A stretch of DNA of 46,665 bases, taken from Thermococcus sp. GTDB lineage: Archaea > Methanobacteriota_B > Thermococci > Thermococcales > Thermococcaceae. Location: positions 1-46,665 of the forward strand of contig NZ_JALSLB010000049.1 in assembly GCF_026988555.1 (NCBI RefSeq). Reading direction: 5' to 3'. Position 1 is the stretch's first letter; every line of letters begins with the position of its first letter. Positions 1 to 46,665 of this stretch are shown piece after piece. The notes beneath the pieces are model-generated. The model was given only the letters and a program-made list of their open reading frames with translations, made no database searches and was not told the DNA's origin. The translations under genes were made by a program, and so were the position numbers.

Positions 1-212
1 CCATTTCCCCTGTATTTTGCATTTGCATGATGAGTCGCCCATTTCCCTCGATCTGGAAAGCTCCATACGGTCGTTGTTTCAAGCTTGAAGTTCTGAGGCT
101 GAAATATTTTGATTGGGATGGGTTCTCCAATGTCTATTCTTTGATTCTCTATAATGACGTGATCGTGCTTTTTTATGAATTCCAGATATTCCTCGAACGG
201 AACTTCTCTCAT
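1..212 (-). CDS. DNA methyltransferase, N-terminal part, runs off the window
   Basis: An open frame without stop runs from an ATG at 212 to the left edge, giving about 70 residues. The Shine-Dalgarno GGTGAG lies a few bases before the ATG. The visible protein begins MREVPFEEYLEFIKK and carries TTTVWSFPDRGKWATH around residues 46-61, followed by a YRGN-like stretch. In archaeal and bacterial N4-cytosine/N6-adenine DNA methyltransferases this block precedes the IPRNLI..RYS region and the SAM-binding motif. The SAM site and catalytic motif must lie outside the window, so activity and target base cannot be judged. It starts 18 bases after the stop of the upstream gene, so the two are probably co-transcribed, perhaps as part of a restriction-modification locus. 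The stretch is clearly more AT-rich than genes from 852 onward. The family call rests on motif memory. Confidence 0.7.
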   Translation of the reverse strand, partial: MREVPFEEYLEFIKKHDHVIIENQRIDIGEPIPIKIFQPQNFKLETTTVWSFPDRGKWATHHANAKYRGN

Positions 213-230
213 GGGCGCTCACCAAGTATG

Positions 231-692
231 TTATATCCTAAGACCTGCTTTTTTCATAGCATTTACTGGGTGCATACCGTTCATTACATCAACGAACATC
301 TGGTAAGGTTGACGTCTTCCATTTTTACCCTGCGATTGAGGATAATTAATGTCCTCTATCTCAAACAATAACCATAGTGCATAAAGGATGTATTCAATAG
401 GATAACCTGGAGAGGTATTTAACAGTTTAAGGGTAACTGGATCCAGTTTTCTCAGGACCTCCTCAGGGGTTTCTCCGAGATATATACGGGTTATTAGCTT
501 GAATAAACTCTGCCTGACCTCTGTTGAGTAGCACAGTTTGCCATAGAAATCAATTATAAAGTGAGCATGCTTAGGTGTAAACTCCCGTTTTCCCCTAAAC
601 TTCGCTCTAAGGATGAAGTCTTCCGGGGATTTACTGCCTTTTCCACTTGCTCTAATCTTGAAGTCATTTACCTCGATATCTACCTCAATCAT
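231..692 (-). CDS. unrecognised 153-residue protein upstream of the methyltransferase
   Basis: I do not recognise this family. The frame opens at a TTG (695) directly followed by an ATG (692), which I chose. The protein is soluble, mixed alpha/beta by eye, with a basic N-terminal half (KGSKSPEDFILRAKFRGKRE) and a C-terminal segment GRRQPYQMFVDVMNGMHPV. No signal peptide, membrane segment or cysteine cluster is visible. A TATA-like, AT-rich tract lies just upstream at about 705-725. It ends 18 bases before a DNA methyltransferase on the same strand, so a role in a restriction-modification system (nuclease, specificity or control protein) is possible but is inference from position only. Codon use is AT-rich like its neighbour and unlike the rest of the window, which fits horizontal acquisition. 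Confidence 0.6.
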   Translation of the reverse strand: MIEVDIEVNDFKIRASGKGSKSPEDFILRAKFRGKREFTPKHAHFIIDFYGKLCYSTEVRQSLFKLITRIYLGETPEEVLRKLDPVTLKLLNTSPGYPIEYILYALWLLFEIEDINYPQSQGKNGRRQPYQMFVDVMNGMHPVNAMKKAGLRI

Positions 693-851
693 CAACCAGT
701 TTATTCACATATAACATTAAAAATTTTGGCAACCTACTGAAGACCCATTCTAACGATTTAATGAGTTCTCAAATGCTCAGTATGAGTTACAAAATCTATT
801 CATCCAACACCCTTAAAATCCCTGGCAATTATATCCATCCGGTGAACCCAC

Positions 852-1379
852 ATGACGTGGAAAGACAAGCTCGGACTGGTGCACATCTACACCGGCAACG
901 GGAAGGGGAAGACGACGGCGGCCTTCGGCCTGGCCGTCAGGATGCTCGGCTCCGGCGGAAAGGTCATAATCCTCCAGTTCATGAAGGCCGGAGACGTTTA
1001 CGGCGAGCAGAAGAAGATAGCCGAATGTGGCGCGGTCATAGAGTCCTTCGGCCTGCCCAAGTTCGTCCACGGGAAACCCGAACCGGACGACATAGAGGCC
1101 GCCAAGAAAGCCCTGAAGCGCGCTAAAGAGCTCGTCTCAAGCGGCGAATGGGATATGGTAATCCTCGACGAGCTCTGCGTCGCCCTCGGTTTCAAAATGC
1201 TCGACGTTGGGGAAGTCAGGGAGCTCATCGGGAGCAAAGCCCCGCACACGGAGCTCGTCCTGACCGGCCGCTACTGCCCCGAGGAGCTCTTTGAGCTGGC
1301 CGACTACGTGACGGAGATGGGGGAGGTAAAGCACCCCTATCAGAGGGGAATCCTCGCGAGGAGGGGCGTGGAATTCTGA
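852..1379 (+). CDS. cobO: cob(I)yrinic acid a,c-diamide / cobalamin adenosyltransferase (CobA/CobO family)
   Basis: The enzyme transfers the adenosyl group of ATP to reduced corrinoids, the step that makes adenosylcobalamin. The 175-residue protein has the CobA/BtuR P-loop GNGKGKTT at residues 15-22, the LQFMKAG segment, the Walker-B-like WDMVILDEL and the late LTGRYCPEEL motif, all in family order and at normal length. The start is ATG 852 with Shine-Dalgarno GGTGAA seven bases before it; a TATA-like CCTTAAAAT tract lies near 811-819. It stands alone, convergent with the ABC transporter operon whose last stop is only 5 bases away. No other corrinoid gene is in the window, so it may serve salvage rather than full synthesis. 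Confidence 0.92.
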   Translation: MTWKDKLGLVHIYTGNGKGKTTAAFGLAVRMLGSGGKVIILQFMKAGDVYGEQKKIAECGAVIESFGLPKFVHGKPEPDDIEAAKKALKRAKELVSSGEWDMVILDELCVALGFKMLDVGEVRELIGSKAPHTELVLTGRYCPEELFELADYVTEMGEVKHPYQRGILARRGVEF

Positions 1380-1384
1380 GGTGC

Positions 1385-2065
1385 TCAGCGTTTTATCGTG
1401 GTGACGCCCGGTATGTGAAGCCTCACCTCCACCCGCCTCATGGCCTGGATTATTAGGGTCGCGAAGATCAGGTAGATGCCGGCCACTATGAGGTATATCT
1501 GGGCGTAGAGGAACGTCTCTGAGGCGGCCACGCTGGCCTTGTACATGAGCTCTGGAACCGCCAGTAGCATCGCCAGTGAGGAGTACTTTAGCAGATAGAC
1601 CATCTCGTTCGTCCAGCTCGGCAGCATTATTCTGAGTGCCTGGGGGAAGGTTACGTGGCGGATTATCTTCCATTTCGACATTCCGAGGGAGAGGGCCGCC
1701 TCGATCTGGCCGTAGTCTATTGAGTTGAATGCCCCGCGTATGTATTCGGCCTGGTAGGCGGCGCTGTTGAGCACCATTCCCAGTGAGGCCGCGAGCACCG
1801 GGCTCATGACGAAGCTCGGGTAGTACCTCCTCACGAACAGTGGAAAACCAAAGCCGATTATGTAGAGCTGCAGGAGCATCGGGGTGCCACGTATCAGTTC
1901 TATGTAGGCGGTGGAGAGCAGTTTCGAGAACCTTCCCCCGTAGGTTCGACTGACGGCCAGGAGGAACCCGAGGGCGAACCCGCCTATGAATCCGATGATG
2001 GTGAGCTCCAGGGTTACCACCAGTCCCCCAAGGAGATAGCCCGCTATCAATCCCGCATAGCCCAT
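1385..2065 (-). CDS. polar amino acid ABC transporter permease (HisM/GlnP type)
   Basis: Integral membrane subunit of an amino acid importer, 226 residues with about five hydrophobic segments. The inner-membrane component motif EAALSLGMSKWKIIRH (the EAA loop that docks on the ATPase) is visible in the middle, followed by FPQALRIMLP. It is the last gene of a four-gene operon (binding protein, permease, ATPase, permease); the ATPase stop is one base before this ATG, so translation is probably coupled. It pairs with the 2821-3510 permease as a heterodimer, which also has the EAA loop. The substrate cannot be told from sequence; the binding protein suggests a polar amino acid. Confidence 0.9.
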   Translation of the reverse strand: MGYAGLIAGYLLGGLVVTLELTIIGFIGGFALGFLLAVSRTYGGRFSKLLSTAYIELIRGTPMLLQLYIIGFGFPLFVRRYYPSFVMSPVLAASLGMVLNSAAYQAEYIRGAFNSIDYGQIEAALSLGMSKWKIIRHVTFPQALRIMLPSWTNEMVYLLKYSSLAMLLAVPELMYKASVAASETFLYAQIYLIVAGIYLIFATLIIQAMRRVEVRLHIPGVTTIKR

Positions 2066-2066
2066 C

Positions 2067-2834
2067 TCACTCGCCCCCGAACATAGAGAGGTCGGCTATC
2101 CTCCGGAGGAATTCCCTTGTCTCCTCCCTCTGCGGGTGGTACAGCAGATCCTTTGGTTTGCCTTTCTCCCATATGATCCCGTCGTAGAAGAAGAGCACTT
2201 CATCTGCTGCATTGAGGGCGAAGCCTATCTCGTGGGTCACGACGAGCATGGTGACCTTCTTCTTTGCCAGATCCTTCATGACGTCCAGAACCTCCCCCGC
2301 CAGTTGGGGATCGAGGGCGGAAGTTGGTTCATCAAACAGGATTATCTCCGGCTCCATTGCGAGGGCTCTGGCTATCGCCACGCGCTGCTGCTGGCCGCCG
2401 CTCAGCTCCGCGGGGTACTTGTCGTAGGCGTCCTCCTCAAGGTGAACTGTTTTGAGGGCCTCCCTGGCCTTCTCATCTGCCTCCGCATCATCCATGCCCC
2501 GGATGACTTTGAGGCCTATTTTGACGTTCCCGAGGGCCGTCAGGTGCTTGAAGAGGTTGAAATGCTGGAAGACGAAGCCTATCTTGGCGCGGATCTCTTG
2601 TATGTTCACGTCCCTTGACAGGATGTTTGCCCCGTTGAAAATTATCTCCCCCGAGTCGGGTTCCACGAGCCTGTTGATGCACCGGAGAAGGGTGCTTTTA
2701 CCGGCACCGCTGGGTCCGATTATCACCTTGGTCTCCCCCCTCTCCACGTTGAAGGAAATGCCCCGGAGGACGGGCTTCTCCCCGAACTTCTTCGTGAGGT
2801 TTCGAATCACCAGGACGTCGTTAGATCCTGACAT
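2067..2834 (-). CDS. polar amino acid ABC transporter ATP-binding protein (GlnQ/HisP type)
   Basis: ATPase that drives the amino acid importer from the cytoplasmic face. Walker [10 protein letters not shown] is at about residues 40-48, the Q-loop FVFQHFNLF follows, the signature is LSGGQQQR, Walker B is [13 protein letters not shown], and the switch histidine is in VVTHEIGFA. About 255 residues is normal for the family. I chose ATG 2834 because GGGGGTG lies six bases before it; the frame is also open from GTG 2843. The start overlaps the end of the upstream permease gene (stop at 2821) by 14 bases, so the genes are probably translationally coupled. Confidence 0.95.
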
Positions 2835-3510
2835 TTGCGCCACCCCCAGTGCCCTTTATTCCATATTTACGCCCGACACGTCCCGCCAGGTAGGTCAGTG
2901 GCAGGACCATCGCGAGGTAAAAGAGCGCCGCTATCCCGTAGTACTTGAAGGGCTCGGCGGTTATCGATACAAGGTAAGTGGCCTGCCTGGTGAGCTCGAC
3001 TATGCCTATGGCCAGCGCTATGGAGGTGTCCTTGAGGACTATTATGTACTCGTTCATCCAGGCGGGTATCGCCATCCTGAGGGCTTGGGGGAGCACGACG
3101 TGCCTTATCATCTGCATCCGGGACATTCCCAGCGATAAGGCGGCCTCTATCTGCCCCTCGTCGACCGCCTGGATGCCGCTCCTGAAGATCTGCGACTGGT
3201 ACGCCGATGAGCGTATCCCGAGCCCCACAACGGCGGCCCAGAACGCGGGGAGTCCCACCCCGATGAGGAGGGGCATGGAGAAGAATATAATGAAGTAGAT
3301 GGCCAGCAGGGGAATGCCCCTCAACGTGCCCTCGTAGACCATAGCGACGTACCTCAATGTTTTGTTCCCGTACGTCTCCATGAGCGCAACCGGGAGCCCT
3401 ATGATTAGACCCAGGATTATGGAAAGCACCGAGAGCACAATGGTCATCCTGGCGCCTTCCACCAACATGTTCACTGCAACGCCCCACGGGACGCTTTCCA
3501 CGGATATCAA
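2821..3510 (-). CDS. polar amino acid ABC transporter permease
   Basis: Second membrane subunit of the importer, about 229 residues, multispanning, with the ATPase-docking loop EAALSLGMSRMQMIRHVV and the following LPQALRMAIPAW. The frame is open from GTG 3519, but that codon lies inside a strong GGAGGTG ribosome site; TTG 3510, six bases after GGAGGTG, is the better start. It lies between the binding protein (stop at 3548) and the ATPase (start overlap of 14 bases). It is paralogous to the 1385-2065 permease, as usual for importers with heterodimeric membrane domains. Confidence 0.88.
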   Translation of the reverse strand: MISVESVPWGVAVNMLVEGARMTIVLSVLSIILGLIIGLPVALMETYGNKTLRYVAMVYEGTLRGIPLLAIYFIIFFSMPLLIGVGLPAFWAAVVGLGIRSSAYQSQIFRSGIQAVDEGQIEAALSLGMSRMQMIRHVVLPQALRMAIPAWMNEYIIVLKDTSIALAIGIVELTRQATYLVSITAEPFKYYGIAALFYLAMVLPLTYLAGRVGRKYGIKGTGGGANVRI

Positions 3511-3547
3511 AACCTGCACCTCCCGATTTTAAAAAATTAGAAGAGGA

Positions 3548-4321
3548 TCACCCGCCGAAGTACTTGGCCACGAGCTTGTTCCAGTCGGGGGAGTTCATTA
3601 TCTCGTTGAGGGCTTTGTTTATCTTGTTCAGGAGCTCCTTGTTGCCCTTCCTGACGGCTATACCATAGTGCTCATTCGTCTGTATGGTGTAGATGACCTT
3701 GACGTTGTACCTGCTGGTGAACATGTTGGCCACGGGTGAATCAAGCACGAGCACGTCAACCTGGCCGTTCAGGAGGGCCTGGAGCGCGGCCACGTAGCCG
3801 TTGTACTCCTTCATGGTGACGCTGTTTCCCAGCTTGTTCTTGACGTAGAGCGCCCCTGTAGTGCCCTTCTCGACGCCTATTACCTTTCCCTTGAGGTCGT
3901 CGGGGGAACTGACCCGTATATCCGAGTTCTTCCGTACAACTACCGCTTGGTCGGCCTTCCAGTACGGGGCGCTGAAGTCGACGACCTGCTCGCGTTTGGG
4001 CGTTATGGTCATCCCCGCTATAACGACGTCGACCTTGCCCGTCTGGAGGGCCGGGATCAGGGAGTCGAAGTCCATGTCCTTTATCTCAACCCGGTCGTAG
4101 CCGGCCTTCTGGGCCACCATCTTTATCAGATCCATGTCAAAGCCGGTTATGTTGCCGGTGCTTGGGTCCTTATACTCGAAGGGAGGGAAATCGGCGCTGG
4201 TCCCCACAACGAGGACCTTCTCCTTGGAGGTGCCGGTCGTTATGCAGCCGCTGGCGGCAACGGCTAATATCAACACCGAAGCCACAAAACCCGCAAGAAC
4301 TAGGTTACCCTTCGTGCACAT
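3548..4321 (-). CDS. amino acid ABC transporter substrate-binding lipoprotein (SBP family 3)
   Basis: Extracellular solute-binding protein that captures the amino acid and delivers it to the permeases. The N-terminus has a basic start, a hydrophobic stretch and the lipobox ASGC with Cys26, so it is probably lipid-anchored outside the membrane. The mature part shows family 3 hallmarks: VGTSADFPPFEY, GFDMDLIK, VVIAGMTITPKRE, VDFSAPYW, and GVEKGTTGALYV in the hinge-lobe region. ATG 4321 is chosen; GTG 4324 directly before it is also possible. It is the first gene of the operon, and a TATA-like AATATCATTT region lies upstream on this strand. Confidence 0.93.
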   Translation of the reverse strand: MCTKGNLVLAGFVASVLILAVAASGCITTGTSKEKVLVVGTSADFPPFEYKDPSTGNITGFDMDLIKMVAQKAGYDRVEIKDMDFDSLIPALQTGKVDVVIAGMTITPKREQVVDFSAPYWKADQAVVVRKNSDIRVSSPDDLKGKVIGVEKGTTGALYVKNKLGNSVTMKEYNGYVAALQALLNGQVDVLVLDSPVANMFTSRYNVKVIYTIQTNEHYGIAVRKGNKELLNKINKALNEIMNSPDWNKLVAKYFGG

Positions 4322-4357
4322 CACCGAACCGTAACTTGGACATTCGCTCTAATATCA

Positions 4358-4437
4358 TTTTCGGTTCATACACTGCTTTCATGACAACCTGAGGAGTTTC
4401 TTCCTTACTTTCCACAGGTTTCGACATTAACCGAAAA
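4358..4437. repeat. 9-bp inverted repeat in the divergent promoter region
   Basis: TTTTCGGTT at 4358-4366 is the exact reverse complement of AACCGAAAA at 4429-4437, 62 bases apart, in the 190-base gap between the ABC transporter operon (leftward) and the UPF0147 gene (rightward). Each half lies near one of the two promoters, so it could be a pair of operator half-sites. A chance match of this length in an AT-rich gap cannot be excluded, and no protein is assigned to it. Confidence 0.3.
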
Positions 4438-4511
4438 GCTTTTTAGCTGGAAAAACTTATGATAGTCGTGGAGATTTTAGTAACCATTCTTTAGAAAAAG
4501 GGGGTGGTAGA

Positions 4512-4763
4512 ATGAGCGGGCTGATAGAGCAGATTGTTCAGGTTCTCAAGGATCAGGTCGTACAGGACACGGTCGTCCCCAGGAACATCAGGCGGGCCGC
4601 CGAGGGCGCAATAGACGTTCTTCTCGACGAGGGCAAGGAGCCCGCCGTCAGGGCGGCAGACGCCATAGCCATTCTTGAGGAGATAAGCGAGGACCCCAAC
4701 ATGCCCATGCACACGAGGACCATCATCTGGGAGGTCCTTGGGGCCCTTGAGCAGGTTAAATGA
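4512..4763 (+). CDS. UPF0147 family protein
   Basis: An 83-residue helical protein of the archaeal UPF0147 family, recognised from [15 protein letters not shown], the [10 protein letters not shown] segment and the C-terminal [17 protein letters not shown]. Its biochemical role is not known to me. The family is widespread in archaea, which argues for a housekeeping role. The start is ATG 4512 with GGGGGTGG shortly upstream, and a TATA-like tract lies near 4450-4462. The gene is single and convergent with the aldolase gene; the short gap holds a hairpin with T-runs. Confidence 0.9.
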
Positions 4764-4784
4764 GCGTTTTTGCTTTTTCCGCTC
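4762..4784. terminator. hairpin with T-runs between convergent genes
   Basis: GAGCG and CGCTC form a 5-bp stem around a loop rich in T (TTTTTGCTTTTT). It sits exactly between the stop of the UPF0147 gene and the stop of the convergent aldolase gene, overlapping both stop codons. Oligo-T tracts are the usual archaeal termination signal on the coding strand. Placement and T content support the call; the stem is short. Confidence 0.5.
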
Positions 4785-5346
4785 ATAACCCGCGCCCCAT
4801 GCTGAGGTACCAGAGCTTTGCGCTTTCTTCCACAAGCTCCGCCTTGTAGAACGCCTCACGCAGGCTCCTCCCCACGGTGACCAGTCCGTGCCTCGCCATC
4901 AAGACCGCATCGAAACCCCCCATCTCGGTCACGGTCGTTTCCGCCAGCTCCTCCGTGCCTGCGGGCCTGAACGGTGCCACGGGTATCCTCCTGAGGTACA
5001 CCTCTGCCTCCGGTGTCATTATCGGCAGTTCATCCTCGATGAGGTTTGAAGCCACTATTGAGTAGGGTGGGTGAAGGTGGACTACCGCCCTAACGTCGGG
5101 CCTCTCCCTGTAGATCATCAGGTGGAGGCGGTACTCCGACGAGGGCCTGACACCCGAAACCTGACGGCCGTCCATCGTAATCACTGCCACCTGTCCGCCC
5201 GTCATTTCATCCATAACGGCGCCAGTGCCCTTTATAAAAATCAGATTTCCCCGCCTTACACTTAGATTCCCACCGAATGCCGCCGTGAGGCCGCGCTCGT
5301 GGGCCAGCCGGGAGTACTTTACCAGCAGCCTCCGCTCTATCATCAT
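4783..5346 (-). CDS. class II aldolase/adducin family protein, L-fuculose-phosphate aldolase-like
   Basis: Zinc-dependent aldolase fold of 187 residues. Residues matching the FucA metal site are visible: Glu71 in PSSEYRLH, His90 and His92 in VVHLHPPYS, and His153 in ARHGLVTVG; FGGNLSVR (24-31) and FIKGTGAVM are the phosphate-binding region. The family cleaves sugar phosphates such as L-fuculose 1-phosphate into dihydroxyacetone phosphate and an aldehyde; related members are methylthioribulose-phosphate dehydratases, so the substrate is open. The start is ATG 5346, which overlaps the stop of the upstream zinc-ribbon gene as ATGA, giving translational coupling; the longer frame to 5403 lies inside that gene and is rejected. 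Confidence 0.85.
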   Translation of the reverse strand: MMIERRLLVKYSRLAHERGLTAAFGGNLSVRRGNLIFIKGTGAVMDEMTGGQVAVITMDGRQVSGVRPSSEYRLHLMIYRERPDVRAVVHLHPPYSIVASNLIEDELPIMTPEAEVYLRRIPVAPFRPAGTEELAETTVTEMGGFDAVLMARHGLVTVGRSLREAFYKAELVEESAKLWYLSMGRGL

Positions 5347-5921
5347 CTCACCACCCTCACACCGTAGCCGCAGTCCCGACAGATGGCTTTCTCGTCCCTC
5401 CACGCGAGTTCACCACCGCAGACCGGGCAGATATGAACGTCCCCCGTGCTCTTCCACCTCTCGTAAGTTTCCATATCGATGAGCAGGAACACCCCATCGC
5501 TTCCCTCCTCAAAGCGGCCTAAGACGGGACTGCTCTCCAGCTCAAGGTTCCCATCGTCAACTATCACGGGTTCGATTCCAACGTTGCCCTCGTAGACCAT
5601 ATCATCTGCGGGAACTATCTCGACAACGAACGCCTCAAGCTTCCCGTCGTGGTACGTCACAACCTCAAGGGCATCACCCAGGTCCCCCGTGGAAGAAAGG
5701 ACGTCCACGACCAGATGCCCGTCCCCCTGAAAGACCAGCGCCACGAGGCTTTCCCCTTCATAGACCCTGGGCCTTCTCCCGGCACACGTCTCAGTGAGCC
5801 CGAAGGTTTCCATGATCCCCTTGACTTCGTTCCCCCCGGGGATCCTCCCCCTTTCCACAATCCAATCTCCAATGCGTTTGGCGAGGGGCATCGCGAGGTT
5901 AACGGGTTCACCAAGGTACAT
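5343..5921 (-). CDS. unrecognised protein with C-terminal zinc ribbon
   Basis: I do not recognise the 192-residue family. The last 35 residues hold a rubredoxin-like zinc ribbon, CPVCGGEL followed by CRDCGYG, ending in VRVVR. The remainder is soluble and acidic with beta-strand-like segments (SLVALVFQGDGHLVV, LEAFVVEIVPADD). The start is ATG 5921 with GGTGAG three bases upstream. The stop overlaps the aldolase start (ATGA), so the two are made from one transcript and may work together. The TATA element at 5952-5958 between this gene and tRNA-Tyr reads well in both directions and would serve both. Confidence 0.7.
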   Translation of the reverse strand: MYLGEPVNLAMPLAKRIGDWIVERGRIPGGNEVKGIMETFGLTETCAGRRPRVYEGESLVALVFQGDGHLVVDVLSSTGDLGDALEVVTYHDGKLEAFVVEIVPADDMVYEGNVGIEPVIVDDGNLELESSPVLGRFEEGSDGVFLLIDMETYERWKSTGDVHICPVCGGELAWRDEKAICRDCGYGVRVVR

Positions 5922-5951
5922 GATCTCACCACGGCCAGTTCGGGAGAAAAA

Positions 5952-5958
5952 TTTATAA
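5952..5958. promoter_or_regulatory. TATA box, probably shared by tRNA-Tyr and the zinc-ribbon gene
   Basis: TTTATAAA lies about 38 bases before the tRNA 5' end and about 33 bases before the start codon of the leftward zinc-ribbon gene. A transcript start about 25 bases away fits both directions: a short leader before the tRNA, and a short leader with GGTGAG before the protein gene. No other TATA-like sequence is in the gap. Confidence 0.6.
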
Positions 5959-5991
5959 ACCTACCCCGGCCACTAAGGAACGGGCACGGGT

Positions 5992-6069
5992 CCCGCGGTA
6001 GCCTAGCCTGGGAGCGGCGGCGGACTGTAGATCCGCAGGTCCCCGGTTCAAATCCGGGCCGCGGGACCA
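5992..6069 (+). tRNA. tRNA-Tyr (anticodon GTA)
   Basis: A complete cloverleaf is visible: acceptor CCCGCGG pairs with CCGCGGG, T8 and A9 follow, the D stem is GCC/GGC, the anticodon stem GCGGA/TCCGC flanks the loop CTGTAGA with anticodon GTA, and the T arm CCCGG-TTCAAAT-CCGGG is perfect. The discriminator is A and the CCA end is encoded (6067-6069). The C1-G72 pair is the archaeal identity element for tyrosyl-tRNA synthetase. No intron is present. It is single and preceded by the TATA box at 5952. Confidence 0.97.
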
Positions 6070-6110
6070 CCAGAAAGCTCTTCTAAACGTTCAATCCCTC
6101 CCTATGGTTC

Positions 6111-6181
6111 GGTCAGTCTGCCGGTTACATTTTTCTTTTGAAAGCCTCGCCTTTTAAGGCGAGAGGAGGTCAGAGCAGACC
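6111..6181. other. nested inverted repeats between tRNA-Tyr and the CooC-type gene
   Basis: An 18-bp perfect palindrome, CTCGCCTT-TT-AAGGCGAG (6146-6163), lies inside a weaker outer pair, GTCTGC (6116-6121) and GCAGAC (6175-6180). GGTCAG also occurs twice as a direct repeat (6111-6116 and 6168-6173). The block ends just before the TATA box of the next gene. It could be a terminator for the tRNA transcript, a small structured RNA or an operator. No C/D boxes or other known small RNA signature was found. Confidence 0.35.
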
Positions 6182-6186
6182 AAATT

Positions 6187-6195
6187 CCTTATAAG
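6187..6195 (+). promoter_or_regulatory. TATA box of the CooC-type ATPase gene
   Basis: CCTTATAAG stands about 35 bases before the chosen ATG 6228. An inferred transcript start near 6214-6218 leaves a short leader with GGTGAT, which supports the internal ATG over the one at 6216. Confidence 0.55.
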
Positions 6196-6227
6196 TCGTG
6201 CTACTTTTTTGTTAGATGGTGATACGA

Positions 6228-6956
6228 ATGAAGGTTCTCGTGAGCGGTAAAGGTGGCTGTGGAAAGAGCACCATAAGTGCAATGCTGGGAAAGTACCTGG
6301 CCAGGAAGGGTTACCGTGTCCTCATCATAGACGCCGATGAATCAAATCCTGGCCTCTACCGGATGCTCGGCCTCCCGAAGGTTAAAACTCTGGCAGAGCA
6401 CCTTGGAGGGAAGAAGAGGGCGAAGATACTCATGGCTGCAGAGGGTGAAGGGGAGCTCGATGAGGAACTCTTCAACTGGACGCTCCACGATATCCCCGAG
6501 GAAATATTAGCGAAAAAAGGCAACCTCGCCGTCCTGACGATCGGTAAGATCGAGGAGGCCGAAGAAGGTTGCGCCTGCCCCTACGGATTTCTGGCCAGAA
6601 AGCTCCTAGAGGGCATAAAGCTTGGGGAGAATGAGGTCGTCCTCGTCGATACTGAAGCGGGGATAGAGCACTTCGGAAGGGGAGTTGACAGGTACGTTGA
6701 CGTTGTAATCGACGTTGCGGAGCCCTCCACCGAATCAATCGAGCTATCGAGGAAGATAGCCTCGCTCAGCGAGAGCCTCGGTCTGAAGCACGTTCTTGTT
6801 CTCAACAAGGCCCTCCCCGGCGTTGAGGAGGAGCTCCCGGTCAAGCCCGATGTGGTGGTTCCCTTCGACCAGAACTTCATACTGGACAGCTTGAGGGGCA
6901 GGGAAGTCGAACCTATAGGGCAAATTGGGGAGCTATGGAAGATAATTAATGGATGA
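6228..6956 (+). CDS. cooC: CooC-type MinD/ParA-family ATPase, probable nickel insertion factor
   Basis: A 242-residue SIMIBI-class ATPase. It has the deviant Walker [10 protein letters not shown] at about residues 7-15, [16 protein letters not shown] as the switch region, and a Cys-x-Cys motif (CACPYG, Cys115 and Cys117). That motif bridges a metal between two subunits in CooC, the factor that loads nickel into carbon monoxide dehydrogenase. A late DTEAGIEHF and LNKALPG match the family. ATG 6228, four bases after GGTGAT, is chosen over ATG 6216. No CO dehydrogenase gene is in the window, so its client is elsewhere or it serves another nickel enzyme; the hydrogenase genes nearby have their own Mrp-type HypB. 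Confidence 0.85.
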
Positions 6957-7230
6957 GAGGGTTCGAAAAATTATTGACGTTTTGACGCTCCTTTCCAAAA
7001 TTTTTACAAATTTTTGGCAAATATCCTGAATATCTTTTCTAAGTTATCGGCTTTTTGTTGCCATTCAGTGGTTCCTCGCCCTCTGTTTCGGCGAACTACT
7101 ACTTACCTTTCGGCTTTCAGTTAATTCAGCTTCCCTAACTTTTTTTCGTCATTTGGCGATTATCATTTTGACAATAAACGAAAGAATTTTAAGGAGACCT
7201 AATCCCTATCCAGAAAAAACGGGTGGTTCC
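6957..7230. other. AT-rich intergenic stretch with T-runs and one TATA box
   Basis: 274 bases with no convincing reading frame. It holds several oligo-T tracts after the CooC-type gene (near 6996-7016 and 7140-7146), plausible archaeal termination sites, and at 7185-7193 the TATA-like AATTTTAAG that would serve the acetyl-CoA synthetase gene (start 7231). No repeat, RNA gene or operator was recognised. Confidence 0.5.
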
Positions 7231-9168
7231 ATGCAGATCGGGGAAGGATTTCTGAAGGAAAGGTACGTCCCCATGCAGGCCTTCAGGGAGGAGCGGGGGA
7301 GGTCCATAGAGAACCTGGGGGAGTTCTGGGCAGAGGGAGCAAAGGTTCTCGACTGGTTCAAAACCTGGGAGGAAGTGCTCGACGATTCAAAGGCTCCCTT
7401 CTTCCGCTGGTTCGTTGGCGGTACCTTAAACGCGAGCTACAACGCCCTCGACAGGCACATTAAATCCGGCAGGAGAAACAGGGCGGCTATAATCTGGGAG
7501 AGCGAGAAGGGCGAAACCAGAACCCTAACATACTACGAACTTTACATGGAGGTCAACCGCTTCGCTTCCGCCCTAAAAAACCTCGGCGTCGGCAAGGGTG
7601 ACAGGGTCGTAACCTACATGCCGCTCGTTCCAGAGGTAGTCATGGCGATGCTCGCGAGCGCGAGGATAGGTGCAATCCACAGCGTCGTCTTTTCTGGATT
7701 CTCAGCTGAGGCCTTGGCAACGAGGATAAACGACGCCAAGGCAAAGGTCGTGATAACCGCCGACTACCTCTACAGGCGGGGCAAAAAGCTCAACCTGAAG
7801 GGGATAGTGGACAAAGCCCTCCTTGAAACACCGAGCGTTGAGAGCGTTGTCGTTCTCAGGAGGGAGGGCAACGTCAACATGGTCGAGGGCAGGGATTACG
7901 ACTGGAGCGAGCTCCTTGACGGGGCGGAGCGATATGTTGAACCAGTTCCTGTTGAGAGCAACCACCCCCTCTTCATACTCTACACGAGCGGAACCACCGG
8001 AAGGCCGAAGGGCATAGTCCACTCCACGGGCGGCTACCTCGTCCACGTGGCCAAAACAATGCAGTGGGCATGGGGAATAACCGAGAGCGACCTCTTCTGG
8101 AATACCGCCGACGTCGGCTGGATTACGGGCCACAGCTATCTGGTGTACGGCCCACTCACGCTCGGTTTAACTGTTATGATGTACGAGGGTGCGCTCAACT
8201 ACCCGAAGCCGGACAGGCCCTGGGAGCTCATAGAGAAGCACGGGGTTACCATCTTCTACACAGCGCCAACGGCAATAAGGATGCTCATGCGCTATGGAGA
8301 TGAATGGGTGAAGAAGCACGGCCTCTCCAGTCTGAGACTCCTCGGTTCTGTCGGAGAGCCGATAAACCCCACTGCCTGGAAATGGTACTACGAGGTCGTT
8401 GGCGGTAAGCGCTGCCCGATAATAGACACCTAGTGGCAGACAGAAACAGGTGACTACATGATTTATCCGTCAGCGGGGATACAGTTGCCACCGCTTAAGC
8501 CCGGCTCGGCTACTTTTTTGGGTCTCGGTGTTGACGCGGACGTTTTCAGGGCTGACGGAACGCCAGCGAAGCCAAACGAGCGCGGTTACCTGGTAATCAA
8601 AAAGCCCTGGCCGGGAATGCTCCTCGGAATCTGGGGCGACGATGAGAGATACATCAGAACCTACTGGAAGCGCTTCAGTAAACCGGACGAAGGTCTCTGG
8701 ATTTACTACCCGGCCGACTACGCGATGAAAGACGACGAGGGCTACTTCTGGATATTCGGAAGGGCTGACGAGGTGCTCAACGTCTCCGGCCACAGAATTG
8801 GAACGGCAGAGATAGAGCACGCGCTGGTTCTCCATCCGGCCGTGGCCGAAGCAGCGGTAATAGGAAGGCCCGACGAGATTAAGGGAGAAGTGCCTGTGGC
8901 ATTTGTGATACTCAAGGAGAACTGTATCCCAAAGGAAATCCTCAAGAAGGAACTCATAGACTACGTGAGGGAGACCCTCGGGCCGATAGCTTCTCCGGCC
9001 GAGGTCTTCTTTGTCAATAAACTGCCGAAAACAAGGAGCGGTAAGATAATGCGTCGCGTTCTGAAGTCACTGGCGAGCGGAAAGGGTCTCGGCGACCTCT
9101 CAACGCTGGAAGACGAGGCGAGCGTGGAGGAAATAAAAAGGGCCCTTGAGGGCTTCGAGATGCGTTAG
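7231..9168 (+). pseudogene. acs: AMP-forming acetyl-CoA synthetase, interrupted by one in-frame TAG
   Basis: Read through one stop, this is a complete 645-residue acetate/acyl-CoA ligase (acid + ATP + CoA to acyl-CoA + AMP + PPi). The start is ATG 7231, nine bases after GGTGG-like GGGTGGTT; the frame open from 7153 has no ribosome site there. The phosphate loop [11 protein letters not shown] is intact, as are [33 protein letters not shown] and the C-terminal lysine motif KTRSGKIMRR. Codon 401 (8431-8433) is TAG, in DT-stop-WQTETG, where the family has Trp or Tyr. No other stop or shift is seen, so the mutation is recent, a base-call error, or bypassed. An ATG at 8458 has GGTGA four bases upstream and could restart a 236-residue C-terminal piece, but WQTETG would then be in neither fragment. 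Confidence 0.85.
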
Positions 9169-10181
9169 CATATCCTCGGCACCGGGTCCCCCGCCGGTGG
9201 TTCAAGGAAGCGCTTCCCACCTATCCCCGTTTCCAGGATAACCTTACCCCTGTAGTCCTCCCTAACCTCACCAATGATGGCGGCATCCCGGCCCCTCTTC
9301 GTTTTTCTCATGGCCTCTAGAGCTTCCTCAGCGTATTCTTTGGCAACCACCACGACGACCTTGCCCTCGTTGGCAACGTCGTAGGGGCTAATGCCGAGCA
9401 TCTCGCCCGCGGCCCTGACCTCAGGTCTTATTGGAATATCTGCTTCCCGGATGAGCATCCCCACGTTGCTCTTCCTCGCTATCTCGTTGAGCGCGTTACT
9501 CAGTCCGGCCCTCGTGGGGTCTTTCATGGCGTGGAGGTTCTCCCAGCCGATGGCCTTTGCGACGGCTTCAACCACCTCCCAGATCGGAGCTACGTCGCTC
9601 TTCAGCTCGGTTTCAAAGGAGATGCCTTCCCTGTGGCTCATCAGGGCGATTCCATGGTCTCCTACCGTTCCGCTGATTAAAACTAGGTCGCCGACCTTCG
9701 CCCCGGCGTCGCTTACAGGTTTTTCGGCTATTCCAACTCCGGCCGTTATGACGAACATCTCTATCGGCTCTTCGACGACCTTCGTGTCGCCGGTAACGAC
9801 TGGAACCGGAACTTCCCTTGAGGTTTCGTCCATCGAGCGGAGAACCCTCTCTAGGACTTCCATCTCAAGGCCTTCGCCGAGGATCATCGAGTTTGCCAAC
9901 GCTAACGGCCTCGCCCCCATCACGGCCAGATCGTTAACCGTCCCGCTTACAGCGAGCCTTCCGATGTCCCCACCGGGGAAGAAGAGTGGCTTAACCGTGT
10001 GGCCGTCTATGGTGAAGACGATGTGCTTATCCCCAAAGGGTATTGTGGCTCCATCGTCGAGTGCGTCAAGCCCTATTCCCCCGGCGCTCTTCAAGGTCAG
10101 GGTCTTCAGGATAACGTCCCTTAAAAGCTCCTCCATTATTTCTCCACCGGCTCCGTGCTCGAGCTTTATCTTTTCCCCCAT
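9165..10181 (-). CDS. hypE: hydrogenase maturation protein HypE
   Basis: HypE dehydrates the thiocarboxamide made on its own C-terminal cysteine by HypF, producing the cyanide ligands of the [NiFe] site. The 338-residue protein has the PurM-like ATP domain (GGIGLDALDDGATI, SGTVNDLAVMGARPL, GDTKVVE) and ends in PRIC, the terminal cysteine that carries the cyanate group. The start ATG 10181 follows GGAGGGTTG; the frame open to 10226 overlaps hypF and lacks a site. It lies 41 bases after hypF on the same strand, and its stop overlaps the end of the convergent acetyl-CoA synthetase gene by four bases. Confidence 0.97.
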   Translation of the reverse strand: MGEKIKLEHGAGGEIMEELLRDVILKTLTLKSAGGIGLDALDDGATIPFGDKHIVFTIDGHTVKPLFFPGGDIGRLAVSGTVNDLAVMGARPLALANSMILGEGLEMEVLERVLRSMDETSREVPVPVVTGDTKVVEEPIEMFVITAGVGIAEKPVSDAGAKVGDLVLISGTVGDHGIALMSHREGISFETELKSDVAPIWEVVEAVAKAIGWENLHAMKDPTRAGLSNALNEIARKSNVGMLIREADIPIRPEVRAAGEMLGISPYDVANEGKVVVVVAKEYAEEALEAMRKTKRGRDAAIIGEVREDYRGKVILETGIGGKRFLEPPAGDPVPRIC

Positions 10182-10222
10182 CTTCAACCCTCCAAATTTT
10201 GTTTTGAGATGAGTACGTATCC

Positions 10223-12541
10223 TCACAGCATCAAGTCCTCCCTCGTGAGGTAGCCCTCAAGGTAAAGCCCCCCGAGGAAGGCCTGACCGACGTTTATACC
10301 GTTGTCCCCCCTCGGAACCTCCTCTGTGACGTGGAAGTTCAGGCCGTTGCTCTCGACGGCCTTCCTGACGGTTTTGACAATCAACTCGTTGTAGGCAACG
10401 CCGCCGCTCATGACGACGTCCTTTACGCCAAACTCCCTCGCCTTTTCGAGCGCCACCTCGGAGAACGCCCTCGCCAGAGCTAAGTGAACGGAGTAAGCTA
10501 TGTCCGCCGGCGAAGCCCCCTCAAGGACTTCAAGCGCCTGGACGAAGAGCTCTTCAATCTTCATCAGCTCGCCTTCAACCGGTACCTCGAACTTCAGGTC
10601 GTTCTTGCCCTTCATCGCGAAGCTCTCCAGCTTCATCGCGGGTTCGCCTTCGTAGTGCCTCCTGGAGGCTATGTTGAGCAGGACGGCGAGCGAATCGAGG
10701 ACCCTTCCAGTGGAGGAGGCGTAGGCGAGGTTTATCCCCTTGGCGAGCTGGTTCAACACAACGGAGAACTCGACCTTTCCGTACTTGAGGCTGTCTATCG
10801 CTTTTGGACAGCACTTCTCGATTATTCCCTCGAGCTCTTCAACGCTGTAGACCTTGCTGAGGATTCCCATCAAGGCCCTGAGCGGATAGTAGCTAGCCAG
10901 GTCTCCGCCGGGGAGCGGGTAGTAATCTATGTGGGCCAATCTTTCAACGTCCTCGTAGCTCAGGTAGAGAACCTCACCGCCCCAGACATTGCCATCCGTT
11001 CCGTAGCCGACCCCGTCAACCGCTATCCCTATGGCGCCTTCGAGGTTCTTCTCGGCTAAAACACTCGCTATGTGGGTGTAGTGGTGCTGAACCTGGAGAA
11101 GTTCAACGTTGAGCTCGTTTGCCAGCTCCATGGCAAGTTTTGTCGTGTTATAGCCCGGGTGGAGGTCAGCTATAATAAGGTCGAACTCATTAACGCGGAG
11201 AATCCTCATGAAGTGCCCTATCGCTTCCCTCATGAATTCGAGAACCTCGACCTTTCCCGTGTTGCCTATGTACTGGCTCGGGTAAACCTTCCCGTTCTTA
11301 GCAACGCCGAAGGCGTTCATCAGCTCGGCTCCCACTGCTAAGCCACGGTAGCTGAAGGGAATCTCTATCGGTAAAGGCACGAAACCACGGGAACGCCTTA
11401 TAACTGCCCTCCTCCCATCAACGAACTTCACAACGCTGTCATCAGCGCGGTTCAGTATCTTCCTGTTGTGGAGCAGGAGGTAGTCAGCTATATCCTTCAG
11501 CTCCTCGAAGGCTTTGTCGTTGTCCTTGACCATTGGCATTCCCGGGTAGTTGGCCGATGTCATCACGTAGACCTTGGTCTTGCTCCAGTGGAAGAGTATG
11601 TAGTGCGTCCCGGCGTAGGGGAGCATAACGCCGATGGTGTGAAGCCCCGGCGCGAGGTTTTCGGGGAGTGGGAAGGGCTCCCTCTTGCGTAGCGTCACTA
11701 TTGGCCTCCTGTAGGAGGTCAGCTCCTCTTCCTCCTCCCTGCTCACGTAGGCGAAGCTCTTCACCGTCTCAAGGGACTCGGCCATTATTGCGAAGGGCTT
11801 GGCTTTTCTGAAGGTTCTCCTCCTAAGCTCCGCAACGACGTCTTCCCTCGTTGCGTCGCATGCTAAATGAATCCCCCCGATTCCTTTGATGGCCACTATG
11901 TAGCCTTTGTCTATCAGCTCCGCCGCCTTCCTCAGCGGGTCGCCGGTGATTTCTTCGCCCTCCTTCGTGTAGAGGCGGTAGCTCGGTCCGCAGACCGGAC
12001 AGCAGACGGGTTCGGCGTGGTAGCGCCTGTTGAGGGGGTCTTTATATTCACCCTCGCAGAAGTCGCACATTGGGAACTCGCGCATCGTGGTGTTCTCGCG
12101 GTCGTAGGGCAAATCCTCGATTATCGTGAATCTCGGCCCGCAGTTGGTGCAGACTATGAAGGGGTACATGTAGCGCTTGTTCGTTGGGTCGAAGAGCTCC
12201 CTCAGGCAATCCTCGCATATCGCTATGTCCGGCGGGATTATAGAGTCTCCAGCCCCTCCTCCTCTGGAGCTCTTCTCGATGTAGAACTCCGCAAAACCCT
12301 GGGGTGGAATTTCCTTTTTCTCAAGTTTGTCGATCCTTGCGAGCGGTGGCTTTTTCCTGTAGATGTCCCTGATGAAGGCCTCAATGTCCTCGTTTCTTCC
12401 TTCAACCACTATCTCAACGCCGGCGTCCCCAAGGTTCTTGACGTAACCCTTCAGATCGTTCTCGTGGGCTATTCGGTAGACGAAAGGGCGGAACCCGACC
12501 GCCTGGACGATGCCGTTAACGTGAATTATGTACGCCCTCAT
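10223..12541 (-). CDS. hypF: carbamoyltransferase HypF
   Basis: HypF makes carbamoyl-adenylate from carbamoyl phosphate and ATP and passes the carbamoyl group to HypE. The 772-residue protein shows the full domain order: acylphosphatase (GIVQAVGFRPFVYRIA, residues 1-90), two zinc fingers (CEDCLRELFD / CTNCGPRFT and CDFCEGEYKD / CCPVCGPSY, about 105-190), a YrdC-like domain (KGIGGIHLACDA, about 200-380), and a Kae1-like domain with HHYTHIASV and AVDGVGYGTDGNVWGGE. The start ATG 12541 has GGGAAGACC upstream. It heads a hypF-hypE unit with its own TATA box, separate from hypCD. Confidence 0.97.
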   Translation of the reverse strand: MRAYIIHVNGIVQAVGFRPFVYRIAHENDLKGYVKNLGDAGVEIVVEGRNEDIEAFIRDIYRKKPPLARIDKLEKKEIPPQGFAEFYIEKSSRGGGAGDSIIPPDIAICEDCLRELFDPTNKRYMYPFIVCTNCGPRFTIIEDLPYDRENTTMREFPMCDFCEGEYKDPLNRRYHAEPVCCPVCGPSYRLYTKEGEEITGDPLRKAAELIDKGYIVAIKGIGGIHLACDATREDVVAELRRRTFRKAKPFAIMAESLETVKSFAYVSREEEEELTSYRRPIVTLRKREPFPLPENLAPGLHTIGVMLPYAGTHYILFHWSKTKVYVMTSANYPGMPMVKDNDKAFEELKDIADYLLLHNRKILNRADDSVVKFVDGRRAVIRRSRGFVPLPIEIPFSYRGLAVGAELMNAFGVAKNGKVYPSQYIGNTGKVEVLEFMREAIGHFMRILRVNEFDLIIADLHPGYNTTKLAMELANELNVELLQVQHHYTHIASVLAEKNLEGAIGIAVDGVGYGTDGNVWGGEVLYLSYEDVERLAHIDYYPLPGGDLASYYPLRALMGILSKVYSVEELEGIIEKCCPKAIDSLKYGKVEFSVVLNQLAKGINLAYASSTGRVLDSLAVLLNIASRRHYEGEPAMKLESFAMKGKNDLKFEVPVEGELMKIEELFVQALEVLEGASPADIAYSVHLALARAFSEVALEKAREFGVKDVVMSGGVAYNELIVKTVRKAVESNGLNFHVTEEVPRGDNGINVGQAFLGGLYLEGYLTREDLML

Positions 12542-12574
12542 GGTCTTCCCTCAAGTTTTTCTTACGATCCGGGG

Positions 12575-12587
12575 CTTTATAGGTTTC
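12575..12587 (-). promoter_or_regulatory. TATA box of hypF-hypE
   Basis: On the minus strand CCTATAAAG lies about 35 bases before the hypF ATG, giving an inferred transcript start near 12552. The candidate SurR half-site at 12617-12625 lies about 35 bases further upstream. Confidence 0.55.
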
Positions 12588-12616
12588 TAAAACCAAAAGT
12601 TAAAAACATAAGGGGA

Positions 12617-12625
12617 GTTTTAAAC
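12617..12625. promoter_or_regulatory. candidate SurR-type half-site upstream of hypF
   Basis: GTTTTAAAC matches GTT-N3-AAC, the core site of SurR, the sulfur-responsive redox regulator of hydrogenase genes in Thermococcales. The following bases (CATTG then GTG) match the extended form GTT-N3-AAC-N5-GTT except for the last base. Position upstream of the hypF TATA box fits activation. A six-base match can arise by chance in AT-rich DNA. Confidence 0.35.
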
Positions 12626-12636
12626 CATTGGTGTCA

Positions 12637-12653
12637 TGAAATGTGCACATTTT
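12637..12653. repeat. 17-bp near-palindrome between hypD and hypF
   Basis: GAAATGTGCACATTTTC is symmetric about the central TGCA, with AATGTGCACATT perfect. It lies 19 bases after the hypD stop codon and about 95 bases upstream of the hypF start. It could be an operator or part of a terminator for the hypCD transcript; there is no adjoining strong T-run on the minus strand. Confidence 0.3.
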
Positions 12654-12672
12654 CAATTCCTGCCCCTCTCGC

Positions 12673-13800
12673 CTAAAACAGGACCCCGTACTTGTAGAAT
12701 ATCTGGCACGTTCCCTCGTACGATACCATGCAGGGCCCTATCGGGTGCCTCGGCGTACAGGTCTTTCCGAAGTGCGGACAGTCCGTAGGCATGGCCAGAC
12801 CCCTCAGCACGGCACCGCAGAGACAGCCTTTCTCAAGGTCCGGAAGGTTTTCAGGCACCTCCACCCTGTAGAAGTTCCTAATTTCTAGATCTTTCCACTC
12901 CATCCTCACTTCAAGCCCCGTGCCCGGGAGAATACCCAAAGCCCTCCACTTCGCATCGACCACCTTGAAGTACTTCTCTATGAGCTCCTGCGCCACGAGG
13001 TTGCCCTCGTACTTCACTGCCCTCCTGTACTCGTTCACCACCCTCGCGTCGCCCTCTTTATACATCCGTATGAGTAAAAGAATCGCGAGGAGGACGTCGT
13101 TCGGTTCGAAGCCTGCGACCGCCTGAGGGATTCCGTACTTCTCACTCAGGAACTCCCAGCCCTTTACGCCTATTATCGTCGAGACGTGGCCCGCGTCTAT
13201 CAGCGCGTCTATTCTGCTCTTCTGTTTTATCAGGACCTCAACCCCCTGCGGCGTGAGCCTGTGAACCGAGTAGATCTTGAAGTTCTCAAGTCCCTCATCG
13301 ACGACGACGTTGAGCATGCCCGCGGTTGGTGCGGTCGTTGTTTCGAAGCCCGGGCTGAAGTGGACGACCGTCCTGTCGGGGTTCTCCCTCGCTATCCTGT
13401 ACGTGTCAAAGATGGAGTACACGATGCGGACGTCGTAGCCTTCCCCCTTCATATCGGCGAAGCTTCCCCGTGGTGTTGGTATCCTGTACATGTCTCCGAA
13501 CGTCGTCACTATCATCCGGTCCCCTTCCTCGTAGGCCTTCTCCATGATGAGCTCCATGGCCACGATATCCTCAACGGGCGTTATGCACACAGGACAGCCC
13601 GGACCGCTGACGACCCTGACGTTATCCGGCAGAAGCGAGCGGATTCCTGAGCGGGTTATCGTGTCCTCATGGGTTCCGCAGACGTGCATTATCCTTATTT
13701 CACCGTCGAGGCCCTTTGCTTCCTCGCGGATTTTCTCAACGAGCTTCCCTGCCACTCCCCTGTCCCTGTACGGAGCAACTACGGATTCTGCATCTTCCAT
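12673..13800 (-). CDS. hypD: hydrogenase maturation protein HypD
   Basis: HypD is the iron-sulfur scaffold on which, with HypC, Fe(CN)2CO is assembled. The 375-residue protein carries the conserved cysteine motifs HVCGTHE, GPGCPVCITP, and the late pair CLCGAVLRG and DCPHFGKTC that bind the [4Fe-4S] cluster. The start ATG 13800 follows GGTGATTGAG directly and sits one base after the hypC stop, so the two are coupled. The longer frame to 13914 lies within hypC and is rejected. It ends the hypC-like, hypC, hypD unit. Confidence 0.97.
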   Translation of the reverse strand: MEDAESVVAPYRDRGVAGKLVEKIREEAKGLDGEIRIMHVCGTHEDTITRSGIRSLLPDNVRVVSGPGCPVCITPVEDIVAMELIMEKAYEEGDRMIVTTFGDMYRIPTPRGSFADMKGEGYDVRIVYSIFDTYRIARENPDRTVVHFSPGFETTTAPTAGMLNVVVDEGLENFKIYSVHRLTPQGVEVLIKQKSRIDALIDAGHVSTIIGVKGWEFLSEKYGIPQAVAGFEPNDVLLAILLLIRMYKEGDARVVNEYRRAVKYEGNLVAQELIEKYFKVVDAKWRALGILPGTGLEVRMEWKDLEIRNFYRVEVPENLPDLEKGCLCGAVLRGLAMPTDCPHFGKTCTPRHPIGPCMVSYEGTCQIFYKYGVLF

Positions 13801-13801
13801 C

Positions 13802-14062
13802 TCAATCACCTGGGTAGTAGTAGCCTCCGAGGGCGTCCTCTTCCACCTTGAAGACCTCATCCCACGCCGACAGTATCTCCATTGCGGTCTTCTCGTCAAC
13901 CCGTTCGATTGCAAACCCCGTGTGGATCAGAACGTACTCCCCAACCCTAACGTCTGGGAGCAGGTCGATCCTGACCTCGCGCTTTACCCCGCCGAAATCA
14001 ACCCAAGCTGTCCCCTTTCCGTTATCAACCTCAAGCACCTTCGCAACCGTGGCGAGACACAT
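13802..14062 (-). CDS. hypC: hydrogenase assembly chaperone HypC
   Basis: HypC carries the Fe(CN)2CO unit from HypD to the hydrogenase large subunit through its N-terminal cysteine. The 86-residue protein begins MCLATVAKVLEV, the canonical form in which Met is removed and Cys2 binds iron. VGEYVLIHTGFAIERVDEKTA is the usual beta-barrel and C-terminal helix signature. The start ATG 14062 has GGTGAAGAGG in front; the frame open to 14089 is longer but would bury Cys2. A paralog without the cysteine precedes it, 32 bases away. Confidence 0.96.
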   Translation of the reverse strand: MCLATVAKVLEVDNGKGTAWVDFGGVKREVRIDLLPDVRVGEYVLIHTGFAIERVDEKTAMEILSAWDEVFKVEEDALGGYYYPGD

Positions 14063-14094
14063 CCTCTTCACCGTCCGTAAGTGAATCAACCGCC

Positions 14095-14370
14095 CTATTT
14101 AGGCTTTCTAAAACCCATGGTTTCCAACCCGTCCAGTGAAAACTTCATTTCGATGCTCTCCCCACCGCTGTAGGAGCAGTGGGCGAGGGTCTCCTCGGCC
14201 TCCTCCCGGCTCACCTTCTCAAGAACTATGCCGTAATATATCCTAACGTAGTCACCCGGTTCAACGTTCCTGATAAAGTCCAGTCTCACCCTCCTTTCCC
14301 TGCCCGCAACCTCGACTACAGCGGTGCCTCCATCCACCTCCAGAACCCTGCCGGCCAGCATCAGGGCCAC
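14095..14370 (-). CDS. HypC/HupF-family paralog lacking Cys2
   Basis: A 91-residue OB-fold protein of the HypC family. LAGRVLEVDGGTAVVEV, RVRLDFIRNVEPGDYVRIYYGIVLEKVSREE and the AEETLAH helix align with HypC over its length, with an extra C-terminal tail. Starting at GTG 14370, three bases after GGTGG, the N-terminus aligns residue by residue with HypC, and the second residue is Ala instead of Cys. GTG 14379 and ATG 14361 are other possible starts; neither gives a cysteine. Without it the protein should not carry Fe(CN)2CO in the usual way. It may be a partner-specific chaperone, a HypD- or large-subunit-binding modulator, or a decaying copy. It heads the unit with hypC and hypD. Confidence 0.85.
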   Translation of the reverse strand: MALMLAGRVLEVDGGTAVVEVAGRERRVRLDFIRNVEPGDYVRIYYGIVLEKVSREEAEETLAHCSYSGGESIEMKFSLDGLETMGFRKPK

Positions 14371-14403
14371 ACGTTCCACCTACCATCCAGGTCTGAAGAA
14401 AAG

Positions 14404-14415
14404 TTTATATATATT
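14404..14415. promoter_or_regulatory. TATA element shared by two divergent genes
   Basis: TTTATATATATT is the only TATA-like sequence in the 73-base gap between the HypC paralog (leftward) and the DUF302 gene (rightward). It is nearly symmetric, and start sites about 25 bases to either side fit both genes. The TetR-type operator lies immediately to its right, so a bound repressor would block the DUF302 start and could also affect the hyp start. Confidence 0.55.
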
Positions 14416-14419
14416 GTGC

Positions 14420-14433
14420 TGACTAGTCAGTCA
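14420..14433. promoter_or_regulatory. operator copy 1 (TetR-type) at the DUF302 promoter
   Basis: TGACTAGTCAGTCA, form TGAC-N6-GTCA, lies between the TATA element (14404) and the ribosome site GGTG (14434), over the inferred transcript start. The same 14-bp element recurs at 14928 (as reverse complement) and 15664. The tetR gene lies 500 bases away. Confidence 0.7.
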
Positions 14434-14443
14434 GGTGTTTCCC

Positions 14444-14830
14444 ATGCAGGAGATTTTTTCGCAGATGGTCAGGGTTGAGAAAAGCGGTCACGGCTTTGAG
14501 GCGACTGTTGAGAGAATCAAAAACGCCGCCGAAAAGAACGGCTGGAAAGTCACCGGAATCTTGGATTTAAGGGAGAGCCTTGGGGTCAACGTCTGCATCA
14601 TCGAAATCTGCAACGCTGAGTACGCGGGAGGTGCCCTCAAAAAACCCGAGACTAGATGGGTGGGGGCGATGATGCCGTGCAGATTCGCCGTTGCCGAGAA
14701 CCCTGATGGGGTATACGTTTACACAATGAACATGGAGCTCTTCGCCAAGGCGGTAGAAGGTGAACTTTCAGATGTTTTCAGAAGAATAGCTGAGGACGAC
14801 CATAATATTCTCTCGGACGCTCTCGGTTGA
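14444..14830 (+). CDS. DUF302 family protein
   Basis: A 128-residue soluble protein of the DUF302 family, recognised from GFEATVERIKNAAEKNGWKV, IIEICNAEYAGGAL and the MMPCRFAVAENPDGVYVY segment. The cysteines in ICNAE and PCR are typical. Its function is unknown to me. ATG 14444 with GGTG six bases upstream is chosen; GTG 14435 in the ribosome site is rejected. Its promoter holds the first copy of the operator shared with tetR and the pterin-enzyme operon, so it is probably induced together with them and may act on the same substrate or cofactor. It is divergent from the hypC-like unit. Confidence 0.85.
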   Translation: MQEIFSQMVRVEKSGHGFEATVERIKNAAEKNGWKVTGILDLRESLGVNVCIIEICNAEYAGGALKKPETRWVGAMMPCRFAVAENPDGVYVYTMNMELFAKAVEGELSDVFRRIAEDDHNILSDALG

Positions 14831-14889
14831 ACCTCTTCTATCTTTTCGCACCGTCACGGCCCTTAATAAATGAATCTCATGTTAGAAAT

Positions 14890-14899
14890 CCTTAAAAGG
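14890..14899 (+). promoter_or_regulatory. TATA box of the tetR gene
   Basis: CCTTAAAAGG lies about 30 bases before the second operator copy and 62 bases before the tetR ATG. The inferred transcript start near 14920 puts the operator at the beginning of the leader, as expected for autorepression. Confidence 0.5.
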
Positions 14900-14927
14900 T
14901 ATGGGTTACAAAACTGTATAGCCGATA

Positions 14928-14941
14928 TGACTAACTGGTCA
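14928..14941. promoter_or_regulatory. operator copy 2 (TetR-type) in the tetR leader
   Basis: TGACTAACTGGTCA; its reverse complement TGACCAGTTAGTCA differs from copy 3 at one position. Outer arms TGAC and GTCA with six bases between are identical in all three copies. Position 20 bases before the tetR start codon suggests autoregulation. Confidence 0.7.
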
Positions 14942-14960
14942 CATCCGTAACGGTGGTCGT

Positions 14961-15548
14961 ATGAAAACCCCCGGCAGAACACGGGATAAAATAGTAAGCG
15001 CCGCTCTCGAGCTCTTCGCGAATAAGGGCTTTGACAAGACCACGGTAGACGAGATAGTCAACCGTGCAGGGGTTGCCAAGGGCACCTTCTACCTCTACTT
15101 CAAGAGCAAGGATGACCTCGTCAAGGAGGTCGCCGTTGATGCGATGCCAATCGTAGCGTTTCCCTCACTTCAGGACCCGTACATCACGGTTTCCTATCCC
15201 ACCCTCAGGGAATTCCTTCTGGCACTGGGCAGGGAGTTCATGGAGTTCTACGACAGGAACTACCGTCGGGAGATATTCTTCAGCCTCCTGACCCTGAGAA
15301 AACGTAGTGAATCCCTCAATTTGCTCTACCATGAATCCTGTTCCGAGCTCCTCAGGACAGGGGCGCGCAGGATAATGGTCTACACGAAGGTTGGGTTTGC
15401 CCAGGCCCTCATCGCCTTTCAGGTATTCCTCGGTTCCCTACTTCACTACCTGCACGCGAGGGAATGTGTTGGTTTTAGCGATGAGGAGTACCTGAACCAT
15501 GTGGTAGACGTTGTCACCTCCTACCTCAAACTATCAGCCGAAATATGA
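14961..15548 (+). CDS. TetR/AcrR family transcriptional regulator
   Basis: A 195-residue regulator. The N-terminal helix-turn-helix is clear: TRDKIVSAALELFANKGFD, then TTVDEIVNRAGVAKGTFYLYF at residues about 28-48, then KSKDDLVKEV. The C-terminal ligand-binding domain is divergent, so the inducer cannot be predicted. ATG 14961 follows GGTGGTCGT. Three copies of the same 14-bp palindromic element lie at its own promoter, the DUF302 promoter and the pterin-enzyme operon promoter, so it probably represses all three. TetR repressors are less common in archaea than in bacteria. Confidence 0.93.
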   Translation: MKTPGRTRDKIVSAALELFANKGFDKTTVDEIVNRAGVAKGTFYLYFKSKDDLVKEVAVDAMPIVAFPSLQDPYITVSYPTLREFLLALGREFMEFYDRNYRREIFFSLLTLRKRSESLNLLYHESCSELLRTGARRIMVYTKVGFAQALIAFQVFLGSLLHYLHARECVGFSDEEYLNHVVDVVTSYLKLSAEI

Positions 15549-15631
15549 TCCTTCTCAGTCTCCCCCCGTAACTCGCCCTATGTCCTGTGGTACCATTATT
15601 GTTCATAGAAGTGTTACCCTGTACACGAAAG

Positions 15632-15640
15632 CTATATAAG
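15632..15640 (+). promoter_or_regulatory. TATA box of the pterin-oxidoreductase/hydrogenase operon
   Basis: CTATATAAG lies about 25-30 bases before the third operator copy. The inferred transcript start (15660-15665) coincides with the operator, a classic repressor position, and lies downstream of the first ATG-like codon of the frame only by chance. Confidence 0.65.
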
Positions 15641-15663
15641 GTACAAGTGCAAAAGCCTTAAAA

Positions 15664-15677
15664 TGACCAGTCAGTCA
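15664..15677. promoter_or_regulatory. operator copy 3 (TetR-type) at the pterin-oxidoreductase promoter
   Basis: TGACCAGTCAGTCA sits on the inferred transcript start and 22 bases before the GTG start at 15699. It matches copy 1 in 13 of 14 positions and the reverse complement of copy 2 in 13 of 14. Confidence 0.7.
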
Positions 15678-15698
15678 GTGAAGTTAGAGGTGATGAAC

Positions 15699-17759
15699 GT
15701 GGCTGAGAAGCTAGTACCTGTTGTATGCCCATGGTGCTCCGTGGGCTGTAGATTCTACGCGGTCAGTGTCAATGGCTACATACGGCGGGTGGAGTTTGAC
15801 TACGACCATCCAAAGATTCCAAACATGGGCAAGCTCTGCCCCAAAGGGGTTGCATCGTACCAGTTCATCAACAGTCCCGACAGGCTCAAGAGACCCCTTA
15901 AGAGGGTTGGTGACAGAGGTGAAGGAAAGTTCGAGGAGATAAGCTGGGAGGAGGCCTACAGGATAATCGCCAAGAAGATCGAGGAAATCAAAGAAACCTA
16001 CGGTCCGGAGGCGCTCGCCTTCCTGGGAAGTGAGAAGATAACCTTTGAGGAGAACTACCTCGTCCACAAATTCTCCAAGGCAGTTGGGACGAACAACCTT
16101 GACTTTCCTGGACGATACTGTCAGTACTCCAACTCGCCCGCGAGAACGAAGGTCTTTGGAAGCGGTGCCGCGACCAACCCCTTTGAGGACATAGCCAAGG
16201 CCGAACTTGTGCTTATCTGGGGCCACAACCCCGCAGAAACGGCCCCCGTGATGTTCGGACAGTACATTGAGAAGGCCGTTATCGACAACGGCGTTGAAAT
16301 GGTCGTTATAGACCCGCGCTCAACAAGGGGCCATAAATACGCCTCCCTTCACCTGAAGCCCTACCCTGGAACCGACCTGGCCGTTGCACTGGCGATGCTC
16401 AACGTGATAATCGGTGAGGATCTCTACGATAAGGAGTTCGTTCAGGAGAGGACGGTCGGTTTTGAGGAGCTGAAGGAAGCCGTGAAGGACTACAGCCCGG
16501 AGTGGGCTGAGAAGGTAAGCGGTGTTCCAGCGGAGGACATCAGGAAGGTTGCAAGGCTCATTGCGGGTAAGAAGACGGCTTTCCTGGTAAACGAGGGGAT
16601 GAACCAGCACGTTAACGGTTTCAACCTTGCGCTCGCGATAGCTGATATCATAGCCATAACAGGCAACATCGGTAAGGAAGGCGTCTGGAGCGGTGTATTC
16701 CCTGGAGCCCAGTGCGGTTTCTGCGCCGCCATGACAGGCATAGCCCCCAACAAGCTCCCAACCGGAAAGCTTGTAACGGACGAGGCCGCGAGGGCAGAAG
16801 TTGAGAGGCTCTGGGGCTTCCCGATCCCCGATTGGCTAGGTCTTGACCTGACTTCGATGATACGCGAGATGGGCAACAAGATCAGAATGATGTACATCAT
16901 CGGTGGTAACATAACGAAGTCCGCACCGAACAGCGCCTGGGTCAGGGAGCAGCTCAAGAAGCTCGACTTCCTCGTCGTGCAGGATATATTCCTAACCGAA
17001 ACTGCCAAGTACGCGGATATAGTCCTCCCGGCGGCGGCCTGGTTCGAGAAGACCGGAACCGCAATAAGTGCCGAGAGGCGCGTCCAGAGAACCTACAAAG
17101 CCGCTGAGGCTCCGGGAGAGGCGAAACCGGACTGGCTCATTCTGGTTGAGCTCGCCAAGGAGCTCGGTCTCGGTGAGTACTTCAAATACGAGCACCCGGA
17201 CGAGGTCCTCAGGGAGATAAACAACGTCATCCCGCTCTTCAAGGGCGCAACGCCCGAGTACCTCGCAGAGCACCCTGAGGGATGCTTCTTCCCGTGCACC
17301 GAACCAGGTGAAGGAACCAAGATTCTGTTCAAAAACGGCTTCAAGACCTCCGATGGAAGGGCCCACCTGACTGCCGTTGAGTGGATGGAGCCACCCGAGA
17401 CCCCTGACGGGGAGTATCCGCTCTGGCTCACAAACTTCCGGCTGGTTGGTCACTGGCACACCGTAACCATGACGGAGGAGAGCCCAAGCCTCCAGAAGCG
17501 CTGGCCTGAGGAGTACGTTATGATAAACCCCGCCGACGCCAGGAGGTTCAACGTAAGGGACGGGGACCTCGTCAAGATCGAAACCCGGAGGGGGGAGGTC
17601 ATCACCAGGGCGGCGGTTACCGACCACATAAGGGAGGGGGTTATAGCCATGCCCTGGCACTGGAATGTCAACTTCCTGACGCTGGAAGAAACGCATCCGG
17701 TTACCAAGATGGCCGAGCTGAAGGCCGTAGCGGCCCGTATAAGCAGGGTGGAGGAGTGA
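15699..17759 (+). CDS. molybdopterin/tungstopterin oxidoreductase, formate dehydrogenase alpha-like, atypical active site
   Basis: Catalytic subunit of the DMSO-reductase superfamily, 686 residues, cytoplasmic (no twin-arginine signal). Cys10, Cys13, Cys17 and Cys47 bind a [4Fe-4S] cluster, and the LCPKG lysine that relays electrons is present. By position it should be the formate dehydrogenase of a formate hydrogenlyase. However, the metal-ligand region reads GRYCQYSNSP: Cys141 is followed by Gln142 where formate dehydrogenases have His. The segment after GNIGKEG (residues about 328-356, GVWSGVFPGAQCGF) has no Arg, where E. coli FdhH has Arg333. So the fold is sure, the substrate is not. GTG 15699, four bases after GAGGTGAT, is chosen; ATG 15663 lies in the operator. 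MobA, which completes the cofactor, ends the same cluster. Confidence 0.85.
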   Translation: MAEKLVPVVCPWCSVGCRFYAVSVNGYIRRVEFDYDHPKIPNMGKLCPKGVASYQFINSPDRLKRPLKRVGDRGEGKFEEISWEEAYRIIAKKIEEIKETYGPEALAFLGSEKITFEENYLVHKFSKAVGTNNLDFPGRYCQYSNSPARTKVFGSGAATNPFEDIAKAELVLIWGHNPAETAPVMFGQYIEKAVIDNGVEMVVIDPRSTRGHKYASLHLKPYPGTDLAVALAMLNVIIGEDLYDKEFVQERTVGFEELKEAVKDYSPEWAEKVSGVPAEDIRKVARLIAGKKTAFLVNEGMNQHVNGFNLALAIADIIAITGNIGKEGVWSGVFPGAQCGFCAAMTGIAPNKLPTGKLVTDEAARAEVERLWGFPIPDWLGLDLTSMIREMGNKIRMMYIIGGNITKSAPNSAWVREQLKKLDFLVVQDIFLTETAKYADIVLPAAAWFEKTGTAISAERRVQRTYKAAEAPGEAKPDWLILVELAKELGLGEYFKYEHPDEVLREINNVIPLFKGATPEYLAEHPEGCFFPCTEPGEGTKILFKNGFKTSDGRAHLTAVEWMEPPETPDGEYPLWLTNFRLVGHWHTVTMTEESPSLQKRWPEEYVMINPADARRFNVRDGDLVKIETRRGEVITRAAVTDHIREGVIAMPWHWNVNFLTLEETHPVTKMAELKAVAARISRVEE

Positions 17760-17769
17760 GGTGGTCAAA

Positions 17770-18267
17770 ATGGCGAAGAAGATATTCCTCGATTATAATC
17801 GCTGCATAGGCTGTAAGGCCTGTGAAGTTGCCTGTGAAATGACCCACGGCGAGGCCCGTATCAAGGTCTTCGAGTTCCCCGACCTCTTCACGGTTCCCTT
17901 CAACTGCCGCCACTGTGAGAAGGCACCGTGTCTCAACGTCTGCCCGAGCGGTGCGCTCTTCAGGGACGAGGATGGAGCCGTCGCCTTTGACCCTCTCAAG
18001 TGTATCGGCTGTCTCATGTGCGCCGTCGCCTGTCCCTTCGGCATTCCCAAGCTCGACGAGGAGAACAAGATCATGGACAAGTGCGACCTCTGCGCCGACA
18101 GAAGGGCGGATGGACTTCTCCCCGCCTGTGTATCCGCCTGTCCAACCGAGGCCCTCAAGTATGGCGATATAAACGAGGTCCTCTGGAACAGGGAAGGGAA
18201 GATAGTGGCCAATCTGAAGAGCTCAGCAGAGAGGGGGGAGGGCGAGGAAGCCTACCTCATCCTCTGA
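17770..18267 (+). CDS. polyferredoxin with four [4Fe-4S] clusters (HycB/FdhB-like)
   Basis: Electron-transfer subunit of 165 residues. Cysteine groups in order are CIGCKACEVACEM, CRHCEKAPCLNVCPSG, CIGCLMCAVACPFG and CDLCADRR...CVSACPTEA, enough for four [4Fe-4S] clusters, as in HycB, HydN and DmsB. It should carry electrons from the pterin enzyme to the hydrogenase. ATG 17770 after GGTGGTCAAA is chosen over GTG 17761, just two bases after the upstream stop. A T7 run (18274-18280) follows seven bases after the stop, a possible partial terminator that could raise the ratio of the first two proteins to the membrane subunits. Confidence 0.93.
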   Translation: MAKKIFLDYNRCIGCKACEVACEMTHGEARIKVFEFPDLFTVPFNCRHCEKAPCLNVCPSGALFRDEDGAVAFDPLKCIGCLMCAVACPFGIPKLDEENKIMDKCDLCADRRADGLLPACVSACPTEALKYGDINEVLWNREGKIVANLKSSAERGEGEEAYLIL

Positions 18268-18273
18268 CATTTA

Positions 18274-18280
18274 TTTTTTT
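18274..18280 (+). terminator. oligo-T run after the polyferredoxin gene
   Basis: Seven consecutive T bases lie in the 53-base gap to the next gene, with more T just before. In Thermococcales such tracts on the coding strand act as intrinsic terminators. No new TATA box is obvious in the gap, so read-through into the hydrogenase genes must still occur; attenuation is the likely reading. Confidence 0.4.
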
Positions 18281-18320
18281 GCATCGAAAACCAATGGTTG
18301 AAAACAAGGGGTGATGAAGC

Positions 18321-19757
18321 TTGAACGGCGAAATATTCCTTGCATCGGCGTTGCTGCCCTTCCTCATGCTGCTCCTCTATAGAACGGAGGGTAGGGTTGC
18401 CGACTCCGCGGCTGTAGTGATAACCGGCATTTCCCTTCTCCTGAACGGCTACGGTCTCTATCTGTTCTCTCAGGGGGGCCTTAACAAGGTCTATCACTAC
18501 GTCTACATCGCTGGGGGGAACCTCGGGGAGGTCTTCGGTTTCAGCGTTGACGTTGCATCCGTACTGATAGGCTTCGTCTCAATCCTCACTGGATTCCTTC
18601 TGGTGCTCTACGCGGTTGACTACATGGGTCCGTCCAACAGGGGTTTCCCGCTTGAGGCCGGAAAGGGAAGGTTCTATGCCCTTCTGGGCCTGCTTATGGG
18701 ATCAAGCATGGTCTTCATTTACGGCACCAACCTGGTCCAGTTCCTCGTGTTCCTTGAGCTGATGGCGATCTCCCTCCTGTACCTGGTGGATTTTTACGGA
18801 GACGCGAGGAACAAGGCCCTCAAAGGATTCTTGGTACTCAACCTGGGGGTCTTTCTGCTCCTTGTCGCAGTCGCCATCCTCGGAGGCAACCAGGAGCTCG
18901 CCAAGATGGGCGCCCTCTCGCAGTCCACCAAAGACCTGGCTTTTGCCATCCTGACGTTCGCCGCCTTTGCCATGAGCTCGCAGTTTTTCTTCTACTCCTG
19001 GCTCCCAGATGCAACAGCTGGCCCGATCCCAGCCTCGGCGTACATTCACACGGCCTCCATAGTTCCGCTGGGGAGCTTCATGCTGTTCAGGGTCATCCAG
19101 TACATGGAACCCGGGAGAAACGAGTTCTGGCTCCTGGGAGCGCTCACGGTTGTCCTCATCCTCCTGATGATGGTCTACTACCCGCTCCAGAGGGACGGTA
19201 AGAAGCTCATAGCCTACTCAACCATCGCACAGACAGGAGTCGCCTACCTAACCCTGGCTTACGCCCTCGCGGGCCATCAGGTTGGTCTCCAGATCGCGGT
19301 TTACCAGGTCGTCAACCACGCCTTCGTCAAGGCGCTGGCTTTCATGAGCGTGGGGGCCTTTGCTTACTCCCTTGGAACCACGGACTTTGAGGACATCAAA
19401 GGAATCCGGCACAGCCTCCCGTGGTCGAGCGTTGCCTGGTTCCTGAGCTTCTTTGGCCTCGCGGGTGTTCTTCCACTGGGACTGTTCTTCAGCAAAGTGC
19501 TCACGGTGATGGCCACGCACCACGCTCTGGGCGTCGCCTCATGGCTGTTCCCCGGAGTTGTCCTCTTCGACGGCGCGGTGTTCCTCATAGTGATAATCCT
19601 CTGGTTCAGGGAGATGTTCTTCGGAGAACCTCATCCAAGCACGGGAATCCACTCGTCAAGGCTCATGGACGTGGCGATGCTGGTGCTCATTTTTATCAGC
19701 ATAGTAGCTCCGTGGGTCACCTTTGACGTTGTCACGAAGATAGGATTCATGGGGTGA
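18321..19757 (+). CDS. proton/sodium-antiporter-like membrane subunit (NuoM/N, HyfF/MrpD type) with Met at the TM7 lysine site
   Basis: A 478-residue protein with about 14 transmembrane segments, of the family that pumps ions in complex I, Mrp antiporters and group 4 hydrogenases. Glu146 in FLVFLELM (the TM5 glutamate) and the later HAFVKALAF lysine are present. At the TM7 site the paralog at 26890 reads TKSAQFPTYSW; this protein reads AMSSQFFFYSW, so Met218 replaces the lysine thought essential for ion movement. The start is TTG 18321 with GGGGTGAT five bases before it; a nearby ATG (18313) is out of frame. It lies between the polyferredoxin and a second antiporter-like subunit. Confidence 0.88.
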   Translation: MNGEIFLASALLPFLMLLLYRTEGRVADSAAVVITGISLLLNGYGLYLFSQGGLNKVYHYVYIAGGNLGEVFGFSVDVASVLIGFVSILTGFLLVLYAVDYMGPSNRGFPLEAGKGRFYALLGLLMGSSMVFIYGTNLVQFLVFLELMAISLLYLVDFYGDARNKALKGFLVLNLGVFLLLVAVAILGGNQELAKMGALSQSTKDLAFAILTFAAFAMSSQFFFYSWLPDATAGPIPASAYIHTASIVPLGSFMLFRVIQYMEPGRNEFWLLGALTVVLILLMMVYYPLQRDGKKLIAYSTIAQTGVAYLTLAYALAGHQVGLQIAVYQVVNHAFVKALAFMSVGAFAYSLGTTDFEDIKGIRHSLPWSSVAWFLSFFGLAGVLPLGLFFSKVLTVMATHHALGVASWLFPGVVLFDGAVFLIVIILWFREMFFGEPHPSTGIHSSRLMDVAMLVLIFISIVAPWVTFDVVTKIGFMG

Positions 19758-19763
19758 TGTGAG

Positions 19764-21782
19764 ATGTTCTTGGAATATGCACTCGGAGCGTTTATCCTTG
19801 GGGGGCTCCTGGGGTTCGTCATAGACTACAAAGCCTCCACAAAGGCCTCAAGTTTCATGGCATTAATAGGTTCACTCCTCCTCCTTGGCCAGGTCTACGA
19901 GGCCTACACAACGGGCCCGATAAAGGGGAGCATCTTCGGTATCCCCGTGCACGTGGACGGCCTATCCGAAGTGTTCCTCTTCATAGTGGGGATAGTTAGT
20001 CTGGGCTCTGCGGTGTTCTCCCTGGCGTACATGGATCACCATGAGAAGAAGGGCAAGGGCTGGGTTTACGCGATAGCCTACAACACGTTCATAGCCTCAA
20101 TGGCCCTCGTTGTGACGGTTGACAGCCTTGAGTACTTCGTCGTCTCCTGGGAGCTCATGACGCTCAGCTCGTTCATCCTGATCTTCTGGAAGGAAGAGAG
20201 AAAGGACTTGGACGCCAGTCTGAAGTACTACATAACGATGCACTTCGCGGACACGATACCCCTGTTCTTGCTCCTGGGCCTCGCCTCAGTCCTGACTGGA
20301 AGCATTCACAACCTCAGCTACTCCGCCATTCATAGCGCCCTGCTGACGGCATCTCCTGGGACGAAGGCCGTCTTCTACGCTCTTTCCCTGGTCGTGTTCA
20401 TAGCCAAGGCCGGAGTGGTTCCGCTCCACTTCTGGCTCCCGGATGCACACCCGGCAGCACCCAGCAACGTCTCGGCCCTGCTCAGCGGCATCATGATAAA
20501 AACCGCCGTTTACGGTCTTTTAAGGTTCGACTGGCAGATATCAGGGCAGAACACTGACATTGGATACATCGTGGCGGTTCTTGGAGCGATAACCCTAACA
20601 GTTGGCACCCTCTACGCTCTCAGGGAGACCAATTCAAAACGCCTGCTGGCCTACCACAGCGTCGGTCAGATGGGTTACATCTGGCTAGGACTCGGCATTG
20701 GAATGGTTCTGATACCCAGAGGGGGAACGCTGGCGGCTGTAGGCGCCCTGGGCATGTTCGCCGGTCTCTTCCATGCACTGAACCATGCGGTCTTCAAGGG
20801 ATCCCTCTTCCTTGAAGCCGGCGCGGTGGAGTACGCAACAGGTACCGTTAACCTGGAGGAGCTGGGGGGACTGGGTCCGAAGATGAAGGTGACGGCCGTC
20901 GCAACCCTGTTCTCTTCACTGGCGATAGCGGGAATCCCGCCCTTCAACGGATTCATAAGCAAGTGGCTCATCTACGTCGCAGGCTATCAGTCGGAGAACT
21001 TCGTCCTGGCCTTCGGTGCCGTGCTGGCGGTGGTCATAAGTGCCGTGACCCTTGCCTCGTTCATGAAGTTCTACGGCGCCCAGTTTGGAGGGGAGATGAA
21101 ACGCCACGAAGAAGTCAAAGAAGTTCCCGCGGTGATGCAACTAGGCGAATGGATTCTGGCGGGACTGACACTGTTCATCGGTGTGTTCCCCGGATTCGTT
21201 GTGGGCTTCCTTAACAAAGGGCTCTCAGTGGCCAACGGAGGCACGACCGCAGGCGTAACGGAGAACCTCTACAAGATAGGCTTTGGCTCAGTGCTGTTCT
21301 CGCCGGTGCTGTTCGTTATCCTCCTCGGCGCCCTTGCCGTTGGACTCTACTTCTCCTTCAGGCCTGAGTACGGCAAAGTTGCCAGGCCCTGGGATTGTGG
21401 TTCAACGAAGATCGATGAGGACGAGTACAAAACCCTAGCCGAGGGCTACTACCGCTGGTACGAGCAGAAGATAGGGTCGTTCTATCGTTTCACCGACTGG
21501 TGTTACGACTTTGGAGCTGCGATAATCCACTACACGGTTAGGGCTTACACCTGGATAGCCAGCTACTTCGTCAAGATAGTCGATACCCCCTACACAAGGG
21601 TCGAGAGCGTCTCGGACCTCAGGGAGGGTCAGCTGCTCTACATCGATGAGGAAACGTTCAAGCCGCTGGTAAGGCTCCTCAGGATAGTCAGGGACGTCCT
21701 TCCAGGGATCCGACTTGGAACCTTCGTCGTGCTGGCCCTTATAGTGGTGGGGGCCATTGTTGGGATACTGATGGTGCTGTGA
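19764..21782 (+). CDS. hydrogenase-4/complex I antiporter-like subunit (HyfB/HycC, NuoL type)
   Basis: A long membrane subunit of 672 residues. Glutamate in SWELMTLSSF and the TM7 lysine in VFIAKAGVVPLHFWLPDAHPAAPS are both present, as is HALNHAVFKGSLF, so the ion path looks complete. The C-terminal third beyond the antiporter core (PWDCGSTKIDEDEY and following) ends in one hydrophobic segment, as in HyfB/HycC. The start ATG 19764 follows GGGGTGATGTGAG, overlapping the ribosome site with the end of the previous gene. It should join the group 4 hydrogenase through the HycD-like subunit encoded next. Confidence 0.92.
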   Translation: MFLEYALGAFILGGLLGFVIDYKASTKASSFMALIGSLLLLGQVYEAYTTGPIKGSIFGIPVHVDGLSEVFLFIVGIVSLGSAVFSLAYMDHHEKKGKGWVYAIAYNTFIASMALVVTVDSLEYFVVSWELMTLSSFILIFWKEERKDLDASLKYYITMHFADTIPLFLLLGLASVLTGSIHNLSYSAIHSALLTASPGTKAVFYALSLVVFIAKAGVVPLHFWLPDAHPAAPSNVSALLSGIMIKTAVYGLLRFDWQISGQNTDIGYIVAVLGAITLTVGTLYALRETNSKRLLAYHSVGQMGYIWLGLGIGMVLIPRGGTLAAVGALGMFAGLFHALNHAVFKGSLFLEAGAVEYATGTVNLEELGGLGPKMKVTAVATLFSSLAIAGIPPFNGFISKWLIYVAGYQSENFVLAFGAVLAVVISAVTLASFMKFYGAQFGGEMKRHEEVKEVPAVMQLGEWILAGLTLFIGVFPGFVVGFLNKGLSVANGGTTAGVTENLYKIGFGSVLFSPVLFVILLGALAVGLYFSFRPEYGKVARPWDCGSTKIDEDEYKTLAEGYYRWYEQKIGSFYRFTDWCYDFGAAIIHYTVRAYTWIASYFVKIVDTPYTRVESVSDLREGQLLYIDEETFKPLVRLLRIVRDVLPGIRLGTFVVLALIVVGAIVGILMVL

Positions 21783-21792
21783 GGTGAGAGAG

Positions 21793-22713
21793 ATGGAGAT
21801 AGACGCAGTCAAACTTGGCTTCAGCCTTGTGGGTATCATCCTGCTGCTGTTCCTGCCGCCCTACCTCGACGGTATAGCGAGAAGAGTTAGGGCGAGGCTC
21901 CAGTACAGGAGGGGTCCTCCCCTCAGTCAGACATGGTACGACCTCCAGAAACTCTTCGCCCTTCCGTCGGTAAGGCCAACTGCCAGCACCCTCTTCACCT
22001 GGGCTCCCTACCTTGCACTCGCCTCATCCATCTCGGCGGCGCTGCTCCTCCCCTACGGCAACGTTATCCCTGTGAACTTCGGCTTCAACCTGGTGGTGTT
22101 CTTCTACGTGGTGGTCATGGTCAGCGTCTTCCTGATCCTGGCCGGCCTTAGCGTTCAGAACGCCTTCAGCCACATAGGTTCGTCGAGGGAGATGCAGATC
22201 GTCCTCACCGTCGAGCCGCTGATAGCGATCCTCTACGGCGTCCTGGCCTACAATGCGGGTTCGCTCAGCATATCGGAGATAGTGAGGAACCTGCACCCCA
22301 CCCCCTCGGTGCTTTTGACCTATGCGATTCTGGCCTACGCGCTCTACGTCGAGAGTGGCTTCGTGCCCTTCGACGTCGCGGAAGCCGAGCAGGAGGTCAT
22401 AGGCGGCCCGCTTGGGGAGTACAGTGGGAGGCTGCTTGGAGTCTTCTACTACGCCATCTACATCAAGCGCTTCGCCCTGCTGTGGTTCTTTGTCAGCCTG
22501 CTGACGCTTCCATGGCTCGGCCCAATAGACACCGCGGTGAAGGCTGCACTCGTGCTGGCACTCCAGTTCCTTCTGACAATAGCGTTCTACCCCATCATAG
22601 CAGCGCTTGAGGCCACCAACGCAAGGCTTCGGGTGGATCACATTGTCAAGATGAACGTTAGAATGTTCTTTGCAGGTCTGGTAGTACTCGCAATGGCGTT
22701 CATGGGGTGGTGA
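21793..22713 (+). CDS. hydrogenase membrane anchor subunit (HycD/NuoH type)
   Basis: A 306-residue multispanning protein of the NuoH/HycD family, which links the hydrogenase arm to the antiporter subunits. RARLQYRRGPPLSQTWYDLQKL, SVQNAFSHIGSSREMQI and VPFDVAEAEQEVIGGPLGEYSG are the family's cytoplasmic loops, the last including the glutamates near the quinone-like cavity. ATG 21793 after GAGGTGAGAG is chosen; GTG 21784 is inside the ribosome site. The stop overlaps the ribosome site of the hydrogenase large subunit. Confidence 0.95.
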   Translation: MEIDAVKLGFSLVGIILLLFLPPYLDGIARRVRARLQYRRGPPLSQTWYDLQKLFALPSVRPTASTLFTWAPYLALASSISAALLLPYGNVIPVNFGFNLVVFFYVVVMVSVFLILAGLSVQNAFSHIGSSREMQIVLTVEPLIAILYGVLAYNAGSLSISEIVRNLHPTPSVLLTYAILAYALYVESGFVPFDVAEAEQEVIGGPLGEYSGRLLGVFYYAIYIKRFALLWFFVSLLTLPWLGPIDTAVKAALVLALQFLLTIAFYPIIAALEATNARLRVDHIVKMNVRMFFAGLVVLAMAFMGW

Positions 22714-22715
22714 AA

Positions 22716-24515
22716 ATGGTTAGGACGAATGATTTGGAAGCTCACTTCGGGTTTGAATGCAGGGCCTGTGAAAACGGCCACTGCAACAAGGCGAGTCTCG
22801 AAACCATCCTGGGGGAAAGGGAAGGATTGGAGGAATTTTACGAAGCCTTTAAGGAACACATAAGGGAATGCAAGAGAATGACTTACGGGCAGTACATGTT
22901 CATCATCGACAGGGAGGTACTTCCTGAGGCGGTGCTCTGGTGGCACAACCATCCAAAGTTCAAGGAAACCCATCTCTCCACGGCGGTGGGAACTGACGAG
23001 AGGCCCCTGGACGGCAAATTCGTTTACATGCCCTTCCTCAGCGTGCAGGTGGAGCCACTGAACATGGACAGGAACTACTGGATGTTTCTCAAGGCTTACA
23101 TGCCTGCAGACGACCCGAGCTTTCCAAGTGTGGCCGCGAGGCTTCCAGCGGCCCTCTGGATAGAGAGGGAGGTAAAGGACCTCCTCGGCTTCAGACCCGT
23201 GGATCACCCCGACCCACGGCGGCTCATCCTACCGGAGGACTGGCCCGAGGGAGTTTATCCCCTCAGAAAGGACATGGATTATAAGCACTCCCCGGTCACC
23301 GAACCGAAGACGGAATACCGGGAGACGCCTGAGGGAACGTCGCTGGTGCCCATGGGTCCGGTTCACGCTGGCGTGGAGGAACCTGCCCACTTCAGGCTCT
23401 TCGTCAAAGGAGAGGAGATAATCGACGTTGACTACCGCGGGTTCTACTCCCATAGGGGCATCGAGAAGACCGGCGAGGGCAGGCTGACCTACAATCAGGT
23501 ACTCTTCCTAGCTGAGAGAATCTGCGGAATCTGTGGATACCAGCACTCCGTCAGCTACGCCATGGCCGTCGAGAGGCTTGCCGACGTGGAAATCCCCGAC
23601 AGGGCACGTTACATTAGGACGCTTATGCTCGAGCTCGAGAGGATCCACAACCACCTCCTCTGGGTCGGCATAGCGGCCCACTTGGTGGGCTACGACACCG
23701 GTTTCATGCACGCCTGGCGCATCCGCGAGCCCGTCATGTGGCTCGTTGAGAGACTCACCGGAAACAGGAAGCAGTACGGAATGAACATCGTCGGTGGTGT
23801 CAGGAGGGACCTCCTGGACTACCGCAAGGAGGAGGTTCTTAACGTGGTCAAGAGGATACGCGAGGAGACCAAGACCTTCCTCGATATAGCCCTCAACACC
23901 AACACCTTCATCAAGCGTGCTGAAGGCGTTGGAATCCTGCCATACAAGGTTGCGAAGGCCTACTCCGTCCTCGGACCGACCGCGAGGGCCAGCGGGAGGA
24001 GAATCGACGCGAGGCTCGACCAGGCCACGAAGACCGCCATGGCCTACAACGAGGTTGACTTCAAGGTTCCGGTTTACAAGGAGGGCGATGTTCTGGCGAG
24101 GGTCCTCGTGAGGATGGATGAGCTCTTTGAGAGCATCTGGATCGTCGAACAGCTCATCGACGGGATGCCTGGTGGTGATATATTCACGCCGATAGGGAAA
24201 CTACCGGAGTACGAGGAGGCACTGGGCTTCACCGAGGCTCACCGCGGTGAGGTCGTCCACTACGTTATGACGGGCGAGAAGAACAAGGTCTACCGCTGGA
24301 AGGTCCGCGCCCCGACCTACAACAACCTGCCCGCGATACCCGAGATGCTCAAGGGCTACCACGTGGCAGACGCGCCGCTCATCATAGCGAGCATTGACCC
24401 ATGCTACTCCTGTACCGAGAGGGTTCAGTTCGTTGACGTAAAGACGGGTAGGGTAAGGATTCTCACGGAGGCCGAGTTCAACGAACTCTCCATTGAGAAC
24501 AGGGGGGTGTTCTGA
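22716..24515 (+). CDS. group 4 [NiFe] hydrogenase large subunit, NuoC-NuoD fusion (HycE type)
   Basis: Catalytic hydrogen-producing subunit of 599 residues. The first about 190 residues are a NuoC-like domain; the rest is the NuoD/HycE domain. All four nickel-iron cysteines are present: RICGICGYQHS (Cys270, Cys273) and DPCYSCTER (Cys563, Cys566). Behind Arg569 lies a 30-residue tail, which matches the HycE tail removed by a HycI protease; such a protease is encoded at 34990-35517. Unusual is a CRACENGHC group (Cys15, Cys18, Cys23) at the very N-terminus. ATG 22716 after GGGGTGGTG is chosen. The stop overlaps the next start (TGATGG). Confidence 0.96.
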   Translation: MVRTNDLEAHFGFECRACENGHCNKASLETILGEREGLEEFYEAFKEHIRECKRMTYGQYMFIIDREVLPEAVLWWHNHPKFKETHLSTAVGTDERPLDGKFVYMPFLSVQVEPLNMDRNYWMFLKAYMPADDPSFPSVAARLPAALWIEREVKDLLGFRPVDHPDPRRLILPEDWPEGVYPLRKDMDYKHSPVTEPKTEYRETPEGTSLVPMGPVHAGVEEPAHFRLFVKGEEIIDVDYRGFYSHRGIEKTGEGRLTYNQVLFLAERICGICGYQHSVSYAMAVERLADVEIPDRARYIRTLMLELERIHNHLLWVGIAAHLVGYDTGFMHAWRIREPVMWLVERLTGNRKQYGMNIVGGVRRDLLDYRKEEVLNVVKRIREETKTFLDIALNTNTFIKRAEGVGILPYKVAKAYSVLGPTARASGRRIDARLDQATKTAMAYNEVDFKVPVYKEGDVLARVLVRMDELFESIWIVEQLIDGMPGGDIFTPIGKLPEYEEALGFTEAHRGEVVHYVMTGEKNKVYRWKVRAPTYNNLPAIPEMLKGYHVADAPLIIASIDPCYSCTERVQFVDVKTGRVRILTEAEFNELSIENRGVF

Positions 24516-25135
24516 TGGCCGAGACGGTTCCATACAGTGAAAAATTGAAGAAATGGGATAGGATGGAGTCCGGGAAGTTCGGCGGAAAGGCCCCGGTCAC
24601 CACCCTCTACCCGTTTGTTGACGTTGAAAAGCCCCCGGAGTACAGGGGAATTCCCCACATAAACCCCGAGAAGTGCGTAGGTTGCGGTGCCTGCGTCAAC
24701 GCCTGCCCACCGGATGCTCTCATAATGGAGTGGGACAAGGAGCACGGGGTTAAGAGACTCACCTACAACGCGGCGCGGTGCATCCGTTGCGCCCGCTGCA
24801 TCGAGGTCTGCCCGACCGGGGCGATGGAGCCAACAACGCGCTTTGAGATAGCGAGCAACAGCAAGGAAGACCTAGTCGAGGTCGTTGAGCACAAACTGGC
24901 CTACTGCGAGGAGTGCGGTGAGTACCTCGACTTCACCGAGAGGCAGATAGAATACGTCAAAAACATCCTGCCAAAGGACGTCTTCGACCTCTACTCCCTG
25001 GAGGACAGAATGAAGCTCACGCAGGAGGAAAAGATGCGCAAAACTGTTGTCACACTCAGGGAGACCGAGGGGAACGTCTATCCTGCGTTTGTTCTGGTGG
25101 GGGAGTCCACAAAGGAGAAGGGGGGTGAGGAGTGA
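24515..25135 (+). CDS. hydrogenase ferredoxin-like subunit (HycF/NuoI type)
   Basis: A 206-residue iron-sulfur subunit. Two [4Fe-4S] motifs, CVGCGACVNACPP and CIRCARCIEVCPTG, are in the middle, and a further pair CEECGEY follows in the C-terminal third, as in HycF/HyfH. It should take electrons from the polyferredoxin and pass them to the small subunit. ATG 24515 overlaps the large-subunit stop, and its own stop shares one base with the next ATG (25135), so it is tightly coupled on both sides. Confidence 0.94.
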   Translation: MAETVPYSEKLKKWDRMESGKFGGKAPVTTLYPFVDVEKPPEYRGIPHINPEKCVGCGACVNACPPDALIMEWDKEHGVKRLTYNAARCIRCARCIEVCPTGAMEPTTRFEIASNSKEDLVEVVEHKLAYCEECGEYLDFTERQIEYVKNILPKDVFDLYSLEDRMKLTQEEKMRKTVVTLRETEGNVYPAFVLVGESTKEKGGEE

Positions 25136-25968
25136 TGGGGAAGCAGAGGCTGAAGTCCGTCTGGGTCTACCACGTTGATGCGGGTTCGTGCAACGGCTGC
25201 GACATTGAGGTCCTCGACGTCATAAGCCCGTACTACGACCTTGAGAGACTTGGTGTTAAGGTCGTCCCCAACCCGAGGCACGCCGATGCACTGCTCATAA
25301 CCGGCCCGCTCACGAGACAGACGAGGATCTCCCTCAAGAAGACCTACGAGGCGATGCCGCCGAAGCCGAGAATAGTGGTCGCGATAGGAACCTGCGCCTC
25401 AAGCGGGGGGATTTTTTACAACAGCTACGCCCTCTACAACACGTCCCCACAGAGGGGCAGGGACAGGCTTAGGAGCGGCGGACCGGAGATGATAGTGCCG
25501 ATAGACATGTACATCCCCGGCTGTCCACCGAGTCCAGAGGAGATACTCTACGGGATATCCCAGCTTCTGGGTATCAGGGAGAAGAAGATGAAGGGGGAGT
25601 ACTGGTACGCACTGCCCCCGGAGGAGAGGGCCAGGAGGGAGAGCGAGATCGAGTTCAAAATCCCGGATAGACCTATCCCGCTACGATACTGGCTGACGCT
25701 CCGGGAGGAGCTCAGACGCGTCGTCGGCTACTTCGACCGTGACGCCGTCCTTGAGGACTTCATGACCCTCGTGGGAAAGGCGTTCGAAGATGAGAAACCG
25801 AGGGAGAAGCTCCACGACTTGGTAACCGGCTACTTCCTGAAGGAGAAGGATTCCAGGGTTGGCTTTGCCATGCGCTTCCTTGAGAACGAGTTCTGGCGTC
25901 TGGTCGATGAGTACCTGGAGTGGGGTGAGGCGCTGAGGGAGAAGTATCCCGTTACGGCGGGTGTCTGA
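25135..25968 (+). CDS. group 4 [NiFe] hydrogenase small subunit (HycG/NuoB type)
   Basis: A 277-residue subunit binding the proximal [4Fe-4S] cluster through GSCNGCDIE (Cys19, Cys22), GTCASSGG and PGCPPSPEE, all four cysteines conserved. It is longer than NuoB because of a C-terminal extension of about 110 residues after the GISQLLGI region, rich in charged helices (LREELRRVVGYFDRDAV). ATG 25135 preceded by GGGGTGAGGAG is chosen. The stop lies within the region where the next small gene begins. Confidence 0.94.
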   Translation: MGKQRLKSVWVYHVDAGSCNGCDIEVLDVISPYYDLERLGVKVVPNPRHADALLITGPLTRQTRISLKKTYEAMPPKPRIVVAIGTCASSGGIFYNSYALYNTSPQRGRDRLRSGGPEMIVPIDMYIPGCPPSPEEILYGISQLLGIREKKMKGEYWYALPPEERARRESEIEFKIPDRPIPLRYWLTLREELRRVVGYFDRDAVLEDFMTLVGKAFEDEKPREKLHDLVTGYFLKEKDSRVGFAMRFLENEFWRLVDEYLEWGEALREKYPVTAGV

Positions 25969-25969
25969 G

Positions 25970-26287
25970 GTGCCATGGAAACTTTATCGCTTCAAGTACG
26001 AGGACTACCCGGAGTACTCGGCGAGGATAACCGGTCACTACGGGGGGGACCTGCTGCTGATAGAGGAGGAGGGGGAACTCAGTGACGGGGCAGTGAAGCT
26101 GATTAAAGACTTCCTTGGCCTTGCCGATGACGCGAGGAAGTTCGAGATAACACCGAGGGACGTCATGAAGTTGCCACTTGAGAAACTGCCCGAAGGCGAC
26201 AGAAGGGCCCTGCTGGAAGCGGCCGGAAAGCTCGACGCGGAGAGCAAGCTCCATCTGGAGTACCGCTATCGGCCGAGCTTTGATTGA
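25970..26287 (+). CDS. unrecognised small protein inside the hydrogenase operon
   Basis: I do not recognise this 105-residue soluble protein. It contains PWKLYRFKYEDYPEYSARI at its start and a helical, charged second half. No cysteine, membrane segment or signal peptide is visible. GTG 25970, six bases after GGTG, is chosen; the frame is open to GTG 25961, which has no ribosome site. It begins right after the hydrogenase small subunit and is followed by the nucleotidyltransferase-like gene, so it is probably co-expressed. A role as an accessory or assembly protein is inference from position only. Confidence 0.65.
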   Translation: MPWKLYRFKYEDYPEYSARITGHYGGDLLLIEEEGELSDGAVKLIKDFLGLADDARKFEITPRDVMKLPLEKLPEGDRRALLEAAGKLDAESKLHLEYRYRPSFD

Positions 26288-26325
26288 TGTTTTACGTTCC
26301 TTTCAAACTTTTTGGGGGTGAAAAT

Positions 26326-26769
26326 GTGGTGGAGATTGATGAGGCAAAGGGTGAAATTCTCAGGAGGCTGAAGGAGTTCTACGGTGAGAACCTGATTTCG
26401 GTGGTGTTCTACGGCAGGCACCTCAGGGACCCCAGCTTCCCCGAGATAGACGTTGTGGTCATCATTGAACGTGCCTACGACCCTGTCAAGATGAACCGAA
26501 TGGCGGATTTCATTGAGAACATCAGGGATCCCATCGAGGAAAAATACGGCTATCATGTTTCGTTTGAGCTGTACACGAAGGAAGAGGCCGAGAACTTCCA
26601 CTCCGGCTACCTGGACGTCGTGGTTAACTACGAAATCGCCTACGACAGGGACGGTTACTTTGGGTGGCTCATGGAGGAGATGATGAACCCCGAGAAGGTC
26701 ATGAAGCACGTCCAGTATCTGAGCACTATTGAATATCTTGCAGTTGATAACAAGGAGAATGAAAAATGA
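26326..26769 (+). CDS. nucleotidyltransferase-like domain protein
   Basis: A 147-residue protein resembling small pol-beta-type nucleotidyltransferases: a helix, then VVFYGRHLRDPSFPEIDVVVI, which recalls the GS-x9-13-D-x-D signature with Arg for Ser and Glu-Ile-Asp for the metal pair, and a later SFELY that could supply the third acidic residue. I chose GTG 26326, four bases after GGGGGTGA; ATG 26287 is open but has no ribosome site. Why such a gene lies between the hydrogenase and antiporter modules is unclear. It may modify a protein or nucleotide, be regulatory, or be an inserted passenger. A T6 run and a new TATA box follow its stop. Confidence 0.6.
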   Translation: MVEIDEAKGEILRRLKEFYGENLISVVFYGRHLRDPSFPEIDVVVIIERAYDPVKMNRMADFIENIRDPIEEKYGYHVSFELYTKEEAENFHSGYLDVVVNYEIAYDRDGYFGWLMEEMMNPEKVMKHVQYLSTIEYLAVDNKENEK

Positions 26770-26795
26770 GTGTGCTTAATGGTCAAATTATAAAA

Positions 26796-26827
26796 TTTTT
26801 TCGCAAATCTCCGCAAGATTTAAAAAC
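26796..26827 (+). promoter_or_regulatory. T-run and internal TATA box ahead of the antiporter module
   Basis: A T6 tract at 26796-26801, a possible terminator for the upstream hydrogenase unit, is followed at 26817-26827 by GATTTAAAAAC, a TATA-like element. An inferred transcript start near 26848 leaves a leader of about 40 bases before ATG 26890 with GGAGGGAGAGGG. The 120-base gap is the longest within the cluster, so the antiporter genes may have their own promoter. It holds no copy of the TGAC-N6-GTCA operator. Confidence 0.45.
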
Positions 26828-26889
26828 GGTGGGGACCAGAATTTTAGGGCATTCTAACTGATTCAGACTGTCCTAATGGAGGGAGAGGG

Positions 26890-28359
26890 ATGGTGGGTGC
26901 ACTCGCAGCTCTGACCTTTATGATTCCCCTGCTCACGGGCTTGGTTCTCTTTAAACTCGACGGGAGACGGGCGGATACTCTGATGCTGGGTTCCCTCCTC
27001 ACGGCAATGGTGAGTCAGCTGGTGCTGGATTACGCGTACCTCACCTCCGGTGGGGGGCTCGTTCATATCATTTACCTGGAAACCCGGAGCTTTGGGGAGG
27101 TGTACGGCATAATAATCGACCCTATGAGCGTTCTAATCGGTAGCGTTGTGGCGGTTGCGGGCTTTATATTCATGTTCTACGGCGTCGAGTACATGAGCGA
27201 GAGGAACGTCGGCCATCCGGTGAGGGGAGGTAAGGGCCTCTTCTACGCATGGATGACGCTCTTCGAGGGGGCGACGCTTGGCTTCATCTACTCCTCAACG
27301 TTCCTAGGCCTGCTCATCTTCTTCGAGCTGATGGGATTAGCATGCTGGGGTGTGGTGAGCTACTACAACACCGGGGAGGCAAGGCGGGCCGGCTTCAAAG
27401 CCTTTATCATCCCGAACGTGGGGGCCATGGTGGGCTTTTACACGGCAATCTACATTGGCTTCACCCAGCTCCACGACCTCAGCCTGTTCTCGCTCTCCAG
27501 GGTTTCCCCCGACGTCAAACCCTGGCTCTTCATTGCCCTACTCACGGCGGGCTACACCAAGAGCGCCCAGTTTCCCACGTACTCGTGGATTCCCGATGCG
27601 ATGGAGGCACCCACACCGGCGAGTGCCTTCCTCCACGGCGCGGCTATGGTTGAGATGGGGGTGTATCTGGTCGCGAGGGTTCTCCAGTTTATAGGGCCCC
27701 TGCCTGCCTGGATCTTCTACCTCATGGCGGTTATGGTTTCCCTTACATTGCTTATTCCCATGCTGAACTATCCCCTCCAGAACGACGCGAAGAGGCTGTT
27801 GGCCTATTCAACCGTTGCGGAGGCGGGGATAATGTTCGTTGGTCTCACCTTTGCCTCCCTCGGTCTGCGCATCGGCCTCCAGGCGGCCATGTTTCAGCTC
27901 ACAGCTCACGCGTTTGTCAAGGGGTTGGGATTCCTCACCGCCGGGAGCTTTACCTACTCGCTCGGAACCCTTGACCTCAGGAAGATAAGCGGTCTTCAAG
28001 AGGGTATGCCCGTGAGCGGGTTCTCCTGGGCCGTTGCACTTCTTGGCCTGGCGGGCCTCCCCCCGATGGGGATAGCATTCAGTAAGGCGGAACTGCTCGC
28101 GGCCGCTGGTATGGTGGGATTGCGCCCCCTGGTCTGGCTCCCGGTGCTTCTGGTCCTTGCGGATTCGGTCGTCTTCCTCTGGGTGGGTACTAGGTGGATA
28201 GGCAGCAACATCTTCGGGAGGAGGGGTTCTCCGGCGGTGAGTGCTGGAACCCACCCGGTGATCACGGCGTCCCTCATAACCCTGGTGGTCCTCGCCATGA
28301 TCTCGGCCTACCTCGCGTATCCACTGGTCAAGATGATAGGCTTTTACGGGGGTGTTTGA
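26890..28359 (+). CDS. antiporter-like membrane subunit (MrpD/NuoM-N type)
   Basis: A 489-residue protein with about 14 transmembrane segments. Glu146 in LLIFFELMG and Lys224 in GYTKSAQFPTYSWIPDAMEAPTPAS are the canonical TM5 and TM7 residues, and HAFVKGLGF carries the later lysine. It is the closest relative in the window of the 18321 protein, which has lost the TM7 lysine, so the two are probably duplicates. First gene of the Mrp-like module, ATG 26890. Its stop overlaps the ribosome site of the next gene. Confidence 0.9.
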   Translation: MVGALAALTFMIPLLTGLVLFKLDGRRADTLMLGSLLTAMVSQLVLDYAYLTSGGGLVHIIYLETRSFGEVYGIIIDPMSVLIGSVVAVAGFIFMFYGVEYMSERNVGHPVRGGKGLFYAWMTLFEGATLGFIYSSTFLGLLIFFELMGLACWGVVSYYNTGEARRAGFKAFIIPNVGAMVGFYTAIYIGFTQLHDLSLFSLSRVSPDVKPWLFIALLTAGYTKSAQFPTYSWIPDAMEAPTPASAFLHGAAMVEMGVYLVARVLQFIGPLPAWIFYLMAVMVSLTLLIPMLNYPLQNDAKRLLAYSTVAEAGIMFVGLTFASLGLRIGLQAAMFQLTAHAFVKGLGFLTAGSFTYSLGTLDLRKISGLQEGMPVSGFSWAVALLGLAGLPPMGIAFSKAELLAAAGMVGLRPLVWLPVLLVLADSVVFLWVGTRWIGSNIFGRRGSPAVSAGTHPVITASLITLVVLAMISAYLAYPLVKMIGFYGGV

Positions 28360-28361
28360 GG

Positions 28362-30260
28362 TTGCTGTATCTTACGAACGTTGCTCTCGTTGAGTTCGCG
28401 GTGCTCCTCTTTCTGCTGGGATCGGTGTCACCCCTCTTCAGGAGGGACTTCAGGGTATCCCTGCCTTTCTCTGCCCTGGGGTCCCTGTTCACGATGGCCG
28501 TTGGGATCTACGGCATCTTTGATGGAATCCGGGGAGGCATCTTCAGTGGGATCTTCGAGGCTCGGGTTAACGTGGACCCCCTATCCGCCTTCTTTACTTT
28601 CGTCCTTGGACTGATAGGTTTACTTTCTTCTGTGTACCTCATGGATTATGATATGAGGCCCAAACATCTGACCTTTGCCGTTGCCTATAACGGAACGCTC
28701 CTGTCCGCCCTCCTGTTCCTCACAACAGAAAGCTTTGAGAAGATGGTCCTCTCGTACGAGCTTCTGGCGCTCTTCACCTACGCCCTGATCCTCTCAACAG
28801 CTGGGAGGGGGGGTGGAAACATCCCCCGGAACTACCTCGTCCTGACCCAGGCCTTCGGTGTGGTGCCGCTTTTGATCGCCGCTTCTCTTGTAACCACCGT
28901 GGGCCCTACCTTCGGGGTTATAAGGGCGAACCTGAGTGCCCTCCCGGTTTCCACCCCTTTTCTCTCCATCCTCCTCATCTCACCCCCGCTTGTCAGGAGC
29001 GGGGCCTTTCCCTTCCATGTGTGGGTTCCAGACGTCTACAGAAGGGTTCCCTCCCCGGTGGTTCCAGTCATGATATCCCTTGAGGCCGTTGGGGTTTACA
29101 TGGCGATCAGATTATTCTGGTTTGTCCTGCCCCTTTCAACATCCCTCGGCTACATTGTTGCCCTCCTCGGTACGATCTCGGTATTCTCTACCCTCTACTC
29201 CTTTAGGGAGATAAGGCTCAAGAGGAAGTTCGCATACCACAGCGTTATGGACGTTGGCATCTCCTATTTCGCCCTCGGCTCGGCCATGGCCCTTCACGGT
29301 TCCCTGGCCGGGAGGGTCCTTCTGGCTGGTGCCCTCTTTCACACCCTCTACCAGGTCGTGTACAAATCCTCCATCTTCTTTGGCCTCGGCGCCATAGAAC
29401 ACTACGGAGAGGAGCCGAACGTATGCTCCCTTCGGAAGCTTTTCAGGGGGCACGTGATGGCCTTTTTAATGTCGATCTCGGCCTTTTCGATGGCCGGGTT
29501 ACCCCCACTGGCTGCTTTTATTTCAAAGTTGCTGGTGTACCGGGGGGCACTCCTGTCGGGGGATACGCTCGTTCTCCTGATGCTCTCCACGGTGATCTTC
29601 CTCGGACTCTTTCCCTTCGCATCTGTGGTTCAGGTGGAGAGGCTCAACAGGGAGCTTTGCAAACGAGAGATCGGTGCCGAAAGCGTTCCACTCCTGCTCA
29701 GGGGAGTTGTGGGCACCATGGCCATGTTCACCGTACTCTTGGCGGTTCTTCCCCTCCTCGTGAAGCCCTTCATAGTGCCCGCCCTCAGCGAGGTTACTGG
29801 TTTCTCGTTCCCATCCCTTGCGACCCTCTTCACGGCGGGGGTTTCGACCTCCCTGGTCGCCATCATCATACTGATCGGAACCGCCTACCTTGGGTTGAGG
29901 GTTGGGAGGATGCCAACGGACATGGTCTCCGAGCTTCTCCTGATATTCTACAACATGGGAGAAATGCTGACCTTTACTAAGGATCTTCTGCTTGAATGGG
30001 GAAAAAGGGTCTACATAACCCGTATTCTTCCCTTCTTAAGGTTCATCCCGCGACACGAGTTGCCACTGGTCAAGGACTACGACGACGTCTTTGATTATCC
30101 CGTGAGGCACCTAGACGAGGCGATGTTCATGCCGCTTCTGCGGCTGATATCCCGGATGAGCTGGAGGACCGCGGGAAGAACTTACGACATGAACGCCCTT
30201 ATGGCGATCTTTGCGGTGGTGTTTGCCCTCCTGATAGTCCTCTTTGGGGTGGTGATGTGA
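28362..30260 (+). CDS. antiporter-like membrane subunit (MrpA N-part/NuoL type), Arg at the TM7 site
   Basis: A 632-residue membrane protein. TM5 glutamate is in MVLSYELLALF. The TM7 segment reads LVRSGAFPFHVWVPDVYRRVPSP: Arg replaces the usual lysine. A C-terminal extension beyond the antiporter core has a soluble loop (LRFIPRHELPLVKDYDDVFD) and one last hydrophobic segment, as in HyfB-type subunits. I chose TTG 28362, two bases after the upstream stop, with GGGGTGTTTGAGG in front; the frame is open to 28194 only inside the previous gene. It may stand for the large MrpA subunit, whose C-terminal domains are encoded separately at 30992 and 31246. Confidence 0.88.
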   Translation: MLYLTNVALVEFAVLLFLLGSVSPLFRRDFRVSLPFSALGSLFTMAVGIYGIFDGIRGGIFSGIFEARVNVDPLSAFFTFVLGLIGLLSSVYLMDYDMRPKHLTFAVAYNGTLLSALLFLTTESFEKMVLSYELLALFTYALILSTAGRGGGNIPRNYLVLTQAFGVVPLLIAASLVTTVGPTFGVIRANLSALPVSTPFLSILLISPPLVRSGAFPFHVWVPDVYRRVPSPVVPVMISLEAVGVYMAIRLFWFVLPLSTSLGYIVALLGTISVFSTLYSFREIRLKRKFAYHSVMDVGISYFALGSAMALHGSLAGRVLLAGALFHTLYQVVYKSSIFFGLGAIEHYGEEPNVCSLRKLFRGHVMAFLMSISAFSMAGLPPLAAFISKLLVYRGALLSGDTLVLLMLSTVIFLGLFPFASVVQVERLNRELCKREIGAESVPLLLRGVVGTMAMFTVLLAVLPLLVKPFIVPALSEVTGFSFPSLATLFTAGVSTSLVAIIILIGTAYLGLRVGRMPTDMVSELLLIFYNMGEMLTFTKDLLLEWGKRVYITRILPFLRFIPRHELPLVKDYDDVFDYPVRHLDEAMFMPLLRLISRMSWRTAGRTYDMNALMAIFAVVFALLIVLFGVVM

Positions 30261-30261
30261 G

Positions 30262-30546
30262 ATGAACGTCCAGTCGGTGTTTTACACGAGCCTGTACTTT
30301 GTGGCCGTTCTCTACACCTTCGCCTTTGTCCTTTACGGTATCCGGGCCATTAAAGGTCCCACAACCGCGGACATCATCATGGCCGTGGACTGCCTCTCCT
30401 TTGATATGGCGGCGTTCATGGTAATCCTGGGCATCTACTTCCGGTCCATTCTTCTGGCGAGCGGTGCGATAATCCTCACCCTCTGGGCTTACATGCTGGA
30501 CGTCTACTACACAAAATACGTTCTGTACGGGGAGGTGGAGGTATGA
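30262..30546 (+). CDS. Mrp antiporter subunit F (MnhF/MrpF)
   Basis: A 94-residue protein with three transmembrane segments, of the MrpF family (YGIRAIKGPTTADIIMAVD is the conserved loop between helices 1 and 2). It is a small structural subunit of the multisubunit sodium/proton antiporter. ATG 30262 follows GGTGATGTGAG of the preceding gene end, and its stop overlaps the next start as ATGA. Confidence 0.9.
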   Translation: MNVQSVFYTSLYFVAVLYTFAFVLYGIRAIKGPTTADIIMAVDCLSFDMAAFMVILGIYFRSILLASGAIILTLWAYMLDVYYTKYVLYGEVEV

Positions 30547-30995
30547 TAGGTGAGGCTGTCTTCATTGCGGGCATGGTGATGATCTTCATCGGCGCGGTCT
30601 ACGACGTCATAGCCTCAATAGGCATGCTCCGCTTTGACGATTTCTACTTGAGGGCCCATGCGGCAACGGTTGGAACCATCGGCGGTGCGGTTCTCCCGAT
30701 CTTTGGGGCCGGGCTGGTTGCCCTCGTGAGTCCATGGTTGGGTGCCCTGCGGTACTTCCTTACCGGCATAGCATTGACCACGGGGGTTTTAATACTCCTC
30801 ACCGCCCCAACGGGCTCACATTCTCTCGTTTCGGCTGTTTACTTCGGTAGGATTGGAAGACCGCCAAGGTTCATCGTCGATCACCTGTCGGAGGACCTTC
30901 CGGTAAGGAAGGACGTTGAGGAGCTCGTTCGTGAGCACGAGAATCTCCCGGGTGAGGAGGAGGTTAGGTTTGTTTTCAGGAGGGTGAGGAGATGA
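30543..30995 (+). CDS. Mrp antiporter subunit G (MnhG/MrpG)
   Basis: A 150-residue member of the MrpG family, with three hydrophobic segments and the conserved IGMLRFDDFYLRAHAATVGT. The C-terminal 50 residues are soluble and charged, longer than in many bacterial MrpG. ATG 30543 overlaps the MrpF stop by four bases after GGAGGTGGAGGT, and its own stop overlaps the next ATG the same way. Confidence 0.9.
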   Translation: MIGEAVFIAGMVMIFIGAVYDVIASIGMLRFDDFYLRAHAATVGTIGGAVLPIFGAGLVALVSPWLGALRYFLTGIALTTGVLILLTAPTGSHSLVSAVYFGRIGRPPRFIVDHLSEDLPVRKDVEELVREHENLPGEEEVRFVFRRVRR

Positions 30996-31249
30996 TAGAG
31001 CTGCACCTGTTGATCCTTGCCATGGTGGTCTCGTTCGGCTTCGTCTTCAGCTACCTTGCGATGAAGGAACATGACCTGCTGAAGGCCCTCGCCCTGTCTT
31101 CAGTTCAATCAACCTTCTTTGCCCTTGGTTTCTACATCCTCGCCGCCCCGGATATAGTGCTGGCCTACCTGGCCATAGCGGTCGGGGCATACACCGCCCT
31201 CGTGATCCTTGCCATAAGCAAAACCGAACGTTTCGAGGTGGGAGAATGA
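30992..31249 (+). CDS. MbhD/DUF4040-type subunit (MrpA C-terminal domain piece)
   Basis: An 85-residue protein of three transmembrane segments, matching the domain that bacterial MrpA carries near its C-terminus and that Thermococcales encode as a separate MbhD-like subunit; YLAIAVGAYTALVILAISKTERFE is typical. It starts at ATG 30992 by a four-base overlap with MrpG and ends overlapping the next gene as ATGA. Confidence 0.85.
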   Translation: MIELHLLILAMVVSFGFVFSYLAMKEHDLLKALALSSVQSTFFALGFYILAAPDIVLAYLAIAVGAYTALVILAISKTERFEVGE

Positions 31250-32013
31250 CGTTGAAGAGGGACACCGCAGTTGCACTCTCCTTCCTGCTCGCTTTCCTCG
31301 TGTTGTCCTACGCGGTGGTCGAGAATGACGTCATGGGCCTCTCAAAGAACCCACTGCGCCCCCTGGGGGAGTTCTACCTGAGTCATGCCTTTGCCCCGGG
31401 TGAAATGACCTCCCATAGTCCCGAGGTGGTTACCGCCATAGTGTGGAACTACCGCGGCTTTGATACGCTGTTTGAGACCTTTGTGTTCTTCTTGGCCATA
31501 ATGGGGACCCTCTCGATTCTAAGGCTTAGTGGGGGACAGGAGGATATGGTGAGGGACATGGAGCGGGTGGAGCCCCACAGGCACATGGATCTCATAGTCC
31601 AGGTGATAACCCGGCTCGTTCTCCTCATGATAGTAGGTATCTCTGCCTCGATAGCCCTTCACGGCCATCTCACCCCTGGCGGGGGATTCCAGGGCGGTTC
31701 GGCGATGGCCGTTGCCTCTCTTCTCCTGTTCGCGGTCTTCTCCAAGTTCACCCTTGAGAGGAGGGGGCTGACCCTTAGACACACCCTCGGTGCCTACGCC
31801 GTCGGGATATCTATAATACTCCTCACGGTCTATGCGCCTCTTGTCCTCGGCGGACATTTCCTCCAGATAAACCTCCTGCCGGGGGAGCTGGGTCTCTTCG
31901 ATCTTGATGTTGGTGAATATCTGGCGGTTAGCTTTGGCTTCCTATCCGTCTTCCTTATCCTAGGTGTCTCCGAGTGGATATTCAGAAGGGTTCTCAGGGG
32001 GGAACTCAGATGA
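31246..32013 (+). CDS. Mrp antiporter subunit B with N-terminal MbhE-like region
   Basis: A 255-residue membrane protein. The C-terminal about 150 residues are MrpB (VQVITRLVLLMIVGISASIA, HLTPGGGFQGG and YAPLVLGG). The N-terminal about 100 residues, with a hydrophobic anchor and PEVVTAIVWNYRGFDTLFE, match the MbhE-type piece that is fused to MrpA in bacteria. Thus MrpA's C-terminal end is redistributed over this protein and the previous one, as in the membrane-bound hydrogenases of Thermococcales. ATG 31246 overlaps the previous stop; the stop overlaps the MrpC start. Confidence 0.88.
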   Translation: MTLKRDTAVALSFLLAFLVLSYAVVENDVMGLSKNPLRPLGEFYLSHAFAPGEMTSHSPEVVTAIVWNYRGFDTLFETFVFFLAIMGTLSILRLSGGQEDMVRDMERVEPHRHMDLIVQVITRLVLLMIVGISASIALHGHLTPGGGFQGGSAMAVASLLLFAVFSKFTLERRGLTLRHTLGAYAVGISIILLTVYAPLVLGGHFLQINLLPGELGLFDLDVGEYLAVSFGFLSVFLILGVSEWIFRRVLRGELR

Positions 32014-32396
32014 GCGCGGGGTTTCTGATGTTCTATTCGGTCTTGGTCCTCTTTGGCATGATGCTCTTGGGGATCTACGGGGTGGTTACGAGGTCCAACA
32101 TGGTGAAGAAGATAATCATGCTCAACATCATGGGGGACGCGATAAACATGCTCTTCATAATAATTGGCTACCGTCTCGTTTATCCGGTTTTTCCACCCGT
32201 GTACGAGGGACACATACCCTTCGATGAGTTCCTTAGAACTGCAGTGGATCCCGTCCCACAGGCGCTGGTCCTGACGGCGGTCGTCATAGGGATGGCGATG
32301 AACATCCTCCTCTCCACCTACGCCATTCAAATCTACCGTTTGTACGGCACCATCGATGTTAGGGATGTGGCCAACATCCGGAGGGGGGAAGAATGA
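32010..32396 (+). CDS. Mrp antiporter subunit C (MnhC/MrpC, NuoK type)
   Basis: A 128-residue protein with three transmembrane segments of the NuoK/MrpC family (GVVTRSNMVKKIIMLNIMGDAINML and DPVPQALVLTAVVIGMAMNIL). I chose ATG 32010, which overlaps the MrpB stop; the frame open to 31974 lies inside MrpB. The stop overlaps the MrpE ATG by four bases. Confidence 0.92.
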   Translation: MSAGFLMFYSVLVLFGMMLLGIYGVVTRSNMVKKIIMLNIMGDAINMLFIIIGYRLVYPVFPPVYEGHIPFDEFLRTAVDPVPQALVLTAVVIGMAMNILLSTYAIQIYRLYGTIDVRDVANIRRGEE

Positions 32397-32884
32397 GGTT
32401 CTCCGCGGGCACGTTCCTGTTAGTCTTTCTCACCTACATCTTCTACACCGGTTCAGCCACTGAGTACGATGTTATCACAGGAATCCTCGTTGCGTTTGTG
32501 GTTTCCCTACTCGTGGGGCGCTGGGTGGTTGAGGACGACCGAAAGGTATTCCAGCCCCGCAGATGGTTGTCGGCGATAACCTTCTTCCTGCGCTACTTCG
32601 TGGTGGAGGAGACGAGGACCCACATTGACGTTGCCAAAAGGGTGTTTACCCTTCGGACAAAACCCGGCATAGTGAGGATTCCCCTGGATGTAAAGAGCGA
32701 CTACGCGAGGGTTCTGGTCGCCAATTCAATAACCAACACGCCTGGAACGATAGTCGTTGACATAACCGACGACGGCAGGTACCTCTACGTCCATTGGATA
32801 GATGTGAGCAGCCTCGACGAGGCGGAGATCAAGAGAAACGTCGTCGCATACTTCGAGGACTACGCGAGGAGGATCTTTGACTGA
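32393..32884 (+). CDS. Mrp antiporter subunit E (MnhE/MrpE)
   Basis: A 163-residue protein: an N-terminal pair of transmembrane helices followed by a soluble domain. FLRYFVVEETRTHIDVAKRVF, NSITNTPGTIVVDIT and the LYVHWIDV segment are MrpE hallmarks. It contributes to antiporter assembly. ATG 32393 overlaps the MrpC stop, and the stop at 32884 precedes MrpD by 14 bases. Confidence 0.92.
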   Translation: MRFSAGTFLLVFLTYIFYTGSATEYDVITGILVAFVVSLLVGRWVVEDDRKVFQPRRWLSAITFFLRYFVVEETRTHIDVAKRVFTLRTKPGIVRIPLDVKSDYARVLVANSITNTPGTIVVDITDDGRYLYVHWIDVSSLDEAEIKRNVVAYFEDYARRIFD

Positions 32885-32898
32885 TGGGGGTGATAGGC

Positions 32899-34461
32899 AT
32901 GCAGTTTGGAGTGATCCCGGTTGTTCCACTGACGTTCGCTTTTTTCCTTCCCATAGCGGCGATCCTGACGGGTAGGAGGAGGTGGTTTATCAACGCCTAC
33001 GTCCTCGCGGCAACGGGCCTTGTGATGCTGTCCGCTGCGCTTCTTGCGGTTGAGGCGTACCACTCCGAACGGCCTCTGGTCTACTCTTTCGGTGGCTGGA
33101 TAGCACCCGTGGGAATAGTGTTTGAGGTTGACCGGTTCTCGGCACTCCTCGTTCTCACGACCACTGTAGGGTTCTTCCTGGTCGCGGTCTACGCGGTTGA
33201 TTACCTTTCCCGCGAGCACGGGATCGAGTACTTCTTCACCGGGATGCTGGGACTTGAGGCCGGCGTCCTAGGGGCATTCATGACGGGTGACGCGTTCAAT
33301 CTCTTCGTGATGCTGGAGGTCATAGGGGCCTCCGCGTATTCTCTCGTCGGCTTCTATCGCTACCGGGGCCAGTCCATTGAGGGTGCTTTCAAGTACGCTA
33401 TAAGTGGGGCCCTGGCCACCAGCCTCTACTTCCTAGGTCTGGGTTTCATATACTCCTCCCTTGGAACCCTTAACATGGCCGATATCAGCGCTCAATTCCA
33501 TGGTGTATCCTTTCCCCTGACGGTGGCGGTCTTTGGGGATCCTAAACTGGCCGTGGGGATTTTCTTCGCCCTCACCGTGGCGATGGTTCTCGTTAAGAGC
33601 GCCGTCTTTCCAGGCCACTACTGGCTCCCGGACGCGTACGAGGGGGCGCCCGTTCCAGTCGCGGCACTGCTGAGCGGCTTTGTGGAGGTTGTTGGGATAT
33701 ACGTGCTCGCGCGCTATCTCTTTACGGTTTTCGCGGGTCCTCCTTACTACAGGGACCTCTCGCTGGTCTTCCTCACACTTGGGGCCGTGAGCTCTTTCCT
33801 TGGAGCTTTCATGATGCTCGTCCAGCGGAACCTCAAACGGCTTATAGCGTATTCGACGATACTCCACATGGGTTACCTCTTCATGGCGCTTGGGGTTATG
33901 AGCCGGCTCGCACTGGTGGCCGTAACCTATCACACCATAAACCACGCGATAGCGAAGACCCTCCTCTTCTTCGCCGCCGGTTCCTACATCTTTGCCACTG
34001 GAACGGCCGATATAGATGAGCTCGCCGGTGTCGGGAGAAGTATGCCTCTCACGACGGCTGCATTCGCCGTGGCCACCCTGTCACTGGTTGGCGTTCCCCC
34101 CCTGAACGTCTTCTTCAGCAAGATGCTCATCTTCGACGCCCTCCTCCAGGTGAGTCCTCTGATAGCCTCTGTGGTTGTGATCACCAGTGCGGTGGCGGCG
34201 TGGGCGTACTTCAGGGCCATGGTAACCATCTGGAGGGGGAGGACCGGGGCCGGACACGGGACCGAAAAGGAAGAGCCCCTGGCCCGTCGTGAGCGGCCGG
34301 TCTTTCTTCTGGTCATGCTGATTCTGGTCCTTGCCGTGGTGCTCATCGGCCTGCTGTCCCCCCTGCTGGTGGACCGCTTCGTCCTTCCGGCCGCGCGCCA
34401 GGCCACGAACTACGGCGGTTATATAAGGGCAGTGCTCGAACTTGCAAAGGGGGTGCTCTGA
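32899..34461 (+). CDS. Mrp antiporter subunit D (MnhD/MrpD)
   Basis: A 520-residue ion-translocating subunit with about 14 transmembrane helices. The TM5 glutamate ([15 protein letters not shown]) and TM7 lysine ([23 protein letters not shown]) are both present, as is [12 protein letters not shown] 32899 after GGGGGTGAT is chosen over ATG 32884, which has no site. It is the last antiporter gene; its stop overlaps the mobA start as TGATG, tying cofactor synthesis to the operon. Confidence 0.93.
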
Positions 34462-35039
34462 TGCTTGGCGCAGTTTTGGCCGGAGGGAGGGCGAGGCGCT
34501 TCGGTGAGGACAAGCTCCTCTTCCGGATCAACGGGAAGCCGCTTATCCTGCACACACTTGAGGCCCTCAAGCGGGCTGAGTCCATCGATGAGGTCGTTCT
34601 GGTGGTCTCCCCAAATAACGCGGGGAGATTTGAGTCCCTTGGCCATCGCGTTATCGTGGACGACCTGCTCGTAGGTCCAATGAGCGGCGTCTACACCGCC
34701 CTGCACCTCGGTGACGCCTTCGTCGTTGCCGGCGATATGCCCCTGCTGGTTCCGGACTTCGTCGATTTTCTTATCTCCGAATTCAGGAAAAGTGGAAGAA
34801 TTGCCTGCGTTCCCCGCTGGGAGAACGGTTACCTGGAGCCCCTCCACGCGGTCTATTCCCGGAGCTTCGTAGGTATTCTCCATGAACTGATAAAGATGGG
34901 GGACTATGCCCTGAACCGGGCGGTTCGCGAGGCAGACCCCTGCTACGTTCCTGTGGAGTCCCTGCCGGAGGAGTGGAGGGAAAGCTTCTTCAACGTGAAC
35001 ACGAGGGAGGACTTGAAGAAGATTCGGAACCTTCAATAG
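34461..35039 (+). CDS. mobA: molybdenum cofactor guanylyltransferase MobA
   Basis: MobA attaches GMP from GTP to the pterin cofactor, giving the bis-guanine-dinucleotide form used by DMSO-reductase family enzymes such as the 15699 protein. The 192-residue protein has the nucleotide-binding signature [15 protein letters not shown] at the N-terminus, the [11 protein letters not shown] segment with the metal-binding Asp, and LEPLHAVYS; it ends in the family's [12 protein letters not shown] 34461 overlaps the MrpD stop, so it is translated with the operon. Its 3' end overlaps the convergent protease gene by 50 bases. Confidence 0.95.
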
Positions 35040-35517
35040 GGTTCTTTAGAATTCCGACCAGCAACTCGGCCAGCTCCTCCGCACGCTCTCTTATTACCTC
35101 GCTTGGCTCCTCGAAGAGGGCGGTAGAGGCCGGCTGCGAGCCTATCAGGATGAAATCCGCGTTAATCATCGTCTTCATGAACCGGGTGATGAATTTTAAT
35201 GGCAAACCGTGTGTCGAGACGGCCTCACCAAGGGTCCCCTCTGGGTCAGCTATTACGTACTCCCCGATTTCGCCACCAAAGTCAACGGCGTCAACGAACA
35301 CCACCAAGTCCGGCTTAAATTCCCTTATCTTGCCGGTGTAATTCTCGGGCACCTCACCGCAGTTGAGAATGAGAACGTTTGAGCTCTTCACCAGTTCCTT
35401 CAGCCTCTCGGCAACGAGGACGCCGAACGCATCGTCCCCCCTCATGTCGTTTCCGATGCCGCAGATGACGACCCTCTTCGCGTTCTGGGAGCTATTTATG
35501 AGTTCTTCCATTTTCAT
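34990..35517 (-). CDS. hycI: hydrogenase maturation endopeptidase (HycI family)
   Basis: The nickel-sensing protease that cuts the C-terminal tail of the [NiFe] large subunit once nickel is in place. The 175-residue protein has [13 protein letters not shown] near residue 20 with the metal-binding Asp, [14 protein letters not shown] in the middle and STHGLPL with the metal-binding His. The client is probably the 22716 subunit with its 30-residue tail. ATG 35517 has AGTAGGG in front; ATG 35511 is also possible. The gene ends inside mobA on the other strand, a 50-base convergent overlap. Confidence 0.94.
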
Positions 35518-35669
35518 CCCTACTTCTCAGAGAATGTTAGGGTTCAAAGCGTTTTTGATTGGTTGAGATTATACCCCCCTAAATCCACAAGAGGGAACTC
35601 CGGGTTTAGTGGAGTTAAAAAGTGTGCGCCATTAGATGAGTCTTACTTGTCTCAATGAAAATAGAAAAA
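35518..35669. other. gap between hypB-type and hycI genes
   Basis: 152 bases upstream of hycI. It contains a CCCCCTA element (35575-35581), the same half-site seen in the dyad before nikR, but without a matching partner at the same spacing, and a weak 6-bp inverted repeat AACTCC...GGAGTT (35596-35617). The AT-rich tract near 35555-35572 may hold the hycI promoter. No gene is visible. Confidence 0.35.
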
Positions 35670-36401
35670 TCAAACCCTCTCCGCGAGCCTCCTAACCATC
35701 TCGGCGAACTCGGTCTTCATGAGCTCCTCGACGTTTCCGACCTTCGAGTCGAGGTCGGGGTAGAACGGGATTCCTGCAAGGTACTCAGCGTTGTAGCGCC
35801 CGGCCAGCTTCTTCACGTCTTCTTCGTCGTGCAACTTCATGTTCTCAACGACACCGAGAACGCGGTGCTTCTCTTCTTTGAGGAGCTGGATGAGCTTTTC
35901 CACGACGTTCAGGGAGAGTTTTGATGGGGTTGCAACGACGAGGAACTCACCACGCTTGAGAAACCTCAGAACGTCGAGGAGCTGGTCGCCGAAGCCGGGC
36001 GGCATATCGATGACGAGGTGGTCCAGCTCGTCCCATCTTGTTATCGTCAGGAGCTCGATGAGCGCGTCGCTGATTTCCTTCCCGCGGAGCGGTGTGGGTC
36101 TGTTTTCGGTGTAGTGAACAATGCTCATGAACTTTATCCCGTGGACGATCGGAGGAACTACCCCTCTGTCCTCCTCCGGGAACTCCTTCGGCTCGAAGCC
36201 GAGGATGACGTGGTCGCTGGCCCCGTGGAAGTCGAGGTCGAGCAGGCCGACCCTGTAGCCTTTCTCTGCGAGGGTCAGGGCGAGGGTCGTCGAGACGAGT
36301 GACTTGCCGACGCCGCCCTTTCCGCTTACGACCGGTATTATACGCTTGACGTTCTCAAGCCTCGCTTCTATGGCAGAAACGCGCGGGTCTATGCCGGTCA
36401 T
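35670..36401 (-). CDS. hypB: Mrp/MinD-family ATPase acting as HypB (nickel insertion)
   Basis: A 243-residue SIMIBI ATPase. The deviant Walker A GKGGVGKS is at residues 27-34, LLDLDFHGASDHV is switch I, and DHLVIDMPPGFGDQLLDV is the Walker B/switch II region of Mrp/NBP35. In Thermococcales the usual GTPase HypB is absent and an Mrp/MinD-type ATPase partners HypA in nickel delivery to [NiFe] hydrogenases. Its ATG overlaps the hypA stop (ATGA), which makes the HypA partnership strong. On family alone it could be an iron-sulfur carrier of the ApbC type, but no CxxC carrier motif is visible at its C-terminus. Confidence 0.88.
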   Translation of the reverse strand: MTGIDPRVSAIEARLENVKRIIPVVSGKGGVGKSLVSTTLALTLAEKGYRVGLLDLDFHGASDHVILGFEPKEFPEEDRGVVPPIVHGIKFMSIVHYTENRPTPLRGKEISDALIELLTITRWDELDHLVIDMPPGFGDQLLDVLRFLKRGEFLVVATPSKLSLNVVEKLIQLLKEEKHRVLGVVENMKLHDEEDVKKLAGRYNAEYLAGIPFYPDLDSKVGNVEELMKTEFAEMVRRLAERV

Positions 36402-36817
36402 GCCCCATCACCCTTCTCAATCAGTATCCCGCTTATGTACACTCCCCTGCCCTTCACGACCTCGAAGTCGTGGCTTCCGCACTTCGGGCAGGCGAGGAAA
36501 GAGTGCACCACCTCTGGAATGAAGTGAATGTCCTCCTTTATGCGGTCGTCGAAGCTCTCCCTGACCTCCTTGAGCTTCCATTCGTGGCCACAGTTCCTGC
36601 ACCTGAAGACTGCCTCTTCCTCAATGAACTCCACCCCCGCGCCTTCTCCAATGGTCCCGGCCAGGAGTTGCTCCATTGCGAACTTCACGATGTCCTCGGC
36701 AACGTCCTGCAGCTCCCCGAGAACCACGTCTATTCTCTTGATTCTGCTTGCCCCCTCCCTCTCAGCATAATCGAGGGCGGTCCTGACTATTGCATCGGCA
36801 AGGGCCCATTCATGCAT
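36398..36817 (-). CDS. hypA: hydrogenase nickel incorporation protein HypA
   Basis: HypA binds nickel through its N-terminal MHE and hands it to the hydrogenase large subunit. The 139-residue protein begins MHEWALADAI, with His2 and Glu3, and has the zinc site FRCRNCG (Cys73, Cys76) and LACPKCG (Cys110, Cys113). An insertion of about 30 residues between the two cysteine pairs (VRESFDDRIKEDIHFIPEV) is longer than in bacterial HypA and usual in Thermococcales. ATG 36817 follows GGAGGGAT. It heads the hypA-hypB pair; a TATA box and a GTT-N3-AAC motif lie upstream. Confidence 0.96.
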   Translation of the reverse strand: MHEWALADAIVRTALDYAEREGASRIKRIDVVLGELQDVAEDIVKFAMEQLLAGTIGEGAGVEFIEEEAVFRCRNCGHEWKLKEVRESFDDRIKEDIHFIPEVVHSFLACPKCGSHDFEVVKGRGVYISGILIEKGDGA

Positions 36818-36850
36818 TTTAATCCCTCCACTGAATCTTGCGGGTCCTTC

Positions 36851-36862
36851 ATTTAAATATAA
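36851..36862 (-). promoter_or_regulatory. TATA box of hypA-hypB
   Basis: On the minus strand TTATATTTAAAT lies about 35-45 bases before the hypA ATG, giving an inferred transcript start near 36830 and a short leader with GGAGGGAT. Confidence 0.6.
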
Positions 36863-36880
36863 CGTGGTTCCTAACTTGAG

Positions 36881-36903
36881 GTTTCAAACTTTCCCCTTTG
36901 AAA
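36881..36903. promoter_or_regulatory. candidate SurR-type half-site and inverted repeat between hypA and ccdA
   Basis: GTTTCAAAC (36881-36889) matches GTT-N3-AAC. It overlaps an inverted repeat TTTCAAA (36882-36888) and TTTGAAA (36897-36903) with eight bases between. The element is upstream of the hypA TATA box and near the start of the divergent ccdA-like gene, so it could regulate either or both. Confidence 0.35.
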
Positions 36904-36936
36904 AAGGCTAAAACCTCCCTGGGTTTAACCTCAACC

Positions 36937-37686
36937 ATGGATCCAATGAAGGTGGTTCACAGCACCGAATCCAGATACCTTCTCCTGATACTGCTCCTCT
37001 CATTCGGCATAAGCTCGGGAGTTCTCTACGCACTCGGCATCGGGTACTTCATTCCACAGTTCTTGGCCTTGGCCTTGAGTGATTCGATAAATCCGTGCAC
37101 CTTCGTGGTTTACACGATGTTCCTAGTGGCCCTCTCAGTCAAGGGACTTGAGCGGAGGAAGCTGTACATGGTGGGTGTGGCGTTCATAACGGCGGTCTAC
37201 GTCTCCTACTACACCCTCGGCCTCGGCCTAACCGTGATAGCCGGAAGGGTCCCTGTGAGGTGGGCAGGCTACTTCGCGGTGCTCTTCGGTCTGTACACGA
37301 TTGGCACGGGCATCATGGAACGCTCCAGGATAGGGGACAAGAAGGAGCTGAGGAGGAGGGTGTTCTCCAGCGAGACCACCGTGATCGGTGCCCTCATCCT
37401 CGGCCTCACCGTCTCGACGACGCTGCTCCCCTGTTCGGCTGGCCCCTACATCGTCTACTCGACCATAATCTCCCATAGTTCCCGGCTGATGATGTTCCTC
37501 CTCCTGGCCCTCTACAACCTCATCTTCGTCCTTCCCCTGACTGTTATCCTGCTAGCCATGGGAGGCCTCCAGGAGAGTAAAAAATTCTCCAGAGCCATGG
37601 TCAGGCACTCCGCCGAACTGTCCGTTGTCGCAGGGGTCCTCCTAGTACTGATCGGCCTCTGGATACTCGGTCTGCTCCCCCTATAG
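36937..37686 (+). CDS. CcdA/DsbD-family membrane thiol-redox protein
   Basis: A membrane protein of about 249 residues with six transmembrane segments, of the CcdA family that moves reducing power across the membrane through a Cys pair. DSINPCTFVVYTM (helix 1) and LLPCSAGPYIVYS (helix 4) hold the two redox cysteines with their prolines. ATG 36937 is preferred but uncertain; the frame is open to TTG 36898, and no ribosome site is seen, so the mRNA may be nearly leaderless. It is divergent from hypA and upstream of nikR on the same strand. It may deliver electrons to an external thiol protein not in this window, or take part in metal or cofactor assembly. Confidence 0.8.
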   Translation: MDPMKVVHSTESRYLLLILLLSFGISSGVLYALGIGYFIPQFLALALSDSINPCTFVVYTMFLVALSVKGLERRKLYMVGVAFITAVYVSYYTLGLGLTVIAGRVPVRWAGYFAVLFGLYTIGTGIMERSRIGDKKELRRRVFSSETTVIGALILGLTVSTTLLPCSAGPYIVYSTIISHSSRLMMFLLLALYNLIFVLPLTVILLAMGGLQESKKFSRAMVRHSAELSVVAGVLLVLIGLWILGLLPL

Positions 37687-37705
37687 CGAAACACTCTTTA
37701 GGGGG
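37677..37705. promoter_or_regulatory. dyad CCCCCTA-N15-TAGGGGG before nikR, candidate NikR operator
   Basis: A perfect 7-bp inverted repeat with 15 bases between, total 29 bp, ends 26 bases before the nikR ATG and starts in the last codons of the ccdA-like gene. The geometry (short arms, 15-16-bp spacer) matches NikR operators such as GTATGA-N16-TCATAC of E. coli. The sequence of the arms differs, so the assignment is by geometry and position. Confidence 0.5.
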
Positions 37706-37731
37706 ATCTTGTAGTCTGGATGGGTGGTAAC

Positions 37732-38148
37732 ATGAGAATTACCCGATTTGGAGTTTCGATCCCGGACAACCTGCTTGAGAAGTTCAACAAGATCATCGAG
37801 GAGAGGGGTTACACGAACAGGAGTGAGGCCATAAGGGATCTGATACGGGATTTCATAGTGCGCTATGAGTGGGAAACTGGAGACGCGGACGTCGCCGGGA
37901 CCATCACGATGGTGTACAACCACGACGAGGCCGACGTTGTCAAGGAGCTCCTGGATCTGCAGCACGACTACCTGAGCGAGATAGTCTCGAGCATCCACGT
38001 TCACATGGACCGGCACAACTGCCTTGAGGTCGTTATAGTCAAGGGCAAGGCGAAACGAATAAAGGAGATAGCCGACAGGCTCTTGAGTCTCAAGGGCGTC
38101 AAGCATGGCAAGCTCGTAATGACGACGACGGGGAAGGAGCTTCTTTAG
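37732..38148 (+). CDS. nikR: nickel-responsive transcriptional regulator NikR
   Basis: A 138-residue ribbon-helix-helix repressor. Residues 1-45 hold the DNA-binding part ([16 protein letters not shown] and [13 protein letters not shown]). The ACT-like nickel domain has the ligand set of NikR: His78 (LQHDY), His89 and His91 (IHVHMDRH) and Cys97 (HNCLEV), matching His76, His87, His89 and Cys95 of E. coli NikR. ATG 37732 after GGGTGGTAAC is chosen over ATG 37720. It probably represses nickel uptake or hydrogenase maturation genes, and by the dyad just upstream may regulate itself. Confidence 0.96.
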
Positions 38149-38204
38149 TGCCTCCCCCCTAGGTACCTTTTTAAGGGACCTGCAGAACCTCCCCCGGTGA
38201 GAGC

Positions 38205-38840
38205 ATGCCCTACCTCTTGATCGAGCACCTGGAAGACATCAGCGAGTGGCTATGGCTGGAGTACAGCCACGTAGCCAAGTGGTGGAACGGTAAGCTCGTT
38301 TTCACCAACGTCCGTGAGGACGAGAGGGAGAGACTCGTGAAGCTTGGGAGCGTCATCGGTGAGAGCGTTACGAGATTTCCCCTTGACCGCTCGAAGGTGA
38401 TAGTTCTGGACCTCCAGGCCGGGGAGGAGCTGAAGCCGGAGGACATTGACGAGGACACGGTGATAGTCCTAGGGGGAATCCTCGGCGATGCCGTTCCAAG
38501 GGGCCGGACTAGGGAGTTCGTAACTTCCAGGATGAAGGGTGTTACTGTGAGGCACATAGGAAAACCCCAGTACTCCATCGACGGCGCCTCGATAGTGGCG
38601 AAGCTCATAGCGGACGGCAGAAGGTTGGATGAGATCGAGTACGAGGAGAATCCAACGATAAAGCTGGACGAGTTCAGCGAGATAACACTCCACTACGCCG
38701 TGCCAAAACTGGACGGAAAGATTCTCCTCACGCCAGGACTTATAGAGCTCCAGAGGGAGGAGATGGGCTACACGGAAACGGACGATGGGATAAGCGACGA
38801 GGAGCTGGAAGCGTTCTTTGAGGGGAGAGGAGGTCTGTAG
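38205..38840 (+). CDS. SPOUT-fold SAM-dependent methyltransferase (DUF431/Sfm1 family)
   Basis: A 211-residue protein of the DUF431 group of SPOUT methyltransferases, recognised from LLIEHLEDISEWLWLEYSHVAKWW and VIVLGGILGDAVPRGRTREFV, the latter in the trefoil-knot SAM region. The yeast relative Sfm1 methylates an arginine of ribosomal protein S3; archaeal members are annotated as RNA or protein methyltransferases, so the target is not settled. ATG 38205 has GGTGAGAGC in front, and TATA-like CTTTTTAAGG lies about 30 bases upstream. It is convergent with the 38847 membrane protein, six bases apart. Confidence 0.82.
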   Translation: MPYLLIEHLEDISEWLWLEYSHVAKWWNGKLVFTNVREDERERLVKLGSVIGESVTRFPLDRSKVIVLDLQAGEELKPEDIDEDTVIVLGGILGDAVPRGRTREFVTSRMKGVTVRHIGKPQYSIDGASIVAKLIADGRRLDEIEYEENPTIKLDEFSEITLHYAVPKLDGKILLTPGLIELQREEMGYTETDDGISDEELEAFFEGRGGL

Positions 38841-38846
38841 AGGAAT

Positions 38847-40232
38847 TCAATGGACGTAAAGGTTTATTCCTTCCCTCACATACAGCCTTACACCCTTTTG
38901 GGAGTATACCAGTCTGTACCTCTCCTCGGTTGTCTTCATCAGCCTCCACAGGTAGAGCCTCCCCTGGTACGTTCTAGTATCAACGAGTACCGCATCAGGT
39001 CTGACTCCGTTTGGATACACGTACACGTTCTCCTTAACGGCAAGTGATGGATAGAAGTCCGGCTGGGTATAAACGGAGAGGTTACTTCTCAGGAGCATCT
39101 GGATGATGGACCGTGCGGATTCAGCGCCTGGGATGGGTTCAAGGATCGAATAATGTATCATGGGATTGTGAATTCTCGGAGGTTTCTCCGCTACGGGCAT
39201 CGTCGAGAATGATGCTATGATGCCGAGTATCAAGAGAACTGTAATGGCCTTCCGCAGGTTGAGCTCCTTCAGCGTGAAAACGGTCGCTATGAACGACAGG
39301 GGGACGAGCATGTAGGGGTAGTGGAATCCGAATGCCGTCTGGCTGGGTCTGGAAGCTAGGAGGTTCTCAAGCCATGGCAGGGTCAGTAGAAGCGCGTTTC
39401 GCGGCCTGAAAAGGGGCATGAGACCAAAAGTCAGATTGAACAGGAAGAAGTAGAGGGCTTTTTTGCTTCCGAGAGAGGGGTGTGAGTACAGGCTTCCGTA
39501 TATGTAACCGTTGCCGAAGTGAGGGATTACGATCCTGATGACGATGATGCCGTAAACGATGATAAGGCCGGCGTGGATCAGGAAATTCCGGTTTCGTTTG
39601 AGGCTGTCGGGGGTAAGGCCATCCCTCAGGGCCCACCAGAGGGCCAGCGAAGTGACGCCGAGGAACGCGTCCTCCTTTGTGGGGAGGAGCAGGACTGAAG
39701 TTGCGTAGAAGGCTAAAATGTTTCCGTCGATGAGGAGGTACACCGCAAGAATGAAGAGGGGGACGGCTAGGGAAACCGGGTGAAACTCGAAGAGGTTGAT
39801 GCCGATGAGGGAGGAGTTGAGGGCGTAGAGAACCGTCAGGACAACGCCGAGTCTCTCGTCCAGGACCTTTTTGGCCAGGATGTAGGCCAAGAAAACCGAC
39901 GAGCCGAGGGCGAGGCTCTGAAGGACTAGGAGGGTCTTAGGTGAGGGAAATACCCTGAAAACCGGGACGAGAAGGAGCAGGATCGGTTGGAAGTGAACGC
40001 CGAAGTGGTTCGGGGCGCCGTGGATCTGCCACTCAACGGTGTTGAAGAGGGGTTTTCCATGGAAGAAGCCAGCTAAAGACTGAGTGAAGATCCCAAGATC
40101 CAGACTGGAGTAGCGGAAACTGTTAAGTTTTGTGAGGCTAAGTTGAACCGTAATGAGTGAATATATCAAAGCAACGAACACCGCGATGATGTCGTAAGGT
40201 GATAACTGAGTTTTAAATTCGAGTTTCACCAT
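38847..40232 (-). CDS. DUF2079 family membrane protein
   Basis: A 461-residue protein with about 10 hydrophobic segments. Early motifs FRYSSLDLGIFTQSLAGFFHGKPLFNT and HFGVHFQPILLLLVPVF, and LLPTKEDAFLG later, are those of DUF2079, a family distantly related to membrane glycosyltransferases of the GT-C type; its substrate is unknown. ATG 40232 has no ribosome site, but ATTTTAAGC about 27 bases upstream could make the mRNA leaderless. Single gene; neighbours on this strand are unrelated. Confidence 0.8.
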   Translation of the reverse strand: MVKLEFKTQLSPYDIIAVFVALIYSLITVQLSLTKLNSFRYSSLDLGIFTQSLAGFFHGKPLFNTVEWQIHGAPNHFGVHFQPILLLLVPVFRVFPSPKTLLVLQSLALGSSVFLAYILAKKVLDERLGVVLTVLYALNSSLIGINLFEFHPVSLAVPLFILAVYLLIDGNILAFYATSVLLLPTKEDAFLGVTSLALWWALRDGLTPDSLKRNRNFLIHAGLIIVYGIIVIRIVIPHFGNGYIYGSLYSHPSLGSKKALYFFLFNLTFGLMPLFRPRNALLLTLPWLENLLASRPSQTAFGFHYPYMLVPLSFIATVFTLKELNLRKAITVLLILGIIASFSTMPVAEKPPRIHNPMIHYSILEPIPGAESARSIIQMLLRSNLSVYTQPDFYPSLAVKENVYVYPNGVRPDAVLVDTRTYQGRLYLWRLMKTTEERYRLVYSQKGVRLYVREGINLYVH

Positions 40233-40260
40233 CGGATATAGTTATAAGTTGCGCTTAAAA

Positions 40261-40557
40261 TCATTTCGTCCACTCCTCGGCGAGGCGTGCTATCTCAAGT
40301 CTGATCCTTTCCCGGTCCGACCTGTCAGCAACCAGAAAAACCTCCTGAACCGAGCCATCGCTCTTGGCGACTAACTTCAGCCCTGTCTGCGTTTCTCTCG
40401 TAACCTTAATCTCAAAGCCCCTTGAATCGCTCGCGTATATCCTTCCAGGGATTATCTTTTTCACCCCGGGAATTGAGGCTATCTCTTCGAGCGGTTTCTC
40501 AATGCCCTTCAGGAAATGGTGCTCGCGTTTGACCCCTCTTTTGAAATGCTTGGGCAT
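40261..40557 (-). CDS. DUF2103 family protein
   Basis: A small basic protein of 98 residues, recognised as DUF2103 from KHFKRGVKREHHFLKGIE, IPGVKKIIPGRIY and the VQEVFLVADRSDRERI region. Basic character suggests RNA or DNA binding, but no function is established to my knowledge. ATG 40557 lacks a ribosome site; TTAAAATTTTAAA at 40577-40589, overlapping the end of arcS, fits a leaderless transcript. It lies 30 bases after arcS on the same strand. Confidence 0.85.
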   Translation of the reverse strand: MPKHFKRGVKREHHFLKGIEKPLEEIASIPGVKKIIPGRIYASDSRGFEIKVTRETQTGLKLVAKSDGSVQEVFLVADRSDRERIRLEIARLAEEWTK

Positions 40558-40586
40558 GAGAAAAGTTGGAGGGGGGCTTTAAAATT

Positions 40587-42293
40587 TTAAGCCCTCTTCC
40601 TTACCTTAACCGCGATACCCTTCCTCGAGCGGACCATCTCGTCTCCGGCCAGAACTGCCTTTCCGACGCCAATGATCTTATCGTTGCGGACAACGCCGAC
40701 TATGTCGTCGGGTCTAATCCTGTAGTCGGCCTCGTTCACGCCGACCGCGAAGAGGTCCCCGCGAAGGTCGAAGTCTATCTTCACCCAGTAGGATTTTGTT
40801 GCGTTATAGATCCTTCCCATCCCAAAGGGCGTCACGCTTATCACGCCGTCCCTGAAGGTTCCGGTCTGCTGATTATCAACGAGGAGGCGAAGTATCTTAG
40901 AGCCCTTGACCTTCCCGCCATCCGGCAGAACGGCCTCTCCGGCACCAACGCCGAAGTAGAAGTCAAAGACCTTCCTTATGCCCTCGAAGTAGCGGTAGGT
41001 TCTGTCCTCCCTGGTTCCCTCAAAATCGAACTCCCTCAGCGTTTCTGTGAGCGAGTTAAGGCTTTCCCTGCCCGTGGTGCCGTTCTTCACATCGGTAAAG
41101 ATTATTTCCCTTCCAGAAAGCTCGCTTGCAAGCTTCGCTATCTCAACGTAGGCTTCATCTAAGTGAGCTATTATTGGAACGTCCTTCGGATACTTCTCGA
41201 GGGTCTTAGCGAGGAGTTCCGCTGACGGTCTAATCTCCTTCTCGCTCCAGTGACCGGTGACCACTATGTCGTATCTGGCCAGCCACTCCCACTCCCTGGG
41301 AACCACGCCAAAGGGAGAGGTGAGGATGAGCTCGTGGACTCTGACTATTCCGGAGCTGAGGGCGTCCTTTACTGCCCTTCTGTAGAGCGTATGTGAACGG
41401 GAGAATGAGTATGGCTTCCTGGCCGAGCAGGGAAGGAGGAGGACCAGCTCGGTGTTTTTAGGCGGGACGAAGCGCTCGACGACCCTTGAATGCCAGCGCC
41501 TGACTTCGGGTCGTCTTATCGAGGCGTCGCTGATGAAGTAAACCGTCTCCCTCTGGATTGGAGTGTACTTCTCGAGGTAATCGGCGTGCTCCAAATCGGC
41601 TATGCGGAGTATCCCGGCGTGATACTGTGTGTTGAAGAAGTTCTCGACGAGGTAGCGGAGCTTTCCTTCCTCCAGGGCCCTCCTCACGAGGAGCATGGTC
41701 TCACTGGCGAGGCTGAGGGAGTTTGGCTCGTCTCTCCAGAGGAAGGGGCTGAAAGGCGTGAAGCCTTTACCCTCGAAGTCGTAGAGCTTTAGCGAGCGTG
41801 TGTCAAAGGCGTCAACGCCGAGGTAAACCGCCAGGGGATAGAAGAAGGGCTCCAGATCCGCGATTATCATGACGTTGGGAAACCTCTCGCGGAGCTCCCT
41901 CAAAATCCCCACGAAGTGGCGGTACTCCCTCACCAGGATCTTCGAGTTGCCGAGGTAGACGGCGTCGAGATCGTTGCTCTCGATTATCTTAAAGAACTCG
42001 TTCAGGTACTCGGTTCTCCTGAGGGCCGGCAGGTAGAAGGTGTTGAAGCCGTTGTAATCAACGCTCCGTAGCCTTCCGAGGGCCTTCTCAATAACCTCAG
42101 TCGAGGTGTAGAAGCCGAGCGGTATCGCGGGAGCGAGGTTGAAGTCATAACCGCCGAACTCCTCTGGATGGAAGAAGGAATTGAAGGGGGATAGGGTAAA
42201 ATCCACGCCAGCGAGGGCCGGCGTTTTAAACTGACCTCCCCTGGTTTTTACAAGGCCCAACCTTCCGGGCCCCTCGTGTCTGAGGGTCTCCAT
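40587..42293 (-). CDS. arcS: archaeosine synthase ArcS (TgtA2)
   Basis: ArcS converts preQ0 at position 15 of archaeal tRNA, after its insertion by TgtA, towards archaeosine. The 568-residue protein has an inactive TGT-like N-terminal domain, the ArcS motif LLPCSARKPYSFSRSH around residue 290, and a C-terminal PUA domain (VGAGEAVLPDGGKVKGSKI and the following repeats, last about 80 residues, ending VRKRA). ATG 42293 follows the coiled-coil gene by nine bases. The tRNA-Tyr in this window has a G at the position 15 region, a possible target. Confidence 0.93.
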   Translation of the reverse strand: METLRHEGPGRLGLVKTRGGQFKTPALAGVDFTLSPFNSFFHPEEFGGYDFNLAPAIPLGFYTSTEVIEKALGRLRSVDYNGFNTFYLPALRRTEYLNEFFKIIESNDLDAVYLGNSKILVREYRHFVGILRELRERFPNVMIIADLEPFFYPLAVYLGVDAFDTRSLKLYDFEGKGFTPFSPFLWRDEPNSLSLASETMLLVRRALEEGKLRYLVENFFNTQYHAGILRIADLEHADYLEKYTPIQRETVYFISDASIRRPEVRRWHSRVVERFVPPKNTELVLLLPCSARKPYSFSRSHTLYRRAVKDALSSGIVRVHELILTSPFGVVPREWEWLARYDIVVTGHWSEKEIRPSAELLAKTLEKYPKDVPIIAHLDEAYVEIAKLASELSGREIIFTDVKNGTTGRESLNSLTETLREFDFEGTREDRTYRYFEGIRKVFDFYFGVGAGEAVLPDGGKVKGSKILRLLVDNQQTGTFRDGVISVTPFGMGRIYNATKSYWVKIDFDLRGDLFAVGVNEADYRIRPDDIVGVVRNDKIIGVGKAVLAGDEMVRSRKGIAVKVRKRA

Positions 42294-42302
42294 GGTCTGA
42301 CC

Positions 42303-43205
42303 TCAGACAAGGTTGTATCTCTGGAGGAGCAGTAACTCGTCCAGTGAGAGTTTCTCGCCCTTCTTGAACTTCTCAAGGGCTGCGACTGCCTTGTCGAAGC
42401 TGGCGTCCTTCTTAGCGTGCATCCTTGCGACCATTCTGTATGCGATGAGCTCTTTGTGCTTCTCGTCGTATTCACGTATCTTCTTCTCGATGTCACGGAG
42501 TCCCCTTCTGACCTCCCTGATCTTGTCTCTCAGCTCGATAACCTTCGCGTGGTACTCGTCCGCCTCTTTCTTAACCTCGTCCGCCTGGTTGAACGCGGTT
42601 ATCATCTGCTCGTGGAACTGCTGGCTCTGGTTGGCGAGCTTCTGTATCTCGAGGCTTATGGCCCTCCTGGCCTTCTTGAGTTGATCGACCTTCTTTCTGG
42701 ACTCGACGAGCTTGTTGTGGAAGCGTTCTGCCTGCTGGATTATCTCAAGTTCGGTCGCCAGAACCTGTATCTGATCGACGATCTGCTTCTCACGGTCGGG
42801 CGTCAGGTTCGGGTTGGTCTGGAGCTCCCATTCGAGCTTCTCTATCCTCTCCTGAATCTTCGCGCTTGGCATTTTGAGCCTTCTCATCTGGTTGTACTCG
42901 TCTCTTTTGGTTCTGTACTCAAGTATCTCCTGATAGAGCAGGTCTAGTTTTGCGTTTATCTCCTCGCGGTTCTTCTTGAGCTCCTGTATCTGTTTGTTGA
43001 TTTCATCGCGCTTGGCCTTGTATTCCCTGCCCTTCTGGCGGAGTGCCTTCACTTCGTTGTTCTTCTCGTCCCTCTTCTGGATCCAGATTTGAATCTCCTT
43101 TTCAAGTTCATCCAGTTTGGCCCTTACCTCATTTCTCTCCTTCTCAAGGGCCCCTATCTCCCTCTTGATCCTCTTAATTTCCTCTGGGTCTACTTTCGTC
43201 TGCAT
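42303..43205 (-). CDS. coiled-coil protein (COG1340 type)
   Basis: A 300-residue protein that is almost wholly charged heptad-like helix (IKREIGALEKERNEVRAKLD, then many Lys/Glu/Gln repeats) with a break near residues 110-135 (MRRLKMPSAKIQERIEKLE) and a short C-terminal FDKAVAALEKFKKGEKLSLDELL. The latter half-domain is typical of archaeal coiled-coil proteins in COG1340. No catalytic motif is visible; role unknown, perhaps structural or in DNA/RNA organisation. ATG 43205 follows GGGGAAGAGAG. It is followed by arcS at nine bases, probably co-transcribed. Confidence 0.8.
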   Translation of the reverse strand: MQTKVDPEEIKRIKREIGALEKERNEVRAKLDELEKEIQIWIQKRDEKNNEVKALRQKGREYKAKRDEINKQIQELKKNREEINAKLDLLYQEILEYRTKRDEYNQMRRLKMPSAKIQERIEKLEWELQTNPNLTPDREKQIVDQIQVLATELEIIQQAERFHNKLVESRKKVDQLKKARRAISLEIQKLANQSQQFHEQMITAFNQADEVKKEADEYHAKVIELRDKIREVRRGLRDIEKKIREYDEKHKELIAYRMVARMHAKKDASFDKAVAALEKFKKGEKLSLDELLLLQRYNLV

Positions 43206-43362
43206 CTCTCTTCCCCTTCCCTATTTTTAGAACAGCCCGTGAGCTTACTCCAAACATCTGGTAGGTGAAAGGCAGGAATAAATAAAAACTTTTTGGCTCT
43301 AAAGATCCACTCCGTTCAAAAATATGAGGAGTAACGGCGAAAACTTCCATTGGGGGCGAAGT

Positions 43363-44217
43363 TCATTCTGAGCCTTCTCCCTTTGAAGGGTATGGCATGA
43401 ACTCAACGGTACCCCTCTGTTTCATGGGCTGTTTGTAGAGCTCCATCAGGGCGTAGACCTCCTCTGGAACCCCGCTTTCGACGTGGAGGCCAAGCTCCTT
43501 GGCGTGCTCGTATGTTATGGGGTAGTCGTGCGTCCAGCGTCCTTCGGTGAGTGCTCTGGCCAGCTCTCTGGCCTTGTCCTCTCCGTACCTGTCCTTCAAC
43601 AGGCCGTAGACGAGGCCCCTTACCTGCCCTATAGCCTTCTCGGCAACGTCCGCCAGTATGAGCGTTTGGTCGTCGACCTTGTCCACCCCCTTCTTCTCGA
43701 CGGCCCGTACTATGCTCGGGCCAGGATACTGGCCGAGCTGGGGGTCGACTGGCCCGAGAACGGCGTGCGGGTCCATTATTATCTTGTCCGCGGCGAGTGC
43801 TATCAGGGTCCCGCCGCTCATTGCATAGTGCGGTACTATGACCCTCGTCTCGGCTGGGTGGTCGTGGAGGGCCTTTGCTATCTGGGTTGCCGCCAGGACC
43901 AGCCCTCCGGGAGTGTGTACTATCAGGTCTATAGGCTTATCCTTTGGCGCCATTCTTATCGCTCTGAGAACTTCTTCGCTGTCCTCCATGTTTATGAACT
44001 TGTAGAACGGAATACCGAAGAATCCGATACTCTCCTGTCTGTGTATCATCGTGATTACGGTTGAATTGCGTTTTCTTGAGAGCCGGGCCAATACCTTGAG
44101 CCTCGCCGCCTGCAGGTTCCTGTACTGCATCTGGGGCCACAGGGGCAACAGTATCATGTATATAAGGAAGAGCCACCATATCAGGGACCCTAAGTCTATA
44201 GTTGAACCTGCCGTCAC
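43363..44217 (-). CDS. membrane-anchored ClpP-class protease (SDH proteinase/SppA-like)
   Basis: A 284-residue serine-protease family protein of the ClpP/crotonase fold. A single N-terminal hydrophobic segment (LIWWLFLIYMILLPLW) anchors it, followed by a cytoplasmic or external domain with IDLIVHTPGGLVLAATQIA and HYAMSGGTLIALAADKI, where the Ser of MSGGT is the nucleophile, and MDPHAVLGPVDPQLG. These are the SDH proteinase motifs. I chose GTG 44217, three bases after GGTGAGG, with a TATA box 30-40 bases upstream; the frame open to 44361 lacks a site and overlaps the carbamate kinase gene. Substrates are unknown, possibly membrane-protein quality control. Confidence 0.85.
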   Translation of the reverse strand: MTAGSTIDLGSLIWWLFLIYMILLPLWPQMQYRNLQAARLKVLARLSRKRNSTVITMIHRQESIGFFGIPFYKFINMEDSEEVLRAIRMAPKDKPIDLIVHTPGGLVLAATQIAKALHDHPAETRVIVPHYAMSGGTLIALAADKIIMDPHAVLGPVDPQLGQYPGPSIVRAVEKKGVDKVDDQTLILADVAEKAIGQVRGLVYGLLKDRYGEDKARELARALTEGRWTHDYPITYEHAKELGLHVESGVPEEVYALMELYKQPMKQRGTVEFMPYPSKGEGSE

Positions 44218-44246
44218 TTCCCTCACCGCGGGGAATAGGGCGGTGA

Positions 44247-44259
44247 AGTTTATATCCCT
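44247..44259 (-). promoter_or_regulatory. TATA box of the ClpP-class protease gene
   Basis: On the minus strand GGGATATAAACTT lies 30-40 bases before the chosen GTG 44217 and in the gap after carbamate kinase, which argues for an own promoter and for the short start. Confidence 0.6.
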
Positions 44260-44308
44260 TTGCGCGGGGCCGTTGAACTTTGGAGGTTCCCCTACGGGGG
44301 CATATAGG

Positions 44309-45256
44309 TTACCCCTTAACGACCTGGGTACCCTTCTTTCCCTCCAGGGCAGCCATTGCATTGTCCAGAGAAGCTATAACTGCCCTTTCACCACCCCACT
44401 CGACGAACCTTATCGCTGCCAGAACCTTCGGACCCATACTCCCCTTCCTGAAGTGCCCCTCTTCATAGTACCTTCTGAGTTCTTCGACAGTTGTCCTGCC
44501 GAGCCATTTTTCATCAGGCTTCCCGAAGTTTACCGCCGCACCGTTCACGTCGGTTAGGATCATGAAGACGTCCGCCTTCACCTCCTCTGCCAGCCTCTCT
44601 CCGGCGAGGTCTTTGTCTATGACCGCTTCCACTCCCATGAGTCTTCCGTTTTCTTCTATAACCGGAACTCCTCCCCCGCCGCTAGCTATCACAATGAAGC
44701 CCCTCTCTACTAGTTCCTGGATTATGGGGGCCTCAACGTGACCCTTTGGATCGGGGCTCGGAACGACACGCCTCCACCCCCTGCCTGAGTCCTCTATGAC
44801 GGTCCAACCCTTCTCCTCTGCGAGCTTTTTAGCGGTCTCCTCGTCGTAGAAGGGGCCGACGGGTTTGCTTGGGTTCTGGAAGGCCGGGTCATTCTTATCC
44901 ACGAGCGTCTGCGTCACTATCGTAGCCACCGGTCTGCTGACACCCCTTTCCCTGAGCTCGTTTATTAGAGTCTGCCCTATCATGTACCCTATCTGACCCT
45001 GGGTCATCGCCCCAGCAACGTCCATCGGCTGGGCAGGGATTCCGTAAGTCTGATGGCCGGCGTCCATATGAAGAAGTAGCGCGCCGACTTGGGGACCGTT
45101 TCCATGGGTGATAACTACCTCATAATCCCCCTCAAGGATTATATCAACTATCTGTTTTGCGGTCTTCATGACGTTCGCCATCTGCTCCTCGTAGGTTCCC
45201 TTCTGGTCTCGCTGCAGTATGGCGTTTCCGCCCAGTGCTATCACAACCCGCTTCAT
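44309..45256 (-). CDS. carbamate kinase (or carbamate-kinase-like carbamoyl phosphate synthetase)
   Basis: Amino acid kinase family, 315 residues. It has [67 protein letters not shown] and the KDLAGERLA and [10 protein letters not shown] motifs of carbamate kinase. In Pyrococcus this enzyme works in the direction of carbamoyl phosphate synthesis from ammonia, carbonate and ATP. Carbamoyl phosphate is also the HypF substrate, so it could feed cyanide synthesis for the hydrogenase, though no operon link is seen. ATG 45256 follows GGAGGTGAGCGC. A TATA box near 45290-45300 fits. Confidence 0.95.
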
Positions 45257-45377
45257 GCGCTCACCTCCGGATGCAGGTTTTGGTGCAAGGGCATAAAAAC
45301 GTTCGTTAGATGCCTTGCCTGTTCATCAGAAAAAGGTTCGGGAGACCCCCACGGAAGTTTACAAAAGTAAAGAAGGC

Positions 45378-46646
45378 TCAGGGGTACCACTCGGAGAAAC
45401 TCCCCAGTCCAAGCCTCTCAAGGGTTTTCATGACCCCCAGGGCTATGCCCTCAACCTCGATTCCCCCCGGCGGCTTGTATGCATCGCCAACGACGTAAAC
45501 ATCGCTTATCTGGAAGTCCTCAACGGTCTGGCCGCTGGCGACCCTGTTAACGGGATTCCCATCGAGGTAGGTCTGTACCAGCAGGATTTCTCCCTCGCTA
45601 TCGAGGTTCGGGAAGATTCTGTAAATGTCTTCGATGCCCTTCCTCTGCTCGGCCTTGACGTTCCTGCCCTGCAAGGCGTGGTGGAGCATTATCAGGGTGT
45701 AGCCCTCTTTAGCCAGCTCCGGGCTCAGTGAGGAGGGCTCGTTGTAGCCGTTTATCCTCTCGGTGTCGAGGGTGAAGACGACTGTGTTGCCTACCCTCGG
45801 CTTCCCCTTCAGGGCAACGTTGTATTTGATTCCTTCGCTTGGCTTTAGAGAATCGACCTGCTTGAGGTAATCGCGGTCGAAGCTCTCCCGGCCGATCAGC
45901 TCGACGGTTTCCTTTATTCCGATGTTGGAGATGAGAACGTCGTAGGCGAACTCCTCACCGTCTGCCGTGATGACCCTCTTCGCCTCGGGGTTAACTTCAA
46001 CGACCCTCCTCCTAGTGAGGATTTTTCCGCCGTTTGCCTCCACTATCCTCGCGAGTTCACCGGTCAAAGCTTTACAGCCACCCCTGATTAGTCCAGGTCC
46101 ACCCCACCTCAAGGCAGCCTTAATCTCCCTCGCCAGCTCACCAGCGGGAACGTCCAGCACGCTGTCGGCCCAGCCGAGGAAGCTCCTGATGAAGAGGTCA
46201 ACGAACTCGTTGTCGCCTATTCTTTCCCTTATCCATTCTCCCCCGCTCATCTCGGCCTCTTCTCCCTTCGGCAGTTTGTTCCTCTTGATGTCGAGCAGGA
46301 GCTTTGTAGCCCTTGCCTTCTCGGTGAAGCTCAGGTACTTCCAGCCATCGCGGTAGTGGAAGGTTTTGTCTTCGTAGAAAATCATACCCTTTGGATTCGA
46401 ATTGACGATTTGGACATTCGCGTTGAGGAGCCCGAGGAGGTGCGCTAAAGGCCCGTCCTCGCCGTGGGGGAGCATGTGGAACGCTCCAGTGGAGAGACCA
46501 AAACCTTTGTAGTTTAAATTTGTGAAGCGACCGCCGGTATAGGGGGCTTTTTCAATGACGGTAACTTGGTAGCCGTTTTTGGCCAGGAACGAGGCCGTCA
46601 GAAGGCCGCCGATTCCGGAGCCTATTACAACTGCCCTGGGCTTCAT
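45378..46646 (-). CDS. NAD(P)/FAD-dependent oxidoreductase, phytoene desaturase/protoporphyrinogen oxidase-like
   Basis: A 422-residue flavoprotein. The Rossmann FAD motif VIGSGIGGLLTASFLAKNGYQV starts at residue 7, followed by the IEKAPYTGGRF segment, and the C-terminal FAD-binding block VYVVGDAYKPPGGIEVEGIA is typical of the amine-oxidase/phytoene-desaturase superfamily. The middle is soluble and has no clear substrate signature, so it may act on isoprenoids, another lipid or a cofactor. ATG 46646 follows GGTGATAGA. It precedes the carbamate kinase gene on the same strand but with a 120-base gap. Confidence 0.85.
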   Translation of the reverse strand: MKPRAVVIGSGIGGLLTASFLAKNGYQVTVIEKAPYTGGRFTNLNYKGFGLSTGAFHMLPHGEDGPLAHLLGLLNANVQIVNSNPKGMIFYEDKTFHYRDGWKYLSFTEKARATKLLLDIKRNKLPKGEEAEMSGGEWIRERIGDNEFVDLFIRSFLGWADSVLDVPAGELAREIKAALRWGGPGLIRGGCKALTGELARIVEANGGKILTRRRVVEVNPEAKRVITADGEEFAYDVLISNIGIKETVELIGRESFDRDYLKQVDSLKPSEGIKYNVALKGKPRVGNTVVFTLDTERINGYNEPSSLSPELAKEGYTLIMLHHALQGRNVKAEQRKGIEDIYRIFPNLDSEGEILLVQTYLDGNPVNRVASGQTVEDFQISDVYVVGDAYKPPGGIEVEGIALGVMKTLERLGLGSFSEWYP

Positions 46647-46665
46647 TCTATCACCGGAGGAATTG

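Follow-up and report, generated by a model that had tools for sequence, protein, structure and literature searches.

The pterin oxidoreductase encoded in the window (the whole 46,665-nucleotide stretch of Thermococcus sp. DNA analysed here, contig NZ_JALSLB010000049.1) belongs to a clade of formate dehydrogenase (FDH) relatives in which the catalytic histidine and arginine are replaced by glutamine and proline. The catalytic triad of FDHs consists of Sec or Cys followed by His, together with an Arg (Sec140, His141 and Arg333 in E. coli FdhF). Judged from sequence comparison, the protein is probably the FDH-derived catalytic subunit of a membrane-bound, H2-evolving complex (fdh1/Mhy1, or 'Group 4') with a remade pocket, whose physiological substrate would then be something other than formate.

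The open reading frame spans 15663 to 17759 on the forward strand (698 residues counted from 15663) and carries the Pfam domains Molybdop_Fe4S4, Molybdopterin and Molydop_binding. An initial annotation, made from the letters of the window, had read the metal-ligand region as GRYCQYSNSP with Cys141-Gln142, and had stated that Arg is absent from residues of about 328-356; both readings hold, numbering included, and GVWSGVFPGAQCGF contains no Arg. The codons TGT CAG specify Cys141-Gln142 when counted from 15699, or Cys153-Gln154 when counted from 15663. In alignments with FDHs from the PDB and with E. coli FdhF, Gln lies opposite His141 and Pro347 opposite Arg333, within a loop that reads VFPGAQCGFC where FDHs have PxRGQNNVQG. 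The start of the gene is best placed at 15699 (ATG, the choice of the initial annotation) or at 15705 (GTG), since a conserved operator-like palindrome overlaps the ATG at 15663; orthologues begin MAEKLVPVVC, in line with the GTG. The AlphaFold model of the protein has a pLDDT of 90.7. Assembly or sequencing error as the source of the Cys-Gln/Pro site is excluded, the site being common to 36 sequences from different genomes. Features of the locus are collected in Table 1.

Table 1. Features of the Cys-Gln locus and its surroundings, in window coordinates.
Feature	Position	Strand	Basis or remark
Cys-Gln pterin oxidoreductase, Fdh1/Mhy1-type catalytic subunit	15705..17759	+	Pfam domains, alignments; start 15705 GTG or 15699 ATG
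Metal-ligand Cys codon and next Gln codon (FdhF Sec140-His141 positions)	16119..16124	+	Alignment, clade comparison
Loop GVWSGVFPGAQCGF in place of FDH PxRGQNNVQG; Pro at Arg333, Ala at Gln335	16680..16721	+	Alignment
Operator-like palindrome TGACCAGTCAGTCA upstream of Cys-Gln gene	15664..15677	+	Motif in relatives
Second exact operator copy, divergent hypC2/DUF302 promoter	14420..14433	+	Motif search
Third operator-like copy, 1 mismatch, just upstream of TetR gene	14928..14941	-	Motif search
hypE, hypF, hypD, hypC, hypC2, [NiFe] maturation	9165..14379	-	Divergent from operon
DUF302 protein between operator and TetR	14435..14830	+	Gene reading
TetR-family regulator, conserved upstream of Cys-Gln operons	14961..15548	+	Operon comparison
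FdhB-type [4Fe-4S] electron-transfer subunit	17761..18267	+	72-96% identity across Cys-Gln operons
Mhy membrane subunits: two NuoL/N-like, one NuoH-like	18321..22713	+	Family searches
Group 4 [NiFe] hydrogenase large subunit, RICGIC and DPCYSCTER, C-terminal extension	22707..24515	+	Both Cys pairs
Hydrogenase [4Fe-4S] subunit (24515-25135) and small subunit (25132-25968)	24515..25968	+	Family searches
MhyI-like small protein	25961..26287	+	Position, 30-85% identity in related operons
p161, operon-specific, minimal-nucleotidyltransferase fold	26284..26769	+	Fold, co-occurrence
Seven-gene Mrp/Mbc-like antiporter block	26890..34461	+	Several subtype A operons lack it between p161 and mobA
MobA-like nucleotidyltransferase (bis-MGD cofactor)	34461..35039	+	Operon comparison

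In 94 Thermococcales genomes the closest relatives of the window protein form a sharply bounded group, at 77–93% and then 57–61% identity, with the next group at 48% or below. The window protein is of subtype A (GRYCQYSN / VFPGAQCGFC) and shares 57–61% identity with the other subtypes. Members of the clade occur in 40 of these genomes, counting fragments in G047, G049 and G052; no Cys-Gln gene was found in 21 other genomes of the phylum, a small sample of it. Beyond the phylum the search consisted of a contig scan with patterns from a single sequence, which missed even 60% identical subtypes, and of a plasmid search, in which all of the matches listed were below 40% identity. The Cys-Gln sequences form one clade in the tree (SH-aLRT 100, stem 0.55), and since this clade is nested inside the Cys-His-Arg FDHs the site is best read as derived, by remodelling of an FDH. 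The window gene, compared to close relatives, shows strong purifying selection (dN/dS approximately 0.07–0.08), which excludes a decaying pseudogene. Because selection is strong and the Cys ligand and Lys44 are kept, the protein is probably a working, re-tooled enzyme rather than a decayed one. The same genome (approximately 1.97 Mb in 68 contigs) encodes two more FDH-like proteins, both Cys-His-Arg and of 44% identity. One of them lies on another contig of this organism (L095, positions 1-8064), where frh-like genes are followed by a Cys-His-Arg fdh2-type, canonical frh-fhl cluster that starts with this FDH gene.

To define the columns that set the clade apart, 36 Cys-Gln proteins were compared to 25 Cys-His-Arg proteins, E. 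coli FdhF among them, in E. coli numbering and with the T. litoralis-type group set aside. Few columns are fixed differently between the two sets, and most of these are at the active site. H141Q and R333P are present in all 36 Cys-Gln sequences and in none of the 25 others; M297E and T300N each occur in 34 of the 36, Glu297 being missing from subtype D. Further diagnostic columns are Q335A, V338G, N228L, Y10W, G12S, T271S and T579N; His181 has become Ala, Asn or Ser, and the GSS/GSA motif at 107–109 has become GSE, ASE or GTE. The metal-ligand Cys, the Fe4S4 cysteines and Lys44 are retained. One suggestion of the initial annotation, that Gln substitutes for His within a Thermococcales subfamily, is thus right as to the subfamily and wrong in taking Gln as the sole change: Arg333, Gln335, Met297, Thr300 and His181 are lost as well. 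At the positions of R161, K225 and R476 of the window protein the clade is invariantly basic, unlike other FDHs; R/K161 is situated in the helix that follows the metal-ligand Cys. R. capsulatus FDH acquired nitrate reductase activity when precisely the catalytic His and Arg were exchanged (H387M and R587T) and one further Arg was introduced (PMC10385643), and D. vulgaris FDH requires Met405 for activity (PMC11134731), a residue that corresponds to FdhF Met297 as judged by its spacing to Thr408-Gln409.

By fold and phylogeny the protein fits the FDH branch of the DMSO-reductase family: the top Foldseek hits are FDHs, the closest solved relatives by sequence are FDHs (481 bits, versus 314 for NapA), and the clade lies among Thermococcales FDHs. 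Of the triad that accompanies the FDH family TIGR01591, all 36 sequences keep the Cys and have Gln for His and Pro for Arg. The window protein scores 662.5 against TIGR01591 and the other Cys-Gln subtypes 655, 690 and 713, compared to 795–938 for Cys-His FDHs; the curated NCBI cut-off of 666.25 is passed by two of the four Cys-Gln subtypes tested. With scores this near the cut-off, members of the clade therefore receive an automatic formate dehydrogenase label. The periplasmic nitrate reductase NapA resembles the window protein in that it has a Cys ligand but neither the His nor the Arg of FDHs, and in Asn at 300, but differs in its Cys-Met and Thr and in retaining Met297, Gln335 and His181. 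A nitrate-reductase-like site is ruled out, Gln and Pro standing where Cys-Met and Thr are needed; against NCBIfam NasC the window protein scores 489 bits (cut-off 1100).

In 19 operons with enough flanking sequence, the window included, the order is FdhA-FdhB-Mhy(C-H), optional Mrp genes, p161 and usually mobA, with a TetR gene upstream in most; all 19 have intact [NiFe] Cys pairs. A TetR gene approximately 350 nt upstream has been described for Group 4 fhl (PMC10025317). The Mrp/Mbc-like block of the window is found in G018 and at least begins in G047, and is absent at this place from T. gammatolerans, G020 and G022. One Cys-Gln FdhAB pair, of subtype D, occurs without a hydrogenase (L062:13316-18035, genome G089) and faces an Mbc-like block, a ferredoxin, a DUF169 protein and a TauE/SafE-family transporter. 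Elsewhere in the window an in-frame TAG at 8431-8433 interrupts a gene for an AMP-forming acetyl-CoA synthetase (7153-9168), which is a single gene in the nearby relatives L010 and L011; it represents a sequencing error, a polymorphism or a broken gene.

The palindrome TGACYRGTCAGTCA lies directly upstream of 35 of 35 subtype A–C Cys-Gln genes and of none of 10 Cys-His genes. Across the 94 genomes it has approximately 60 sites in 39 genomes (two hits for the reversed control), and every site that could be placed, that of G052 included, is at a Cys-Gln locus; as a clue to the substrate, a target gene outside Cys-Gln loci was looked for among these placeable copies and was not found. Within the window, a scan at up to two mismatches gives three matches against 1.1 expected by chance, a weak signal when taken alone. 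The gene for p161 is similarly restricted: 35 of 94 genomes have both it and the Cys-Gln gene (by an earlier count than the 40 given above), four and one have either singly, and 54 have neither (Fisher p = 4e-20). Searches of p161 gave no Pfam or PDB sequence match, and a minimal nucleotidyltransferase fold alone. Its invariant Glu-x-Asp (E41-I-D43 of A4), together with Glu82, matches the arrangement of acidic residues in nucleotidyltransferases, and p161 may be an active transferase. An orphan p161 gene beside hypC-hypD (L102:18684-19106), in genome G090, which lacks a Cys-Gln operon, is possibly a remnant of operon loss. The TetR repressor, the operator to which it would bind, and p161 probably serve the Cys-Gln system alone.

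Cys-Gln genes are also present in the genomes that we take to be those of P. abyssi (G004) and T. gammatolerans (G019, Mhy1); G077 is presumably T. litoralis. Genome G026 was taken as T. onnurineus NA1 because its three FDH genes match in order and spacing and its Fdh3 has Cys133-His134, as in the purified formate dehydrogenase (PMC8965080). In this species Fdh1 (TON_0281) is Cys-Gln with Pro for Arg, whereas Fdh2 and Fdh3 are Cys-His-Arg. The proven FdhA proteins hence do not share the site, and Gln cannot be regarded as the normal residue of proven Thermococcus formate hydrogenlyases.

The initial annotation had likened the layout of the cluster to that of Thermococcus formate hydrogenlyase; this is correct for the general plan, but the best match is the paralogous fdh1-mfh1-mnh1 and not the proven fdh2 cluster. 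The T. onnurineus fdh1-mfh1-mnh1 cluster, T. gammatolerans Mhy1, the P. abyssi FDH-hydrogenase 4 cluster and Group 4 fhl belong to the same clade as the window protein, with Cys-Gln and Pro, and share its operon plan (TetR, FdhA, FdhB, Mhy, p161 and usually MobA) without a formate transporter; the window operon, which encodes a subtype A protein, differs from them in its additional seven-gene Mrp/Mbc-like block. T. onnurineus Fdh2-Mfh2-Mnh2 (Group 1A) likewise combines a pterin subunit, FdhB, a group 4 hydrogenase, Mrp subunits and MobA, but its pterin subunit is Cys-His-Arg and only 44% identical, and the system has focA and lacks both p161 and the window-type operator. The Fdh-Mhy operon of T. 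litoralis (Group 3), the first such operon described, has the plan of the window operon, and a transporter is absent from both; its FdhA, at 34% identity, keeps Cys-His and has Ala at the Arg position, and is excluded as a proven Cys-Gln enzyme. Formate-driven H2 production by this complex was reported as 'not fully reproducible' (Takacs 2008, PMC2432063). Group 3 FdhA (L066:1981-3894 in T. litoralis; L067-L070) has Ala for both Arg333 and His181 on a long branch (1.37), and departs from the FDH site in another way than the Cys-Gln clade does.

That the Cys-Gln protein is still a formate dehydrogenase, in which Gln and a basic residue from elsewhere (R/K161, for example) replace His and Arg and which removes internal formate, is unlikely, though several observations speak for it. 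The sequence as a whole and the predicted fold come closest to those of FDHs, two of four subtypes score above the FDH cut-off, and the basic gains at R/K161, K225 and R476 are invariant; these points count against a changed substrate, as does the absence of Glu297 from subtype D. The operon is also laid out as in proven formate hydrogenlyase. Formate removal has moreover been proposed for fdh1/Mhy1 operons (PMC4463584). Against it, all 25 other FDHs that were compared, the T. litoralis-type group being left aside, keep His141 and Arg333, and in the Cys-Gln clade no fewer than six pocket positions have changed together. The distribution of the formate transporter gene focA also argues against formate: 24 of 25 copies are found at most 12 kb from a Cys-His FDH, the remaining one is on a contig apart from any FDH match, and no copy is close to a Cys-Gln gene. 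A second transporter gene of T. onnurineus, TON_0538, adjoins fdh3 (PMC8965080). The window, as the initial annotation had said, contains no formate transporter gene, nor was one (PF01226) found in the assembly of its genome, in which the contig with the canonical FDH cluster ends inside that cluster. Of the T. onnurineus fdh clusters only fdh2 (hydrogenlyase) is essential for growth on formate; fdh1 is not needed and cannot replace it (PMC5522443). This failure of fdh1 could reflect low expression, and the growth and transport data are confounded by the missing transporter. Expression of Group 4 fhl in T. paralvinellae is lower on formate, and Groups 2–4 are reported to have no SurR-binding promoter (PMC10025317); the operator of the window operon is a different one.

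The complex might instead run in reverse, the Mhy hydrogenase oxidising H2 and the pterin subunit reducing a sulfur compound or other oxidised substrate. This is suggested by the higher levels of the Fdh1 proteins TON_0276, TON_0280 and TON_0281 in sulfur-grown cells, in which other hydrogenases are down (PMC4463584), and by the TauE/SafE-family gene adjoining one subtype D pair; the medium of the proteome study, however, may differ in peptides as well as in sulfur, no sulfur gene is conserved beside subtypes A–C, group 4 hydrogenases of Thermococcales are known to evolve H2, and the loss of positive pocket residues is ill-suited to anionic sulfur substrates, so that we regard reversal as improbable. 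Very improbable indeed is a subunit without catalytic activity that has only a structural or electron-relay role in a hydrogenase fed by ferredoxin. Such a role would fit the absence of the known catalytic His and Arg, but the metal-ligand Cys, the Fe4S4 cysteines and Lys44 are kept, Cys and Gln are both invariant, most operons retain MobA, selection is strong, and the new set of pocket residues is uniformly conserved, which is not a picture of decay.

We return, then, to a re-tooled enzyme with a different donor. Formate is disfavored because of the site, the transporter pattern, T. onnurineus genetics (PMC5522443) and regulation (PMC4463584, PMC10025317). The low-potential donor other than formate that the initial annotation had put forward is the favored reading. 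The protein would be an active bis-MGD enzyme, most likely containing tungsten, that takes two electrons from such a donor at the pterin site. From there, as the operon and known formate hydrogenlyases suggest, electrons would pass through FdhB and the Mhy iron-sulfur subunits (MhyG/H) to the [NiFe] hydrogenase, which would reduce protons to H2 as ions are moved by Mhy/Mrp-type subunits. A rather doubtful guess is that an uncharged product of fermentation, for instance an aldehyde derived from peptides, acts as the donor; we make it since two His and one Arg have disappeared from the pocket and Glu has been gained at 297 (and 109). Known respiratory complexes of Thermococcales include ferredoxin:H+ (Mbh), CO:H+ and formate:H+ oxidoreductases. 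It is quite possible that an energy-conserving X:H+ oxidoreductase, where X is uncharged, lies hidden under the formate hydrogenlyase label; it would have a repressor of its own, which perhaps senses X, and a maturation factor of NTase fold.

These operons are already known, as fdh1-mfh1-mnh1, Mhy1 and Group 4 fhl, and go by the name of formate hydrogenlyase (Holden and Sistu 2023, PMC10025317); we found no mention of their missing catalytic His and Arg in the open-access literature searched. The operon is present in approximately two fifths of the Thermococcales genomes searched, and published work counts it as formate hydrogenlyase when reasoning about formate and hydrogen at vents. Should formate not be the substrate of the enzyme, such genome-based predictions would be wrong for many species. 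The clade is also a natural experiment on the residues that define FDHs: His and Arg are gone, while metal ligand and fold are kept. If our reading is true, well-studied archaea would have an unrecognised fuel coupled to hydrogen production and ion pumping.
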